Shown here piece after piece: positions 1-64,000 of a stretch of DNA of 64,000 nucleotides; position 1 is the first letter of the stretch, and every line of letters begins with the position of its first letter. Source of the DNA: Desulfobotulus pelophilus (GTDB lineage Bacteria; Desulfobacterota; Desulfobacteria; Desulfobacterales; ASO4-4); assembly GCF_026155325.1 (NCBI RefSeq), contig NZ_JAPFPW010000010.1:1-64000 (forward strand), in the 5' to 3' direction. Both the position numbers and the translations under genes were made by a program. The notes under the pieces were generated by a model. The model was not told the origin of the DNA and ran no database searches. It worked only from the letters and a program-made list of their open reading frames with translations.

Positions 1-32
1 ACCATGGCCGATAGCCGCAAGTCCATGGACAG

Positions 33-261
33 GTCGCCCCCCATGCGGGGGCGTGGATTGAAACGCCGATTGATTCAAAATAACCAAAATCTTCCCAAGT
101 CGCCCCCCATGCGGGGGCGTGGATTGAAACACAAAGGCCCTGGCCGCATTCCGGAAGCGGGCGCGTCGCCCCCCATGCGGGGGCGTGGATTGAAACTCAC
201 CCTTATCAGAAGAGATGTGGAAGGAACGGGTCGCCCCCCATGCGGGGGCGTGGATTGAAAC
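33..261 (+). CRISPR. Type I-C CRISPR array, trailing end (4 repeats)
   Basis: Four identical 32-bp repeats lie at 33-64, 99-130, 165-196 and 230-261. They begin GTCGCCCCCC, contain the palindromic pairing CGCCCCC/GGGGGCG, and end ATTGAAAC, the 3' handle typical of type I-C (Dvulg) repeats. Complete spacers are 34, 34 and 33 bp (65-98, 131-164, 197-229); bases 1-32 are the end of a further spacer. The ATTGAAAC end sets transcription left to right, so the leader, the newest spacers and the cas genes should lie beyond base 1. The last repeat is undegraded, and no further repeat follows 261. The subtype is inferred from the repeat alone, because no cas gene is in the window. Confidence 0.96.
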
Positions 262-408
262 TGGCCACTATATAAAAAGAAAAAAACATTTTTAATACCC
301 CACCCGGAAATACAGAACATACATTATTGTAAACAGCCGCTTGATACTGTCAGAATAATCATCATAGAAAACTGCCAGACCCTTTTTTATACATTACCAG
401 CCTGTTTT

Positions 409-2001
409 TTACGCGCTGCGCTTCAGGCCAGAATCCTCCTGCATCCCTCGTACAGCGGGTATATCCGCCCAGATCCATCTGTTTTCTGCCAGTACAATAA
501 GATGTTTACGAACAAGGTCTTCCATGATGAAGGTGCAGAAGCCTTCTTCTTCCCCGGTCAAACGACTGATGGTCCTGCTTAAAAATGCAAGGGGATCTTC
601 TTCCGAAGAAATACCGGCCTCTTCCAGCAGGTCTTTCGACAGAATGGCAAAGATCAGTTCCATGCGACGGTTGCCCAGCACCCGGAGCTTTTCCTCTTCC
701 GTTCCTTCGCCCGCGGCAACCCTTTCCTGAATCACCTTCCATTCCGCATGAAGCGGGGCGTAACAGTCTTCCACAAAGGCCGTCATGCGTTCCGGAGAAA
801 CCCCCTCTGTGCGTACCACAGGGCTGTCCGCATCATAGAGACGCCAGTCGCTGGTAAGAATTTCCATGTCATATTCTTTAATATTTTCCCGAACCGTAGT
901 GCCGGGAAAAGGGCAAAGGAAGTGATATCCGGATTCAATGCCAAGTTCATCCTGAAATTCTTGGGTACGCCTAAGGCTTTCCTCCGTTTCTCCGGGAAGC
1001 CCCACCATAAAGGAAGCGTGGGCGCGCATCCCGGTTTCCCGGCAGGCAGCCACGGCCTCACGGGCCTGATCCAGAGTGATGCCCTTTTTAACCCGTTTCA
1101 ACATATCCGGACAGCCAGACTCAATACCAAAGCTGACGGACACACAGCCTGCTTCTTTCATGAGACGAAGAAGATGGGCGTTGATGGTATTGACCCGTGA
1201 AAAAACACTCCAGGAAAAGATAAGCCCCCGTTTCCGGATCTCCTCACAAAACACCTCCACCCGCCGGGCATTGGCAGTAAAAAGGTCGTCTGCAATATTA
1301 ATATAGGAAAATCCCATGGCAAGAAGCCCCTCAATTTCATTTACCACAAGATCTGCGCTGCGATGCCGTACCTTTGCGCCCACCATCCTGCGGCCAAGGC
1401 AGAAAATACAACCATTGGGACAACCCCTGCTGGTGATGATGCTCACGGGAAAACCCAAAGCCTGATAGCGGGAAATGGGAAGAAGATGCCGGGAGGGCAG
1501 AGGCAGGGTATCAAGATCTTGGATCAGGGGGCGTTCGGGCGTAAAAACCACACCGTCCTTTCCCCGTAAGGCAAGACCGGCAATGTCCTGCCAGCATTCC
1601 GGATCTTGCAGTCGGGGTACCAGTTCCGCCAGGGTGGCCTCACCTTCACCAAGAACGATGAGATCCAGCTCCGGTGTATCGTTCAGGAGATTTTCTGCAT
1701 CAAAGGTGGCGTGGGGACCCCCCATAAAACAGAGGGTATGGGGCCGGATTTTTCTGGCAACACGAATAATTTCAAGGGCTTCAGGGGCCGTCATGGTAAC
1801 GGCGGTGATGCCGATGACATCCGGCGGAAAATCTTCAAACTCTTTGCGTAAAATTTCAGGACTCCAGGGAGACACGATAAAATCAAGAATTTTCACCTCC
1901 GCTTTTTGAGCAAGACAGGCAGCGGCCACGTAGCAAAGCCCCAGAGGGGGAGACGGGGCCTGCTGCAGGGGATAGGGGGGAGCAATCAGTATGATGCGCA
2001 T
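409..2001 (-). CDS. B12-binding domain radical SAM protein
   Basis: About 530 aa. The N-terminal B12-binding Rossmann domain (residues 1-150) carries GGPHAT near 94-99 and GEGE near 118-121. The radical SAM core has the cluster motif CPNGCIFC at residues 194-201 (Cys194, 198, 201). The family (BchE/HpnR-like and others) does radical methylation, ring formation or related chemistry on varied substrates, so the substrate is unknown. The start chosen is the ATG at 2001, where TAAGGA is both the stop codon of the upstream small gene and the ribosome binding site, implying translational coupling. A longer in-frame reading to 2094 has no such site. No obvious terminator is seen before the CRISPR array. 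Confidence 0.9.
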   Translation of the reverse strand: MRIILIAPPYPLQQAPSPPLGLCYVAAACLAQKAEVKILDFIVSPWSPEILRKEFEDFPPDVIGITAVTMTAPEALEIIRVARKIRPHTLCFMGGPHATFDAENLLNDTPELDLIVLGEGEATLAELVPRLQDPECWQDIAGLALRGKDGVVFTPERPLIQDLDTLPLPSRHLLPISRYQALGFPVSIITSRGCPNGCIFCLGRRMVGAKVRHRSADLVVNEIEGLLAMGFSYINIADDLFTANARRVEVFCEEIRKRGLIFSWSVFSRVNTINAHLLRLMKEAGCVSVSFGIESGCPDMLKRVKKGITLDQAREAVAACRETGMRAHASFMVGLPGETEESLRRTQEFQDELGIESGYHFLCPFPGTTVRENIKEYDMEILTSDWRLYDADSPVVRTEGVSPERMTAFVEDCYAPLHAEWKVIQERVAAGEGTEEEKLRVLGNRRMELIFAILSKDLLEEAGISSEEDPLAFLSRTISRLTGEEEGFCTFIMEDLVRKHLIVLAENRWIWADIPAVRGMQEDSGLKRSA

Positions 2002-2009
2002 GGAGTTCC

Positions 2010-2357
2010 TTATAGGGCGGCTACAGCTGAATGAAAAGTGGATGTGAGAATATCTGGCATTCTCATTGAAAACCCGCACCAGCGGTGCGAGCATACCGTT
2101 ACCGTATCTGACGGGCCAGACGGATACATCTGTTTTAAAAAAACAAGAAAATTCCTGAAAAATCCCATCCGCAGCACCAGAATATCCACCGGTGCGTCAC
2201 AGCCTGTTTCCATGGCCGTAATGTGGTTAATGGCAATTTTCCGCGGATCCTCAAAGACCATGGGTAAACCACCGGGACTTTCTTCCCCAAACATACGAAC
2301 CAGAATCTTTTCGGTGAAGTCACCAACAGAGATGAAGCCAACCTGAGAGGTACTCAT
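2010..2357 (-). CDS. Short pyrroline-5-carboxylate reductase-like (Rossmann) protein, possibly degenerate
   Basis: 115 aa starting MSTSQVGFISVGDFTEKIL, which resembles the dinucleotide-binding start of ProC (VGFIGxGNMxExIL), followed by MVFEDPRK, like the end of strand beta-2 in that fold. The second half (residues 60-115) does not resemble ProC and the catalytic C-terminal domain is absent, so this may be a truncated or frame-shifted relic. AAGGGG lies 7 bases before the ATG. Its stop overlaps the ribosome binding site of the radical SAM gene, so it is at least transcribed and coupled with it. The family call is weak; a radical SAM accessory protein is an alternative. Confidence 0.5.
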   Translation of the reverse strand: MSTSQVGFISVGDFTEKILVRMFGEESPGGLPMVFEDPRKIAINHITAMETGCDAPVDILVLRMGFFRNFLVFLKQMYPSGPSDTVTVCSHRWCGFSMRMPDILTSTFHSAVAAL

Positions 2358-2572
2358 AAAAAACCCCTTTTTCTGCCAACGGCCATCACCGTGTTCCAAC
2401 CGCCAAGCGGAAATTTTTCTGGTGGGGAGAAGAAACTGTCTGAAAAACTGTTCCGTATCTGTGTCCGCCAGGGTTCATTTGCGGTCAACCCTGCACTTTT
2501 TATACATTTTCATAGTATGTTTTTCATAAAAAACGTATAAAATTTAAAAATGGCCAAAACAATCAGGATCAA

Positions 2573-2603
2573 CGGTTCTTCGTCCTTGCATGCAAGAACC
2601 GTA
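2573..2603. promoter_or_regulatory. Nested palindrome in divergent intergenic region
   Basis: ACGGTTCTT (2573-2581) is repeated inverted as AAGAACCGT (2595-2603), and the loop side contains the 12-bp palindrome CTTGCATGCAAG (2586-2597). It lies in the 313-bp gap between the divergent genes starting at 2357 (-) and 2671 (+). The rest of the gap is AT-rich and holds no recognisable gene. It could be an operator or an RNA hairpin in the leader of the + strand gene. Confidence 0.4.
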
Positions 2604-2670
2604 TAGACAAGCATGTGGCTTTGAATGGAACAACAGGCTTTCTGTCTGTATAGCAAGGAAAGAAATCATA

Positions 2671-3462
2671 ATGAAAACCGGTTTTTTACCATCGAATTTC
2701 CGATTGTCTGCATATCTGCTTGCCACCCTTTGGTTTGCCTTCATGGCCTGTACAGGTCCTGCTTCATCCGTTTCATCCCTCGACCCGTCAGCCGAAACCG
2801 CCCTGATCCGCCTGCAAGGAAAAACCGCAACCTTCGCTGGTGCACTAACAGAGGAAAACCTTAAAGCTTTTCTCAGGGCCGTTGACGGGAAAAACATTTC
2901 GAAACTGATTATTGCTTCGGCCGGGGGCGAGGTAAATGCAGGCATGACCATGGGTGAGTGGGTGTTTGTCAATCAGGTCGATGTTGCGGTTGAGCGCATG
3001 TGCATGTCCTCCTGCGCCAATTACATATTCACCGCCGGAGTCCAGAAAACCATACACAAGGATTCCATCGTAGGCTGGCATGGCAACGTTCATCAGACAA
3101 TCAAAGAATCCGATACAAGCATACGCACGGCCATTATGGAAACCTATGAACAGCTTCCGAAAGAACAGAAGGACAGGATGGACATTACCCTGATAATCGA
3201 GCAGGAAATCCGACAGGCTCAGGAATACTTTACGCAGAGCCTCGAAAGGGAGAAGCGTTTTTTTACCAGCATCGGAGTCGATGAATATCTGTGCCGCATC
3301 GGAAACCAGGAGTACGGAGCCGAAGATTTCTTCCTGTTATCCATTCAGGACATGATGCGTTTCGGCGTAACCGGAGTCAAAGCCCCGGACGGTTATGAAA
3401 CCACAGACCTTGCACCCTTTCGAAAGACCGGGAAAAGCGTTGAATTCATCCGGATTGATTAG
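2671..3462 (+). CDS. Secreted ClpP/SppA-fold protein (COG3904-like)
   Basis: 263 aa. A hydrophobic N-terminus (residues 12-25) ends in FMAC at 24-27, so it may be a lipoprotein with an imperfect lipobox, or a simple secreted protein. The core has the crotonase/ClpP-like pattern: IIASAGGEVNAGM (80-92), then MCMSSCANYIF (110-120) with a candidate nucleophile Ser113 or Ser114, and GWHG (135-138) with a candidate catalytic His137. This matches the COG3904 periplasmic family; whether it is a peptidase is unproven. The start is ATG 2671 with AAGGAAAG upstream; the reading frame continues upstream without a better site. It lies 50 bp before lnt on the same strand. Confidence 0.7.
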   Translation: MKTGFLPSNFRLSAYLLATLWFAFMACTGPASSVSSLDPSAETALIRLQGKTATFAGALTEENLKAFLRAVDGKNISKLIIASAGGEVNAGMTMGEWVFVNQVDVAVERMCMSSCANYIFTAGVQKTIHKDSIVGWHGNVHQTIKESDTSIRTAIMETYEQLPKEQKDRMDITLIIEQEIRQAQEYFTQSLEREKRFFTSIGVDEYLCRIGNQEYGAEDFFLLSIQDMMRFGVTGVKAPDGYETTDLAPFRKTGKSVEFIRID

Positions 3463-3515
3463 CCAAAGGAAAACCTGAAACGAAAAAAGGATCTGACCCT
3501 TGCCGCAAGGCAAGA

Positions 3516-5174
3516 GTGAAACCAGACTGTAAAAAAATAATGACTGATTTTTCCGGTTTCGCCATAAAGTATCTTCATCATCCATATGCTCTCCGCCTTT
3601 CTCTTGCCCTTCTGCTGGCAAGCGGACTGGCAGGCTTAAGCCTTCCTTCCGGTCCTCTGATCTGGCTGCCCCTTGCAGCCCTTGTTCCCTTTTTTATGGC
3701 CCTTCGGGGATGTCAGCCTGCAAGAGGGTATGCTCTGGGATGGGCAGGCGGCAGCCTCTTCTGGCTGATTTCCACCTTCTGGATATATAGCGGTTGCCGT
3801 GAACTCATGGGCTGGTCTGTACCAGCCTCACTCACTGCCACCCTGCTCTTTGTTTTATATCAGGGCCTTCCCTACGGACTTGCGGGCCTTGTCTGCGGCA
3901 TTGCCAACAGATATGGAAAAACAGCAGGCCCTTTTTTCACCGCAGGTATTTTCACCCTTTTCATTGCCATCTGGCCCGGACTCTGCCCCGGCAGTCCTGC
4001 CATAAGCCTTTATACATGGACCAGAATCATACAGATAGCAGACATCGGGGGAATGCATTTCGTACTCTTTTTCATGTTCCTCTCCAATGTCTTTCTGGCA
4101 GAAATCCTGAGTCCTTCCCCATTCAAAGAAAAAATACGATATTGCACGATTTTTATTCTTCTGCTTTGCCTTGTGCTGGGCTACGGCAGCCTTCGCCTTA
4201 ATCAGCTAAAAACTTTGGCAACCTCCCATACTGAATCCCGCATAAGTGTCCGCACCATACAGCCCAATATCCCATTCAGGACAGACCCTTTAAACCAAAA
4301 CCCGCTGAAAAGTAACCACCGGATCATGGGGCAGCTCACCGAAGAATCCTCTCAGCATCTGGCACCGCCGGATCTTATTCTCTGGCCGGAAGGCCCCGGT
4401 ACTCCTGCCTGCGATAACCTGGATATGAAAGTCCTTGCCCGGTTAGAAAAAATCAGCGGCAGCCCCATTCTTTTTACCTGCACAGAATATATTTATCGTT
4501 TGAAAAAGCAGGAATCCCTAATAAACCCTGACGGATCGGAAAGGCTTCCGGTCATTCCCATGCGGGAACTCAAGGCCATGTATAACAGCATGGCCCTGCT
4601 GAAAAACGGACAGATCAAAGAATTTTATCGTAAAACAAGACTGGTTCCCTTTGGAGAAGCCACACCCTTTGGAGAACATTTGCCTATTTTAAGAAAGTTT
4701 ATTGGAAAACCCTATGAATTCAATCGTGGACCCGGCCCGGCTCTCCTCTCTTTGCAAGATGATCTGCAAGTACAGCCCCTCATCTGCTTTGAAAGCGGTT
4801 TTCCGGACATCAGCCGCTCTGGGGCTGCTCTGGGGGCGGATGCCTTTGTCACGGTTGCCAATGACGGCTGGTTTGTGCATGAAAAAGCAGCAGAACTCCA
4901 CCTTGGCCTGGCACTGTTCCGGGCTGTGGAGCAGCGCCGTCCCATGATCCGTGCCACCAACACGGGTATGGGCGCCCACATTGCTGCCACAGGCGAAATT
5001 ATAGAAGGCACAAAAACTCCCATGGATCAGACTACTTTCCGTCAGGCCAGTCTCCATGTTCCAGATGTGCAGACACCTTATCAGCTCATGGGAAATATCT
5101 GGCTTTGGGTTTTAACACTCATTCTTATAATGACCCGATATTCATCCCTGAATAAAAAGACAGGATTCGTGTAA
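3516..5174 (+). CDS. lnt: Apolipoprotein N-acyltransferase
   Basis: 552 aa. It transfers the third acyl chain to the N-terminal Cys of lipoproteins in the inner membrane, which indicates a Gram-negative cell. Several N-terminal membrane helices (about residues 27-230) are followed by a nitrilase-like periplasmic domain. The catalytic triad is present: Glu292 (LILWPEG), Lys373 (FYRKTRLVPFGE) and Cys424 (LICFE), and a last helix is near the C-terminus. GTG 3516 is preferred because AAGGCAAGA precedes it; the in-frame ATG at 3540 has no ribosome binding site. A segment near 4346-4443 has a degraded copy at 6508-6599. Confidence 0.9.
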   Translation: MKPDCKKIMTDFSGFAIKYLHHPYALRLSLALLLASGLAGLSLPSGPLIWLPLAALVPFFMALRGCQPARGYALGWAGGSLFWLISTFWIYSGCRELMGWSVPASLTATLLFVLYQGLPYGLAGLVCGIANRYGKTAGPFFTAGIFTLFIAIWPGLCPGSPAISLYTWTRIIQIADIGGMHFVLFFMFLSNVFLAEILSPSPFKEKIRYCTIFILLLCLVLGYGSLRLNQLKTLATSHTESRISVRTIQPNIPFRTDPLNQNPLKSNHRIMGQLTEESSQHLAPPDLILWPEGPGTPACDNLDMKVLARLEKISGSPILFTCTEYIYRLKKQESLINPDGSERLPVIPMRELKAMYNSMALLKNGQIKEFYRKTRLVPFGEATPFGEHLPILRKFIGKPYEFNRGPGPALLSLQDDLQVQPLICFESGFPDISRSGAALGADAFVTVANDGWFVHEKAAELHLGLALFRAVEQRRPMIRATNTGMGAHIAATGEIIEGTKTPMDQTTFRQASLHVPDVQTPYQLMGNIWLWVLTLILIMTRYSSLNKKTGFV

Positions 5175-5181
5175 CGAAATT

Positions 5182-5566
5182 TCACCGGGTAAACAGCCCG
5201 GTCCCCTCCTGTGCCACCCTACGGCAGGCATCAAGAAACTTTTCATTCACCTCATCACCATGCAGGGTCATACGAAGAAACCCCTGATTCTGAATACCTC
5301 TAAGACGATTCAGGTTAGCCGTAAGAAAGCCCTGCTCTGCCAGAAGGCCATGGAGGGCATCCGCTCCGAGATCTGTGTGACGGAACATAAACACAACAAA
5401 CATACCAAGATGATTCCTACTTATCCATACGGGGCTTCAGGCCTGGAAGAATTAAACGTCACCTTGTTAACATCAACAAAACGGCCACATGCCAACAATC
5501 TTGCCATGGCAAGTTCTCCTGTTCCATCACAGCAGAATAAGAGGCAGGCCAATAAGCATGGCTGAT
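5182..5566 (-). pseudogene. Decayed PLP-dependent aminotransferase (class I/II, HisC/CobD-like), C-terminal remnant
   Basis: The longest open piece (5182-5403, 73 codons) reads LLAEQGFLTANLN, then FLRMTLHGDEVNEKFLDAC, matching the C-terminal end of fold-type I aminotransferases (LRITVGTxEEN), including the substrate-binding Arg. Upstream on the same strand (5404-5566) further pieces such as ARLLACGRFVDVNKVTF read in other frames, so frameshifts separate them, and the N-terminal two thirds including the PLP lysine are missing. It is convergent with lnt (7 bp apart). A second copy of its last 168 bp, about 96% identical by eye, lies at 6593-6760. The exact aminotransferase type is uncertain. 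Confidence 0.65.
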
Positions 5567-5741
5567 TCAGGTCGTTTGTTTATCGTATATTCCTATGGCC
5601 TCGCTTGACCAGTTTTTATAATACGCCCTTGGAAAAATAATGATCACCAATGGCCATAAAAAATGAGCCCAACGGTAAGGCTGAGGCTGAAACGGGTACA
5701 GATCCAAAGTAGACTGGTTACTATAAGGAATTTTTAAACAC

Positions 5742-5770
5742 AAAAAACCCGCTCCACTATGGGAACGGGC
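5742..5770 (-). terminator. Rho-independent terminator
   Basis: On the minus strand CCCGTTCC (5769-5762), a 6-nt loop, then GGAGCGGG (5755-5748) forms an 8-bp stem with one G-T pair, followed by TTTTTT. It ends the transcript of the DUF1566 gene just upstream. The stretch from 5567 to 5741 holds no recognisable gene. Confidence 0.85.
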
Positions 5771-5810
5771 TTATATTACAAAAACAGGTTGCATTACAAA
5801 AAGGCAAAAA

Positions 5811-6308
5811 TCACTGTCCGGCGCGAACAAGACGTACACGGAAGTTGTCGCTCTTGTGGCTGTTGCCAACAGCTCCGTATCTGAAATGGATGCCCAACGC
5901 ATAGGTTCTGAGGCTGCCATTAGGCGTGGAAGACCAAAACTTATATGGACCAGGAAAAACATTCTGATCATAAGGTGCCAGAGTCTTCAACTCATCAATG
6001 TTCGGAACCCGAAATCCACCCGAAGCTGTCACTCTTACTGCATCATCCCAGGTTCCTTCCCAGGCTGTTCCGCTACAGCCTGAACCTGTCCAAGTCTGAC
6101 CATAAGCACAGCGCTGCCATTCCAGGCCCGTACTCGTATCCCTGACTATGCCACCGTTGCTTCCAGCGACCTCTTGAAACCGGGAAGGATCGAACGGCTG
6201 CTGCGCTGCCTGTACAGCTCCTGTAACACCCCAAAGCACCATCATCCCCAAAAAAATTACCAGTTTTTTTCTGAAACGCCCCTTACTATGAACCTGTTTT
6301 TCTTTCAT
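5811..6308 (-). CDS. Secreted DUF1566 (Lcl C-terminal domain) protein
   Basis: 165 aa. A long signal peptide (positive residues to about 15, hydrophobic 16-30) has a predicted cut after AVQA. The mature part has the DUF1566 pattern: RDTSTGLEWQRC, then TWDDAVR, FRVPNIDELKTL, FWSSTP and FRVRLVR near the end. The fold resembles formylglycine-generating-enzyme/C-lectin domains and is often found in surface or secreted proteins of Desulfobacterota; its function is unknown. The start is ATG 6308, because AAAAAGGAAAA lies just upstream. It is a single-gene transcript ending at the 5742-5770 terminator and sits between two scrambled pseudogene stretches. Confidence 0.8.
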   Translation of the reverse strand: MKEKQVHSKGRFRKKLVIFLGMMVLWGVTGAVQAAQQPFDPSRFQEVAGSNGGIVRDTSTGLEWQRCAYGQTWTGSGCSGTAWEGTWDDAVRVTASGGFRVPNIDELKTLAPYDQNVFPGPYKFWSSTPNGSLRTYALGIHFRYGAVGNSHKSDNFRVRLVRAGQ

Positions 6309-6435
6309 TGTTTTTTCCTTTTTAAAATGTTTCTTCAATACTTCACTTCGTCATCAAACCTTTTGATGCTGGCCTTTAAAGAAGAGTTTTATGAGCCATC
6401 AAGGCTGACCGAACAATTCATTTGTAATGGTAATT

Positions 6436-6760
6436 GCAACAAACATACCAAGATGATTCTTACTTGTCCATACGGGGCTGCTAGGCCTGGAAGAATTATA
6501 AACGACACCTCAGCCATTCGACATACTCCAGCGGATCTAATCCTCTGGCCTGAAGCCCCGGCATATCGGCCTGCGACTACCTGGATATCAAAGCCCGGTC
6601 CCCTCCTGTGCCACCCTGCGGCAGGCATCAAGAAACTTTTCATTCACCTCATCCCCATGCAGGGCCATACGAAGAAACCCTGATTCTGAATACCTCTAAG
6701 ACGATTCAGGTTAGCCGTAAAAAAGCCCTGCTCTGCCAGAAAGCCATGGAGGGCATCCGC
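6436..6760. pseudogene. Mosaic of copied fragments (aminotransferase 5' part / lnt / aminotransferase 3' end)
   Basis: Three consecutive degenerate copies of sequence found to the left. 6436-6507 matches 5394-5462 (for example ACATACCAAGATGATTC in both). 6508-6599 matches the inside of lnt, about 4346-4443 (around CTCTGGCC and ACCTGGATAT). 6593-6760 matches 5196-5363 at about 96% by eye. The lnt/aminotransferase join coincides with the shared hexamer GCCCGG. This is what a tandem duplication of the lnt-aminotransferase segment would leave after an internal deletion. No intact reading frame survives. Confidence 0.75.
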
Positions 6761-6966
6761 ATGACCAAGGAAGCCATCAACGCCAACCTCGATGTGGGCG
6801 GACTGGAAACAGCCCTTCAGATGGAAGACCGCAACCAGATGATGATTGCCTATACCTACCGCATGACACCGCATCCTGAAAAGCTCCGGGGGTCCGCTTC
6901 TGCCATGGTTTAAGACGTATGAGCCATGACAGACCGGCTCTTTCTTCCCCTCCTCCATTCCGGTAA
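6751..6966 (+). pseudogene. Copy of the 3' end of the enoyl-CoA hydratase gene plus its terminator
   Basis: About 215 bp match 22941-23155, the last ~43 codons of the enoyl-CoA hydratase gene and its downstream hairpin, with scattered substitutions and small indels (roughly 90% by eye). The copy is fused to the aminotransferase fragment exactly at GGGCATCCGC (6751-6760), a 10-mer present in both parents (5354-5363 and 22941-22950). The hairpin arms CTGCCATGG...CCATG are partly decayed. Nothing recognisable follows from 6967 to 7161. Confidence 0.8.
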
Positions 6967-7161
6967 ATTCACAAATCCGATTGCAGAGCACAAAACTGAC
7001 GCCTCCTTCCAACGGGAAAGATCTGGAAAAAGAAGAAATTTTCATATAAGAAATCATTATTGTGGATCGGAAATATATGAATGCCGGATTCGGCACATCG
7101 CCATGGGGCAGGTCATGGAGTTCTGACAGTAAGGCAATCATTTTCAAGCAGGAAATATGAC

Positions 7162-8780
7162 ATGAAACCTGTCGGATATCTCGTTGGCGGCACAAGTCTT
7201 TTTTTTGCTGGCTTACATTTGCTCAGCTCTGGATTGTGCAGGATGACCGGACGGCGGTTCCTCTTGCATTTTGTCAAGTGGGTTGGCACCTATACCAAGG
7301 CAGGAATGGTGGGGTTTGTCACAGGCTTTTTGTCCCAGTCCATGTCCGCCCTGTCCTTCATTGTGAGCAGCCTTGTGGGCGCAGGGATGCTTCCTGTAAA
7401 ACGGGACATGATGGTAATCTTTTGGGCCAACGCCGGTATTGGAATTATGATTCTTCTGGCCGTGCTGGACATCAAGGTCCTTGTTCTTTTCGTTCTGGGA
7501 GCTGCCGGAATCTGTTTCGCCTTTAAAAAACCACGGCATATGGAAAATATAGGCCAGACGCTGTTTGGCGGTGCCATGCTGCTTTACGGTCTGATCATGC
7601 TCCGCACCGGGGCAGAGCCCCTGGCCGCCATGCCCTGGTTTGAGGCTTTTCTTTTCTCCGGGGACAGTCATCCTATCTCATCTCATTTCTCATAGGGGTC
7701 CTGCTCACGGTTCTCTGCCAGTCTTCAACAGCGGTTTCCATTCTGGCCATTGCCCTGACCCAGGTGGTTCGCTTTTCCATGGAACAGACCATGATGATTA
7801 TCTGCGGAACCAATATCGATTCAGGGGCCGTCAACTGAATACTTGCCACGACCATCCGGGGCGCCCAGAAACAACTGATCATGTCTCAGGTCTTTTTCAA
7901 CATCGCCGCAGCACTGGTCTTCGTATCCCTGTTCTATCTGGAGATTATAACCGGTATCCCCCTTGTCATGGCTCTGGTACAAAGCTTCCCTACTCCCATG
8001 GAGCAGCAGGCAGCCCTTGTCTGTCTGATCTTCAACTGCGGGGGAGCCGTGGTTTTGTCAATGTTCCTGACCCCGTTTTACAAAATTGTCGCCCGTGGAT
8101 GGTCAACCACAAGCCAAGAAGAATGGTCCAGAACCGCTTTTTTAGGCGACGAAATGGCGGATGCGCCGGAAGTCGCACGGACGCTCCTTACCAGAGAACA
8201 GGCCCGTTTGATGTGCTTTACTGTCCGCTACCCGGAGATTTTGCAAAAACCTATGGAAGATGAAGACGGCAAAGTCATGGAAGCCCTGCATGCTTCTTTT
8301 CAGACGGTTTCCAGAGAAATCGAATCGCACGCAGCAGAAATCATAAAACATCCCCTTGATCCCGAAGGGCTGGAAATTCTGCTCATCGCCCAGAACAAAC
8401 AGAAACAGATGGAAAACCTGAATGATCTTCTGTACCAGTTCACACAGACATGCCCTAATCTGTCCGGCGGCTTGCAGGATATCTTTCAGCCGACCTTTCT
8501 TCAGGGGCTGGATTTTCTGCTGCAAACCGCCTGTGAGGCAGAAAACTCCCATGACCCTGCGGATTCGGAACATCTGTTACATCTGACCCACGACAAGGCA
8601 AAGGTTTTTCAATCCATCCGCAACTCGTATCTGCGCAGTGGAAATAAGCTGAGCTTGGAAGACCGCCGTGTCTTTCTGGACCTGACCGGCCTGTTCGAGC
8701 GCATCGGCTGGACCATGGACCGCATTGGCAAACTGCAGTATGCGCAAAAGCTTTTGGAACGTTCCGGAATTGCGGAGTGA
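7162..8780 (+). pseudogene. Na/Pi cotransporter family protein with PhoU-like tail, disrupted
   Basis: The first part (7162-7695) carries membrane helices and the first half-site QSMSALSF. The frame then shifts near 7655-7670 (one base apparently missing), and the other frame continues with the second half-site QSSTAVS. An in-frame TGA at 7836-7838 follows, then open reading from 7881 to 8780. That last part finishes the transporter helices and ends in a PhoU-like helical domain (about 8150-8770). Two independent lesions argue for a pseudogene, or for sequencing error, rather than recoding. AGGA lies upstream of ATG 7162. An intact protein would be about 540 aa (NptA/YjbB-like phosphate transport). 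Confidence 0.75.
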
Positions 8781-8825
8781 ACCTGTAAACCCCTTACTCT
8801 TCTTAAACATTCCGGAGAACCATCC

Positions 8826-10076
8826 ATGTTTCTTTCCATTCTGCAAAGTGGTTTTGGCTTGCTGGCCTTTATGTTCATCGCCTGGCTTCTTTCCGAAAAC
8901 CGAAAGGCCGTGAGCCCTCGACTGATCCTTTCCGGGCTTGGCCTGCAGTTTCTTCTGGCCCTGATTCTTCTGAAAGTTCCAGCTTTTGCAGATTTTTTCC
9001 TTTTTCTGAACAAGGCTGTGGAAGCCCTGGAAGCAGGAACAAGGGCGGGCACCACCTTTGTTTTCGGGTATCTGGGCGGTGGTCCCCTTCCCTTTGAAGA
9101 GCCATGGTCCGGTGCGGCTTACATCTTTGCCTTCCGGGCACTTCCCGTCATCGTCGTTACCGGTGCCCTCAGCACCCTTCTCTATCACTGGAAAATCATT
9201 CCTGTGCTGGTCCGGGGATTCTCCGCACTCCTCCAGCGGGTTATGGGCATTGGCGGTGCCTTGGGCGTGGGCTGTGCCGCCAACATTTTTGCCGGTATGG
9301 TGGAATCTCCTCTTTTTGTCAGACCCTATGTGAAATCCATGACACGCAGCGAACTCTTCACCCTCATGACCTGCGGCATGGCCACCATCGCAGGAACGGT
9401 TCTGGTGCTGTACGCAGGCATTATCGGCCAGATGGTTCCCGGTGCTCTGGGTCATATTCTGGCAGCATCCCTGATCAGCGCACCCGCATCCATTCTCATT
9501 GCAGGCATCATGATCCCGGAATCTTCACCGCCCACCCTTGGTGAAATCAGCCCTCCCGTTGAAAGCAGAAGCTCCATGGATGCCGTGGTCAAGGGCACCA
9601 CCTTCGGCCTTCAGATGTATATACAGATCGTCGCCCTTCTGGTGGTGCTGGTCGCTCTGGTCAGCATGGTCAATCAGGCCCTGGGACTTCTGCCTGACAT
9701 GGCAGGCGAAACCCTCACCCTCCAGAGTATTCTCGGGCAGATCATGCGGCCTCTGGTCTGGCTTGCTGGCATTCCATGGCATGAATCCCATGTGGCGGGC
9801 AGCCTCATGGGCACAAAGGTCATCCTCAACGAACTGCTGGCCTACCTCGACATGGCGGCCCTTCCTGAAGGCAGCCTTTCTCCCCGGAGCAGCCTCATCA
9901 TGACCTATGCCCTCTGCGGTTTTGCCAACATCGGAAGCCTTGGAATTCTCGTCGGCGGGCTTTCCAGCATCGCACCGGAGAGGCTGGATGAAATTGTCAC
10001 ACTGGCCCCCCGATCCATTCTGGCAGGCGTACTGACCACACTGATGACAGGTGCCATGGTCAGCATATTCTACTGA
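8826..10076 (+). CDS. Concentrative nucleoside transporter (CNT/NupC family)
   Basis: 416 aa, about 10 membrane segments. Features of CNT proteins are visible: GYLGGGPLPFEEP in the first half, GALGVGCAANIFAGMVESPLF in the gate region, then CGMATIAGTVLVLYAG, and a conserved C-terminal part (GFANIGSLGILVGG). The family imports nucleosides with Na+ or H+. GGAGAACC precedes the ATG. It follows the Na/Pi pseudogene by 45 bp and precedes the GPP34 gene by 29 bp, so these were probably one operon. Confidence 0.85.
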   Translation: MFLSILQSGFGLLAFMFIAWLLSENRKAVSPRLILSGLGLQFLLALILLKVPAFADFFLFLNKAVEALEAGTRAGTTFVFGYLGGGPLPFEEPWSGAAYIFAFRALPVIVVTGALSTLLYHWKIIPVLVRGFSALLQRVMGIGGALGVGCAANIFAGMVESPLFVRPYVKSMTRSELFTLMTCGMATIAGTVLVLYAGIIGQMVPGALGHILAASLISAPASILIAGIMIPESSPPTLGEISPPVESRSSMDAVVKGTTFGLQMYIQIVALLVVLVALVSMVNQALGLLPDMAGETLTLQSILGQIMRPLVWLAGIPWHESHVAGSLMGTKVILNELLAYLDMAALPEGSLSPRSSLIMTYALCGFANIGSLGILVGGLSSIAPERLDEIVTLAPRSILAGVLTTLMTGAMVSIFY

Positions 10077-10105
10077 CTAAATAAAAATTTACTGAAAGGA
10101 AACCC

Positions 10106-10768
10106 ATGCTGACCTTTGCCGAAGAAATCCTCCTTTTAGCTCTGGATGACCAGATGGAGGCCTTCATGCCCCTGCCTCCCCAGGTCCTGAAACTGGCCCT
10201 CTCCGGTGCCTTTCTTCTGGAACTGGCCATCTCCGGACATATTGATACGGATCTTGAAACCCTCAGGGTCATCCGCACCACACCCACTGGCAATCCGCTT
10301 CTGGATGAAGCACTGGTTCTTCTTCAGAAATCACAGGGTCTTCATTCCACAGGCTACTGGCTGAAAGAACTTGTCTGGAACATGCCACAGAAAAAGGAAA
10401 GGGTGCTGCAGGCCCTTGTGGAAAAGGGTGTCCTCAAGGTGGAAAACCATAAAATTCTGTGGGTTTTCACCATACGCCGGTATCCCATGATGGATGGCAA
10501 GGAGGTGCAGGAAGTGCGTTCACGGCTGCGGGATCTCATTACTGGTGATGCCATTCCCGATCCGAGGGACGCCGTTCTTGTGGGCCTTGTACATGCCTGC
10601 CATCTTTTTGAAAATCTTTTCACCAGAGAAGAGCGGCAACTCTATGCACCACGTATCGAGAATCTCGCCAGACTGGAACTCATCGGCAGGGAGGTGAATC
10701 GGGCCATTACAAATGCCTCCATCGCCTTTGCAGAATCCATGTCCGCATCCATTTCAGGAATGGTCTGA
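10106..10768 (+). CDS. GPP34 (GOLPH3-like) family phosphoprotein
   Basis: 220 aa, full length for PF05719. It starts LTFAEEILLLALDD, matching the family's N-terminal signature, with GAFLLELAISGHI and RDAVLVGLVHACHLF further on. In eukaryotes GPP34/GOLPH3 binds PI4P at the Golgi; bacterial members are mostly known from actinobacteria and myxobacteria and have no settled role, with peripheral membrane binding the usual guess. AAAGGAAACCC precedes the ATG. It is the last gene of the transporter operon and is followed by a long hairpin. Confidence 0.85.
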   Translation: MLTFAEEILLLALDDQMEAFMPLPPQVLKLALSGAFLLELAISGHIDTDLETLRVIRTTPTGNPLLDEALVLLQKSQGLHSTGYWLKELVWNMPQKKERVLQALVEKGVLKVENHKILWVFTIRRYPMMDGKEVQEVRSRLRDLITGDAIPDPRDAVLVGLVHACHLFENLFTREERQLYAPRIENLARLELIGREVNRAITNASIAFAESMSASISGMV

Positions 10769-10769
10769 A

Positions 10770-10811
10770 CAACTCAGCAGCCATCGTCTAAAAACGGTGG
10801 CTGCTGAGTTG
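10770..10811. terminator. Long hairpin after the GPP34 gene
   Basis: CAACTCAGCAGCCATCG (10770-10786) pairs with CGGTGGCTGCTGAGTTG (10795-10811): a 17-bp stem with one G-T pair and an 8-nt loop. No T-run follows, so it may act as a transcript-stabilising hairpin or a weak terminator. From 10812 to 10997 no gene is recognisable. Confidence 0.65.
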
Positions 10812-10997
10812 TATGTTGGCATGATAATTTTCTACACATAAGAAAAGGTCAGCAGAGCCAAAAAGCCACCCGGCGAAACGACATGTTCAAGCTCCTGCAT
10901 GCCCGATCATTGACATTGCCAGCTATGAACAAGGGTCACTTTATCGAAGATACCAAAAAATTCAGGTTCTTATGGTGTGAGAGTCGGGTTGACCTCA

Positions 10998-11030
10998 CGG
11001 CTTCCTCACGGCTTCCTCACGGCTTCCTCA
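10998..11030. repeat. 11-bp tandem repeat, three copies, overlapping a stop codon
   Basis: CGGCTTCCTCA occurs three times in a row at 10998-11008, 11009-11019 and 11020-11030, with a partial unit on the left (CCTCA). On the minus strand it reads TGAGGAAGCCG and contains the stop codon of the small lysine-rich gene. Because 11 is not a multiple of 3, a change in copy number would change the end of that protein. Confidence 0.9.
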
Positions 11031-11130
11031 TGGGTTGCTTATCCTTCTTGTTCTTATCCTTCTGCTCCTTCTGCGTTACCTTTTGTTTCTGCTCTTTGTT
11101 TTTATCCTTTTTTCCGCCTTTGTCTCCCAC
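11017..11130 (-). CDS. Small lysine-rich hypothetical protein (37 aa)
   Basis: Starts at GTG 11130 with GAAAGGAG 7 bases upstream. The protein begins MGDKGGKKDKNKEQKQK and ends KKDKQPMRKP: highly charged, disordered, no membrane segment. Very similar short MGDKGxKKDK-type proteins are annotated as hypothetical in other proteobacteria (from memory of the family; not checked). The stop lies in the 11-bp tandem repeat. It is too short for usual gene length cut-offs. The stretch 11131-11331 upstream shows nothing recognisable. Confidence 0.65.
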   Translation of the reverse strand: MGDKGGKKDKNKEQKQKVTQKEQKDKNKKDKQPMRKP

Positions 11131-11331
11131 TGTGTGCTCCTTTCATTTACTTTATCGTTTCGCTGTAAGTAGTATCGCACCAAGCCACTTCTGCAATAAA
11201 AACGATCCTTACGGAGAATGCCAACGCCGTATTCCACAGGAAACTACGGCTGCCCAGCAAGCCTTAAAGCCACACAAGATTTGAAAACTATTTGACTTAT
11301 ATTAAAGAGGCATGTTTTTTATAATGACGCA

Positions 11332-12030
11332 TTACTCATTCATAATCTTTATAAGCCTTTCATCCAGACAGGTGCGTAGAAAGGTATTCATCGGTTTCTG
11401 ATTAGCAGTCCCATAAAAATCGAGCATCAATTAATTAAACTCCTGCTGCCTCTTTGCAGGAAGATTAATCGCAGGGTATCCGCAATTCAGCAAAAGCCCG
11501 TTCATAATAAAACGGCCCATACGCCTGTTCACATCATAAAAAAACTGGCACCGGGCCATTGTAAGAAAAAAATGGATAGCACGATCATAAATATCTGGTA
11601 TATCATATGAATCAGAAACCATCTTTTCAAAAAGGGCAGGTAAGGAATCCGCCGGAGGCGGCATATACTCTGTCCCTGCGATGGTAACCCCACCAGACCT
11701 GAACTTCCCTCACTCCAATGCCTCGTCCTTACCCGCTATCAGATGCAGGGCACAAACTTGTTCACGGGTGATTTCAAACTGATTTTTCTCAATCAAAACA
11801 AACAAAGTACGCCAGGCATCAATTTGGTTCAGTGCTATTTGCTGGTCAGACAATCTATGTCCTCCAACCGTAATTCCATCCATTAATGTCTGAATTTCAG
11901 GTATGGTTAAGTTAATCCCTTCCAGATTTACTGCATCGCACACCAACTCAGCCAATTGGCGCTTAGCAAGCATTATTGCCTTTGCTTTGTCTGGTTTCAT
12001 GCCCCACTGAGTTTCATTCATCTCATTCAC
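11332..12030 (-). pseudogene. Fic family protein, two in-frame stop codons
   Basis: One continuous frame of about 233 codons is interrupted twice: TGA at 11710-11712 where the family has Trp (ALEWG), and TAA at 11431-11433 (between QQEFN and LMLDFY) where Glu is expected. Recognisable parts are the inhibitory-helix region (NLEGINLTIPE), VGGHRLSDQQ, MARCQFFYDVNRRMGRF at the Fic site, and a normal C-terminus after the second stop. The usual catalytic His of HPFxxGN is Gln and the first Gly is Val, so the active site is also degraded. Both changes are single base substitutions from a sense codon, implying recent inactivation. Confidence 0.8.
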
Positions 12031-12158
12031 CAGCTACATTAGTAAAAAGTTCAGAACCTGCTCAACATAATGTATATTGCTCATTATGAAAAAACAAGAA
12101 CGTAGAAAACCCGCATATAAGATGCGGAACTGACCGGGGCTGGTCCAGGCTTAATCCA

Positions 12159-13247
12159 TCAGGCCATACCGCAGGAACTGCGTCCGTTAATGCGGCAGAT
12201 CAGCCGGGCCACCAGAGGCCCCGTCAGAACAACGGCAAAAAGCCGAAGGCTCTGGAGAGAAAGCACAAAAGCAAGATCACAGCCGCTGTCTGCGGCGATG
12301 ATGGCCACGGAATCCAGACCGCCGGGACTGGTGGCGAGATAAGCCGTCAGCGGATCGACACCCGCCCAGACGGTCAGCATCCAGGCAGCCATACAGCAAA
12401 GTACCATCAAGGCAACAACAGCCAGAAGCAACTGAGGTAAAACCCGCAGGGTGTGCCGCAGGGTTTCCGGCGTGAACCTCAGGCCGATGTACCAGCCAAG
12501 ACTTGCATAGGCAGCCCAGAGCAGCCATGGTGGCAGGGTAATATGTATAAAGCCAAGGCAATTGAGTACAGCCCCAAAGATCATGGGCATAAGAAGAGCT
12601 CCTGCGGGAATGCGGCCCATACGGCCTACAAGAACACCCACAGCCACCAGAGCGAGGGTCTGTATCAGGGGAATGAGGGGCGCATCAAAACCGGGCGACC
12701 ATGTGCGAACGGGAAGATCCGCAGCAGGCCCTCCCAACAGCAGGCTGGATACGCCCGATGCGGTAAGAACCACCACAAATATCCGCAGATACTGCATAAA
12801 AGCCACCATGCGGATATCCGCGCCAAAGGATTCGGCCATGGCCACCATGGCAACGGCCCCTCCCGGCGAGGTTCCCCATGCCGCTGTGTTTCCCGGCAGT
12901 GACCCAAAGCGCATCAGCCCATGCCCCACCAGCGCTCCGAAAAGAATGACCAGGGCTATGGCAAAAAGAATGGCAGGCCAGCTTTGGAACAGTGTACTCA
13001 GGATGGCCGGACTCATGGTAAGGGCAACCATGCAGCCCACCACGGACTGCGCCCCGGTAAAGGCCCAGCGGGGTACAGTAAGTTTCACACCGCAGAAGGC
13101 AAAGACCATACCGGCCAGCATGGGCCCGAGCAGGGTGGCAGCCGGGAGTGAGACCCCTTGCCATACCACAGTCAAAAAAGCGGATACGAGGATAAGGGTG
13201 GCCAAGATAATAACCTTATGAATATACAGCATATTTATCTTCGGCAA
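12159..13247 (-). CDS. AbrB family membrane protein (putative ammonia monooxygenase-like)
   Basis: About 362 aa with 10 or more hydrophobic segments in two similar halves, each with the diagnostic motif: GTSPGGAVAMVAMAESFGAD (first half) and TSPGGLDSVAIIAADSGCD (second half), followed by LR(I/L)F. This is PF05145, long named after AbrB/'ammonia monooxygenase' but without a proven function; transport is likely. TTG 13247 has GAGGTAGG upstream at good spacing; ATG 13232 is the alternative. It is a separate transcript, because a terminator lies upstream. Confidence 0.8.
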   Translation of the reverse strand: MPKINMLYIHKVIILATLILVSAFLTVVWQGVSLPAATLLGPMLAGMVFAFCGVKLTVPRWAFTGAQSVVGCMVALTMSPAILSTLFQSWPAILFAIALVILFGALVGHGLMRFGSLPGNTAAWGTSPGGAVAMVAMAESFGADIRMVAFMQYLRIFVVVLTASGVSSLLLGGPAADLPVRTWSPGFDAPLIPLIQTLALVAVGVLVGRMGRIPAGALLMPMIFGAVLNCLGFIHITLPPWLLWAAYASLGWYIGLRFTPETLRHTLRVLPQLLLAVVALMVLCCMAAWMLTVWAGVDPLTAYLATSPGGLDSVAIIAADSGCDLAFVLSLQSLRLFAVVLTGPLVARLICRINGRSSCGMA

Positions 13248-13432
13248 CCGGGGCCTACCTCTTTTCAGAAAGAATGATTTTACCAGATGAATATGCCAGT
13301 AAAGACTCTCTGCGCCGCTGATTCATTCTGCCAGCCAGCCTCATTTTCAAAAATAATCGTTTTGAACGATGAAGATTTAGGCAAAGCCCCTTCTGCGCCG
13401 CAGGTTCATCATGATTTTTCAAGGCCGGAGCT

Positions 13433-13506
13433 AAAAAAGCACCCCGAATGAATCGTAAGGACCTGCTGCAAAGGCAGCGGATTGGGTGCCCTTTTTCTGA
13501 TCAATC
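13433..13506. terminator. Branched bidirectional terminator
   Basis: GCACCC (13439-13444) pairs with GGGTGC (13494-13499), enclosing an inner hairpin CTGCTG/CAAAGGCAGCGG. It is flanked by A-run on the left and T-run on the right, so it works on both strands; here it ends the minus-strand glpQ transcript. The rest of 13248-13575 holds no gene, only a near-repeat of TCTGCGCCGC at 13309 and 13392. Confidence 0.7.
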
Positions 13507-13575
13507 TGGCTTAATGTTACAAGCCCCTTCCTTCAGGGATGGGTAAATGACGACGCCAGACAGTTTCCTTTCTCC

Positions 13576-14871
13576 TTACCAGCCATAGGTATGGAAGATC
13601 TCTTCCAGCCCTGCATGGATGGTTTTTCCATAGAACCGGAGAAGCACATCGGGCCTGTTGGTAAACATGCCATCCACTCCGTTTGCATTTGCTCTGACCA
13701 TATCCACTGTTTCATCAAGGGTATAGGCATGGACCAGCATACCCATGTCATGGGCCACCCCATTAAACCATGGATCGATAAGGTCCATGTAGCTCTGATC
13801 TCCCTTTTCCGGATCATTGTATCCGGCCAGCCGGGTTCCGGGACCTACCGCTGAAGCACCGTTATCCTTTGCCCATTGCAGCCACATCCTGTAATTTTCT
13901 TTGGAAAGGATTTCCCATTTTGCACTGAACTGCGCATAGGTTTCCCCTTCTGCCTGATTCAGGGGTTCATCCTTTCTTAAAGGACCATAGGTTTTGGCAA
14001 GGTTAGCATCAGACGCAAACTGATCCACCTTCTCACTTCCCCAGTCCATGGCTTCCTGTTTTGTGTACAGCCAGAGCAGAAAGCACGTAGGAGTTTCCGG
14101 CATGTATTTGTTGAGCAGCGGCAGACTTTCCGGCTCAAAGGTCTGGAGGATGGTTCTGCCTCTGGTGAACTGGACGCCAACATTTTTGGCAGGGTCAAAT
14201 CCGGCGGGAGCTTTTTTTTCGGAAGTGGCCAGCCAGCCCCTTTTTTTAAGAAGCTCATAAAGATCCTTTTCTATGCCGGGAAAAAAGGTGGAAACCTTTG
14301 TTTCGATGTAAAGTCCGGGCCTGTTACCATTATCATTGGGGTCCGGCTGACCATTGGCAAGCTTTCCCTCCGCTATGTTAATGACTTCCTCCAGGGTGGA
14401 AATTCTTGCGTTCACAAAGGAGCTTCTGGCTCTGTCAGGAAACTTGCCATTGAACCATGATCCTGCGTCCAGACTCTTCAGTTCTTCAAGGGTAAAATCG
14501 CTCATCCGGTTTTTGGCTCTATAGGGAAAGACCCTAGAAATATTAGATTTCTCAGAAAGATCATTGCAATGGGAAGCAATCAGAACGCCATCTTTCGTTC
14601 TCTGGAGATCAATCTCAAGATATTCGGCCCCCATCTGCCGTGCAAGAATATAGGCCTGTTCCGTAGATTCCGGAGCGTAATACGAAGCGCCTCTGTGGGC
14701 GATGACGGCCTTGTGCGGCACACCGGCATTGCTGCTGAGAAGCTCTCCCCTGCCTGCCTTTACCGTATTCTGAAATGTCTTTATGCCAGCGGCTTCCCTG
14801 CTTCCCACGCAGCCCGTCATCAAAACCGCTGCGGTGATAAAAAAGGACACGACCTGTGACAATCCCTTCAT
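13576..14871 (-). CDS. glpQ: Glycerophosphodiester phosphodiesterase, lipoprotein
   Basis: 431 aa. A lipoprotein signal peptide ends in LMTGC (Cys about residue 21). The GDPD barrel begins with VIAHRGASYYAPEST (catalytic His and substrate Arg), then EIDLQRTKDG (metal Glu/Asp) and ASHCND (second catalytic His); the C-terminal strand reads GVDGMFTNRPD. It is close to the GlpQ group that hydrolyses glycerophosphodiesters in the periplasm to glycerol 3-phosphate. AAAGGAGG lies upstream of the ATG. It is 36 bp downstream of cstA on the same strand. Confidence 0.9.
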   Translation of the reverse strand: MKGLSQVVSFFITAAVLMTGCVGSREAAGIKTFQNTVKAGRGELLSSNAGVPHKAVIAHRGASYYAPESTEQAYILARQMGAEYLEIDLQRTKDGVLIASHCNDLSEKSNISRVFPYRAKNRMSDFTLEELKSLDAGSWFNGKFPDRARSSFVNARISTLEEVINIAEGKLANGQPDPNDNGNRPGLYIETKVSTFFPGIEKDLYELLKKRGWLATSEKKAPAGFDPAKNVGVQFTRGRTILQTFEPESLPLLNKYMPETPTCFLLWLYTKQEAMDWGSEKVDQFASDANLAKTYGPLRKDEPLNQAEGETYAQFSAKWEILSKENYRMWLQWAKDNGASAVGPGTRLAGYNDPEKGDQSYMDLIDPWFNGVAHDMGMLVHAYTLDETVDMVRANANGVDGMFTNRPDVLLRFYGKTIHAGLEEIFHTYGW

Positions 14872-14907
14872 GGATAAACGCCTCCTTTTTTAATGGAATC
14901 AAACAGT

Positions 14908-16644
14908 TCACGAATGGGAAGAACGGAGTATTCTTCTCATCTCCTTCAGCGCAACAACCATGACAGCCAGCGCAAGCACCATCAGCAGGATATCGGTTAC
15001 AATGAGGGGCATTTTTCCAGCTGGAATGTATTTGTCAAACAGCATCACCCACAAAGCCCATACCGTAGTGACCAGCATCAGGATGGCAGGAATAAGGGTA
15101 AAGAGTGTCGGCTTTTTCCGCCTGGCAAGCCAGACCGATACAGCAATCAGTCCAAGGGCTGCCAGAAGCTGATTTGCGGCTCCAAATATGGGCCAGATCA
15201 GTGTAAAGGCATTGGTCCAGCTCAGCCAGAGCATCAGGCCAGCCGATAGCGCTGCATTGAAAATATAAGAGCGAAGAATGGCCGGAACTTTTTTGAACAA
15301 AACCGACCATAGTTCTTCAAAGAGATAGCGGTTGAGCCGAACGGCGGTATCCAGCGTGGTCACCACAAAACCTTCGACCATGAGAATCCCGAAAATAGTT
15401 CCAAAAGCCACGGGGAATCCAAAGGCCATATGGAGAAGGGATCCCATGCTCAGGGCAAAGGCAAGTATGGGGTTGGACGCTCCCGATTCCGGCCAGACAA
15501 TCTGCAGGTAGGTGTCAAAGGAAAGACCGGCAGCAAGGGTTAACAGGACGGCCATTGCAAAAACGCCCTCTAAAACCATTCCGCCGTACCCGATCTTTCG
15601 GGCATCCGATTCAAGACGGATCTGCTTGGAGACTGTCCCACCGGCCACCAGGGAATGAAAGCCAGAGATGGCACCACAGGCGACGGTAATGAAGAGAAAG
15701 GGCCAGATCATCCCGAGTTTCAGGTTGCCCTGAGCCACATTAAAGGCCGGAGCCTGAGTAACGGCTCCTTTCAGACCAGCCACAACAATACCAGCCAGCA
15801 ACAAAAGAATACCAGCAAAGAGAATAAATGAATTCATGAAATCACGGGGCTGCAGGAGGGTCCAGACCGGAGCACCGCAGGCTATCACCACATACACCGT
15901 GAGAATAATCATCCAGGTATGCATGCCAACGGATACGGGAAAGAAGATGCCAAAAATTACGGACAGGGTCACGATGGTAACCGCAACAGGCGTGACAATG
16001 GCAGAACGAATATTTCTGCGATACAGCATCCAGCCGATCAGGGGGGCAAACAGCGTCAGAATAATCACGGATGTGGATGCAATGCCACCGATTTTAGCCC
16101 TCTCAATGCCATCGGCACCCACGATGGTCTGAAGAAAACCGGAGCCGCTTATCTTCATCTCAGCAACAGGAACCAGAGAGGTCAGGGCCGTTGCGCTGAG
16201 GCCCAGAAAGGCGGATGTGACGAGAAGGATCATCACCGTTGTAAAGGCAATGAAAAGAAAAAAACCGGCCTTTCCCAAAGTCGAGCGGGAGACTTCGGCC
16301 ATGGAACGGCCTTTTTCCCGGACACTGGCAAAGAGACAGGTATAATCGTGGACGGCTCCAAAGAAAACCGTTCCCAGAAGAAGCCAGAGCCAGACAGGGA
16401 TGATACCAAACAGCATGGCCACCGTGGGACCGACAATGGGTCCGGCACCGGCAATGGAAGCAAAATGGTGAGAAAATGCAATTCCTGTCCGGGCCGGAAC
16501 ATAATCCCGTCCGTCCTCCATGGCGATTGCCGGAGTGGGATTCTGGTCATTCTCATCAAAAATACGGGCAATCATCCTGCCGTAAAACAGATAGCCTGCA
16601 CCCAGAAATACCAGACCAGCCAAAAGAAGCACAAGAATATTCAC
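14908..16644 (-). CDS. cstA: Carbon starvation protein A family peptide/pyruvate transporter
   Basis: 578 aa, about 16 membrane segments. The start MNILVLLLAGLVFLGAGYL and the block GRDYVPARTGIAFSHHFASI, then AGAGPIVGP, are diagnostic of CstA/BtsT. Members import peptides or pyruvate on nutrient limitation. The E. coli protein is about 700 aa; this shorter form (~580) is common in anaerobes. It probably shares an operon with glpQ (36 bp gap). Confidence 0.9.
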   Translation of the reverse strand: MNILVLLLAGLVFLGAGYLFYGRMIARIFDENDQNPTPAIAMEDGRDYVPARTGIAFSHHFASIAGAGPIVGPTVAMLFGIIPVWLWLLLGTVFFGAVHDYTCLFASVREKGRSMAEVSRSTLGKAGFFLFIAFTTVMILLVTSAFLGLSATALTSLVPVAEMKISGSGFLQTIVGADGIERAKIGGIASTSVIILTLFAPLIGWMLYRRNIRSAIVTPVAVTIVTLSVIFGIFFPVSVGMHTWMIILTVYVVIACGAPVWTLLQPRDFMNSFILFAGILLLLAGIVVAGLKGAVTQAPAFNVAQGNLKLGMIWPFLFITVACGAISGFHSLVAGGTVSKQIRLESDARKIGYGGMVLEGVFAMAVLLTLAAGLSFDTYLQIVWPESGASNPILAFALSMGSLLHMAFGFPVAFGTIFGILMVEGFVVTTLDTAVRLNRYLFEELWSVLFKKVPAILRSYIFNAALSAGLMLWLSWTNAFTLIWPIFGAANQLLAALGLIAVSVWLARRKKPTLFTLIPAILMLVTTVWALWVMLFDKYIPAGKMPLIVTDILLMVLALAVMVVALKEMRRILRSSHS

Positions 16645-16787
16645 AGGTACCGCCTTTAACTAAAAAGAATCATTGATCCTAGCAACGGTCCACCCCGTAA
16701 TGACCCGCGCCCCCTCGTCCAACAACACTGGCATGGCTAATGCAACAGCAATGCCAGAATAAAACCCCATCCTTACCGGAAAAAACA

Positions 16788-17246
16788 TCAAAAACAGCCC
16801 TGCCAACCGCCAACAAAATTGGCCTGTGCCCATAAAGTGCTCCATGGCTGCACAAATAGAATCACAAAGTAAATATAGGTATATCCGGAGATATGGATCT
16901 GCGCCACATCCTTTGCCATTCTGGAAAAAATCAGAAGACCAACCCGATCCAGCTCCGCTTCCGTGGCATTGATGCCCGTAAAGGGACGCATACCCTGATC
17001 AGTCTCATGCACGGTTTCACCGATACTCACCTCCACAAAAAAACCTTCCCCCCAGAACCGGACAGAGAAACGACACTTCATGTCCGATGACCCGGCATAT
17101 TCGACGAGGTGGAAAAACGTCTCTTCACAGCTAAGCATCAGGTACAGAAAAGTATTATCCCCCATCCGGAAACCGGCTTCCAGCTTCTTCAGCCTTTCGA
17201 AAAGTGTGTCCATGGCGTCGGATGTGGGATTACGGTGCAGGGCCAT
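16788..17246 (-). CDS. RsbW-like ATP-binding protein (anti-sigma kinase family), unusual C-terminus
   Basis: 152 aa. LSCEETFFHLVEYAG matches the N-box of RsbW/SpoIIAB HATPase proteins, and ELDRVGLLIFSRMAKDV corresponds to the G-box helix (GLGLxLIRxLxD) with its glycines mostly lost. The last ~25 residues are hydrophobic and atypical. A 61-codon frame, also hydrophobic, overlaps the end (16660-16845), so a frameshift near 16800-16850 is possible. No clear ribosome binding site. No STAS or sigma gene lies beside it; the nearest neighbour is the sigma-54 activator upstream. Confidence 0.55.
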   Translation of the reverse strand: MALHRNPTSDAMDTLFERLKKLEAGFRMGDNTFLYLMLSCEETFFHLVEYAGSSDMKCRFSVRFWGEGFFVEVSIGETVHETDQGMRPFTGINATEAELDRVGLLIFSRMAKDVAQIHISGYTYIYFVILFVQPWSTLWAQANFVGGWQGCF

Positions 17247-17294
17247 GCCCGGTTTCGGGAAAATAACAGACCATGAGAAAATCCCTCTTCATGG

Positions 17295-18944
17295 TCAGCA
17301 GCCAGCCCCATCGTCCTGACAAAACGGATAGGGCAAAGCAACAGGCACCTCCCTCTCCGCACGTTTTTCCAGCACTATCCCCATTTTTTTCATCCGGCTT
17401 CTCAGGGTGGATGGATGGATGGCAAGGAGCCGTGCAGCACCCTTAGGTCCGTCAATTCTCCCTCCACAGGCCTCCAGAGCGCTGAGAATATGACGGCCCA
17501 TGGCTTCTTCCAGCGTCGAAAAACCTTTGCCTGCACCGGATATGGCCCCGTGCGCCGTATTGTCATGCCCCTCTCCTTCCGGCCTTCCCAGAATCTTTGA
17601 CGCCTCACCTCCCAGATGGGAAAAGGAAAGCACCCTTCCCCTGCCCAGAATCAGCGCCCGTTCAATAATATTCTCAAGCTCCCGTATATTACCCGGCCAG
17701 GCATAGCGCAGCAGGGTTTTCAAGTTCTCCGCAGAAAGTTCCGGCGGCGGGTCAAAATTCATCTCCCTCGATTTTTTACGGATGAAATGAAGGGCCAGAG
17801 CCTCCATATCCTGAAGTCTCTCCCTGAGGGGCGGAATGCGGATGGGAAAGACATTCAGCCGGAACCAGAGATCCTCCCGGAAACGGCCCGCCTCCACCAT
17901 GGCATACAGATCTCTGTGCGTGGCGGCAATGACCCGGGTATCCACAGCAATGGGCCGCTGACCGCCCACCCGGAAAAACTCCAGATCCTGCAGAACACGC
18001 AGAAGCTTCACCTGGGCGGCAAGGGGCAGCTCCCCGATCTCATCCAGAAAAAGGGTGCCGCCGTCGGCCTGCTCAAAATAGCCCCTTTTTCTCTCAACGG
18101 CTCCGGTAAAAGCTCCCTTTTCATGGCCAAACAGCTCCGAGTCCAGAAGGGTTTCCGCAATGGCACCACAATTGACCCGGATCATGGGGCCATCGGCCCT
18201 GCCCGAAGCCCTGTGAATGGCCGAAGCGGCCACCTCCTTGCCCGTACCCGTTTCCCCGAAAAGCAGCACCGGCACCCGCAAAGACGCCACCTGACGAATC
18301 ATGGCCTGCACGGCCTGAAGAGCCGGAGAATGGCCCACCATGCCGCCGGGGTAGCCCAGCCTGTCCTGAAGCTGCTGCTTTTCAACGGCCAGACGCTCAT
18401 TGTGGCAAACCACATCCCTGTGACGAAAAAGGTTCATAAGACCGGAAAGAAGGGGCTTTCGGATCTCTCCCAAAAGCACTTCATGGCCTTCGGAATAACT
18501 GTTCTTCCCACGGGCCACCATGCCAAAGGCCCCGATGAGCTCCCCGCCCATGCCGAACCCCAGCACCAGCACGGAATAATTGTTCCCCTTACGGATTTCA
18601 GGCCCCGCCACATGGCTGCGAAAACGCTGATACACCTCTTCCAGAAGCGGGCTTTCGCTGCGGTTCATCCGCCAGATAGGCGCATCCACACGCCTGCGGA
18701 TATCTGCCATAGCTCTCTGGGAGACCTGCACCTTCTCATCCAGAAGAATACCCCGATTTTCCGTAGCTTCGGCCAGATAGCGGAGGGTATCACAGGTCAG
18801 ATCCAGAGTGAGCAAGTGGATAAGATCCAGTGGAAAATACCGGGCAAGACAGGCAAAGGTACGGTGCAGGGCCGTTTCCATGTCAAGACTGCTGAAAAGA
18901 TGGCCCGTGAGTTCGGTGATCAGCGCTGCGGCATCCTTCTCCAT
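17295..18944 (-). CDS. Sigma-54 dependent transcriptional activator with GAF domain
   Basis: About 549 aa. A GAF-like sensor (residues 5-175) is followed by an AAA+ domain with Walker A GETGTGKE near 235-242, the sigma-54 contact loop GAFTGA near 282-287 and Walker B LFLDEI near 303-308, then a Fis-type helix-turn-helix close to the C-terminus ([21 protein letters not shown]). There is no receiver domain, so it responds to a ligand. ATG 18944 has GGGAG upstream; ATG 18959 lacks one. It is divergent from the acyl-CoA dehydrogenase operon and is its likely regulator. Confidence 0.9.
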
Positions 18945-18972
18945 CAAAAACGCTCCCATAAAAATCTTGCTA

Positions 18973-19020
18973 TTTCGTGGAATCTTATTTTTTCACGGAT
19001 TTTTCTACGCCATTTCACGG
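18973..19020. promoter_or_regulatory. Three-copy upstream activating motif TTTCRYGG
   Basis: TTTCGTGG at 18973-18980 and TTTCACGG at 18991-18998 and 19013-19020 lie 18 and 22 bp apart, about 135-185 bp upstream of the acyl-CoA dehydrogenase start and just upstream of the sigma-54 activator gene. The arrangement fits enhancer sites for that activator. I did not find a convincing -24/-12 promoter between 19021 and 19155. Confidence 0.45.
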
Positions 19021-19155
19021 TTTTTGGCGAGGCTTTTTAAAGCCATTTTATTTATTCTTATTAAAACAAGTGTTTTCATCAAAAATCCACTCTGGCCCGG
19101 AACGTGAAAAGACTTATGACCAGAAACTGTTCATCCCACACCCAAAGGAGGTTCC

Positions 19156-20940
19156 ATGGCCGAACGATTTATCCATATGCAGCATCTCCGCTTTCTGCTC
19201 CGGGAAGTCTTTGCTGAAGAGAGTAAAAATCTGTTTTCCGAAAAAGATATGAAAAGCTGGGATCTGGTACTCAACGCCGCCTATGATTTCGCTAAAACAG
19301 CCCTTCATCCTCTTTTTTCAGAAATGGACAGGGAAACACCCCATCTTGAAAATGGAACCGTGAGGGTTCATCCGGCCATCGGCCCTTTGCTCCGGCAGAT
19401 GGGAAAGGACGGATGGATCTCCGCAGGCCTTCCTCAGAAACAGGGTGGAGAAGGGCTTCCCTCCATGCTGCTCCATGCCTGCACGGCCATTTTCGCATCC
19501 GCCAATTACTCCGCCAGCGTCTACTCTGCCCTGTCCATGGGAGCCGCACGCCTCATCGCCACCTATGGCTGCGAAGCCCTGAAAGACTTCTATCTGCCGC
19601 CACTTCTTGCGGGCAGATGGCAGGGCACCATGGCCCTCACCGAGGCGGAAGCGGGCAGTTCCTTAGGCGACCTTTCCTGCGAGGCCATTCCAGCGGGCGA
19701 AGGGGTATACCGCATCCGGGGACGCAAGGTCTTCATCTCGGCAGCGGACCATGATGGCGTGGAAAATGTGGTGCATCTTATGCTGGCACGGATTGACGGA
19801 GCCCCTCCGGGAGTGAAGGGAATTTCCCTCTTTGTGGTTCCTAAGTTCAGACCGGAGCTGGGCGGCCTCAGGGATAACGACATCACCGTCACCCAGATTT
19901 TCCATAAAATGGGCTACAGGGGTGCTCCCATTGCCGAGCTTTCCATGGGCGAAAAAAACGATTGTCTGGGCTATCTTATCGGAATGGAAAACCGGGGCCT
20001 TTCCGCCATGTTCCAGATGATGAACGGTGCGCGCCTCGAGGTGGGTATGGGCGCTGCCGCCATCGCCACGGCGGCCTATCAGGCAGCTCTGGAATATACA
20101 AAATCCCGGAAACAGGGCCGCAGAATGGGGGCCTCTTCCATATCCGAACCTGTGGCCATCATTGAACATGCGGATGTGAAACGCATGCTGCTCGACCAGC
20201 GGGCCATCGCCGAAGGGGCCATGGCCCTGGTGCTGCAATGCGGACTCTACGAAGACGCTCTTCATACTTTGACAGGCGAGGCTGCCAGAGAACGCCACCT
20301 TCTTCTGGATCTCCTCACGCCCGTGGCCAAAAGCTATGCTGCAGAACAGGGAATTTTCAGTGTCAGCCAGAGCATACAGTGCTTTGGCGGATACGGCTAC
20401 TGCGAGGATTTTCCCGTGGAACAGCATTTCCGGGATATGCGCATCCACGCCATCCATGAAGGCACCACAGGTATTCAGGCCATGGATCTTCTGGGCCGCA
20501 AAGTGATGATGGAAAAGGGCCTGCCCCTGCGTCTTCTGGCGAAAGAAATCCGAACAACTTTGCAAAAGGCGGAACAGGATGAAGCCCTTGCACCCATGGC
20601 AAAAAACCTGGAACAGGCCCTTCATACACTGGAAAAAACCACCGGAATCCTTGGGCTCTGGGCTCTGGAGGCGGGAGCGGAAGCCTTTCTTGCCGACGCA
20701 ACCCTCTATCTGGAAGCTTTCGGACTTGTCACCGTAGGCTGGCAATGGCTGAAACAGGCCATTTTTGCCCGCAAAAACAGTGGGACAGCCAGGGGAGCGG
20801 CAGCTTCTTTCTATGAAGGAAAAACTAACGTATGCCGGTATTATTTTGCTTATCACCTTCCTAAACACGCTGCTTTGTGCCATCGTCTCATGACAAAAGA
20901 AGCACTCACCCTCAGCATCCAGACAGAACACTTCTCATAA
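19156..20940 (+). CDS. Acyl-CoA dehydrogenase with C-terminal extension
   Basis: 594 aa, the long form of the family. The middle domain has the FAD-binding segment MALTEAEAGSSLGDL, and the C-terminal helical domain has QCFGGYGYCEDFPVEQHFRD and the catalytic Glu in IHEGTTGIQAMDLLGRK, followed by a ~130-residue extra helical domain (residues about 465-590). It oxidises an acyl-CoA to enoyl-CoA using ETF. AAAGGAGG precedes the ATG. First gene of a three-gene operon, with a divergent sigma-54 activator. Confidence 0.92.
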   Translation: MAERFIHMQHLRFLLREVFAEESKNLFSEKDMKSWDLVLNAAYDFAKTALHPLFSEMDRETPHLENGTVRVHPAIGPLLRQMGKDGWISAGLPQKQGGEGLPSMLLHACTAIFASANYSASVYSALSMGAARLIATYGCEALKDFYLPPLLAGRWQGTMALTEAEAGSSLGDLSCEAIPAGEGVYRIRGRKVFISAADHDGVENVVHLMLARIDGAPPGVKGISLFVVPKFRPELGGLRDNDITVTQIFHKMGYRGAPIAELSMGEKNDCLGYLIGMENRGLSAMFQMMNGARLEVGMGAAAIATAAYQAALEYTKSRKQGRRMGASSISEPVAIIEHADVKRMLLDQRAIAEGAMALVLQCGLYEDALHTLTGEAARERHLLLDLLTPVAKSYAAEQGIFSVSQSIQCFGGYGYCEDFPVEQHFRDMRIHAIHEGTTGIQAMDLLGRKVMMEKGLPLRLLAKEIRTTLQKAEQDEALAPMAKNLEQALHTLEKTTGILGLWALEAGAEAFLADATLYLEAFGLVTVGWQWLKQAIFARKNSGTARGAAASFYEGKTNVCRYYFAYHLPKHAALCHRLMTKEALTLSIQTEHFS

Positions 20941-20952
20941 AGGAGGAAATCT

Positions 20953-22185
20953 ATGCCGGGAAGCCCTCAGGATCTCTTGTTCCATCCCCTCACCCTGCCC
21001 TGCGGCCGGGTGATAAAAAACCGTTTTTTCAAATCCGCCATGAGCGAAATTCTCGGAACCAAAGACAACCGCCCCAGTCAGGCACTGGTTCGCCTTTATG
21101 AAGGCTGGGGCAAAGGCGGGGCCGGGATTCTTGTGACGGGCAATGTCATGGTGGACAGAAATGCTCTGGGGGAACCCCGCAATGTGGTCATGGACTCCGA
21201 AGAAGATCTTCCCCTTCTCACCTCCTGGGCCGAGGCCGGTAAAAAACAAGGTTCTGAAATATGGGTACAACTGAATCATCCGGGAAAACAGAGCCCCAAA
21301 AACCTCTCGCCAAAGCCCGTGGCCCCTTCGGCCATCCCCCTTCATCCGGGTCTTCAGCGTTTTTTCGCCACGCCAATAGCCCTTGAAGAAGGAGACATCC
21401 ATGGCATCATAGCCTCTTTTGGCCGATCCGCAGGGATAGCGAAAAAAGCGGGCTTCACCGGCGTGCAGATCCATGCGGCCCACGGCTACCTCGTTTCCCA
21501 GTTTCTTTCTCCTTTGCACAATCAGCGCAAAGATGCCTGGGGCGGCAACCTTGAAAACCGCATGCGTTTTCTCATGGAGGTGTACCGGGCCATACGCAAA
21601 GAAGTGGGACCGGATTTTCCCGTTGGAGCCAAACTCAATTCCGGGGATTTCCGCAAGGAAGGTTATCATCCGGAAGAGGCGGCCGAAGTGGCCGCCTCTC
21701 TGGCCGCAGAAGGTCTGGATCTGCTGGAAATCTCCGGCGGCAGCTATGAAAAGCCCGTCATGATGGCGGGTATGCCCGGCGGCAGTGAGGGCTATTTCCT
21801 GGAGTATGCCCGTAAGGTGCGCCAGACAACAGCCATCCCCCTTGTGGTAACCGGCGGATTCCGCACGGCTTCCGGCATGGTGGCAGCACTGGCTTCAAAA
21901 GACACGGACATGGTGGGACTGGGTCGTCCCATGGTTCTGGACCCCAGCCTGCCTCTGAACATTGCCGGGGACAATGGCATGGCATACAAAAGCCTTGTCA
22001 CGCCGAAATCCACTGGGATAGCTGCTGTGGACAACATCGCCATGCTGGAGATCACATGGTATGAACGGCAGATGGGCTATCTTGCCAGAGGCCTGCAGCC
22101 AAGGCCCCATGAAAACGTCTGGACATCCATCATCAAGATGCTTCTGGTAGACGGAATTACCCGGTTCAGAAGGCGTCGGTCATAG
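20953..22185 (+). CDS. NADH:flavin oxidoreductase (old yellow enzyme / dienoyl-CoA reductase-like)
   Basis: 410 aa, a single TIM-barrel FMN domain without the Fe-S and FAD domains of FadH-type dienoyl-CoA reductases. Seen: WVQLNHPGKQ (substrate/FMN region), HAAHGYLVSQFLSPLHNQR, WGGNLENRMRF, then LVVTGGFRT and DMVGLGRPM for phosphate binding. The start has AAAGGAGG, and the gene follows acyl-CoA dehydrogenase by 12 bp. Context suggests reduction of an enoyl- or dienoyl-CoA intermediate or of an unsaturated carboxylic acid; the substrate is not known. Confidence 0.88.
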   Translation: MPGSPQDLLFHPLTLPCGRVIKNRFFKSAMSEILGTKDNRPSQALVRLYEGWGKGGAGILVTGNVMVDRNALGEPRNVVMDSEEDLPLLTSWAEAGKKQGSEIWVQLNHPGKQSPKNLSPKPVAPSAIPLHPGLQRFFATPIALEEGDIHGIIASFGRSAGIAKKAGFTGVQIHAAHGYLVSQFLSPLHNQRKDAWGGNLENRMRFLMEVYRAIRKEVGPDFPVGAKLNSGDFRKEGYHPEEAAEVAASLAAEGLDLLEISGGSYEKPVMMAGMPGGSEGYFLEYARKVRQTTAIPLVVTGGFRTASGMVAALASKDTDMVGLGRPMVLDPSLPLNIAGDNGMAYKSLVTPKSTGIAAVDNIAMLEITWYERQMGYLARGLQPRPHENVWTSIIKMLLVDGITRFRRRRS

Positions 22186-22317
22186 GCCGGATACCATAGA
22201 TATGCGGCAAAGGACGAAACGATTGTTCCATTATTATCGATACGGTATGACGCAGGATGGGCAAACCAAACTACTTGCGATCACCCTGCATAAATCAGCT
22301 GTTAAAAGGAGGCAGAC

Positions 22318-23070
22318 ATGAACACAATCACCTATCGTCAGGCAGGCCGCATCGGCTACCTCACCCTGAACCGGCCCGACAAATACAATGCCTTTGATCT
22401 GGAAATGGTGGATGAACTGGAAGCTTTTCTCCACGCACGGCGCTACGACAGTGAAACGGGTGTCATCATTCTCGATGGCGGAGATTCGAAGGGCTTTTGC
22501 GCAGGCCTTGATGTGGCAAGCTATGCGCCCGCCATCATGGCCATGAGTCCTGTGGATGCCTACAACGCCCAGGCCCGCATGAGCCGCCTGTTTCTCGCCA
22601 TGCGCCGTATTCCCCAGCCTGTCATCTCCTGCGTACACGGCGCTGCGGCAGGTATCGGCTTTTCCCTTGCCATGGCTTCCGATATCCGCATCCTTGCCGA
22701 TAACGCCAAATTCTCCGCCGCCTACATCAACATCGGCCTTGGCGGTGCCGACATGTCCTCCAGCTATTTCCTGCCCCGGCTCATCGGCACAGGCCGGGCC
22801 TATGAGTATCTTCTTACGGGCAACTGGATGGATGCGGACACAGCCATGGCTCTGGGCTTCGCCAGCCGGAAGGTGAGCCGTGAGGCCATGATCGAGACCG
22901 CCGAAGGCCTTGCCAAAACCATGATGGAAAAAAATCCCATGGGCATCCGCATGACCAAAGAAGCCATCAACGCCAACCTTGATGTGGGCGGACTGGAAGC
23001 AGCCCTTCAGATGGAAGACCGCAACCAGATGATGATTGCCTACACTTACCGCATGACACCCGCATCCTAA
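22318..23070 (+). CDS. Enoyl-CoA hydratase/isomerase family protein
   Basis: 250 aa crotonase-fold protein. GYLTLNRPDKYNAFDLEM at the N-terminus, GGDSKGFCAGLDV at the first oxyanion-hole loop, and CVHGAAAGIGFSLAMASDIRI at the second, followed by INIGLGGADM. The second catalytic-Glu position reads as Gly/Ala-Asp, so it may be an isomerase rather than a hydratase. AAAAGGAGG precedes the ATG. The 132-bp gap from the previous gene could hold a separate promoter. Its last ~130 bp and terminator are duplicated at 6751-6966. Confidence 0.88.
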   Translation: MNTITYRQAGRIGYLTLNRPDKYNAFDLEMVDELEAFLHARRYDSETGVIILDGGDSKGFCAGLDVASYAPAIMAMSPVDAYNAQARMSRLFLAMRRIPQPVISCVHGAAAGIGFSLAMASDIRILADNAKFSAAYINIGLGGADMSSSYFLPRLIGTGRAYEYLLTGNWMDADTAMALGFASRKVSREAMIETAEGLAKTMMEKNPMGIRMTKEAINANLDVGGLEAALQMEDRNQMMIAYTYRMTPAS

Positions 23071-23089
23071 AGACTTTGGGAGTCTGGTT

Positions 23090-23122
23090 CTGCCATGGCT
23101 TAAGACGTATGAGCCATGGCAG
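23090..23122 (+). terminator. Hairpin ending the acyl-CoA operon
   Basis: CTGCCATGGCT (23090-23100) pairs perfectly with AGCCATGGCAG (23112-23122); a bulged extension (GTCTGG/CCGG) lengthens the stem. It is followed by CTCTTTCTTCCCC, a pyrimidine tract rather than a clean T-run. Confidence 0.65.
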
Positions 23123-23251
23123 ACCGGCTCTTTCTTCCCCTCCCCGTTCCGGTAAAAATTCAAAAAACGCCACTTCTGATAGCCGATAAAACGGGTAATC
23201 TGACCTCCCCGTCTGACCTCCCATGACAACCCCGCCACCATGGCCAAGGCA

Positions 23252-23278
23252 ACAAAAATGCAGTAACGGCATTTTTGT
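23252..23278. promoter_or_regulatory. Inverted repeat upstream of the restriction island promoter
   Basis: ACAAAAATGC (23252-23261) and GCATTTTTGT (23269-23278) form a perfect 10-bp inverted repeat with a 7-nt spacer, 11 bp before the -35 box at 23289. Its core resembles the palindrome over the -10 box (TTTTTGCAAAAA), so both may bind the same regulator. Confidence 0.5.
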
Positions 23279-23288
23279 AAAACGCCAT

Positions 23289-23327
23289 TTGACAAACCCC
23301 TCTCGTCTTTGTATTTTTGCAAAAATA
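23289..23327 (+). promoter_or_regulatory. Sigma-70 promoter with overlapping 16-bp palindromic operator
   Basis: TTGACA (23289-23294), 17 bp, then TATTTT (23312-23317) make a near-consensus promoter about 35 bp before the mini-hsdS start. The -10 box is the left half of the perfect palindrome TATTTTTGCAAAAATA (23312-23327), where a bound protein would block initiation. No controller (C-protein) gene was recognised nearby. Confidence 0.65.
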
Positions 23328-23354
23328 ATATTACAGCATATTGAAGGTGACGGA

Positions 23355-23948
23355 ATGAAGATGACAATAAAACAACTGGCAAGCGTGCAGATGGGGTACT
23401 CCTTCCGATCCCGTCTCGAAGCCTCGGAAAACGGTATAGTTGCCGTTATCCAGATGAAGGATCTTCTGGATGACAACACAGTCAGCTGCGGTGATCTGGT
23501 AAAAATTGATATGGATGTCGTGAAAACGCATCACCTCGCACGGAAAGGGGATCTGATATTCAGGTCTCGCGGTCTTGTAACCACTTCAGCAATACTTCTT
23601 GAAGATCCGGACAAGGCCGTTGTTGCCGCTCCTTTATTAAGGATAAGGGTAAACAGACCGGAGAAGGTGCTGCCCGAATATCTGAACTGGTACATCAGCC
23701 AGCGGGATGCGCAGATTTTTCTGACCAGCAGGGCCAAGGGCACGGTTCAGAAAATGATCAGCAAGCAGGCCATTGAAGATCTGGAGGTGGCACTGCCAAC
23801 TCTGGAAAAACAAAAAAACATTGTAGAGCTGGCCTGTCTCCTGGCAAGGGAACAAACCCTGCTTCACAGGCTGGCAGAAAAGCGTGAACAATACATTTCA
23901 AGATTATTAATGCAGTTTGCAAAAGCGCCCACAGAAAGACCAAATTAA
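23355..23948 (+). CDS. Single-TRD HsdS-like protein (mini specificity subunit)
   Basis: 197 aa, about half a normal HsdS. It has one target-recognition domain followed by one helical arm: VQMGYSFRSRLE at the start, LARKGDLIFRSRG, KGTVQKMISKQAIEDLEVALPTLEKQKNIVEL, then a coiled-coil-like helix. ATG 23355 has AAGGTGACGGA upstream. Its TAA overlaps the ATG of the next small frame. It stands upstream of hsdM, apart from the full-length hsdS at 25786, and could dimerise, compete with the full subunit, or serve another role. Confidence 0.8.
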   Translation: MKMTIKQLASVQMGYSFRSRLEASENGIVAVIQMKDLLDDNTVSCGDLVKIDMDVVKTHHLARKGDLIFRSRGLVTTSAILLEDPDKAVVAAPLLRIRVNRPEKVLPEYLNWYISQRDAQIFLTSRAKGTVQKMISKQAIEDLEVALPTLEKQKNIVELACLLAREQTLLHRLAEKREQYISRLLMQFAKAPTERPN

Positions 23949-24142
23949 TGAAACCACAGAACACACTGAATACACAGAAAGATTTTTTATTCAAGAACGA
24001 GAGCTACCTAATTCGAGGGGCTGCTTTTGAAGTGTACCGTGCTCAGTTACACAACTATCTGAAAACAACCGGATTGCAGTTAGGATTTATCATCAACTTT
24101 GGCCATTATCCAAAAGCCACAATTGAGCGAATAGTCAAATGA
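23948..24142 (+). pseudogene. GxxExxY protein, internally deleted remnant
   Basis: 64 codons. NESYLIRGAAFEVYR matches the start of GxxExxY proteins (PF13366), then the frame jumps directly to AQLHNYLKTTGLQLGFIINF, the family's C-terminal end. About half of the usual ~125 residues, including the GxxExxY motif itself, are missing, yet the frame is kept. The first codons (KPQNTLNTQK) come from the left repeat arm of the flanking inverted-repeat element. Confidence 0.75.
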
Positions 24143-24181
24143 CCAATTCCATGTCTGTGTATTCTGTGTATTCTGTGGTTT
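23951..24181. mobile_element. Inverted-repeat element 1, carrying the GxxExxY remnant
   Basis: Left arm 23951-23981 and right arm 24151-24181 are inverted copies, matching at about 27 of 31 positions. Each arm is built from a ~9-bp tandem unit close to ACACAGAAT, beginning AAACCACAG. The 169 bp between them hold most of the GxxExxY remnant. There is no transposase, and I could not identify target duplications. It separates mini-hsdS from hsdM. Confidence 0.7.
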
Positions 24182-24199
24182 AAATCAAGGAGAAATATC

Positions 24200-25785
<1,586 letters not shown>

Positions 25786-25789
<4 letters not shown>

Positions 25790-27012
25790 AGCTACCTGTA
25801 TCGTGGCAAATAAAGCGCCTTGAAAAACTGGTGCAATTTAGTTCTGGGGGAACGCCTTCAAAAGCAAAACCAGAGTATTGGCAGGGTGATATTCCATGGA
25901 TTAGCGCTGCAACAATGCACCAACAAGAAATAGTAACATCCGAATTGCATATTTCAGAAGATGGCTTGAAGGCTGGCTCGAAACTGGCAAAAGAAAATGA
26001 TCTACTTCTGCTTGTTAGAGGCAGCATGCTTTGGAAAAAGGTGCCTATCTGTATTTGCAAGCGTGACGTTGCCTTTAATCAAGATGTCAAAGCTTTGAGT
26101 ATTAATGGGAAAATTACACCAACTTATCTGCTTTACTGGTTTTTGGCCCACCAACGATTTCTGCTGAACAAAGTTGTTGGCACTGGCATTGGCGCGGGAA
26201 AATTTGATTTAGATGAGTTGAAAGCTTTGGACATTCCGCTTCCCCCGCTGCCAGAGCAAAAAGCGATTGCCGATCTGTTGTCCACCTGGGATGAGGCCAT
26301 CGAGAAAACCGAACGGCTGATTCAGGCAAAGGAAAAGGGGTTTAAGCGGCTGTTAAATGATCTAATCCATCAGGGACGTAGCAACCATACTTGGAAAGGT
26401 TACAACCTTAGTGACCTTTGCAGCTTGGTTTCTCGCAAGAATGGGGAAAACAATACCAATGTACTGACATCCTCTGCTCAGAACGGATTAGTCAGTCAGC
26501 TTGAGTATTACAATAAAAGCGTGTCGGCCGAAAATGTGACAGGTTACTACCTTCTGAACAAGGGTGAATTTGCTTACAATCGAAGTTCCGCCAAGGGATA
26601 CCCCTATGGTGCTACAAAGCGTTTGGACAGATATGAAAAAGGCGTATTGTCGACCTTGTATCTCTGTTTTGCATTGAAACCGAATGCCCCTTGTGAATCC
26701 GATTTTCTTCTTCACCTCTTCGAGTCTGGTGCGGCAAACCGGGAATTGCGTGCAGTCTGTCAAGAGGGTGCGAGAAGTCACGGACTCTTGAACATTACGA
26801 AGTCTGATTTTTTCGGAATCAAACTCTTTCTTCCGGCCCAAGACCAACAGAAAAAGATTCAGTCTGCTCTGAATACCGCTCAAGAAGAAATCGACCTGCT
26901 AAAACAGCTCGCAAATAAATACAAAACCCAGAAGCGCGGCCTGATGCAGAAGATGCTCACCGGGGAATGGCGGGTAAAACCGGAAATCGTTAACCAATAC
27001 ATGGAGGCGTAA
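25786..27012 (+). CDS. hsdS: Type I restriction-modification system specificity subunit
   Basis: 408 aa with two target-recognition domains (about residues 1-150 and 205-355). Each is followed by a conserved helical spacer: LPPLPEQKAIADLL then DEAIEKTERLIQAKEKGFKRLL, and QDQQKKIQSALNTAQEEIDLL then KTQKRGLMQKMLTGEWRV. It determines the bipartite DNA target. The lower GC of about 25800-26900 compared with hsdM is usual for exchanged specificity domains. Overlaps hsdM by ATGA. Confidence 0.93.
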
Positions 27013-27014
27013 TC

Positions 27015-27332
27015 ATGGCTAAAGGTAAAAATCAACACGTTGTAAAACATCCCGATGGCTGGGCGGTTAAAGGCGAAGGTAACAGCAAGGCGACCAAAGT
27101 TACCCGCACACAGGCGCAGGCCATTGATATTGAACGAGAGCTGTAGACACAGGCCGCCGAGTTTCCAGAAATTAAAGAAAACGACTTCAACCTCAATATC
27201 CCCCGGTACGTGGACACCTTTGAAGAGGAAATCGACATCGATGCGGTGCAGAAGGAAATTGATACGCTGGAAAAAAAGCTGGTAGAAGTCCGAAAGATAA
27301 TGGCGGAAAAGCTTCAACAAATTCAGAGATAA
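27015..27332 (+). pseudogene. DUF2188 fragment fused in frame to a second hsdM 3' end
   Basis: 27015-27146 encodes 43 aa (QHVVKHPDGWAVKGEGNSKATKV), the first two thirds of a DUF2188 domain, ending in TAG. Without a frame change, 27147-27332 then reads the last ~58 residues of an HsdM (EIKENDFNLNIPRYVDTFEEE and on to EKLQQIQR). About 50 bp are identical to the hsdM at 25640, while the rest differs at many third positions. This indicates an ancient second hsdM with local conversion, or import from another island. Confidence 0.75.
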
Positions 27333-27414
27333 CCACGAATCAAGTATGAAGAGAGAAGTTTGAAGGATGAAATGAAGAGCGTTTTGCTCGAAATGGTCGT
27401 TGAGGGAGGAAGTT

Positions 27415-28470
27415 ATGCCAGGTAACAACAACGTACCGCCCAAGGGCGAGCTTTTGGTGTATCAGGGACAGGGGCTGGACAGCCCGGTTCAGGTGCGGTT
27501 GGAAGGGGAAAGCGTCTGGTTGAGTCAAAAGTTAATGGCAGAGCTGTACGGAGTTGCCATTCCAACCATAAATGAACATATAGCAAATATTTACGAGGAC
27601 GAGGAGCTTCAGCCAGAGGCAACTATTCGGAAATTCCGAATAGTTCAAACGGAAGGAAACCGGCAGGTGGGACGCCTGATAGATCATTATAATCTGGAAA
27701 TGATCATTGCTGTCGGCTTTCGTGTGCGATCCAGACGGGGAAGTCAGTTCCGAAAATGGGCCAATGAGCGGATTTCAGAATATTTGGTCAAGGGCTTCAC
27801 CATGGATGACGAACGCCTCAAAGGGAACGCCGGAATCGTTGACTATTTTGACGAACTTCTGGCCCGCATCCGGGAAATCCGTGCCAGCGAAGCCCGTGTT
27901 TATCTGATGATCAAAAATATCTTTGCACTGGCCAGCGACTATCAGGAAGGCGAAAAACAAACCCAGCTCTTTTTTGCCACCATGCAAAATAAGATGCACT
28001 ATGCCGCTACCGGTTTGACCGCAGCCGAAATTGTCAAACAACGCGCCAATGCCGAATTACCCAATATGGGACTCACCAGCTGGAAAGGCTCTCGGGTGCT
28101 GAAAACCGATATCGGCACCGCCAAAAATTATCTGGATAAAGAAGAGATTGACACCCTGAATCGAATCACGGTCATGTTTCTGGATCAGGCCGAATTCCGT
28201 GCAAAAAGACGACAGACTATCCAGATGGCAGACTGGGAAAACTTCCTCGATAAATTCCTTGCCGATGTCGAACTGCCAGTCCTTGAAAATGCCGGAAGTG
28301 TCAGCCGGGAAACTGCATTAGGCTTTGCTAATTTTCAATACGATCAATTTGCCGAAAAACGCAGGCAGGAAATACAACAAAAGGCAGATCAGCACTATAT
28401 CGACGACCTGACTCAATCCGCCAAGACCTTAAAGCACGACAGACAAAAAATAAGAGGAAACCACGAATGA
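27415..28470 (+). CDS. RhuM family protein
   Basis: 351 aa, the full RhuM family (PF13310). Seen: VWLSQKLMAELYGVAIPTINEHI (winged-helix-like N-terminus), VGFRVRSRRGSQFRKWANE, YLMIKNIFALASDYQ, then AAEIVKQRANAELPNMGLTSWKG. RhuM was first noted in a Salmonella pathogenicity island and frequently sits between hsdS and hsdR; its biochemical role is unknown. GGGAGGAAG precedes ATG 27415. The last residues (RGNHE) and the stop come from the left arm of inverted-repeat element 3. Confidence 0.88.
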   Translation: MPGNNNVPPKGELLVYQGQGLDSPVQVRLEGESVWLSQKLMAELYGVAIPTINEHIANIYEDEELQPEATIRKFRIVQTEGNRQVGRLIDHYNLEMIIAVGFRVRSRRGSQFRKWANERISEYLVKGFTMDDERLKGNAGIVDYFDELLARIREIRASEARVYLMIKNIFALASDYQEGEKQTQLFFATMQNKMHYAATGLTAAEIVKQRANAELPNMGLTSWKGSRVLKTDIGTAKNYLDKEEIDTLNRITVMFLDQAEFRAKRRQTIQMADWENFLDKFLADVELPVLENAGSVSRETALGFANFQYDQFAEKRRQEIQQKADQHYIDDLTQSAKTLKHDRQKIRGNHE

Positions 28471-28564
28471 ATACGGATTTACACCAATATTTTTTAGAAC
28501 TACGAAAAGCACTAAAGGCACGAAAACTGTTTTTCATTTCGTGTAGTTCGTGTCTTTCGTGGTT
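28458..28564. mobile_element. Inverted-repeat element 3, between rhuM and the dinD remnant
   Basis: The left side starts AAACCACGAATGAATACGGA (28458-28477), and a second unit run (28497-28527) pairs imperfectly with 28531-28564, which reads on the minus strand AACCACGAAAGACACGAA. The arms use a ~9-10-bp unit near CACGAA(T/A)GA. A lone AACCACGAAT also occurs at 27332. No gene is carried; together with the right arm it supplies about 30 codons in front of the dinD fragment. Confidence 0.55.
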
Positions 28565-28928
28565 AAAAAACAACTCAACACCGAGCAATCATAATTCAGA
28601 ACTCGCCGCAGACGTAGAATCCAACCTTGATTTTGCCATCTTTCAAAACCATGGCTACAAGGGACTTTACGGCGGACTGGACGCCAAGGGCATCCATGCC
28701 CGCAAAGGACTGAAAAAAAATCAACAGATTCTCGACAACATGGGCAGCACCGAGCTGGCTGCCAACCTCTTCCGTGCCACACAGACCGAAGATAAGCTCC
28801 GCAGGGAAAATATTCAGGGCAAAACCAAAGCCAATGCAACCCATTTTGAAGTTGGAAAGAAAGTACGCCAGACCATCGAAGAGCTGGGCGGCACCATGCC
28901 GGAAGACCTTCCAACACCCATATCGTGA
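28467..28928 (+). pseudogene. dinD: DinD (DNA-damage-inducible protein D) C-terminal remnant
   Basis: From about 28610 the frame reads LDFAIFQNHGYKGLYGGLDA, then IHARKGLKKNQQILDNMGST and ELGGTMPEDLPTP, the C-terminal part of DinD. The N-terminal ~150 residues (Bro-N/KilA-N-like) are replaced by unrelated codons from the inverted-repeat element, and the final ~20 residues are missing. It overlaps the rhuM stop by 4 bp. Expression is possible, but the product would be a fragment. Confidence 0.75.
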
Positions 28929-29182
28929 TGATATCCGGCAAAGATGCGGTATGGGGAAGTAAATTTCTGGAACACCTTGCTTCTGACTTGAAAAAAGAAT
29001 TTCCAGATATGCAGGGTTTTTCTGTTACCAATCTGAAGTACTGCCGCGTTTTTTTTGAGTATATCGAGATTCGTCCCCAGATCGGGGACGAAAACAAAGG
29101 CCGAATTATTCCCCAGATTACAAATCAATTGGCACCAAGTTCAAAGTCTGGCTTATCGTGGATAAAAGCAGGAGACCTGTAA
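28925..29182 (+). pseudogene. DUF1016 (YhcG) N-terminal remnant
   Basis: 85 codons. WGSKFLEHLASDLKKEFPDMQGF then NLKYCRVFFEY matches the N-terminal helical domain of DUF1016/YhcG proteins, whose C-terminal nuclease-like domain is absent. The last ~35 residues (RPQIGDENKGRIIPQ...) match nothing I know. It overlaps the dinD remnant by 4 bp. Confidence 0.6.
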
Positions 29183-29183
29183 A

Positions 29184-29927
29184 ATGATACAGTTCAATAA
29201 ATTAGACAAATTAAAACAAAAACTGGATGCCTTCCGGCCATTGCCCCCGGAGATTGTTTCCAATCTCCACGAAGATCTGGTGCTCCGCTGGACCTACCAT
29301 TCCAATGCCATGGAAGGCAACACGCTGACGCTGAAAGAAACCAAGGTTGCTCTGGAAGGAATCACCATTGGCGGAAAAACCATGCGGGAGCATTTTGAAG
29401 TGATCAACCACAGGGAAGCCATTTTTTTTGTGGAAGATCTGGTCAGAAAAAATGAGACATTATCTGAATGGCAGATTACCTCCATTCACCAGCTGATCCT
29501 GAAAAATATCGATGACAGAAATGCGGGTACCTACCGAAAAACCAATGTCATCATTTCCGGTGCCGATCATATACCGCCAGATGCCGTACAGGTTCAAAGC
29601 GAAATGCAAGACTTCATTCACTGGTATCAGACCGGGGCCAAATCTCTTCATCCGGTAGAACGGGCCGCCCGTGTTCATGCTGATTTTGTAAAAATTCATC
29701 CCTTTGTGGACGGCAATGGCAGAACATCACGGCTGCTGATGAATCTGGAATTGATGAAAAGCGGATTCCCGCCGGTGATTCTTCCTGTGGAAAAACGTCT
29801 GGAATATTATGAGGCACTGGATACAGCCCACACGAAAAATAATTACGATCCGTTTTTGATCCTTATTGGAGATATTATGGAATCAGGATTCAGACCCTAC
29901 TGGCACGCATTGGGAGTAAACCCATGA
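29184..29927 (+). CDS. fic: Fic family protein (AMPylator), intact
   Basis: 247 aa. The catalytic loop HPFVDGNGR at residues 172-180 is complete, and the inhibitory motif SNAMEGN (40-46, S-x-x-x-E-G-N) precedes it as in class II Fic proteins, so activity should be self-restrained. The family usually transfers AMP to a target hydroxyl; the target here is unknown. GGAG lies upstream of the ATG. Overlaps hsdR by ATGA, so it is translationally coupled to it and probably belongs functionally to the restriction cassette. Confidence 0.9.
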   Translation: MIQFNKLDKLKQKLDAFRPLPPEIVSNLHEDLVLRWTYHSNAMEGNTLTLKETKVALEGITIGGKTMREHFEVINHREAIFFVEDLVRKNETLSEWQITSIHQLILKNIDDRNAGTYRKTNVIISGADHIPPDAVQVQSEMQDFIHWYQTGAKSLHPVERAARVHADFVKIHPFVDGNGRTSRLLMNLELMKSGFPPVILPVEKRLEYYEALDTAHTKNNYDPFLILIGDIMESGFRPYWHALGVNP

Positions 29928-32900
29928 ATACCTTTCCGATCAATGAAAAGCATCTTTCCCAAATCCCGGCTTTGCAGCTTTTGATCAGCCTTGGCTTTGA
30001 ATTTTTGACACCGGCTGAAGCACTGCAGGAAAGACAAAACCGAACATCCAATGTTTTACTGGAAAATATTCTGCGCAGTCAGCTCAAGGCAATCAACCGT
30101 ATTCGTTACAAAGGAGACGAGTACCTCTTCAGCGAAGAGAATGTGCAGTCGGCCATCCAGAAGCTGAAAAACATCAAATACGACGGACTGTTAAAGACCA
30201 ACGAGGCCATTTACGACCTGATTACCCTCGGGACGGCCATGGAGCAGACCCTTGAGGGGGATTCGAAAAGCTTTAATATAAACTATATCGACTGGCCCAA
30301 ATCTGGAAGTGGCCCCGGTCGTAACAGGTTTCATGTAACGGTGGAATACCGTGTTGAACGAACGCGTTCAACGGAAACCGTCCGTCCGGATATCGTTCTT
30401 TTTGTCAATGGCATTCCCTTTTGCGTGATTGAATGCAAGGCCCCCCATATTGAAGTGGAACAGGCCGTTTCCCAGTCCATCAGAAATCAGAATGATGAGC
30501 ATATTCCCAAACTCTTCACCTACACCCAAATGGTGCTGGCTCTGAATAAAAACAACGCCATGTACGCCACAACGGGAACTGCTGCAAAATTCTGGGGAAT
30601 ATGGAAAGAGCCGGGCTTAACCACTAAAGATATAACCACAGAATACACAGAACACACGGAATCAGAAAAAGAGCACTTCAGAACAAAAAATATTGCGTAC
30701 AAAAAGTTACATGAGCTTGTTCAGGATTCTCTTCGGCACGAAATAGATCCCAATAATTTTTCTGTGTATTCCGTGTGTTCCGTGGTTCCCAAAAATAGAA
30801 TGGTGACGGAACAGGATATTGCGCTGTATGCCCTTTGCCGCCCGGAAAGGCTTCTGGAACTGGCGTGGAAGTTCACGGTATTTGACGGAGGCATCAAAAA
30901 AATTGCCCGGTATCAGCAGTATTTTGTCATCAAATCCACCCTGAACCGGGTAAAACACTTTGACAGCGCAGGTTCACGCAAAGGGGGGGTGATCTGGCAC
31001 ACGCAAGGGTCAGGAAAATCCCTGACCATGGTGATGCTGGCCCGGAACCTGGCCCTTGATCCCGAAATTTTGAACCCCCGCATTGTTCTTGTGACAGACC
31101 GTGATGACCTCGACAAACAGCTTGGAAACACCTTTGTCGCCTGTGGCCTTAATGCAAACCGGGCAACATCAGGCAGAAACCTGCTGGAACTGGTTGCTGA
31201 AAAAAAATCAGGAATTATCACAACCCTCATTCACAAATTCGACAAGGCGTATGCGGTAAAAAAATATCAGGATGCATCCCCCGACATTTTCATTCTGGTG
31301 GATGAAAGCCACCGTACCCAGTTCGGTTCCTTTTCTGCCCGGATGAGACAGATGTTTCCCCATGCCTGTTATTTAGGCTTTACAGGCACGCCGCTTTTGA
31401 AAAAAGAGAAGAACAACTTCATAAAGTTTGGTGAGCTTGTCGAACCCCATTATTCCATCACACAGGCCGTTGAAGACGGTGCTGTGGTTCCGCTTCTGTA
31501 TGAGGGGCGGCATGTGGAGATGACCCAGAATAAAAAAGCTGTTGATCTGTGGTTTGAGCGGCACACGCAAGGGCTTTCCAAAGAACAGCAGGCGGATCTG
31601 AAACGCAAATATGCACGGGCGGAAATGCTGAACAAGGCCGATCAGGTCATTTACATGAGAGCCTTTGACATCAGCGAGCACTTTCGCTCCAACTGGCAGG
31701 GAACAGGATTCAAGGCACAGCTGGTGGCACCGAACAAAATATCCGCACTCAGGTACAACGCCTGCCTGAATGAAATTGGCATGGTCAGTTCCGAAGTTGT
31801 TATCTCACCGCCGGATATGCGTGAAGGCTATGAAGAGACCGATGATGAAACAAAGGATGAGGTCGTCAAATTCTGGCAAAAGATGATGAAACGCTATGGC
31901 AGTGAAGAAGAATACACCAAGCAGCTCATTAACCAGTTCAAACACGGCAGCGATCCTGAAATCCTCATTGTTGTTGATAAGCTGCTCACGGGTTTTGATG
32001 CCCCCAGAAACGCAGTCCTCTATTTATGCAGGATGCTGAGGGAGCACACACTGCTTCAGGCCATTGCCCGTGTCAACCGGCTGCATGAAAGCAAAGAATT
32101 TGGTTTTATCATAGACTATGCAAGCGTACTGGGTGAACTGGATAAGGCCCTTACCATGTACAGCGCATTTGAAGGCTTCGATGAATCCGATCTGGCTGGC
32201 ACCCTGACATCCATTCACAGCGAGGCCGAAAAACTGCCCGGCCGGTATTCTGATCTTTGGGATCTGTTCAAACCGGTGAAGCATTCCTGTGATGAAGAGG
32301 CCTATGAAGTGCTTCTTGGTGATGAGAGCATAAGGGAAGAGTTTTACGGTCGCCTTTCAGAGTTCGGTAAAACACTGGCCATCGCACTCTCTTCCGAAAA
32401 ATTTCTGACCCAAATCGACGATAAAACCTTATCCCGATACAAGGCAGACCTTCGGAAATTCCAGTCACTCAAGGCATCCGTCAAGCTCCGCTATGCAGAG
32501 GCCATTGATTACCGGGATTATGAGCCAAAAATCAAAAAACTGCTGGACACCCACATTCAGGCCAATGAGGTGGTTCAGCTGAATGAGCCGGTTAATATTT
32601 TTGATGATGCCGCCTTCATGATGGTAAAAGAAGAGCAGGAAGTCTTCGGCTCTAAAAAAACAACGGGCTCAAAAGCAGACACCATTGCCCATGCCACAAA
32701 GAAGGTCATTACGGAAAAGATGAATGAAGACCCTGCCTTTTATGAAAAATTCTCAAAACTGATCCAGCAGGCCATTGAAGATTTCAGGGCTAAAAGAATA
32801 TCGGATCTGGATTACCTGAACAAAGTCGTGGATATCCGTAACAAGGTTGTCTTCAAGGTGCATGATGACGTCCCGGATAAGCTTTCCGGAAATGAAGATG

Positions 32901-33238
32901 CCATGGCTTATTTCGGTGTGCTGATACCATTTCTGGCGAGTGATGAATGCTCAGTGATAAAGGATGAATTGAAAAACAACTCAGAACAGAGCACTCCGAA
33001 TTCAGCATTTGCTGAAGAGGCGGCAGCGGATGCGGCGTTAACTATTCAGGCCATACTGGAAAAACACAACAAAGTTCACTTCTGGGAGGATGAAGACGCC
33101 CAGAAACAGGTGATCAACGAAATTGATGATTATCTCTATGATGAGCTGAAAACAGAAAAGAGCATCGAATTGTCGCTGGATCAGATGGATGAGCTCATCG
33201 AGAAAGTTTTGCAGGTGGCAAAGCACAGGAATAATTGA
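29924..33238 (+). CDS. hsdR: Type I restriction endonuclease subunit R
   Basis: 1104 aa. The N-terminal PD-(D/E)xK nuclease is visible as RPDIVLF then CVIECKAP (about residues 153-173). The translocase has Walker A WHTQGSGKS (about 356-364), motif II VDESHR (about 460-465) and GFTGTPLL, then helicase domain 2 (LLTGFDAP, ARVNRL) and a long C-terminal helical region. An extra, low-complexity stretch (about residues 236-288, ITTEYTEHTES to SVYSVCSVV) comes from an inverted-repeat insertion kept in frame. The active-site motifs are intact, so the protein may still work. Confidence 0.93.
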   Translation: MNTFPINEKHLSQIPALQLLISLGFEFLTPAEALQERQNRTSNVLLENILRSQLKAINRIRYKGDEYLFSEENVQSAIQKLKNIKYDGLLKTNEAIYDLITLGTAMEQTLEGDSKSFNINYIDWPKSGSGPGRNRFHVTVEYRVERTRSTETVRPDIVLFVNGIPFCVIECKAPHIEVEQAVSQSIRNQNDEHIPKLFTYTQMVLALNKNNAMYATTGTAAKFWGIWKEPGLTTKDITTEYTEHTESEKEHFRTKNIAYKKLHELVQDSLRHEIDPNNFSVYSVCSVVPKNRMVTEQDIALYALCRPERLLELAWKFTVFDGGIKKIARYQQYFVIKSTLNRVKHFDSAGSRKGGVIWHTQGSGKSLTMVMLARNLALDPEILNPRIVLVTDRDDLDKQLGNTFVACGLNANRATSGRNLLELVAEKKSGIITTLIHKFDKAYAVKKYQDASPDIFILVDESHRTQFGSFSARMRQMFPHACYLGFTGTPLLKKEKNNFIKFGELVEPHYSITQAVEDGAVVPLLYEGRHVEMTQNKKAVDLWFERHTQGLSKEQQADLKRKYARAEMLNKADQVIYMRAFDISEHFRSNWQGTGFKAQLVAPNKISALRYNACLNEIGMVSSEVVISPPDMREGYEETDDETKDEVVKFWQKMMKRYGSEEEYTKQLINQFKHGSDPEILIVVDKLLTGFDAPRNAVLYLCRMLREHTLLQAIARVNRLHESKEFGFIIDYASVLGELDKALTMYSAFEGFDESDLAGTLTSIHSEAEKLPGRYSDLWDLFKPVKHSCDEEAYEVLLGDESIREEFYGRLSEFGKTLAIALSSEKFLTQIDDKTLSRYKADLRKFQSLKASVKLRYAEAIDYRDYEPKIKKLLDTHIQANEVVQLNEPVNIFDDAAFMMVKEEQEVFGSKKTTGSKADTIAHATKKVITEKMNEDPAFYEKFSKLIQQAIEDFRAKRISDLDYLNKVVDIRNKVVFKVHDDVPDKLSGNEDAMAYFGVLIPFLASDECSVIKDELKNNSEQSTPNSAFAEEAAADAALTIQAILEKHNKVHFWEDEDAQKQVINEIDDYLYDELKTEKSIELSLDQMDELIEKVLQVAKHRNN
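30634..30787. mobile_element. Inverted-repeat element 2, inserted in frame within hsdR
   Basis: The left arm 30634-30660 and the right arm 30761-30787 are inverted copies matching at 22 of 27 positions, with the same ~9-bp unit (ACACAGAAT / ACACGGAAC) as element 1. They enclose about 100 bp. All codons stay open, adding about 50 residues between the nuclease and translocase domains of HsdR. Confidence 0.7.
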
Positions 33239-33684
33239 GAATGGATAATTGACAATGGAGAATGGGAAGCAGGTCTCAGACAAAAAAATGCTGTCAGGGA
33301 CAAATCATTTTTGTTTGCATTGCGGATTGTGAAATTATGCCGTTATCGTTAACACGGAAAAGAAAGAATTTGTATTAAGCAAGCAACTGCTTCGCTCTGG
33401 AACTGCGATTGGGGCTTTAGTGAGGGAAACTGAACAGGCGGAGAGTCAAGCCGATTTTATACACAAAATGGCTATTGCTCTGAAAGAAGCAAATGAAACG
33501 GACTACTGGATAGATCTGCTGCATGAGGCAGAAATTATTAATCATACAGAATTTAAATCCATTAATCCTGATATAACTGAATTACTGAAACTTTTAACAA
33601 GTATAATCAAATCCTCCAGATCAAAGACGGTACGTTGATGCAAAAAAGCAATCATTCTCCATTATCCATTATCCATTCTCAAAT
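33234..33684. mobile_element. Inverted-repeat element 4, carrying the S23/four-helix-bundle remnant
   Basis: The left arm at 33234-33265 (TGAGAATGGATAATTGAC...) and the right arm at 33650-33684 are inverted copies matching at about 28 of 32 positions, built from a 7-8-bp unit near GGATAAT. The left arm begins within the hsdR stop codon region, and the right arm encodes the first residues of the YgjP protein. It has the same architecture as element 1, with a different repeat unit and passenger. Confidence 0.7.
33255..33638 (+). pseudogene. Four-helix-bundle (S23 / 23S rRNA intervening-sequence) protein, frameshifted
   Basis: The C-terminal open part (33420-33638) reads ETEQAESQADFIHKMAIALK then ANETDYWIDLLHEAE and SINPDITELLKLLTSIIKS, a clear match to PF05635/TIGR02436. 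Just upstream in the same frame NTEKKEFVLSKQLLRSGTAIG continues it. Before about 33350 the family sequence FALRIVKLCRY lies in another frame, and TGA (33330s) stops this one, so at least one frameshift (near the TATCGTTAAC at 33343-33352) has broken it. Confidence 0.75.
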
Positions 33685-34375
33685 AAGATATGGGCAAAAG
33701 ATCATATTTTACAGCCTGCTGTACTGTGACAGAAAAACCATGGAAATAGCCGTGCATCCTGATGGCACGGTTATGGTCAAAGCGCCGGTAGAGTCCGATA
33801 TCACAGTGATAGAAAGGAAAATAATAAAACGGGCTCGCTGGATTCTTAAGACACTGAATTATTTTAAGCAGTTTAATCCAAAGACACCTGAGCGCTGCTA
33901 CGTGACCGGAGAGACCCACCTGTATCTTGGAAAGCAATACCGACTGAAAGTGACCCAAGGACAGGAAAACTCCGTAAAACTGACCCGTGGTTTTTTTCAT
34001 ATCACCTGCCGGAACGAGCCAACTCCAGATACTGCAAGGAAACTTTTAAATCAGTGGTATTCAGAAAAGGCACAGCTCCAGTTTGCAGAAAGTATGCATC
34101 GCTGCTGGCAGAAGTTCCGTAGTCCGGGCATTGAGAAGCCAACGTTATCCATTAAGCGAATGCAAAAAAGATGGGGCAGCCTTTCGGACAAGGGCACAGT
34201 AACCCTCAATACAGATCTCATCAAAGCGTCTAAAGAATGCATAGACTATGTTGTTACCCATGAGCTGTGCCACCTGAAATGTCATGATCATGGACCTGAA
34301 TTTTATAAGCTCCTCGACTCTCTCATTCCGGGCTGGGAAAAGATCAAACACAAACTCGAACGGAGTATGCTGTGA
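33638..34375 (+). CDS. YgjP-like (DUF45) zinc metallopeptidase
   Basis: 245 aa. The zinc motif HELCH at residues 208-212, followed by HDHGPEF, and the upstream WGSLSDKGTVTLN identify the YgjP/SprT-like family (PF01863), frequent as the last gene of type I restriction operons; the substrate is unknown. ATG 33638 overlaps the stop of the S23 remnant. The first ~18 residues (SNHSPLSIIHSQ) are encoded by the right arm of inverted-repeat element 4, so the native N-terminus has been replaced or extended. Confidence 0.85.
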   Translation: MQKSNHSPLSIIHSQIRYGQKIIFYSLLYCDRKTMEIAVHPDGTVMVKAPVESDITVIERKIIKRARWILKTLNYFKQFNPKTPERCYVTGETHLYLGKQYRLKVTQGQENSVKLTRGFFHITCRNEPTPDTARKLLNQWYSEKAQLQFAESMHRCWQKFRSPGIEKPTLSIKRMQKRWGSLSDKGTVTLNTDLIKASKECIDYVVTHELCHLKCHDHGPEFYKLLDSLIPGWEKIKHKLERSML

Positions 34376-34893
34376 CCATAAAATCCCATAAAATGACAAA
34401 CCGCTCTATGATCGGTCAAGACCGCCATCTTTGAAGGGCACTGAAAAAAAACTCCGCGCCAAACAGATCACCGGGCATATGATGCAAAGTAATTCCTGAT
34501 CAGGCAATGGGAACATGCCGCAACCTCTACCCCTTCCCATTCCTGTTCCCAATCAGGCCCATAACGGGCTTATCACTCTCATGGCACAGCCGGTCGTCGA
34601 CCACGCTGCAATAAACATTCATCATCAGGTTACGGGTTGCTTTCTTTCCATGTTTTTTTGTGCTCTTCGTGCGTCCACAGGCCCTAACTCTTGGCAGGTA
34701 TTCAAGAATAAAACAGGTCCAGTGCCATAGAAGACTGGTGATAAATCTGAAGCTTATGAGCAATGGCTTCCCTCTGGTTCTTCTTACTCTGTAAAAACTC
34801 TGCACGGTACGAGGCCTTGAGGGTCAAAATAATGCCACCGGCTACCCAGACCCTTGCTGCAAGCCCCATACAAAGAAGAGGAAAGGATATCAC
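34376..34893. other. Gap without a recognisable gene
   Basis: 518 bp between the restriction island and the esterase gene. A 55-codon minus-strand frame (34724-34875) with a hydrophobic start could be a small gene but has no ribosome binding site. A short piece near 34655 (TTTTTTTGTGCTCTTCGTG) resembles the arm repeats of the island elements. This is probably the island's right boundary. Confidence 0.4.
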
Positions 34894-35829
34894 ATGAAAA
34901 ACCCGTCGCCAGCACTCTTGCCCTTTCTGGAGCAGATCCGTATGACCGCGGAGACCTTCCGAAAAAACGGCAGCCAGCCCACCTTTGCCAATGCAAGGGA
35001 GGGGCTTTCCACCCTTACCCGGACCTTTGTCACAAAACCCTGCCCTGTGGCCGCAGTGATGGATGCCCTCATTCCCGGCCCGAAATGGGAAGTACCCGTT
35101 CGTATCTATCACCCGGATCCGGAACAGACCCTGCCCCTCCTTCTGTTTATCCACGGAGGCGGTCACATGGCAGGCAGTATCCATGTGTACGACGGCATAG
35201 CACGGCGGCTTGCCCGGACATCCGGGCACATAACCATTTCCGTGGAATACCGCAGAGCACCGGAATGTCCCTATCCTGTTGGATTTACGGATGTGATCCA
35301 TGCTGCCAGAGGCCTTTTTCCTCTCCTGGAAAAATTGAAGATCGCCCATACGGGAAGGCTTTCTGCTGCAGGAGACAGCGGTGGTGGCGCTCTCTGCGCC
35401 AGCCTCAGTCACAGAGCCTCCCATGAACCGGAAATCCGGCTCCACAGGCAGGTTCTCATTTATCCCAGCCTGGACTATACCCTCTCCTTCCCTTCGGTAA
35501 GCGAGAACGGGAAGGGCTTTTTTCTGGAAAAAGAAAAAATCCTCTGGTACTTTGCCAACTATTTTCAGCAGGGAGAAAACAGAAAAGAGGCATCTCCCCT
35601 CTTTATGAATGCGGAGGCTCCTTTTCCGGAAACCCTTGTGGTTACTGCCGGTTTTTGTCCCCTGCGGGATGAGGGAGCCGCCTATGCCAAACAACTTCGT
35701 GAACAGGGCATGATCGTCCGCCATCACGATTTCAGCGATATGATCCATGCCTTTTTAAATCTGGAGGATCTGGTACCCGATGCATGCCAGTCCTTCTATG
35801 CCATGACCGCCAATTTCCTGAACAGGTAA
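34894..35829 (+). CDS. Alpha/beta hydrolase, HSL-type esterase
   Basis: 311 aa. HGGG at residues 87-90 forms the oxyanion hole, YRRAPE at 119-124 is the conserved HSL signature, and GDSGG at 160-164 holds the nucleophile Ser162. The acid is probably the Asp in CPLRDEG and the His that in DMIHAF. There is no signal peptide, so it is cytoplasmic. GAGGAAAGGA precedes the ATG. The monocistronic transcript ends at the hairpin just downstream. The physiological ester is unknown. Confidence 0.88.
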   Translation: MKNPSPALLPFLEQIRMTAETFRKNGSQPTFANAREGLSTLTRTFVTKPCPVAAVMDALIPGPKWEVPVRIYHPDPEQTLPLLLFIHGGGHMAGSIHVYDGIARRLARTSGHITISVEYRRAPECPYPVGFTDVIHAARGLFPLLEKLKIAHTGRLSAAGDSGGGALCASLSHRASHEPEIRLHRQVLIYPSLDYTLSFPSVSENGKGFFLEKEKILWYFANYFQQGENRKEASPLFMNAEAPFPETLVVTAGFCPLRDEGAAYAKQLREQGMIVRHHDFSDMIHAFLNLEDLVPDACQSFYAMTANFLNR

Positions 35830-35836
35830 GAACTGA

Positions 35837-35857
35837 CCGGGAGAACCGTTCTCCCGG
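35837..35857. terminator. Hairpin between convergent genes
   Basis: CCGGGAGAA (35837-35845), CCG, then TTCTCCCGG (35849-35857): a perfect 9-bp stem with a 3-nt loop. It lies between the convergent esterase (ends 35829) and cupin (ends 35873) genes. The T-run is missing or weak on both sides. Confidence 0.6.
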
Positions 35858-35872
35858 GATCAGGGGCTTTGT

Positions 35873-36244
35873 TCATGGCTCCTCCAGAGCTTCGTAGACT
35901 TCGGGACGGAAACGGGGAGTACAGACAACCAGAAAAATCAAATCCTCCGTCGTTATATTGCAGATGCGCTGGGAGCATCCCGGAGGAACCAGCACCACAT
36001 CATCTGGCCCCACTTCCACAGCTGGCTGAACCCCGAGCTCCATCCGCGCCCTGCCAGAAAGAATCAGATAACGTTCAGCCGTACCTTTCAGCCTGTGAAG
36101 CTCCGTGGTAACACCGGCAGCAACCCGGATGCGGGCAATGGAAAGCTCCGGATCCGACGCAGAATTGGAAAGCTCTTCCACCCAACAATGTTCTCTTGTA
36201 TAAAAAGGATTCGTTTTTTTACCTGCTATCACTTTTTCTTCCAT
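35873..36244 (-). CDS. Cupin domain protein
   Basis: 123 aa, a single cupin barrel. The first motif is TELHRLKGTAERYLILSG (the usual second His replaced), the second VGPDDVVLVPPGCSQRICN, which lacks the final His. Metal binding is therefore doubtful. No signal peptide. Similar small cupins bind sugars or serve as mannose-6-phosphate isomerase-like proteins; the function is unassigned. GGAAAGAAG is a weak ribosome binding site. Confidence 0.75.
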   Translation of the reverse strand: MEEKVIAGKKTNPFYTREHCWVEELSNSASDPELSIARIRVAAGVTTELHRLKGTAERYLILSGRARMELGVQPAVEVGPDDVVLVPPGCSQRICNITTEDLIFLVVCTPRFRPEVYEALEEP

Positions 36245-36403
36245 CTTATCAGTATCTTCTTTCCATAATAGGGATTAACATATATAGAGATTCCGCACCT
36301 GAAATACCACAAAGGACATCATGACGATTGAATACGGAACGTATATCGTTTATGTACTCTTCAGGGTCTTCTCACCAATCATGCTCACAGGAAATTCCCA
36401 TCA

Positions 36404-36835
36404 ATGAAAAAGAATCTCATCTCCTTCATTCTGCCGTGCTGTTTTCTTTTTCTTTTCACCCAGGCCGTTCCGGCCAAAGAAACAGGAACTGTGGTCAAGG
36501 AGCTGGCCCGAACCCAGCACAGCTGGGACGGAGCTTTGCTGCCTCCCTATCCCGAAGGACAGCCCGAAATCCGTATTCTCAGCATTACCATTCCTCCAGG
36601 CCAGAAACTGGCCGTTCACAAACATCCTGTCATCAATGCCGGTGTGCTCCTTTCCGGTCAGCTTCGGGTTCAGACCACTGACGGGCAGGTGCTGAATCTT
36701 GATGCCGGTGAAGCCATTGTGGAAGTCGTACAAACCTGGCACTGGGGTGAAAGCATCGGGAAAGACCCTGCCCACATCATCGTGTTTTATGCCGGGGAAG
36801 AAGACATTCCCGTAACCATCACCCAGCAGCCTTAA
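36404..36835 (+). CDS. Secreted cupin domain protein
   Basis: 143 aa. A signal peptide (residues 1-24) ends in VPA before KETG. The cupin motif is conserved: PGQKLAVHKHPVINAGVLLSGQ with two His, and later VEVVQTWHWGESIG with the third His, so metal binding is plausible. It acts in the periplasm; the substrate is unknown. It is divergent from the cytoplasmic cupin across a 160-bp gap. Confidence 0.8.
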   Translation: MKKNLISFILPCCFLFLFTQAVPAKETGTVVKELARTQHSWDGALLPPYPEGQPEIRILSITIPPGQKLAVHKHPVINAGVLLSGQLRVQTTDGQVLNLDAGEAIVEVVQTWHWGESIGKDPAHIIVFYAGEEDIPVTITQQP

Positions 36836-36927
36836 AAATCAGGGGTGGGACGCCGGATTCTGCACTATTATTCCGGTTTTCATATTCCATACCCCTTACC
36901 CTACCATTTCTGACAAAGGATTGTTCC

Positions 36928-37260
36928 ATGGAAATCACCAGCATCAAAAAAGAGGGAGCTGTCATTGTTTCTGTTCAGGGAAGAATGGACGCCGTCACCT
37001 CCCCTGCCTATGAAAACGCCATGAAAGAACTGATTGAAAAAGAATCCCTTTTTATTCTTGACTGCAACGGTCTGGACTATATCAGCAGTGCCGGTCTCCG
37101 TGTTATTCTGGCAACAGCCAAGACCCTCAAGGGTAAATCCGGTAAAATTGTCATGGCCAATGTCAATGGAACGGTTCGGGAAGTATTCGACATCTCTGGC
37201 TTTGGTTCCATTTTTACCATGTACGACTCAACTGATGCTGCTCTTGCCGACTTGAAGTGA
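36928..37260 (+). CDS. Anti-sigma factor antagonist (STAS domain)
   Basis: 110 aa, a single STAS domain. The phosphorylation loop is LDYISSAGLRVIL (Ser53/Ser54), as in SpoIIAA/RsbV. Expected cycle: phosphorylated by the RsbW-like kinase encoded next, dephosphorylated by the SpoIIE-type phosphatase third in the operon. AAAGGA precedes the ATG. Confidence 0.9.
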   Translation: MEITSIKKEGAVIVSVQGRMDAVTSPAYENAMKELIEKESLFILDCNGLDYISSAGLRVILATAKTLKGKSGKIVMANVNGTVREVFDISGFGSIFTMYDSTDAALADLK

Positions 37261-37269
37261 GGCCAGGAC

Positions 37270-37671
37270 ATGAAAACACTCCGGGTTATCGCCAGTCTTG
37301 ACCATCTGGATGCCGTTGTGCAGTTCACGGAGCATCAGGCCGAAGAGCTTGGCCTTGACCCTGGAAAAGCCTCAAGGATTTCCCTTGTCCTTGAGGAAGC
37401 CTTCGTCAACATATGCTCCTATGCCTATCCGGGAAATACAGGTCATGCGGATATACGGTGCGGCAGAGATAACAACTTCTTCATGCTGGAAATCGGGGAT
37501 GAAGGAGCTCCCTTCAATGTCCTCTCCCTGCCGGAGCCCGACACAACCCTGGGCATCGAAGAAAGGGAAATCGGTGGCCTGGGCGTCCATTTCATACGGA
37601 AACTGCCGGACAGAGTGGATTATCGCAGGGAAAACAACTGCAATCTCCTTCGCATGTTTTTTGCCCTTTGA
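37270..37671 (+). CDS. RsbW-like anti-sigma/serine kinase ATPase
   Basis: 133 aa HATPase. The N-box is LVLEEAFVNICSYAY, then EIGDEGAPFN (G1) and GGLGVHFIRKLPDRVDY (G2). It phosphorylates the STAS partner and may bind a sigma factor or another target. It lies 9 bp after the STAS gene. No sigma factor gene is nearby, so the module's output is encoded elsewhere or is not a sigma factor. Confidence 0.9.
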   Translation: MKTLRVIASLDHLDAVVQFTEHQAEELGLDPGKASRISLVLEEAFVNICSYAYPGNTGHADIRCGRDNNFFMLEIGDEGAPFNVLSLPEPDTTLGIEEREIGGLGVHFIRKLPDRVDYRRENNCNLLRMFFAL

Positions 37672-37770
37672 CATCCCAGTTCATCAGCAATAGATCCCAG
37701 AAAGAAATCCTTCATGAATCCGGTTTCAAAGGCCCCTTAACCGGTCAGGGTATTCCGAGGAAAAGGTGGT

Positions 37771-39792
37771 ATGGTAATCAACTCCTTAAAAACCAAAATC
37801 TGTATTCTCGTTGTACTTACCCTGACCCTTGTGGCGGTGCCTGTTCTCTACTTCACCCACAAAGACGGCGTCCGTGCCATGTCTGAAGCGGAGCAGAGAA
37901 GCATCCACAACATTCTTGAACTTACGGAAATGAACATACGAAGCGGTTACCGCAACCTGCTTTACAGCCGTGTGGATGCGGTAATGGCCCATCGCAGGAC
38001 CCTTGAAGGCATGGTACTGGTAGCCCGGATGGGACTGGATGAAATATTCAGCTCCGGCGATAATGCCGTAACCCGACAGCGGGCCCTCAACTGGGTGAGT
38101 CAGCTGGCCTCTGTCAACGGTACGGAATTTCTTGTTTTCGATGCCAGGGGGCACATGATGGCCCATCCGGACTCCGGTATCAGGGGAAAAAACGTGAACC
38201 TGATCAAAGACATCAAAGGCATTCCCCTCGGGGAGGCAATCCACGGAGAAGCCAAACGACTGGGACAGGCAAGCACAACATTTTTCTGGGCCTTTGATGA
38301 ACAGAGTGAACCTTTAAAAAAATATGGATGGTTTGTACATTATCCGGCAATGGACTGGATTCTGGGTGCCACCGCCGACATCGGAGCACTGGAACTGGAA
38401 GGGAAAAGAAAGCAAACAGAACTGCTGAACAATCTCGAAGCCAACTTCAGAAACATCCATATAGGACAATCCGGTTCTGTCTTCCTCTTTGACAGGCAAG
38501 GTGATCTCCTCATCCCGCCGGCAAGGGAAAATCCGGATTTTTTGCACACAGCTCTTCAGGAACGGGACGCCACTCTTTTTCAAACACTGAAGGATCTGGC
38601 TTCATCCGGCAGGGGCGCTTCCCTCACCCTTGTATTACCCGATGAGAATCAGAGCCCTGGGAAACGGGAAATCCTGTGTACCTACTTTCCCGCCCTCGGC
38701 TGGTATCTTGCCGTTATGGCCCATACGGATGAAACCCATGCCCCTGCAAAAGCGCTTGTCACACGCCTGACCCTGATTATTGCCAGTCTTTTTTGCATCA
38801 GCCTATTTGTGGGCCTCTGGCTTTCCATACGCATGACCCGACCCCTCAACACTCTGGCATCCTTTGCCAAAGCCTTGCCGGATACGGATTTCACATCCAG
38901 TGAAACAGCCTGTGCGGTCATTGCCCACCTCCCTGACTGCCACAAGGATGAAGTGGGACGCCTGGCCCGAGCCATTATCTTTATGGAAAGCTCCCTGCGG
39001 GAAAATATCCGTTCCCTTGTGGCAACCACAGCCATCAATGAACGGATGGAAGGAGAACTCGGTGTGGCAAGGGAAATTCAGCTGGGACTTCTTCCCAAAA
39101 CCTTTCCCCCCTTCCCCAATCATAGGGAATTTGATCTGCATGCCAGCCTGGAACCGGCACGGGAAGTGGGAGGCGATCTCTATGATTTTTTCTTTATGGA
39201 TGACAGCCATTTCTGCTTTGCTGTGGGGGATGTGTCCGGTAAAGGGGTGCCTGCTTCGCTTTTCATGGCCATCACCCGAACCCTGCTCCGGGCAGCGGCC
39301 GCACGGGAAAAAGATCCTGCCAGAATGCTGGCTTCCATGAACAACGACCTCGCCTCCAGCAACCCGAACTCCATGTTCGTCACACTTTTCATCGGTATCC
39401 TCAATCTGGAAACCGGCCACCTTCTCTATGCCAATGGCGGGCACAACCCTCCGGTTCTGATGACTCCGGACGACAAAGCCATTTTCCTGACAGGACGCAG
39501 CGGTCCCCTGGTAGGAGCCATGGAAGATATGCCCTACCATGTTCTCGAAACAGCGCTTCATCCCGGAGATACCCTTTTTCTCTACACGGATGGCATAACA
39601 GAAGCCATGGATACGGAACAGAGGCTCTATACGGATCCCAGACTTCTCAACCTGCTTGATCGCCTGCAGGGTTTTTCTCCTGAAGCCATTCTGAAAGAAA
39701 TAGATGCGGATGTGGCTCTGCATGTGGGGGAAGCCGAACCATCCGACGATATTACCATGCTCTGCCTGCGCTATACGGGACCTGTCTCCTGA
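37771..39792 (+). CDS. Membrane receptor phosphatase: dCache, HAMP, SpoIIE-type PP2C
   Basis: 673 aa. Transmembrane helix 1 (residues 8-28), a periplasmic dCache-like sensor (about 35-330), helix 2 (about 334-354), HAMP (MTRPLNTLASFA), then a PP2C domain with EVGGDLYDFF, VGDVSGKGVPASL, ANGGHNPPVL and LFLYTDGITEA supplying the metal Asp residues. It senses a periplasmic ligand and dephosphorylates the STAS protein. GGAAAAGG precedes the ATG. Confidence 0.92.
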   Translation: MVINSLKTKICILVVLTLTLVAVPVLYFTHKDGVRAMSEAEQRSIHNILELTEMNIRSGYRNLLYSRVDAVMAHRRTLEGMVLVARMGLDEIFSSGDNAVTRQRALNWVSQLASVNGTEFLVFDARGHMMAHPDSGIRGKNVNLIKDIKGIPLGEAIHGEAKRLGQASTTFFWAFDEQSEPLKKYGWFVHYPAMDWILGATADIGALELEGKRKQTELLNNLEANFRNIHIGQSGSVFLFDRQGDLLIPPARENPDFLHTALQERDATLFQTLKDLASSGRGASLTLVLPDENQSPGKREILCTYFPALGWYLAVMAHTDETHAPAKALVTRLTLIIASLFCISLFVGLWLSIRMTRPLNTLASFAKALPDTDFTSSETACAVIAHLPDCHKDEVGRLARAIIFMESSLRENIRSLVATTAINERMEGELGVAREIQLGLLPKTFPPFPNHREFDLHASLEPAREVGGDLYDFFFMDDSHFCFAVGDVSGKGVPASLFMAITRTLLRAAAAREKDPARMLASMNNDLASSNPNSMFVTLFIGILNLETGHLLYANGGHNPPVLMTPDDKAIFLTGRSGPLVGAMEDMPYHVLETALHPGDTLFLYTDGITEAMDTEQRLYTDPRLLNLLDRLQGFSPEAILKEIDADVALHVGEAEPSDDITMLCLRYTGPVS

Positions 39793-39812
39793 TCCTCCGT
39801 GCCTGATCTTTT

Positions 39813-42545
39813 TCAGTCCCTTTCCTTTGCGGGAAGCCATACACGGAGAGTTTCCGCAAGATCCTGCAGGGAAAGGGGTTTGATGAGCCTTGCGTTCATT
39901 CCTGCCTTAAGGCAACGGACATGATCTTCTCTGCTGGCACAGGCTGTCATGGCAATAATGGGAATATCCGCCGAAATCCCATTCAGAATACCACTGCGGA
40001 TCATTCGGGTTGTTTCCACACCATCCATCTCCGGCATCTGTACATCCATGAGAACAAGATCCCAGCCGCCAGCATCCAGAAGATTCAGAGCCTTTTTCCC
40101 ATTTCCCGCAAGATCAGCCCTCAGCCCCAGTCTGTTAAGAAACCCCAGCATCACCTGCTGGCTGGTTACATCATCTTCCACCACAAGAATTCGCGCCTTT
40201 TTCTGATCCGCCTGTAACATGGTTTCTGGCAGACTTACTTCTTTCCACGGTATCTCACTGCCATCCGGGCATTCCGGTTTCTGCAGGGTTACGGTGAACC
40301 AGAACTCAGCCCCTTCATCTTTTCTGCTTTCTACCCCCATGCCTCCCCCCATTTTTTCCGCAAGCTGCCTTGAAAGGGCCAGCCCCAGCCCCGTACCACC
40401 GTAGGTACGGGAAATGGACGGATCTGCCTGGAAAAAAGGCTTGAATAAAAAGGGTATGGTTTCCTTTTCAATGCCAATTCCCGTATCTTTTACAACAAAA
40501 TACAGAATCAGCTCGCTGCCTTCCTCCCGGATCACGGAAACACGAATCCTCACACTGCCCGAATGGGTAAACTTCAGGGCATTCCCCGTGAGATTGCTCA
40601 GAATACGCAGGAGTTTGTCCGGATCACCCACCAGCTCCTCGGGCACATGGCGGTCCGTTTCCCAGGAAAAAACAAGCCCTTTTTCCCGGGCCATCAACTC
40701 CATGGGTAGAAAAAAATCTTCCAGAAGTTCCCGGATTTGAAATGTCACATTGTCCAGACAAAGCTGGCCTGCCTCAATTTTAGCCAGGTCCAGCAGGCTG
40801 TTCACAATTGTCAGAAGGGAAAGACAGCTGTTCTGAACGATACGTACATAATGATTTTGTTCATGATCCAGACCGGTCTGCATGAGAATGTCTGCCATGC
40901 CTAAAATACCATTCATGGGCGTGCGCAACTCATGACTCATGTGGGTAAGAAAAGCACTTTTGGCTTCACTGGCCGCCTCTGCCTTTTCTTTGGCCCGGGC
41001 CAGCTCAACCTGCATCTTCTTATGCAGATTCAGGGAAGCCTTCAGTTGTTTTTCCGTTACCTTTCGTTCCATGGCCCTGCCCGCAAAGGCCGCCGCCTGC
41101 ATCATGATATCCAGAATCTGGGGGTCTTTTTCATCCGGCAAAACAGAAAAGAAAAAAGCGGTGGCCATTATATGAGGTCTGTCGGAAACCGGCAGAATGC
41201 ACACCCGCCGAACAGATGCATGGGAACCCCAGCGAAAAAACATCTCCGCTCCATCAGGTGCACCGGCTGGGGCAAAGGACAAGGCTTTGTCTGCAAAAGA
41301 AAATTGTTCCAGATTACTTTGCAAGCAAAGAGCCTGAATCCAGCTCTCCCAGGCATTGTCCGGTGTATGTTTATAATAGCGGACCTCTCGTCTGCCATCG
41401 CCGTCCTCCTGCTGAATCCGGAAAAACCCCGCCTCCCATCCGGCATAATCACAACTCCTCTCCAGAAAAACCCGCGAAATGCCTTCAAGGTCATCGGCCT
41501 CCTGCGTAGCAATGGCAATTTCTCTCATAAGCTGAGTCAGTTCCGCTCTGGCACGAAAACGTACAGCCCGTTTTTCCATCTCCTTCTGCCTGGCAAGCTG
41601 CCTTTGAAGAATGAGGATCATAATTCCAAGGGACATGGCAGCAACAACAAAAAGTAGCAGTACAAGGCGCATCTCCCTGTGCCAGTTATCAAGGACCTTT
41701 TCCTTATTCAGAACAACACCCATGTGAAAAGGAAAGTCCGGCAACTGGCAGGTGGCTACCAGAAACTGCCTGTTCTCAAAGGAACGCATGCCCCCCGCCG
41801 TAAGTGCATCCAGCAAAAATCCTCGAAAATATGCAACATCCATTAAATCAAGCGCAGTCCTCCCATCATTCATACTCCCCAATGCCGGCCAGCCGGTCAG
41901 AATACGGCCATCGGAATTATACAGAACAATGGCATCCAGCCCTCCGGGTTCATATTCCCGGTAGCGCTCCCGAAAATAATCAAAATCCACCAGGCCCACC
42001 ACAACACCCTGAAAATCTCCGAGGGAATTTTCCATTCTGCGGCTGAACCGGATATCAAGCCCTCCCGTCTCTTCCCTTTCCGCAACGCTGATATCAAAAT
42101 CCATCATGGCATCCCTGTGGGTACGGAGAAAATAGTCCGTATCTGTACCATCATCTGCAGTGAAATCTCCCACGGGATAACGGAAAACAATGCCTCCATC
42201 CACACCCAGGATAAAAACCTTATTCATCTGATGCAGAAAAAGAATGTGCCTGCGGATCAGGTGTTCGGTTTCGGAATTCTGGGGGCCGGGCATCTCTTCA
42301 AGGGAGGTGAGGATAGACAAAAGGGAAATATCAATGGCACGAAAAAGGCCGGAGGCATGTTCTGCAAGGATACGTGCCTGAGTACGGGACTGAAGGGCTG
42401 CCACCTCAAGAAGAGTTGTCCGGCTTTCCAGTCTTGAAAAAAGCACAAACAACAGAAAACAGAGCAACAGCAGCAACATGGTTACGGCAAAGAGAAAGGA
42501 AGGCCTGGTAAGAAAGCGATACACTGAAAAGGGATAAGGCTTCAT
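39813..42545 (-). CDS. Hybrid histidine kinase with periplasmic sensor, GAF-like domain and receiver
   Basis: 910 aa. Two membrane helices bracket a periplasmic dCache/PDC1-like sensor (about residues 45-295), then a GAF-like region, a coiled coil ([18 protein letters not shown]), HisKA with phospho-acceptor His about 538 (SHELRTP), HATPase ([12 protein letters not shown]) and a C-terminal receiver with Asp about 834 ([11 protein letters not shown]). ATG 42545 has GAGGAG upstream. ATG 42605, overlapping the dctP stop, is an alternative without a site. There is no separate response regulator with an output domain nearby. Confidence 0.9.
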
Positions 42546-42604
42546 AGGGCTCCTCTTCATGCGGCAGTTCAGGCGAGAAAATTTATCCCTACGGGAAAAG
42601 GCCA

Positions 42605-43699
42605 TCAGGGCGGACTTTCTGTAAGAAAAGACTCCCCATCCTGCCCCTCAAGCAGCCTGAGGGTGTCCGCATACAACTCAGGGTCCACATCCAATAGCGT
42701 AACCATAGCCTCCTGCCCCAGCATCAGCAGCTGCCTGTACCGTATCAAAAGAGCTTCTGAAGGACGGTGAATCCGCATGCCATGCTCCATAAGGAGTTTA
42801 CGCGCCTCTTCCTGAGCAATGCCAGCTTCTTTCCGGGACATCTCCACATGACTCTCCCAGGTATCTTTCACCAGACGGCGCAGATCATCAGGAAGTCTTC
42901 TCCAGAAATTACGGCGGATTACTGGAATATACTGCGGAAAATACTGTCTGTCTTCAAAGGCATACAGCAAACCGAACTCCCAGAGCCTTGCACTTCTCAT
43001 GGTTTCATGGGTGGTCAGAACCCCCTCGATATCTCCCTGCTGCAAACGGGCGGGCAGATCGGGCCACGGAACCACCAGCGGCCTTGCACCCATGGCCTCC
43101 AGCCGGATGGAGTTGGCAAGGCCTCCGGCAACACGTATTGTCAGACCGTCCATATCTTCCCTTGAAGTCACGGGACGGACCGCGTATATATGGGCGTGGC
43201 CGAGATCCAGCCACCTTCCCGGTACAACCACGGACAAACGTTCTTCAATCTTTCCGGTAACCCTTCTGCCCGTTTCGCCATCCACAATGGCATGCATGGC
43301 CTCCGCACTTCTCCCATAAAAAGACGGCAGCAGAAAGATCCCCACAGAAGGCTCATACCGATCAAAATGCCAGGTGCCGGGAACGGCCATTTCTACCCTG
43401 TCCGCCGCAAGGGCACCCAGAACCTGGCTGTCCCGATACAGCCGGGCACTGTCGTACAATTCCACCCGAAGACGACCGCGGGTACGGTCTGCAAGATCTT
43501 CTGCAAAACGACGAACCGCCCGTGTCTGGGTATGGGTAGCCGTATTTTCAATGGAAATCCGCATCACAGGAAGAAGCTTTGGGACATCAGCCCATCCTGC
43601 TCCCACCGGAAATAACCCCAGAAAACAAGCCAGCAGCAGGAACCGGCCAGCCCCTGTACACCGGCCGGACACCACCAGTGACAGCCCCATGATCGGCAT
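42605..43699 (-). CDS. dctP: TRAP-type substrate-binding protein, DctP family
   Basis: 364 aa. A signal peptide (about residues 13-37) ends near VGAGWA. DctP signatures: [20 protein letters not shown] near the N-terminus, VDLxHAHI-like segment, then [20 protein letters not shown] and [22 protein letters not shown] precedes ATG 43699. There is no TRAP permease (dctQM) in the window; the gene stands directly upstream of the sensor kinase, so it may present ligand to the kinase rather than to a transporter. Confidence 0.88.
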
Positions 43700-43923
43700 C
43701 TGTTCCCCCCTTTTTTTGACAATACGGAAAGATCTGCCTAGTATACAAACCGGATCATTGCAGAGGCATGCTCCCACAAAAGGTTGAAAGCCCCCCCAAA
43801 AAAAAAACCCCTCACTGGAAACACTGCTTACCTGCGGAGTCGCAGAGTCACCCTTGCCCAGCTGACCGCACGTTCATACCGGGCTGTTGTCACTTTTCAA
43901 CCCCATCTAAGGAAACGGATCCC

Positions 43924-44835
43924 ATGCATCCTGAGATTATGCCCGCATTCAATCAAATCCGCAATGCCGTTCTGGGAAAAGAGAATGCCATTAAACGCTG
44001 CCTTACCTGCCTTCTGGCTGGCGGCCACCTCCTCATCGAAGACCTTCCGGGCATCGGAAAGACTACTCTGGCCAAGGCTACAGCCAGAACGCTGGGACTC
44101 TCTTTCCGGAGAATCCAGTGTACCAGTGACATGCTGCCCGGAGATATACTGGGTGTTTCAATTTTTGATGCCAAAGAACGCCTGTTCCGGTTTCATCCCG
44201 GCCCCGTATTCACTCAAATTCTTCTGAGCGATGAAATCAACCGCGCCGGCCCCAAAACCCAGAGCGCTCTTCTGGAGGCCATGGAAGAAAATCAGGTAAG
44301 CGTGGAAGGGGAAACCCACCCCCTTCCCCATCCATTTTTTCTCATGGCCACCCAGAATCCATGGGAGCAGGCCGGAGCCCATCCTTTGCCCGAATCCCAG
44401 CTGGATCGTTTCCTCATGCGTATTTCCATGGGATATCCGGACAGGGACGCGGAAAAACGTATTCTCATGGGCGAGTCCAGACAGTCCCTTCCAGGCCTGA
44501 TACCCCTGCTGTCTGCGGAAAAAATTATCACGTTTCAGAAAAAAGTGCGGCAAATACGTATTTCCGGTGCCATGCTGGACTATATTCAGGATATTCTGGA
44601 GCATACCCGCAGCCACCCCCTTTTTCTTGCTGGGCTTTCCCCCAGGGCAGGCATGGCGCTGGTGCAGACAAGCCGGGCATGGGCCTTTCTCCACGACAGG
44701 GACTTCTGCCTTCCGGAAGATCTGCAGGCTGTTTTTCCATGGGTAGCCAGTCACAGGCTGCAAAAGGCCCGTGACTTTTCCGGATATACTCCGGAAGAAA
44801 TGAAACAGATGCTCAAAGAAATACCTCTGCCATGA
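43924..44835 (+). CDS. MoxR family AAA+ ATPase
   Basis: 303 aa. Walker A DLPGIGKTTLAKA, Walker B ILLSDEINRAGPKTQSALLEAMEE, sensor 1 ATQNPWEQAG, and the C-terminal lid. It is a chaperone-like ATPase acting with VWA/DUF58 and transglutaminase partners in maturing or assembling complexes. ATG 43924 has AAGGAAAC upstream. Overlaps the DUF58 gene by ATGA. Confidence 0.92.
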   Translation: MHPEIMPAFNQIRNAVLGKENAIKRCLTCLLAGGHLLIEDLPGIGKTTLAKATARTLGLSFRRIQCTSDMLPGDILGVSIFDAKERLFRFHPGPVFTQILLSDEINRAGPKTQSALLEAMEENQVSVEGETHPLPHPFFLMATQNPWEQAGAHPLPESQLDRFLMRISMGYPDRDAEKRILMGESRQSLPGLIPLLSAEKIITFQKKVRQIRISGAMLDYIQDILEHTRSHPLFLAGLSPRAGMALVQTSRAWAFLHDRDFCLPEDLQAVFPWVASHRLQKARDFSGYTPEEMKQMLKEIPLP

Positions 44836-45815
44836 ACAGAAAACCATCTTCACCGAAAAAAAACATCATCCTGCGGCCCACCGGTGCCGGTCTTTTCATG
44901 GGCCTGATCCTTCTTGTCACCCTGGTGGCATCCCTTAACGAAAACAATAATCTGGGACTGCTTCTTACCTTCTTTCTGTTCAGTATGGCCCTGTTATCCA
45001 TGGCGGTCACCTACCGAAACCTGAAAGGTGCCACCATCATAAGCATGGAGTGCGACCCTGTCTTTGCAGGAGAGACCCTGTGTATCCATGCGAATATATC
45101 CAGTCCGGAAAGACCCCGTACCGGGCTGATGCTGGGCAGGGGCAAGGACATATCTCCTCCCCTTGGGGCAGGGCAAAACGACCGCATCCGCCTGAGCCTC
45201 TGCTTCCCAACGGGCCAGAGAGGAATTATGCAAATCAGCGGTTTTTCCCTGCGAACCCAAATCCCGTTTGGACTTTTTACGGCCTCCCTGCCCATCTCCA
45301 TGAGTGTTCAGGCAATCGTCTATCCACAGCCCCTTGCCGCGCCCATGCCGGAACCAGCAACCGGACAATCCGGACAGCAAGGGGCCGCCACGGGCTTACG
45401 GCGAAACGGTAACGAAGATTTTACCGGACACAGGGCCTACACTCCGGGAGACCCGATCCGACGCATAGACTGGAAAATTTTTGCAAAAAACAGGGGACTT
45501 CACATCCGGGAGTTCAGTAACAGCGGCCATGCCATCATTCTGGATTATAATAACTTCCGGGATATGGACAAAGAAGAACGTCTTTCACGGCTCTGCCACG
45601 GAATCCTTCAGGCCGCAGCCTCCGGCAATCCCTTCGGCCTGCGCCTTCCGGACAGGGTGACAGCCCTTGCAGCCACCACGCAGCACCGGGATCACTGCCT
45701 CTGTCTTCTCAGTGGCTTTGAAAAAGAAGATCCCTTTCAAGAGTTCTTCTCCCTTATGCTGACGGCCATGGAAGAAGATGCGGGAACAAAATCTCTATGG
45801 CACAAGCTCTCCTGA
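44832..45815 (+). CDS. DUF58 domain membrane-anchored protein
   Basis: 327 aa. Two membrane helices (about residues 18-60) precede a beta domain and the DUF58 core (NGNEDFTGHRAYTPGDPIRRIDWKIFAKNRGLHIREF). DUF58 resembles a VWA domain whose metal site is usually lost. The regular partner of MoxR and TgpA-type transglutaminase, as here. Confidence 0.88.
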   Translation: MNRKPSSPKKNIILRPTGAGLFMGLILLVTLVASLNENNNLGLLLTFFLFSMALLSMAVTYRNLKGATIISMECDPVFAGETLCIHANISSPERPRTGLMLGRGKDISPPLGAGQNDRIRLSLCFPTGQRGIMQISGFSLRTQIPFGLFTASLPISMSVQAIVYPQPLAAPMPEPATGQSGQQGAATGLRRNGNEDFTGHRAYTPGDPIRRIDWKIFAKNRGLHIREFSNSGHAIILDYNNFRDMDKEERLSRLCHGILQAAASGNPFGLRLPDRVTALAATTQHRDHCLCLLSGFEKEDPFQEFFSLMLTAMEEDAGTKSLWHKLS

Positions 45816-45892
45816 GACAGGAAAGGTATGGCAAGGGATCCAGCCTGCGAACCTTTGTCTGCATCAACCCCTCATCACAATAAAAGGGAACC

Positions 45893-47965
45893 ATGCCTCC
45901 AGCCCCCAGTTCGGCCTATCCCCTTCCGGAAGCAGATTCAGAAACCCCGGCCTCTGCATGGAAAAAACCAGAAACATTACCACTTCTCATCCTGGCTCTG
46001 GCCGTTGCCGCAGGCCCTCAGTTTCTTCATCAGCCCCTCTGGCTCTCCGCTGCCGTAGTACTGACCTGGGTGCTGTGCCTTGCCATGGCGAGGGGCAGGG
46101 TCGCCATGCCGGGTAAAAAAACACTGGCAGTCCTTACCTGGTCATGTTTCCTGATTATTCTTGGCGGGAGCAGCGGGTCTTTTGCTCAGGATGCCGGATC
46201 ACGTCTGCTGCTCATCATGGCAGCCCTGAAAGTTCTGGAGGTAAAGACCCGGAGGGATGCCATGGCCCTTGTGTTCATTGCCCACCTCCTTGTACTGTCC
46301 AGTCTGCTCTATTCCGAATCCCTTGCCATGGCCCTTTATCTGGCTGCCGCCCTTATTCTGAACCACGGTGTTCTCGGCCTTCTTCATGACCCGGAAGCCG
46401 GGATCGGACAAAAAATCCGGAATGCATCCCTTCTTTTCATTCTGGCGGCTCCACTTGCCTTCACCCTGTTTATCATCTTTCCCAGACTGGCAAGTCCCCT
46501 GTGGGGAATACAGCAGCCATCCTCTGCCGCCGCAACAGGGTTTTCCGACCACCTCCAGCCCGGCCTTGTCACCAGTCTTGCAAGGGACCGGAGCCCGGCC
46601 TTCCGCGTTCATTTTGAAGGTGCGGTTCCTTCCTCTGAATCGCGCTATTTCAGGGGAATCATATTCCGGAATGCCACTGAAACCGCATGGCTCCCGGACA
46701 GAACACACCAGCCCGCCGCTCCTGCCGCAGCACTGTCTTCCCCATGGGTTCGCTATCACATCATACTGGAACCCCACCGCCAGCCATGGCTCTTTACTCT
46801 GGACTGGCCCATGGAAGGAACGCCGGACAGCCTTCTGACAGACACCGGACTGATGCATGGCAAAGAACCCGTCAGACAGCGTACGGGCTACACCCTCCGT
46901 GCTACCCGGACAAGTCACCATCTTGCCCCTCCTGAAGAAAGGGATCTCTATCTGCCTCCGGAAAGTAACCCACGGGCACAGGCACTGGGGAAAAGCATTC
47001 TGGCTACAGGCAGAACGGACCGTGAAAGATTGCAGGCTCTGACAGACTGGTTCATGGAAAAACCCTTTCACTACACCCTGAATCCCGGCATCCTTCCGGA
47101 AAAAAACGCCATGGATGTCTTTCTCTTTGAAACCAGAAAGGGATATTGTGAACACTATGCCATGGGCTTTGCCCTGCTGGCTCGGGCAGCGGGTATTCCC
47201 AGCCGTATTGTAGGGGGGTATCAGGGCGGGGAGGTGAATCCTGTGGGGTCCTATCTTCTGGTACGCCAGTCCCATGCCCATGCCTGGACAGAGGTATTCC
47301 TTGAAAAAGAAGGATGGCAGCGCTTTGACCCCACGGCCTTCATTGCACCGGACCGCCTGGAAGAAGGCGGCATGGAGGCCTCCCTTTCCGAAGAGGACAG
47401 GCGCGAGCTGGCACAGGCCAGAGACCGGGGCAGAATGGGAATACAGCTGCGCCCCTTTCTCCTTGTCTGGGACAGTGCCACCTGGTTCTGGCACAGACAG
47501 GTACTATCCTATACCCATGCCCGCCAGCAGCTCTTTTTTTCTGAAGCGGTCTCCTGGCTGGGAGACAGAAAACAGCCATTTTTCACCATTCTGGCACTCT
47601 GTCTGCTCTTCCTTTTTCTACGGTGTCTGACAAAGATGTTTCTCATGGGCTGGAACAAAGAGAAAAAAGAAAAGCTGCCCGTGGCCTGGCAGCTTTTCTG
47701 TCGCAGAATGGCAGATGCCGGACTGCCGAGGCATCCAGCGGAAGGGCCGGCGGATTACGGAGCAAGAATTTGTAGCCAGAGGCCGGATCTTTGCGCTGAT
47801 ACAGCCCCCCTGATAGAAACCTATATACGGCTCCGCTATGGCACTGAGCACCCGGACAGGGTGGATGTGGAACTTTTTCTCCAACAAATCAAAAAACGAA
47901 AAATCCCCTCTACAAGAACAGCTGAACGGAATCCCTTTCCCGGAAGACCGAAAACCGGCCCATGA
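45893..47965 (+). CDS. TgpA-type membrane transglutaminase-like protein (DUF3488)
   Basis: 690 aa. N-terminal membrane helices (about residues 24-200), then a periplasmic transglutaminase core with Cys419 (RKGYCEHYAMGFA), His in RQSHAHAWTEVF and Asp in RFDPT, and a further membrane helix near 565-582 with a cytoplasmic tail (DUF4129-like). TgpA of Pseudomonas is the best known member; substrates are unclear. AAGGGAACC precedes the ATG. Third gene of the MoxR operon. Confidence 0.9.
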   Translation: MPPAPSSAYPLPEADSETPASAWKKPETLPLLILALAVAAGPQFLHQPLWLSAAVVLTWVLCLAMARGRVAMPGKKTLAVLTWSCFLIILGGSSGSFAQDAGSRLLLIMAALKVLEVKTRRDAMALVFIAHLLVLSSLLYSESLAMALYLAAALILNHGVLGLLHDPEAGIGQKIRNASLLFILAAPLAFTLFIIFPRLASPLWGIQQPSSAAATGFSDHLQPGLVTSLARDRSPAFRVHFEGAVPSSESRYFRGIIFRNATETAWLPDRTHQPAAPAAALSSPWVRYHIILEPHRQPWLFTLDWPMEGTPDSLLTDTGLMHGKEPVRQRTGYTLRATRTSHHLAPPEERDLYLPPESNPRAQALGKSILATGRTDRERLQALTDWFMEKPFHYTLNPGILPEKNAMDVFLFETRKGYCEHYAMGFALLARAAGIPSRIVGGYQGGEVNPVGSYLLVRQSHAHAWTEVFLEKEGWQRFDPTAFIAPDRLEEGGMEASLSEEDRRELAQARDRGRMGIQLRPFLLVWDSATWFWHRQVLSYTHARQQLFFSEAVSWLGDRKQPFFTILALCLLFLFLRCLTKMFLMGWNKEKKEKLPVAWQLFCRRMADAGLPRHPAEGPADYGARICSQRPDLCADTAPLIETYIRLRYGTEHPDRVDVELFLQQIKKRKIPSTRTAERNPFPGRPKTGP

Positions 47966-48029
47966 AACAGGCCTGCGCCGGTACGGAATCCTTACGGCTG
48001 AACATCCGCCTTCGGTGGTATTTCTGCTC

Positions 48030-49970
48030 TTATGCAGATGAGCCCGCAACGGTTTCCAGATGCTGCATACGCCAATACAAACCCTTCTGACTCAGCAGTT
48101 CATCATGGGTTCCACTTTCCACAATGCGACCCCTGCGCAGCACAAGAATCCGGTCCGCGTGACGGGCCGTGGAAAGGCGGTGGGCAATGAGAAAGGTGGT
48201 TCGCCCCTTCATGAGCCGGGAAAGGGCCTCCTGTACCACCCCTTCTGACAAAGAATCCACATAACTGGTAGCCTCATCCAGAATGAGAATTTCAGGATCC
48301 CTCGCAAAAGCCCTTGCAATGGAAACCAGCTGGCGCTCACCGCTGGAAAGGGGTTTACCGTCTTCTTCCAGAAGGGTATCCAGCCCCATGGGCAGTCGGG
48401 AAAGGAGCAGGCCACATCCGGCATCCCGCAGAATTCCTTCCAGCTTTGCATCATGAAGGCCCTTTTCTTCCGACTGTATATTATCCCGCAGGGTACCGGC
48501 AAAGAGAAAGGGATCCTGCATCACCATGGCAATACGGCTCCGCCAGCTTTCCAGACAAAGTTCCCGGAGATCCACTCCGTTCACAAGAACCAACCCCTGA
48601 GCAGGGTCCCAAAAGCGTACCAGAAGGCTCACAAGGGAAGTTTTTCCCGCTCCGGTGGGGCCAACAATGGCAAGGGTCTCTCCCTTTCTGACCTCAAAAT
48701 CCAAATCCTTCAGAATGGGCGTATCCGTTTCATAACCAAAGGAAAGGCGGGAAAAAGCAAGTTTCTCCACCGGTCCCGGATCCCTGCCTCCTTTTTTTCC
48801 TTCGGCCCCTTCCGGCTCATCAAGAATCTGAAAAAGACGCTCCGCACTGGAAAAGGCATTCTGCAGGGTGTTGTACTTTTCCGCAATATCTCTTACCGGT
48901 CTGAAAAACATACGGAGGTAGGAAATAAAAGCCACAAGTATCCCGAGGGAAATGCCGTCTGCCACCACACGAAGCCCACCATAATAAAGGATCAGAGCAA
49001 GCCCCACAGTACTCAGAATTTCCATGGCTGGCATGAACACGGCAAAAATTTTCACCTGCCTCATTCCGGCTTCGTAATGGCTGTAGCTCACCTTTTCAAA
49101 GACCCGCCCTGTTTCCTTCTGCCAGCCAAAAAGACGGATGACCGTCATGCCGCCGATGGTTTCGGAAAAACGGGAGTTGATTTCTGCTATGCGGACCCGC
49201 AGCTCCCGAAAAGCCTTTCGGGAGCTTTTAGCAAAAAAAACGGCAATCACCACAACCAGCGGCAGAATACTTACGGTCACCATTGCCAGGCGCACATCCA
49301 GCAGAAAAAGCATGATCACAATGCCGATGACCAGAAAAAAATCCTTGAACACAAAGGTGACAACGGAGGTGAACATTTCACTTACATTCTCCACATCTCC
49401 GGTCACCCTTGTAACCATACGCCCCAGGGGTGTTCCATGAAAATAGGAAAGGGGCAGTCTGCGCATGTGGGCAAAAATGGCCAGGCGGATATCATAAATG
49501 ATCCGCTGGCCTCCGAGTTCCAGAAGAAGGGTATGGATAAAGGTGATACTGGCGTGTGCAAGGGCTATGGCCAGCAGCATAAAGGCAATAACCACCACAC
49601 CCTTCCCGTCCGCTTCCCTGAGGGCCATACGGGTTTTCCCATCGGCCAGATCCAGGCTGTCCCGAAAAACAAACACCCCTTCTTTTTCCCCGTCCCTTGC
49701 CTCGGGAAAATTCTGCAGAAAGACCGCCACAAGGGGATTCTGCGGGTCCACCTCCACACTGTCTGCTCCAATGGATGAAACGGGAACAATGTAGCGATCC
49801 ACCGCCTGTTTGGTCAGCCATGGAATGGCCAGATCCAGAGCCGTCAGTGCAAATACCAGCATGACAGCCAGCCCGAACACCAGCATGTGTGGACGCATGA
49901 AGGGAAAGAGACGGCGCACAAGGCCCATATCATCCATTCTCTTCAAGGCTTTTTCCTCAAAGGCCCTCAT
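48030..49970 (-). CDS. ABC exporter half, permease-ATPase (heterodimer subunit B)
   Basis: 646 aa. A six-helix ABC exporter domain (residues 15-350) has an unusually long loop between helices 1 and 2 (about 55-115). The nucleotide-binding domain has Walker A GPTGAGKTS, signature LSSGERQ and Walker B with catalytic Glu, LILDEATSYVD, then the H-loop His in IAHRLST. Its start overlaps the stop of the partner (ATGA). By analogy with SmdB/TM288 it is the catalytically complete subunit. Confidence 0.9.
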   Translation of the reverse strand: MRAFEEKALKRMDDMGLVRRLFPFMRPHMLVFGLAVMLVFALTALDLAIPWLTKQAVDRYIVPVSSIGADSVEVDPQNPLVAVFLQNFPEARDGEKEGVFVFRDSLDLADGKTRMALREADGKGVVVIAFMLLAIALAHASITFIHTLLLELGGQRIIYDIRLAIFAHMRRLPLSYFHGTPLGRMVTRVTGDVENVSEMFTSVVTFVFKDFFLVIGIVIMLFLLDVRLAMVTVSILPLVVVIAVFFAKSSRKAFRELRVRIAEINSRFSETIGGMTVIRLFGWQKETGRVFEKVSYSHYEAGMRQVKIFAVFMPAMEILSTVGLALILYYGGLRVVADGISLGILVAFISYLRMFFRPVRDIAEKYNTLQNAFSSAERLFQILDEPEGAEGKKGGRDPGPVEKLAFSRLSFGYETDTPILKDLDFEVRKGETLAIVGPTGAGKTSLVSLLVRFWDPAQGLVLVNGVDLRELCLESWRSRIAMVMQDPFLFAGTLRDNIQSEEKGLHDAKLEGILRDAGCGLLLSRLPMGLDTLLEEDGKPLSSGERQLVSIARAFARDPEILILDEATSYVDSLSEGVVQEALSRLMKGRTTFLIAHRLSTARHADRILVLRRGRIVESGTHDELLSQKGLYWRMQHLETVAGSSA

Positions 49971-51712
49971 TCTCCGTCCTCCGAAAGCTCTGCTTCCATG
50001 GCCTGAATGCGCCAGGTTCTGGCGTAATAATCATCTTCTTTCATAAGCTCTTCATGGCTGCCTGCGGCGCGGATACGACCTTCTTCCATCACCACAATCA
50101 TATCGGAGTGAGAAACGGCAGCAAAACGATGGGAAGCCAGAATCCGGGTCCTTCCTTCAAGGCTATCCAGCATTCGTATCATCCGACCTGCGGTCACCGT
50201 ATCCACCTGGCTCACGGGATCATCGAGAAGCAGCACCTGCGCCGGAAGCAAAAGGGTACGGGCCAGAGCCACCCGCTGCTTCTGCCCTCCGGAAAGGGTT
50301 ACCCCGCGCTCGCCCACCAGCGTATCCAGCCCCATGGGGAGGGATGCCAGCGTCTCCCTGAGCTGTGCCGCATCACAGGCTGCTTCCAGAACATGCTCAT
50401 CCACAGGCATCAGACCTGAAATATTAGCCCTCAGTGTTCCGGAAAAAATCCATGGCTCCTGCGGCAGAAAATGAACGGCTTTGCGAAACTCATCAAAAGA
50501 GTAGTCCCTGACAGGGGTTCCGTCCAGAAGGATAGTTCCGGAATCCGGATCATACAGTCTGGCCAGAAGCTGCAGCAGGGTGCTTTTACCACTTCCCGGC
50601 GGACCCGTAATGCCTACCCGGGTTCCAGCCGGAATCTCCAGAGAAATATCCGCCAGCACAGGCACAAGACCGGATTCGAATGAAAAGCAGATATCTCGCA
50701 GGGAAAGACTGCCTTGAACCGGCCCGTGCTTCTGAGCACCATCGGGCTCCCGGACACTGGCCTCGCTTTCCATAACAAGGGCCAGTCGTTCCAGAGATGC
50801 CTTGCCCCGCTGGATGAGATTGGTTATCCAGCCAAGGGCCATCATGGGCCAGGTCAGCATACCCAGATAGGAGAGAAAAGCCACAAAGTCCCCTGTGCTG
50901 ATCCGCCCATGAATCACCATCCATCCACCCGCTCCCACGACGATGGCCAGAGCCATATTGGTGAACAGCACCATTAATGGCATCATCAGGCCCGTAGTGC
51001 GGGCCAGTGCCATACGGCGGGACAGGTAATCCGCAGAATGGGCGGCAAGACGACGATCCATGAGCGAACCCATACCGAAAACCTTGACCACCCGGATACC
51101 GGAAAAGCCCTCCCGCACCATTTCAGTCATATCTCCCAGACCTTCCTGCACAGCGGTGTAGTTTGTGTGCATGCGCTTTCCCATCATCCGGGTGGTGAAA
51201 ACGATAAAGGGCATGGGGATCAGGGCCAGCAGGGTAAGAGGACCACTGATCCAGAGCATGAAACCAACGGCAGCACCACCAAGGAGAAGGGCATCCGTTA
51301 TGGCCACTATGCCCATGCCCGTGGCCATGCGCACATTCATGATGTCACTGGTGGCCCGGGACATGAGATCACCCGTACGGTTCCTGTCATAAAAAGAAGC
51401 ATCCAGAGTCAGAAGATGGGTATAAAGCCTGTCCCTGAGACCCCGCTCGATCTTTCGGGAAGTACCGATGAGACAGTGCCGCCAGCCGTAACGAAAAAAA
51501 CCGATCACTATGGCAAGACCGGCCACAATAAGACCATAGGTCAGAAGATCTCCGTGGGTGGCAGTTCTGTCCGAAAGACCGTCCACCACATGCTTGACCA
51601 CCCTCGGAATCCAGAGCTGCAGACCGTCCACCAGAAGAAGACAGATAAAACCTGTCAGCAGCAGATAACGGTTTGCCACCAGATGGGGGTGCAGAAGACG
51701 ATAGGGTTTCAT
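49967..51712 (-). CDS. ABC exporter half, permease-ATPase (heterodimer subunit A, degenerate site)
   Basis: 581 aa, standard exporter layout. Walker A GPPGSGKST, signature LSGGQKQRV, but Walker B reads LLLDDPVSQVD with Asp in place of the catalytic Glu, the mark of the non-hydrolysing subunit in heterodimeric exporters (TM287/SmdA type). GGAG lies upstream of the ATG. The pair forms one operon; the substrate (drug, lipid or peptide) cannot be read from sequence. Confidence 0.9.
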   Translation of the reverse strand: MKPYRLLHPHLVANRYLLLTGFICLLLVDGLQLWIPRVVKHVVDGLSDRTATHGDLLTYGLIVAGLAIVIGFFRYGWRHCLIGTSRKIERGLRDRLYTHLLTLDASFYDRNRTGDLMSRATSDIMNVRMATGMGIVAITDALLLGGAAVGFMLWISGPLTLLALIPMPFIVFTTRMMGKRMHTNYTAVQEGLGDMTEMVREGFSGIRVVKVFGMGSLMDRRLAAHSADYLSRRMALARTTGLMMPLMVLFTNMALAIVVGAGGWMVIHGRISTGDFVAFLSYLGMLTWPMMALGWITNLIQRGKASLERLALVMESEASVREPDGAQKHGPVQGSLSLRDICFSFESGLVPVLADISLEIPAGTRVGITGPPGSGKSTLLQLLARLYDPDSGTILLDGTPVRDYSFDEFRKAVHFLPQEPWIFSGTLRANISGLMPVDEHVLEAACDAAQLRETLASLPMGLDTLVGERGVTLSGGQKQRVALARTLLLPAQVLLLDDPVSQVDTVTAGRMIRMLDSLEGRTRILASHRFAAVSHSDMIVVMEEGRIRAAGSHEELMKEDDYYARTWRIQAMEAELSEDGE

Positions 51713-51910
51713 ACATTATCTCCGTTCCGTTATCCGGACGTTCCGTCCGGGCGTACGGGCACCATGCACCCGCCGGTCTTTTCGGTCAAGCCGAACTTTT
51801 TATAGGCACCCTTCTTGTATCCGGCCACAGGATGCCCTATATTTTATGACAATCCAAAGGGAAAAGTCCTTATTCCTTTTACAATCGCAACCTATATATC
51901 CGGATATTCC

Positions 51911-53962
51911 ATGGCCCCCAGAGTCCGTCCCACACCGCAGCGTATCTTTGCCTCCCTCGAATCCGGGAATACTTCCGCCACGGACCTTCTTCGCCAGATT
52001 ACGGACTGGCTGCGTCCTGAACCCGGAGAAAACATGGATACCGTATGCCGACGCATCGATCTGCTGGACAAGGCACAGGAAGAGAACCCCGATGCCAGCG
52101 AAAAAATAGCCACCATTCTTCAAGAATGGCTGGGACGCGCCAACTATTTTCTTGCCTTTGCCGTACTCGGACTTTTTTCCCGTCAAGGATTCATGCGGGA
52201 GCTGGGCAAACGCATCTATGAGCACATCAACCCCCTGCCTCTCAACGGTGACAGCCTTTCCGATGCCCTTTCCCTCATCTTCCATCATCCGGAAGATCCC
52301 CAGTGGGTTCAGGACCTTCCGGATGAAAGCTGGATGCATCTTTTCCGCATTTTATGGAATGCGGAAAGCGGAGATGCTCCCAGGCTTCTTGAAAAATCCA
52401 TCAGTGAACTCCTCTATGCCATGGAAATGCTGTCCATATGGGTGGCTGGCGAAGAGCTGGAACCGGATCTGGTACGGCTGGAGCCAAGAATTGTATCCAG
52501 AGACTCTGCCTTTGTGGCTCTGCAGCGGGAGATTGCCCGCTACTGCCGGCATTATGAGGCATGGATACATGGTGAGATCAGAGAACTGGAAGACGATGCC
52601 CATGCACGGGTACTTCTGGATCAGTGCATGCAGGCGGTCACTGCTTTCCGAAAAAAATCCGTTACCAAAGGAACCAGCATTCCCCTTTCCTATCTGCTGG
52701 AACGGCTGGACCAAACCCTGAAACGCATTCAGGACATCCTTGATATTCTCACACCAATGAGACAAAAAGTTACCGAAAAAACAGCCATCCGTCTTTTTAA
52801 GGAACTGGTGACCGCCAGCCGTCAGCGCCGAAGTGTACGCGCCCTTTTTCAACGGAACATCCGGCTTCTTTCCCGCAGCATTACGGAGAATGCCAGTGAT
52901 CACGGCGAACACTACATTACCCGCAGCCGCAAAGATTATTTCGCCATGCTCCGTTCCGGTGCTGGAGGAGGAATCATCATCGCCCTCATGGCCCTCATCA
53001 AAATCCGTATTATGGGCCTGGCCCTTGCCCCTCTGCCAGAAACCATCCTTGTCAGCCTGAACTACGGGTTTGGCTTCATGCTCATCCATATTCTCCATTT
53101 TACGGTGGCCACCAAACAGCCAGCCATGACCGCTGCCCGGCTGGCCGAAGCCATTCAGCAGGGCGAACACGGCGGTGCCAACCCCAAAAAGATTGCTGCC
53201 CTCCTTGTTCAGGTTGCCCGCTCCCAGTTCATTGCCATAGTGGGCAATGTGAGCGTTGCCCTTTCCCTGGCCTTTGCCATCGGATGGGTGTATGCCCTGC
53301 TTCGGGGCTTCCCCCTGCTCAGCCATGAAGCCTGTGAATATCAGATTTACGAACTTAAACCCTTTGCCAGCCTTGCCCTTCTCCATGCCTGCATTGCCGG
53401 TCTCTGGCTTTTTGTGGCCGGTCTTACGGCCGGTTTTTTTGATAACCGGGCAGCCTATATCGGCCTCAGAGACCGTTTAAAAAACCACCCCCTCCTCCGC
53501 CCCCTGCTGCCGGAAAAACAAAGAGCCGCCCTTGCCGACTATATCCATGAAAATTACGGAGCTCTTGTGGGAAACTTTTTTTTCGGCGTGCTGCTGGGGA
53601 GCACAGCCTACATAGGCATGCTTCTGGGACTCCCCCTGGGAATCCGGCACGTAGCCTTTGCATCGGGGAATCTCGGATATGCCATGGCCTTTGATTTCCC
53701 GGGTTTTTTCACTTTTCTGCTTTATTTCCTGTTTGTCAGCCTGATTTCCTTCTGTAATCTCTGGGTCAGCTTCAGCCTGGCCCTTTCCGTCGCACTCAGG
53801 TCAAGGAACACCCGTATACAAAGCTTTTCAAAGGTGATGTTTTTTTTCAAAGAACAGGTCAAGGCCGCCCCCCTTTCCCTTTTTTTCCCCCCTGCGGATA
53901 CGGCAGCCGAAAAAAAAGATCAATCCTCCAGCAGCCATGGGCATCAAGATGATTCTGGTTAA
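51911..53962 (+). CDS. Gcr-type 'site-specific recombinase' family membrane protein
   Basis: 683 aa, COG4389/PF10136. The first 370 residues are soluble and helical (LLDKAQEENPDASEKIATILQ and onward); the second half has several membrane helices with HFTVATKQPAMTAA and SRSQFIAIVGNV-like conserved blocks. The family name comes from Neisseria work on pilin variation; no recombinase fold or catalytic residues are apparent and the membrane topology argues against DNA recombination. ATG 51911 has only a weak GGAT site; longer in-frame starts exist. Confidence 0.8.
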   Translation: MAPRVRPTPQRIFASLESGNTSATDLLRQITDWLRPEPGENMDTVCRRIDLLDKAQEENPDASEKIATILQEWLGRANYFLAFAVLGLFSRQGFMRELGKRIYEHINPLPLNGDSLSDALSLIFHHPEDPQWVQDLPDESWMHLFRILWNAESGDAPRLLEKSISELLYAMEMLSIWVAGEELEPDLVRLEPRIVSRDSAFVALQREIARYCRHYEAWIHGEIRELEDDAHARVLLDQCMQAVTAFRKKSVTKGTSIPLSYLLERLDQTLKRIQDILDILTPMRQKVTEKTAIRLFKELVTASRQRRSVRALFQRNIRLLSRSITENASDHGEHYITRSRKDYFAMLRSGAGGGIIIALMALIKIRIMGLALAPLPETILVSLNYGFGFMLIHILHFTVATKQPAMTAARLAEAIQQGEHGGANPKKIAALLVQVARSQFIAIVGNVSVALSLAFAIGWVYALLRGFPLLSHEACEYQIYELKPFASLALLHACIAGLWLFVAGLTAGFFDNRAAYIGLRDRLKNHPLLRPLLPEKQRAALADYIHENYGALVGNFFFGVLLGSTAYIGMLLGLPLGIRHVAFASGNLGYAMAFDFPGFFTFLLYFLFVSLISFCNLWVSFSLALSVALRSRNTRIQSFSKVMFFFKEQVKAAPLSLFFPPADTAAEKKDQSSSSHGHQDDSG

Positions 53963-54088
53963 CTTTTATCACAAAAACAGTAAAACCCCACTTGTTTTTT
54001 CCCCATGGATGCCTTATGGTTAAATCAGGCTTTTTTACAAACCGTAAAAAAGCAGGATGCCCTTAGAACAATACAGAAAGGAGCAACC

Positions 54089-54349
54089 ATGGAAAAAAGC
54101 ACAAGACTGGCAGAACGCAGACATCACAAAGCCAGGGTAAGAAAAAAAAGAATGGATCTTGTAGCCCACTGGAAGGCACACAATCCAAGAGCACATGGTG
54201 TGGCAGTGGAAACCCCCACAGCGGTGGCACCATATAAGGAAAAAATGCCCAGTCTTCAGGTTCTCCGCTACAAAAACTGGCGCAAGGTAGCCAAGGAGGC
54301 CTGGGATATCAGTTTTGTACAGGGAAACCGACAAGTGATCTTCCACTGA
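54089..54349 (+). CDS. Small basic hypothetical protein
   Basis: 86 aa, not recognised. Rich in Lys, Arg and His in the first 40 residues (RLAERRHHKARVRKKRMD), then a Pro/Val linker and a C-terminal part with LRYKNWRKVAKEAWDISFV. No membrane segment or signal peptide; the composition would suit a nucleic-acid-binding or ribosome-associated protein. AAAGGAG precedes the ATG, and the gene has its own strong terminator. Confidence 0.7.
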   Translation: MEKSTRLAERRHHKARVRKKRMDLVAHWKAHNPRAHGVAVETPTAVAPYKEKMPSLQVLRYKNWRKVAKEAWDISFVQGNRQVIFH

Positions 54350-54408
54350 TATACATATGATACGTTGAGAACGGCTGGCAGAAAGTTATTTCTCCGGCCT
54401 TTCATCTT

Positions 54409-54462
54409 CCCTAAAAATTAAAAAGGAATCCCATTGCCGGGATTCCTTTTTAATTTTTAGGG
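54409..54462. terminator. Strong bidirectional terminator
   Basis: A 24-bp perfect stem (54409-54432 with 54439-54462) and a 6-nt loop ATTGCC; the core is GGAATCCC/GGGATTCC flanked by A- and T-runs on either side. It ends both the small basic gene (+) and the LEA14 gene (-). Confidence 0.95.
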
Positions 54463-54546
54463 TGTCTGGCAACCCGCCGGTGCTGTACTTCCGGCTGACA
54501 ACTGGCAATGATTATCCAAAATCTGTCCTGACGGTCACAATCAGCT

Positions 54547-55413
54547 TCACTGGCTGACCCCCACCCTGCCCTGCAGCCTCGTTGTAAAAGGAATACGTTT
54601 CAAAGCTGGCAGACTGCTTGCCAGTTCACTCTCAAAAGACAGATGGTAATGCAGATCCACCCCATGCAGCAGTGTTTCATAAAGCGCAAAGCTTGACCGG
54701 CTGAAAGCAAAGCTCATAGGAAGCACAATTTCCTTTTCTTCTCCAGCTTCCCAAACAACCTTTTTGTTTACCTGACCATCGGCTGCGGACTTCCCGTTCA
54801 GGACGATCCCATAGGTGACATATTCCAGAGAAAGGGCAAAATCGTTGGCATTGTGCAGAAGAATACGCAGGCTCAGCTCCGCCCCTCCCATACTCAGCTC
54901 TTCCAGGGTCAGTCCTGCCACCCGGATTCCGGGCAACTGCGGCACAGGGATGCTCGACGCAGCGTTCAAAGGCAACCGCACCTTCCCCACCACAGGAACC
55001 TCAAAACCCATTCCGCCTGTAAAGGCAAGGTCAAGGGTCTTCATCTCCCGTCCGTGGACCAGCAATCCTGCGATCTCTCGAAACTCGACAACAAGCGGAA
55101 GGGTCAGTTTTCGGCTCTGACCCGCTGGCAGGCGGCCGGACTCTTCCATGCTCCCGGACAGAACCTTTACCTGCTGCAGTTCCAGAGCATAATCCAGCTC
55201 TCCCAGATGGATGTCATAGGGATTGGGATTAAACACCTCCACATCCACCAGCATACGGGCTTGCTCCATGGAAAGTTCAGACAAACGGATATCACTGACC
55301 CTGGCCTGGGGCTGCTGCCAGGCACCGGAGCCTTCCAGAAGGACGCAGCCACCGGAAGTCATCATGCAGAAATATACAAAAACGAAACAGATACCCATTT
55401 TATTTTTCAGCAT
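54547..55413 (-). CDS. LEA type 2 (WHy domain) lipoprotein
   Basis: About 288 aa. The lipoprotein signal ends in SGGC (residues 20-23). Two LEA14/WHy-like beta domains follow: ARMLVDVEVFNPNPYDIHLGELDYAL and AELSLRILLHNANDFALSLEYV, each with the N-P-N/N-A-N-D motif. Such proteins sit in the periplasm anchored to a membrane and are linked to stress; the mechanism is unknown. The start at 55413 gives a proper signal peptide; longer frames to 55473 lack one. Follows the DUF2937 gene by 60 bp. Confidence 0.8.
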   Translation of the reverse strand: MLKNKMGICFVFVYFCMMTSGGCVLLEGSGAWQQPQARVSDIRLSELSMEQARMLVDVEVFNPNPYDIHLGELDYALELQQVKVLSGSMEESGRLPAGQSRKLTLPLVVEFREIAGLLVHGREMKTLDLAFTGGMGFEVPVVGKVRLPLNAASSIPVPQLPGIRVAGLTLEELSMGGAELSLRILLHNANDFALSLEYVTYGIVLNGKSAADGQVNKKVVWEAGEEKEIVLPMSFAFSRSSFALYETLLHGVDLHYHLSFESELASSLPALKRIPFTTRLQGRVGVSQ

Positions 55414-55473
55414 ATTCTTTTTATATCCCCCTGAATCGACTCTTCCCATACTACAGGATCTGTTGGTACCCAT

Positions 55474-56019
55474 CTACAGAAACCCTTCCGGAAAAGATCC
55501 GCCGGGATGCCTGCCTGGTCTTTTTGGCCGCCGAACCATGCGCACCAGACCCGCAAACAGCATCTCCGGAAAAAGCGCCGTCAGAATGCCGGACATAAGG
55601 CCCGCAATGATGGCTGTGCCATTGAGCTTCAGCGAATAATCATAATGCTCCCACACAAAATCACGAACGTCTTTCACAGGACTTACGAAAACATGGAAAA
55701 AAGCGCGGAACCACCCTTTTTGAAACGCAGCCAGAGCTTCCTGCAACTCAAGATTCCGTTCATGAATATGGTGGATACTCTCTCCGCCATCACCAAAAAC
55801 CGGATCTCCGCTTTCACGGTAATGATGAACCAGAGCCTTTATATCACCACTGAAATATCTGTCCGCATCCTGCTGAAAGCCTGCAAGACTTCGGGTGGAT
55901 TCCAGAAGACGGGCTTCCAGGCTTTTCCCGTAGGCATCCATGAAGGAAGGAATCTGAATCCCCGCCATCACACCGCATAGAAAAAGCACCATGCGGACAT
56001 AATCCATGACTCTGGCCAT
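55474..56019 (-). CDS. DUF2937 family membrane protein
   Basis: 181 aa. An N-terminal membrane helix (residues 5-22: VRMVLFLCGVMAGIQIPSF), a soluble helical part (LEARLLESTRSLAGFQQDADRY) and a C-terminal helix pair near 140-165 match PF11157, of unknown function. GGAGG precedes ATG 56019; the longer start at 56046 lacks a site. Probably co-transcribed with the LEA14 lipoprotein. Confidence 0.75.
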   Translation of the reverse strand: MARVMDYVRMVLFLCGVMAGIQIPSFMDAYGKSLEARLLESTRSLAGFQQDADRYFSGDIKALVHHYRESGDPVFGDGGESIHHIHERNLELQEALAAFQKGWFRAFFHVFVSPVKDVRDFVWEHYDYSLKLNGTAIIAGLMSGILTALFPEMLFAGLVRMVRRPKRPGRHPGGSFPEGFL

Positions 56020-56200
56020 CACAAACCTCCACCGGATCCACTTCATGAATCATGCCGCACCGGAATAAAACCATCCCATACGAACAAAGCTTTGCCACCG
56101 ATAGAGCAGGCTACCCGCAGAGCAGAAAACCCCGGCAGAGCCGAGGTTTTCTTCCGGTTGAACAGACCTCTGGGGACTATCCGCACGGCACATCTTTCCA

Positions 56201-56809
56201 TCAGCCCAGGTTCTGCAGGGCGAATTCCCAATTAACAAGCTTATCCAGCACTGCCTGTACATAATCCGGCCTGCGGTTCTGGTAGTCAAGATAATAGGCA
56301 TGTTCCCAGACATCAAGGGTCAGGACGGGTTGCAAACCGCTGGTCACAGGGGTCTCCGCATTACCCGTTTTCACTACCTTCAGCATCCCGCCATCCAGCA
56401 CAAGCCAGGCCCATCCACTGCCAAACTGGGTAAGGGCAGCATCGGTCAGAGCCTTCTTGCATTCGTCCACACCGCCAAAAGCAGCTTCCATTTTCTCTTT
56501 CAGCACTACAGGCGGTTCACCGCCGCCCCCCGGTCTCAGACTGTTCCAATAAAAGGTATGATTCCATACCTGGGCAGCATTATTAAAAATGCCCGCCTTG
56601 TCTGCCTTGCCGGACACGGACCGTATGATTTCCTCCAGCGGCATGTCCGCATACTCCGTACCCGCAATGAGTCTGTTCAAATTATCCACATAGGCTTTAT
56701 GATGTTTTCCGTAATGAAAGCTGATGGTGCTGGCCGTTATGACCGGATCCAAAGCGTTGTCAGCATAGGGTAGTGCGGGTAAGATGTGGGCAGATGTCTG
56801 CTGATTCAT
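56201..56809 (-). CDS. sodB: Superoxide dismutase, Fe-type, cytoplasmic
   Basis: 202 aa. Metal ligands: His in [19 protein letters not shown], His in [15 protein letters not shown], Asp and His in [12 protein letters not shown]. The Gln in NAAQVWN is the Fe-SOD type residue. No signal peptide. AAAGGAGG precedes ATG 56809. Protects the cytoplasm against superoxide, useful for a sulfate reducer in oxic-anoxic zones. Confidence 0.95.
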
Positions 56810-57087
56810 ACGGGCCTCCTTTTGAATTGAATGACTTGAAAAACCAGGATCCATGAAACACTGATTACTAAGAAGAGTACGCTTTCTGCAACAGGACCGC
56901 AAGCCATCTTTCACCAATGGTTTCATAAAGAAAAATACGGATCGGAACTTTTTATACCACAAACACACAGCCCCTATCCTCCCTGTACAGGCATCCAAAA
57001 ACATGGTAACCATATCAACTAATCGGTAAAACAACCTACAAAGAGACACAATGCATAGCCATTATTCTCCACAGGAAAGGAGCTCTC

Positions 57088-57408
57088 ATGGGTGATACAA
57101 CAGGCCTCATCATGGGCATAAGCCTTGCCATTCTGATTGCCCTTGTTCTTGGATGGCGTTCCCAAAAAAAAATGGCCCAAACCTGGCAGGGCAGGGTAAC
57201 CAGAATCACAACCATTTCCGGAATACCTGCCGATGATGAGAACGGAAACTATACGGAAGATCAGATTATGGTCCAATACCTTACGGATGAAGGCAAAAAA
57301 GGAAAATTCCGTCTGGAAAAAAAATATTTCCTGCAGAACTATCCGGATCTCCAGATCAATGACCGGCTGGTGAAGGAAGCCGGCAAGGAACTCCCTAAGA
57401 AAGCCTGA
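57088..57408 (+). CDS. Small membrane-anchored hypothetical protein
   Basis: 106 aa. One N-terminal membrane helix (residues 5-23), then a soluble region that looks like a small beta barrel: WQGRVTRITTIS, QIMVQYLTDEGKKGKFRLEKKYF, PDLQINDRLVKEAGKELP. It resembles small proteins in which a membrane anchor carries an OB/SH3-like domain; not assigned to a named family. GGAAAGGAG precedes the ATG. Divergent from sodB. Confidence 0.7.
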   Translation: MGDTTGLIMGISLAILIALVLGWRSQKKMAQTWQGRVTRITTISGIPADDENGNYTEDQIMVQYLTDEGKKGKFRLEKKYFLQNYPDLQINDRLVKEAGKELPKKA

Positions 57409-57862
57409 ATCCGGACGCGTTCACTTCAGGTGATACCTATCCACTTCCTCCATGCGAACACACTCCGTTTAACGAGGTTGCAAAGATCATTGATCCCTTG
57501 CCAACACCACGGCCAAACCCTCCGGCGCACAAAACGGCCACGGCTCATCCGCACAGCTCCGTTTACAACTGAATGTTCAGGTGAACGCAGAAAACAACTC
57601 TGACCCATCCAGCCGCTCCCGGCCCGTGCACACTCCCCGAAATCAAAAACAGGCCATTTCTCCATTCTGGCTTAGCTCACCTGAAGCAAGGCTTTACAGA
57701 ATGGCAGGAAAACAGACATCCCTTTCTCCGCTCCTTTCCGCGAACAGATCCTATCCGCAATAAAATCACCCATCCGGGTATGGCACTGCCTGTGCATTGG
57801 AAAGGCACGTCAGACATGAATGATACTCAAACCGAATTACGTGCAGCGAAAAGGACCTCTGG
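57409..57862. other. Gap without a recognisable gene
   Basis: 454 bp between the small membrane protein and the universal stress protein. Open frames on both strands lack ribosome binding sites and family resemblance. No clear terminator or promoter was found; AGGTGA/TCACCT words recur at 57427, 57571 and 57677 without forming an obvious structure. Confidence 0.4.
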
Positions 57863-58816
57863 ATGAAACATACATATCTGATCGCCCTTGATGGATCCGG
57901 TCCTTCTATGGCAGCTACCCGTTATGCCGCTGCCATGCTGCCGGCGGACCGCTCTGAAATCGTTCTCTTTCTTGTGGAATCGGATATACCGGACTCCCTC
58001 TGGGATATTTATTCCGAACCGGAAAGGCTGGGCAGCGAGGACGCCCTTATGGAATGGAACAGGCGGCAGAAACAATGCTTTGCCACCATACTGGAGGCAG
58101 CACGTCAGACTTTTGTGGATGCTGGTTTTGCAAGGAAGCACATATCCATCAAAATGCAGAAACGAAAAGAGGGAATTGCCCGTGATATTCTTTCGGAAAG
58201 CACGGATGGATATGCCGCCGTTTTTGCTGGCCGCAAAGGTGTCACCAATCTTCCCCGTCTTCCCATAGGCAACATAAGCCGCAGGCTGGTTGCGCGTATC
58301 CAGCAGATTCCCCTTGTGCTGGTGTCAGAAAGCCTTGAAACCCGGCATATACTCATCGGCTTTGACAATTCACGGGACTCCCGCCGCTGCCTGCGTCTTG
58401 CAGCCAGTCTTTTCGCCGATTCAGACAGATACATCCATATCCGCCACATTGCCCGCACCCAGCTTCCCTTTCCCTGCCCTTCCCATGAAGTGGCAGCAGG
58501 CATCCTGCGGGAAGCACAGTCAAAAGACCGGTATGGAAAAATGGAGTCGGCCCTGCAAAAAGCGGCTCAGATACTGCAAGACAACCACTTCCGCAAAGAC
58601 AGCATCGACTGTCTCATTGCGGAAGGGTACATGAACCGTTCCCTTGGCCTTCTCGACATAGCGGAAAAAAATGCCTGGGGTACCATCATGGTCGGCCGAA
58701 GGGGGCTTTCAAGGATGCAGGATTTTCTGGTCGGCAGGGTAGGAGAAAAGCTTGTGGAATTGTCAAGGGACCAGACCATATGGATTGTGCCTGAAAATTC
58801 CACGGTCTGGCCCTGA
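57863..58816 (+). CDS. Tandem universal stress protein
   Basis: 317 aa with two UspA domains (about 1-155 and 158-312). The first starts YLIALDGSGPSM, the second HILIGFDNSRDS; each ends with the G-x2-G-x9-G-(S/R) region, GRKGVTNLPRLPIGNISRRL and GRRGLSRMQDFLVGRVGEKL, so ATP binding is plausible. AAAAGGACC precedes the ATG. Convergent with the antiporter gene 70 bp away. Confidence 0.88.
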   Translation: MKHTYLIALDGSGPSMAATRYAAAMLPADRSEIVLFLVESDIPDSLWDIYSEPERLGSEDALMEWNRRQKQCFATILEAARQTFVDAGFARKHISIKMQKRKEGIARDILSESTDGYAAVFAGRKGVTNLPRLPIGNISRRLVARIQQIPLVLVSESLETRHILIGFDNSRDSRRCLRLAASLFADSDRYIHIRHIARTQLPFPCPSHEVAAGILREAQSKDRYGKMESALQKAAQILQDNHFRKDSIDCLIAEGYMNRSLGLLDIAEKNAWGTIMVGRRGLSRMQDFLVGRVGEKLVELSRDQTIWIVPENSTVWP

Positions 58817-58885
58817 CAGAGGGGCATCCATGCCAGGCTGGCAGCCGTCTTCCCCCACCGATAAAAAAAGAACCGGGCACAACCA

Positions 58886-61042
58886 TCAGAGCGCCCCCTG
58901 AAGTTGCAGCTGCCCTATAACCCGACTGGTACCAATCACAATCAGCCTGTCTCCTCCCAGCAGCTTTTCCGCAGGCTGAACAGCCGTAATCTTCTCCCTG
59001 TCGCGACGGATTCCCACAAGGGTAACACCATAACTTTGCCGGAAACGGACCTCTCCGATGGACTGCCCCGCAAGAACAGAATCTCCTGCCACCAAGAGTT
59101 CTGCAATTTCAAAACGGTCGGCAAGCTCCGAGCCTTTCCGAACATCCAGCTGGTTGAGAACCCTTCCTGCTTCCTTCAAGCCAGCAGGCGGTCCAACAAT
59201 GAGCAGCCGGTCTCCCGGAAAAATTCTGAACTCAGGTCCGGGATCATAATGGATGCCCCCCCCCCTGCTCACAGCGATAATGGAAACTCCGGTGAGAGAC
59301 CGCAAGGGAATATCCCTGATCAGCTGCCCCGCTGCCGTAGCATCGGACTGCACCCGTACCTCCAGAAAGGAAACAGGCCAGTCAATATTTTCAGGGAGAA
59401 AATCCATAGCGTAGGTCAGGGCATCTGCTGCCTGCTCCGTGGCATCCTTGAAGGGCCGGAAAACAAGATGAGCACCAGCTTTTTCAAATTCTCCGGCCTC
59501 TCTCTCGGACAGTGCTGTCATGGCCAGCTTTCCCGTATAACCGGATTCTTTGAGGTTATGGGCCAGAGCCAGATTCATTTCTCTGGAACGGACCGTACTG
59601 AGCACCCATCGGGTTCTGTTCAGAGGAAGATGCTCATGCATATCCGGATCTGCGATGTCTCCGTACAGCACGGGAACTCCGCGCTCCCGCCAGCGATCCA
59701 GTACGACCGGATCGAAATCCACACATAAAACAGACTTTTCCCTGCGCAGCAGGTAATCCGCCAGACCGCTGCCATAATTCCCCAGCCCCACAAGAATAAC
59801 ATCCACATCACCGCTGTCCTCCGATGTGTCAATGGCCATCTCTCTGTATGGAATGGAGCGCTCAAAAATTTTTAGGGGTTCTGAGAAAAACTCATACAGT
59901 GAGGAGGAATATAAAATCATATACGTGGAAAGAAAAATGGTGACAACTCCTACCAGGGTAATCAGCCCCACGGTTTCACCGCTTATATGCCCGATACTTA
60001 AGCCAAGGGCCGCCACGATAAGGGAAAACTCACTGATCTGTGCCACCGTTAAGCCCGCCAGCAGAGATGTACGCCGACGGTACCCCATATAGCCCATGAT
60101 AATGAGAACAATCAGGGGATTTCCGATGAGAACAAAAATGGAAAAAACAATGGCTGCGCCCAGCTGGGACCCAACCATATCCCACTCCAGACGCGCCCCC
60201 AGATCGATGAAAAAAAAGAGCAGAAGGAAGTCCCTCAGGCCCGTCAGTCTTGCACCTATGGACTCCCTGTAATCCGTTGGCGCAAGAGAGACACCGGCCA
60301 GAAATGCGCCCACTTCCTTGCTGAAGCCCAGCACTTCACTGGCAGCGCCCAGAAAAACCGCCCATGCAATGGCAAAAAGGGTCAGAAGCTCCAGAGAATG
60401 GGCCAGACGCCGGACCAGAATAGGCAGAACATATTTCATGGTAAGGGCAATACAGCCTAAAAAACCGAATCCTTTCGCAACAATGAAAAAAGTGGAAAGC
60501 CATGCTCCCTCTTCCGTGGTGAGGGAAGAACCAAAGGTCGTGAGAGCCACAAGGGCCAGTATGGCGGCAATGTCCTGAATAATCAGAAAACCGATGGCTA
60601 TCTGCCCGTGAAGGGAGTCTATCTCTTTTTTATCGGAAAGGAGCTTGACAATAATGATGGTGCTGGAAAAAGTCAGGGCCACAGCCACATAGGCCGCACT
60701 AAGCCAGTTCATGTCCAGGGCCAGTGCGATGAAAAACCCAATGACGGAGGTGAAAATAATCTGTCCCAGGCCCGTTGCCAATGCCACCGGGCCTGTGGTG
60801 CGGATCAGTTGAAGATCCAGCTTGAGCCCGACAATAAACAGCAGCAAGGCAATACCTATCTCAGCCAGCAGCTCAATCTGCTCGTAACTGTGTATGATGC
60901 CAAAGCAGGATGGACCCGCAAGAATACCCGTTGCCAGAAACATGATAATCAGAGGCTGACGCAGCTTCTGACCGATAAGACCCGCAAGGGTTGCCAGACT
61001 GAGGATAGCTGCAATTTCCACAAAAGAACTGCCGCTGGTCAT
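58886..61042 (-). CDS. CPA2 family cation/proton antiporter with RCK (TrkA-N/TrkA-C) domains
   Basis: 718 aa. About 12 membrane helices (residues 8-385) of the Kef/CPA2 type, including GVSLAPTDYRESI and DLGARLEW. A TrkA-N domain follows with the Rossmann motif VGLGNYGSGLADYLL, then two TrkA-C domains (GPEFRIFPGDRLLIVG and AEKLLGGDRLIVIG). Likely K+ or Na+ efflux gated by nucleotide binding. ATG 61042 has GGGAG upstream; ATG 61072 has none. Confidence 0.9.
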   Translation of the reverse strand: MTSGSSFVEIAAILSLATLAGLIGQKLRQPLIIMFLATGILAGPSCFGIIHSYEQIELLAEIGIALLLFIVGLKLDLQLIRTTGPVALATGLGQIIFTSVIGFFIALALDMNWLSAAYVAVALTFSSTIIIVKLLSDKKEIDSLHGQIAIGFLIIQDIAAILALVALTTFGSSLTTEEGAWLSTFFIVAKGFGFLGCIALTMKYVLPILVRRLAHSLELLTLFAIAWAVFLGAASEVLGFSKEVGAFLAGVSLAPTDYRESIGARLTGLRDFLLLFFFIDLGARLEWDMVGSQLGAAIVFSIFVLIGNPLIVLIIMGYMGYRRRTSLLAGLTVAQISEFSLIVAALGLSIGHISGETVGLITLVGVVTIFLSTYMILYSSSLYEFFSEPLKIFERSIPYREMAIDTSEDSGDVDVILVGLGNYGSGLADYLLRREKSVLCVDFDPVVLDRWRERGVPVLYGDIADPDMHEHLPLNRTRWVLSTVRSREMNLALAHNLKESGYTGKLAMTALSEREAGEFEKAGAHLVFRPFKDATEQAADALTYAMDFLPENIDWPVSFLEVRVQSDATAAGQLIRDIPLRSLTGVSIIAVSRGGGIHYDPGPEFRIFPGDRLLIVGPPAGLKEAGRVLNQLDVRKGSELADRFEIAELLVAGDSVLAGQSIGEVRFRQSYGVTLVGIRRDREKITAVQPAEKLLGGDRLIVIGTSRVIGQLQLQGAL

Positions 61043-61202
61043 ACCATACTCCCATATAAGTGTTGTTCCCATACGTCATATTGCATCTCTGTTTTCATCA
61101 TACAAAAACCCCTGAAGAACACAGAGGTCTTGGTAAGGAAAATCCGCATATTTTCTCATTCACAGACACAGCCCTGCAAAACATGGAACTCAAAAAAACG
61201 TT

Positions 61203-61688
61203 TCATGGACTGCATTCTGTCAGATCCAGCCTCCAGTACACCACACCAGACAGAGGATTATGATAATAAGGGTCTGTCTGTTCAAAACCAAGGCCCGTAT
61301 ACAGCTCCATGGCAGCAGCCAGCCTGTCCAGGGTATCCAGCACCATCATCCGATAACCCGATGCACGGGCTTCACGAATCAATCGGACAGCCATATCCCT
61401 GCCCAGCCCCCGCCCCCGTGCATGGGGGCGGACATAGAGACGTTTCATCTCGCAAGCCTCTTCGCCGGCAGCGGGGCAGGATCGCAGGGCAGCGCAGCCA
61501 CACACATGGCCCTGATCTCTGCCAAGGAGCAGAATTCCCTCGGGAGAGGCATAGGCACCGGGAAGGCCTGCCAGTTCTTTCTCAAAATCCTGAAAACAGA
61601 GATCCACCTTCAGGAATGACTGATACTCCCTGAAAAGCTCTTTCACCGTTTCTATTTCTTCCGGAGTTTGTACGGCTGCAATATCCAT
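61203..61688 (-). CDS. GNAT family N-acetyltransferase
   Basis: 161 aa from ATG 61688. The acetyl-CoA motif A is clear: EMKRLYVRPHARGRGLGRDMAVRLI (R/Q-x-x-G-x-G/A) and the C-terminal motif YRMMVLDTLDRLAAAMELY, GLGFEQTDPYYHNP. The substrate is unknown. GGGG lies just before the chosen start; in-frame ATGs at 61697 and 61700 are alternatives. It follows the VOC gene on the same strand by about 70 bp and may be in its operon. Confidence 0.85.
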   Translation of the reverse strand: MDIAAVQTPEEIETVKELFREYQSFLKVDLCFQDFEKELAGLPGAYASPEGILLLGRDQGHVCGCAALRSCPAAGEEACEMKRLYVRPHARGRGLGRDMAVRLIREARASGYRMMVLDTLDRLAAAMELYTGLGFEQTDPYYHNPLSGVVYWRLDLTECSP

Positions 61689-61760
61689 CTGCCCCATCAT
61701 CTTTTTTCGGATTGACAACCAAATTTCCTGCTTTCATCCCACCGCAGAAAAAAGAGCCTC

Positions 61761-62204
61761 TCACCGCTTCCCATCCGGATACTGACAGAGCTCCATCAGA
61801 ATTCCGTCCGGCCCCAGAAAATAGACAAGCTTCTTGCCGGTTTTCTCCCATGTCTGAACCGGACTGAGAAAAGAAACATGGTGAGCCTTCAGAGCCTTTA
61901 CACACCCTTCCATATCCTCCACCTGAAAGGCCAGATGACGGAAACCGGGCTGGGTGGCCAGTGAAATATTCCGGGGAATCTCTTCCGGAGGAGTATACTG
62001 CAAAAGTTCCAGCCGCATGGCAGATCCTTCATGCTCCATGGCCACAAAACGACCCTTCCGCCCGGCAAGACCTGTCACCTTTTCCAGAAAAGTCGCATCC
62101 AGATCCGAGGTCATCACAGAACGGAAGCCCAGAATCTCAAAAAATGTCAGTGACCTTTCCAGATCCGTCACAACAATATTGAGGTGATCCATACATGAAA
62201 TCAT
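61761..62204 (-). CDS. VOC family (glyoxalase-like) protein
   Basis: 147 aa. Paired beta-alpha-beta-beta-beta units: MDHLNIVVTDLERSLTFFEILGF with a metal His, MRLELLQY, then FRHLAFQVEDMEGCVKAL with a second His and ILMELCQYP with Glu. Lactoylglutathione-lyase-like, but the family is broad. The start ATG 62204 lies directly after the stop of the SOD gene (AAGGCATAGCC before it), so it is translationally coupled to SOD. Confidence 0.85.
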   Translation of the reverse strand: MISCMDHLNIVVTDLERSLTFFEILGFRSVMTSDLDATFLEKVTGLAGRKGRFVAMEHEGSAMRLELLQYTPPEEIPRNISLATQPGFRHLAFQVEDMEGCVKALKAHHVSFLSPVQTWEKTGKKLVYFLGPDGILMELCQYPDGKR

Positions 62205-62206
62205 GG

Positions 62207-62899
62207 CTATGCCTTATTCCGGATTCGCTCCAGTCGTTCTGCCACCTCCGGCCAGTTCACCACATGCCAGAACGCATCAATATAATGTCCCCTTCCGCTC
62301 TGATACTGGAGATAATAGGCATGCTCCCACACGTCCAGCCCCAGAATGGGTGTCCCTCTTTTTTTCACCGTATCCATCAGGGGATTATCCTGATTCGGTG
62401 TTGAAGTGACAAAAAGGGATCCATTGGCATCCACACACAACCAGGCCCATCCGCTGCCAAAACGGGAAAGGGCAGCCCCATTGAAAGCCTGCTGCATTCT
62501 TTCAAAAGAACCGAAGTCCTGATCAATCCGTTCCGCAAGCCTGCCCTGAGGCACCCCCCCACCATCCGGAGACATACTCTTCCAGAAAAAAGCATGGTTG
62601 TAATGTCCACCCGCATTATTCCGTAAAGCATCGGGCAGCTTGCCTGCCTGAGCCAGAAGGGTTTCCAGGGAACGGTTAGCAAAGGCCGTTCCCTTCACGG
62701 CTTCTTTCATTCTGTCGAAATATGCCCTGTGATGCTGTTCATAGTGAATTTTCATGGTTTCCGCATCAATGTGGGGCTCCAGGGCATCCAAGGCATAGGG
62801 CAAGGCTTCAAACTTCAGGCCCGACACACCATCACTACCGCCGGAACAGGACACCATAAGCAGAAAAACCGCACAGATACAACCAGACCAGATACGCAT
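62207..62899 (-). CDS. Superoxide dismutase, Mn-type, exported lipoprotein
   Basis: 230 aa. The lipoprotein signal ends in LMVSC (Cys about residue 18), unusual for a SOD. Metal ligands: His in [16 protein letters not shown], His in [13 protein letters not shown], Asp and His in [18 protein letters not shown] and Gln in TPNQDNP are Mn-type residues. AGGAGG upstream fits ATG 62899 better than 62902. Acts in the periplasm or at a membrane face, complementing the cytoplasmic Fe-type enzyme at 56201. Confidence 0.9.
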
Positions 62900-62988
62900 C
62901 ATTCCTCCTTTATCGCACCCCGGAACCCTGTCCCGGAAATGCTGTTTTGTTTACGGGCAAAGCCCTGAAATACTGCCTGATTATTCTG

Positions 62989-64000
<1,012 letters not shown>

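What the first reader, a model, noticed from the sequence alone, without database searches (positions are those of the whole stretch)
6436..6966. Chimera joined at a 10-bp microhomology shared with a gene 16 kb away
Aminotransferase-remnant sequence switches to the enoyl-CoA hydratase 3' end exactly at GGGCATCCGC, present in both parents (5354-5363 and 22941-22950) and at the join (6751-6760). With the preceding lnt fragment joined at GCCCGG, the region records microhomology-mediated copying, including a distant donor.
Basis: seen in the sequence. Interest (0 to 1): 0.6.

Follow-up and report, generated by a model that had tools for sequence, protein, structure and literature searches.

The report
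Deletion scar at a 10-base repeat
The odd join of two gene ends is best read as the scar of an ordinary deletion between two short identical sequences, left where a block of genes once stood that now lies elsewhere in this bacterium's genome.

Summary
In two congeneric genomes (G001, G002) lnt, aminotransferase and ECH lie together in one order. In G002 the aminotransferase is intact (401 aa), and the 10-mer stands in it and in ECH as direct repeats 5,865 bp apart; collapsing them gives this join. The Na/Pi-cotransporter after the ECH stub follows YgjP, the last gene of the ECH block, in G001. So this is best read as a deletion between short direct repeats in a resident ECH block, not copying from a donor 16 kb away. 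An intact ECH block now lies after the Na/Pi-to-CstA block (order P-Q-R-X in G002, P-q-R-Q-X here). The stub is 93.0% identical to the intact ECH, which is 94.9-95.3% identical to the ECH of the other species, so it is no fresh copy, though an old decayed copy cannot be excluded by identity alone. The mechanism is ordinary; how the second ECH block arose is unresolved.

The parts
3516..5174 (+). lnt (apolipoprotein N-acyltransferase), left anchor of block P
   Evidence: PF20154 and PF00795; 95.1% to G002, 87.1% to G001
5195..5388 (-). First remnant (AT1): 3' end of the aminotransferase gene, directly after lnt as in G001; a bystander, not the parent of the join
   Evidence: 97.9% to the intact G002 gene over 194 nt
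5355..5364 (.). GGGCATCCGC in AT1
5394..5464 (.). Flank of an Lcl gene, repeated at 6437-6510
5811..6338 (-). Lcl_C-domain gene between the two aminotransferase remnants
   Evidence: PF07603, E 5.3e-19
6437..6510 (.). Second copy of the Lcl flank
   Evidence: 90.5% to 5394-5464
6532..6596 (+). lnt fragment, shared with G002
   Evidence: 80.3% to 4369-4434; 97.9% to G002 over 97 nt around it
6592..6760 (-). Second remnant (AT2): 3' end of the aminotransferase gene, at the place of the intact gene of G002
   Evidence: 96.0% to the G002 gene over 174 nt
6751..6760 (.). Junction: the single retained copy of the direct repeat GGGCATCCGC
6751..6975 (+). ECH stub: 3' end of enoyl-CoA hydratase plus downstream flank, left at the old site of block Q
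   Evidence: 90.8% to 22941-23166 with gaps counted; 200/215 bases over 6751-6967
6976..6992 (.). Second breakpoint, ECH flank to the spacer before the Na/Pi gene (place uncertain by about 15 nt)
6993..8780 (+). Na/Pi-cotransporter gene, apparently in broken frames; start of block R; follows YgjP in G001
   Evidence: PF02690 in 7081-7695; 6993-9845 is 91.3% to G001:C72 629-3479
20953..22185 (+). FMN oxidoreductase of the present block Q
   Evidence: PF00724
22318..23070 (+). Intact enoyl-CoA hydratase; holds GGGCATCCGC at 22941
   Evidence: PF00378, E 8.9e-43
33581..34372 (+). YgjP-like metallopeptidase frame, end of block Q
   Evidence: PF01863, E 1.6e-55
34439..34471 (.). Possible start of the YgjP-Na/Pi spacer after block Q, a hint that Q here was once followed by R
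   Evidence: weak: 11 of 1000 shuffles score as high

Best explanation
The chimera is the scar of a deletion between two 10-bp direct repeats. The ancestor carried on one path lnt, a convergent full-length aminotransferase, acetyltransferase, 5'-nucleotidase, FMN oxidoreductase, ECH, type I restriction genes and YgjP, then the Na/Pi and nucleoside transporter block (order P-Q-R-X as in G002; G002 itself lacks the Na/Pi gene there, G001 has it after YgjP). In the window's lineage one deletion ran from GGGCATCCGC in the aminotransferase to GGGCATCCGC in ECH and kept one copy of the repeat. A second loss took the rest of block Q up to the Na/Pi spacer. Only 225 bp of the ECH 3' end stayed at the old place. 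A second, complete block Q stands after block R (order P-q-R-Q-X). Shown: breakpoints, repeats in the relative, gene orders, polarity. Inferred: that slipped mispairing or single-strand annealing made the deletion, and that the second Q arose by tandem duplication or import before the first was lost.
For: G002 holds GGGCATCCGC at L030 reverse complement 6992 (aminotransferase) and 12857 (ECH), same strand, 5,865 bp apart. The three-way comparison shows left parent up to the repeat, right parent after it, no added bases. A random join with 10 or more bases of identity has a chance of 2e-5. The aminotransferase is intact in G002 at that site (401 aa, PF00155, E 9.9e-35), so G002 shows the older state: an intact gene cannot be regrown from the scar. 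G001 has aminotransferase remnant, oxidoreductase and ECH in the same order within about 2.5 kb, and its contig C72 reads YgjP, spacer, Na/Pi, so the scar sits where block Q is expected. Right of block Q this genome resumes the sequence that follows R in G002 (34881-35787 to G002:C9 61617-60710, 72.6%).
Against: No genome with both copies of Q intact was found among the two congeners. In the G001 aminotransferase the repeat has one mismatch (GGGTATCCGC), so G002 alone shows both repeats, and G002 also has one inverted copy at 8460. The affinity of the stub is unresolved: informative sites 2 with own ECH, 1 with G001, 0 with G002. Of its 12 private changes 8 lie within 28 columns, which 4 of 10,000 random placements reach. 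The second breakpoint is unclear. G001 is fragmented and has the end of R upstream of P, which complicates one ancestral order. The chance value assumes evenly placed random joins.
Confidence: 0.83

Rival explanations
1. Template switching during replication or break repair (microhomology-mediated break-induced replication) copied the ECH end from the intact gene 16 kb away into the aminotransferase remnant.
For: Real 10-bp junction identity; an intact putative donor; other short joins nearby. Among the ECH genes compared the stub is nearest to that of this genome, though by little (93.0, 92.6 and 91.6%).
Against: The parents are collinear and 5.9 kb apart in G002, and the Na/Pi gene follows as it follows YgjP in G001. 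Stub to own ECH is 93.0%, own ECH to G002 and G001 94.9 and 95.3%, so a copy would have to be old. A copy landing exactly at the old site of ECH would be a coincidence.
Confidence: 0.08
2. Tandem duplication of Q-R followed by complementary losses (tandem duplication-random loss) is the whole history: P-Q-R-Q-R-X became P-q-R-Q-X. This is a history within the best explanation, not against it.
For: Explains order and scar with one duplication and deletions. A weak spacer match after YgjP (11 of 1000 shuffles) suggests that R once followed the second Q.
Against: Oxidoreductase identities (own-G002 86.8, own-G001 86.2, G001-G002 93.0) contrast with lnt (95.1, 87.1, 88.0), so the intact oxidoreductase here looks like another lineage, imported or anciently duplicated. 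blastn found no remnant of R between 34384 and 34800.
Confidence: 0.4
3. The block Q after R was imported from another strain, after which the redundant resident Q was deleted. Also a history within the best explanation.
For: The same oxidoreductase contrast; the window's Q has a full acyl-CoA dehydrogenase, while G002 keeps only a C-terminal piece of it there.
Against: The restriction part of Q is 94.5-95.4% identical among the three genomes (HsdM), so not all of Q is divergent; recombination within Q would be needed.
Confidence: 0.4
4. Assembly artefact.
For: Draft genome of 86 contigs; no reads available.
Against: The join is inside a 152.6-kb contig; both sides carry private substitutions; a 10-bp repeat is too short to mislead an assembler; gene orders beyond both breakpoints agree with relatives.
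Confidence: 0.02

Closest known systems
Deletion between short direct repeats by illegitimate recombination in bacteria
   Same: Two short direct repeats flank the lost segment in the relative; one copy stays at the join; no bases added. PMC3411829 (passages seen) reports 12 of 15 tested putative deletions verified in Salmonella and a deduced cut-off of 8 bp or more of junction microhomology for deletions.
   Different: About 5.9 kb in the G002 arrangement; inferred by comparing species rather than caught in a culture; RecA dependence unknown.
Tandem duplication-random loss of gene blocks
   Same: Order change P-Q-R-X to P-R-Q-X with a stub of the lost copy at the old place.
   Different: The 12 papers listed of 60 (listing and abstract starts only) are on mitochondrial genomes; here a bacterial genome, and the duplicated state was not seen.
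Microhomology-mediated break-induced replication / template switching
   Same: Short identity at the join and an intact putative donor.
   Different: The parents are collinear in the relative; the copy is not near-identical to the donor.

Membership tests
Deletion between short direct repeats | Both repeats, direct orientation, flank the segment in an undeleted relative | tested here: met
   G002, L030 reverse complement 6992 and 12857; in G001 one of the two has a mismatch
Deletion between short direct repeats | One repeat copy kept, no extra bases at the join | tested here: met
Deletion between short direct repeats | Independent of RecA | not testable with these tools
   needs genetics
Template switching (MMBIR type) | Copy near-identical to a donor that stays in place | tested here: inconclusive
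   stub to own ECH 200/215; own ECH to G002 and G001 204/215 and 205/215; not a fresh copy, but decay of an old copy would also give this
Template switching (MMBIR type) | Join not explained by a collinear deletion | tested here: not met
   collinear in G002 and G001
Template switching (MMBIR type) | Several switches in one event | tested here: inconclusive
   lnt-fragment join shared with G002, ECH join absent from G002, so these two differ in age; other joins not dated
Tandem duplication-random loss | Remnants of both lost copies | tested here: inconclusive
   Q stub clear; R remnant weak, 11 of 1000 shuffles
Tandem duplication-random loss | The two Q copies are sisters | tested here: inconclusive
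   informative sites of the stub: 2 with own, 1 with G001, 0 with G002

The most novel reading that the evidence does not exclude
A bacterial genome in which a swap of two gene blocks of about 10 kb or more went through a duplicated intermediate (P-Q-R-Q-R-X) and left a stub with a base-level breakpoint: a bacterial counterpart of the mitochondrial duplication-random loss mode, which would make the path of gene-order change testable in this genus.
Probability: 0.35. Interest if true: 0.4.

Novelty: new member of a known kind. Interest (0 to 1): 0.2.

Why it matters
It shows how a striking 'chimera with a distant donor' in one sequence turns into a plain deletion once relatives are laid beside it. 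As a case it is useful for studying how gene order changes in bacteria: old and new orders, a stub of the lost copy and the exact repeats are in hand.

Tried and rejected
Distant-donor template switching: rejected as the main reading because the parents are collinear in G002. AT1 (5195-5388) as parent: rejected; G002 has the full gene at the AT2 site. Retroelement copying of gene ends: no reverse transcriptase of family PF00078 in this genome, 0 of 1, while the controls rang in 3 of 14. Plasmid origin: no match of 5100-7200 in 72,556 plasmid records; phage records were not searched. Fusion gene: the two pieces code on opposite strands, so no product fuses both. Placing the stub by site patterns led nowhere (2, 1 and 0 informative sites). 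Showing a second spacer copy failed: 6968-7000 against G001 gave 991 of 1000 shuffles as good, and 34384-34520 against 6960-7000 gave 334 of 1000. Other breakpoints nearby carry shorter identity: GGT at the G002 loss of about 5203-5715, and about 3 bases at the G001 loss of about 9846-11332. Literature: listings with abstract starts only; PMC3411829 and PMC2884548 seen as passages.

A mistake of mine, mended: (and 55, which kept the same columns) aligned the stub without a 1-base deletion and a 1-base insertion after the ECH stop. That overstated its divergence (89% instead of 93.0%) and made 13 of 18 private changes look clustered. One search, with gaps allowed, gives 12 private changes, 8 of them in 28 columns. 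The divergence argument against copying is weaker than I first had it; I lowered the best explanation from 0.85 to 0.83 and raised the copying rival from 0.07 to 0.08. The notebook entry on the cluster holds the old figures.

Full report
What is there. The window is bases 1-64000 of contig C10 (152,631 bases) of a 3.66-Mb draft genome in 86 contigs. The genus is Desulfobotulus by inference: a search with the lnt protein returned one locus, on a 19,467-base contig of D. alkaliphilus ASO4-4, at 86% identity, and G001:C46 of the same genus as the window has that same length. Region 5195-6975 is a patchwork: an aminotransferase 3' end (AT1, 5195-5388), an Lcl gene with repeated flanks (5394-5464 and 6437-6510), a 65-base lnt fragment (6532-6596), a second aminotransferase 3' end (AT2, 6592-6760), and the 3' end plus downstream flank of ECH (6751-6975). 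The 10-mer GGGCATCCGC is at 5355, 6751 and 22941 and nowhere else in the window, both strands scanned.

The relatives decide the reading. A search of 40 genomes, the window's own included, matched 8; two others, G001 and G002, are of the same genus. In G002:C9, read in the window's direction, the order is lnt, Lcl gene, lnt fragment, an intact 401-aa aminotransferase on the minus strand (PF00155), an acetyltransferase, a 5'-nucleotidase, a C-terminal piece of an acyl-CoA dehydrogenase, FMN oxidoreductase, ECH, type I restriction genes, YgjP, nucleoside transporter, AbrB-family gene, CstA, and then the sequence that in the window begins near 34.8 kb. In the window the order is lnt, AT1, Lcl, lnt fragment, AT2, ECH stub, Na/Pi gene, nucleoside transporter, AbrB-family gene, GDPD, CstA, a sigma-54 regulator, acyl-CoA dehydrogenase, oxidoreductase, ECH, restriction genes, YgjP, and the same right-hand sequence. 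In short, P-Q-R-X became P-q-R-Q-X. The Na/Pi and GDPD genes are not at this place in G002. In G001, contig C46 reads lnt, aminotransferase remnant, oxidoreductase, ECH, HsdS, HsdM, and contig C72 reads YgjP, spacer, Na/Pi, nucleoside transporter. So the stub lies where the ECH block lies in both relatives. Against a single neat ancestral order, G001 also has the end of block R (window 13338-17263) upstream of lnt.

The join is a deletion junction. In G002 the 10-mer stands in the aminotransferase (L030 reverse complement 6992) and in ECH (12857), in direct orientation, 5,865 bp apart; one more copy is inverted, at 8460. Left parent up to the repeat and right parent after it give the window's sequence with no extra base. 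Of 2,000,000 random joins between those two genes a fraction of 2e-5 had 10 or more bases of identity. Such repeats are not rare as such: 2 pairs of identical 10-mers in direct orientation link the two genes, and 24 pairs more than 2 kb apart are listed for the whole 6.2 kb. In G001 the aminotransferase copy has one mismatch. The polarity is firm because an intact aminotransferase at the same place cannot be rebuilt from the scar.

Is the stub a copy of the ECH gene 16 kb away? With gaps allowed, over 6751-6967, it is 200/215 identical to that gene, 199/215 to G001 and 197/215 to G002, with 3 gap columns each. The intact ECH is 204/215 and 205/215 identical to those of G002 and G001. So the stub is somewhat further from the intact gene than the genes of the three species are from each other. 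It is not a fresh copy, but an old copy that decayed as a pseudogene would look the same, so this does not decide alone. Informative sites are 2 with own ECH, 1 with G001 and 0 with G002: unresolved. The stub has 12 private changes, 8 of them within 28 columns (4 of 10,000 random placements as clustered). Earlier counts of mine on an alignment without those gaps overstated both divergence and clustering. AT2 has 3 private substitutions and one gap in 169 columns among the six copies compared (my count), fewer than the stub, so equal ages of the two halves are not shown.

Where did the second block Q come from? For the oxidoreductase, own-G002 is 86.8%, own-G001 86.2% and G001-G002 93.0%, while for lnt the figures are 95.1, 87.1 and 88.0. 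The intact oxidoreductase in the window is therefore of another lineage than that of G002, an old duplicate or an import. For ECH the contrast is slight (91.6, 91.2 and 92.4%), and the restriction part is alike in the three (HsdM 94.5, 94.9 and 95.4%). After YgjP the window keeps a short stretch like the G001 spacer that leads into the Na/Pi gene (11 of 1000 shuffles as good), a weak hint that block R once followed this Q as well. Duplication followed by loss and import followed by loss remain about equally likely.

Other events at the same place. The lnt-fragment-to-AT2 join is present in G002 and is thus older than the ECH join. G002 lacks about 5203-5715, with GGT shared by both ends, and G001 lacks about 9846-11332. 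The region has lost pieces more than once, with joins of varying identity.

Known mechanisms. PMC3411829 (passages) verified rearrangement junctions with short microhomology in Salmonella cultures, and PMC2884548 (passages) attributes much small-scale diversity in E. coli to illegitimate recombination. That slipped mispairing can do this without RecA is recalled knowledge, not tested here. Duplication-random loss is the usual model in the mitochondrial papers (listing and abstract starts only).

Verdict. A real feature, correctly seen, with an over-dramatic reading: a deletion scar at a 10-bp direct repeat, in a block that was duplicated or relocated. New instance of a known kind; interest low to modest.

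Noticed in passing
window about 6880-6897: 8 of the 12 private changes of the ECH stub fall within 28 columns after the ECH stop codon (4 of 10,000 random placements). This patch was not searched for by itself. Unexplained.
   Followed up: partly
window 30-280: End of a CRISPR-like array: 4 repeat copies at 65-66-base spacing sharing GTCGCCCCCCATGCGGGGGCGTGGATTGAAAC; G002:C6 128.6-133.5 kb has many matches, also near a copy of the radical SAM gene.
   Followed up: partly
window 5811-6338; G001:C8 70575-74079; G002:C43 3325-3989: Lcl_C-domain genes occur in several copies, three on one stretch in G001, and flanks of the window's copy are repeated. Lcl_C domains are recalled as targets of diversity-generating retroelements; no PF00078 reverse transcriptase was found in this genome.
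   Followed up: partly
window 25607-27340: Repeated stretches at the end of hsdM and about 1.5 kb downstream, with an hsdS frame between: the restriction specificity locus looks rearranged.
   Followed up: no
window 6993-8780: The Na/Pi-cotransporter gene appears to be in broken frames.
   Followed up: no
G001:C68, C49, C10, C72, C77: The HsdR-YgjP stretch of G001 is split over several contigs, as if interrupted by repeated elements.
   Followed up: no
L010:22-999 (own contig C2); L035 (G002:C10): A CN_hydrolase gene weakly similar to lnt (65.8% over 234 columns) lies about 2.6 kb from an intact acetyltransferase-aminotransferase pair; G002:C10 has a further copy of the pair whose aminotransferase is split over two frames.
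   Followed up: no
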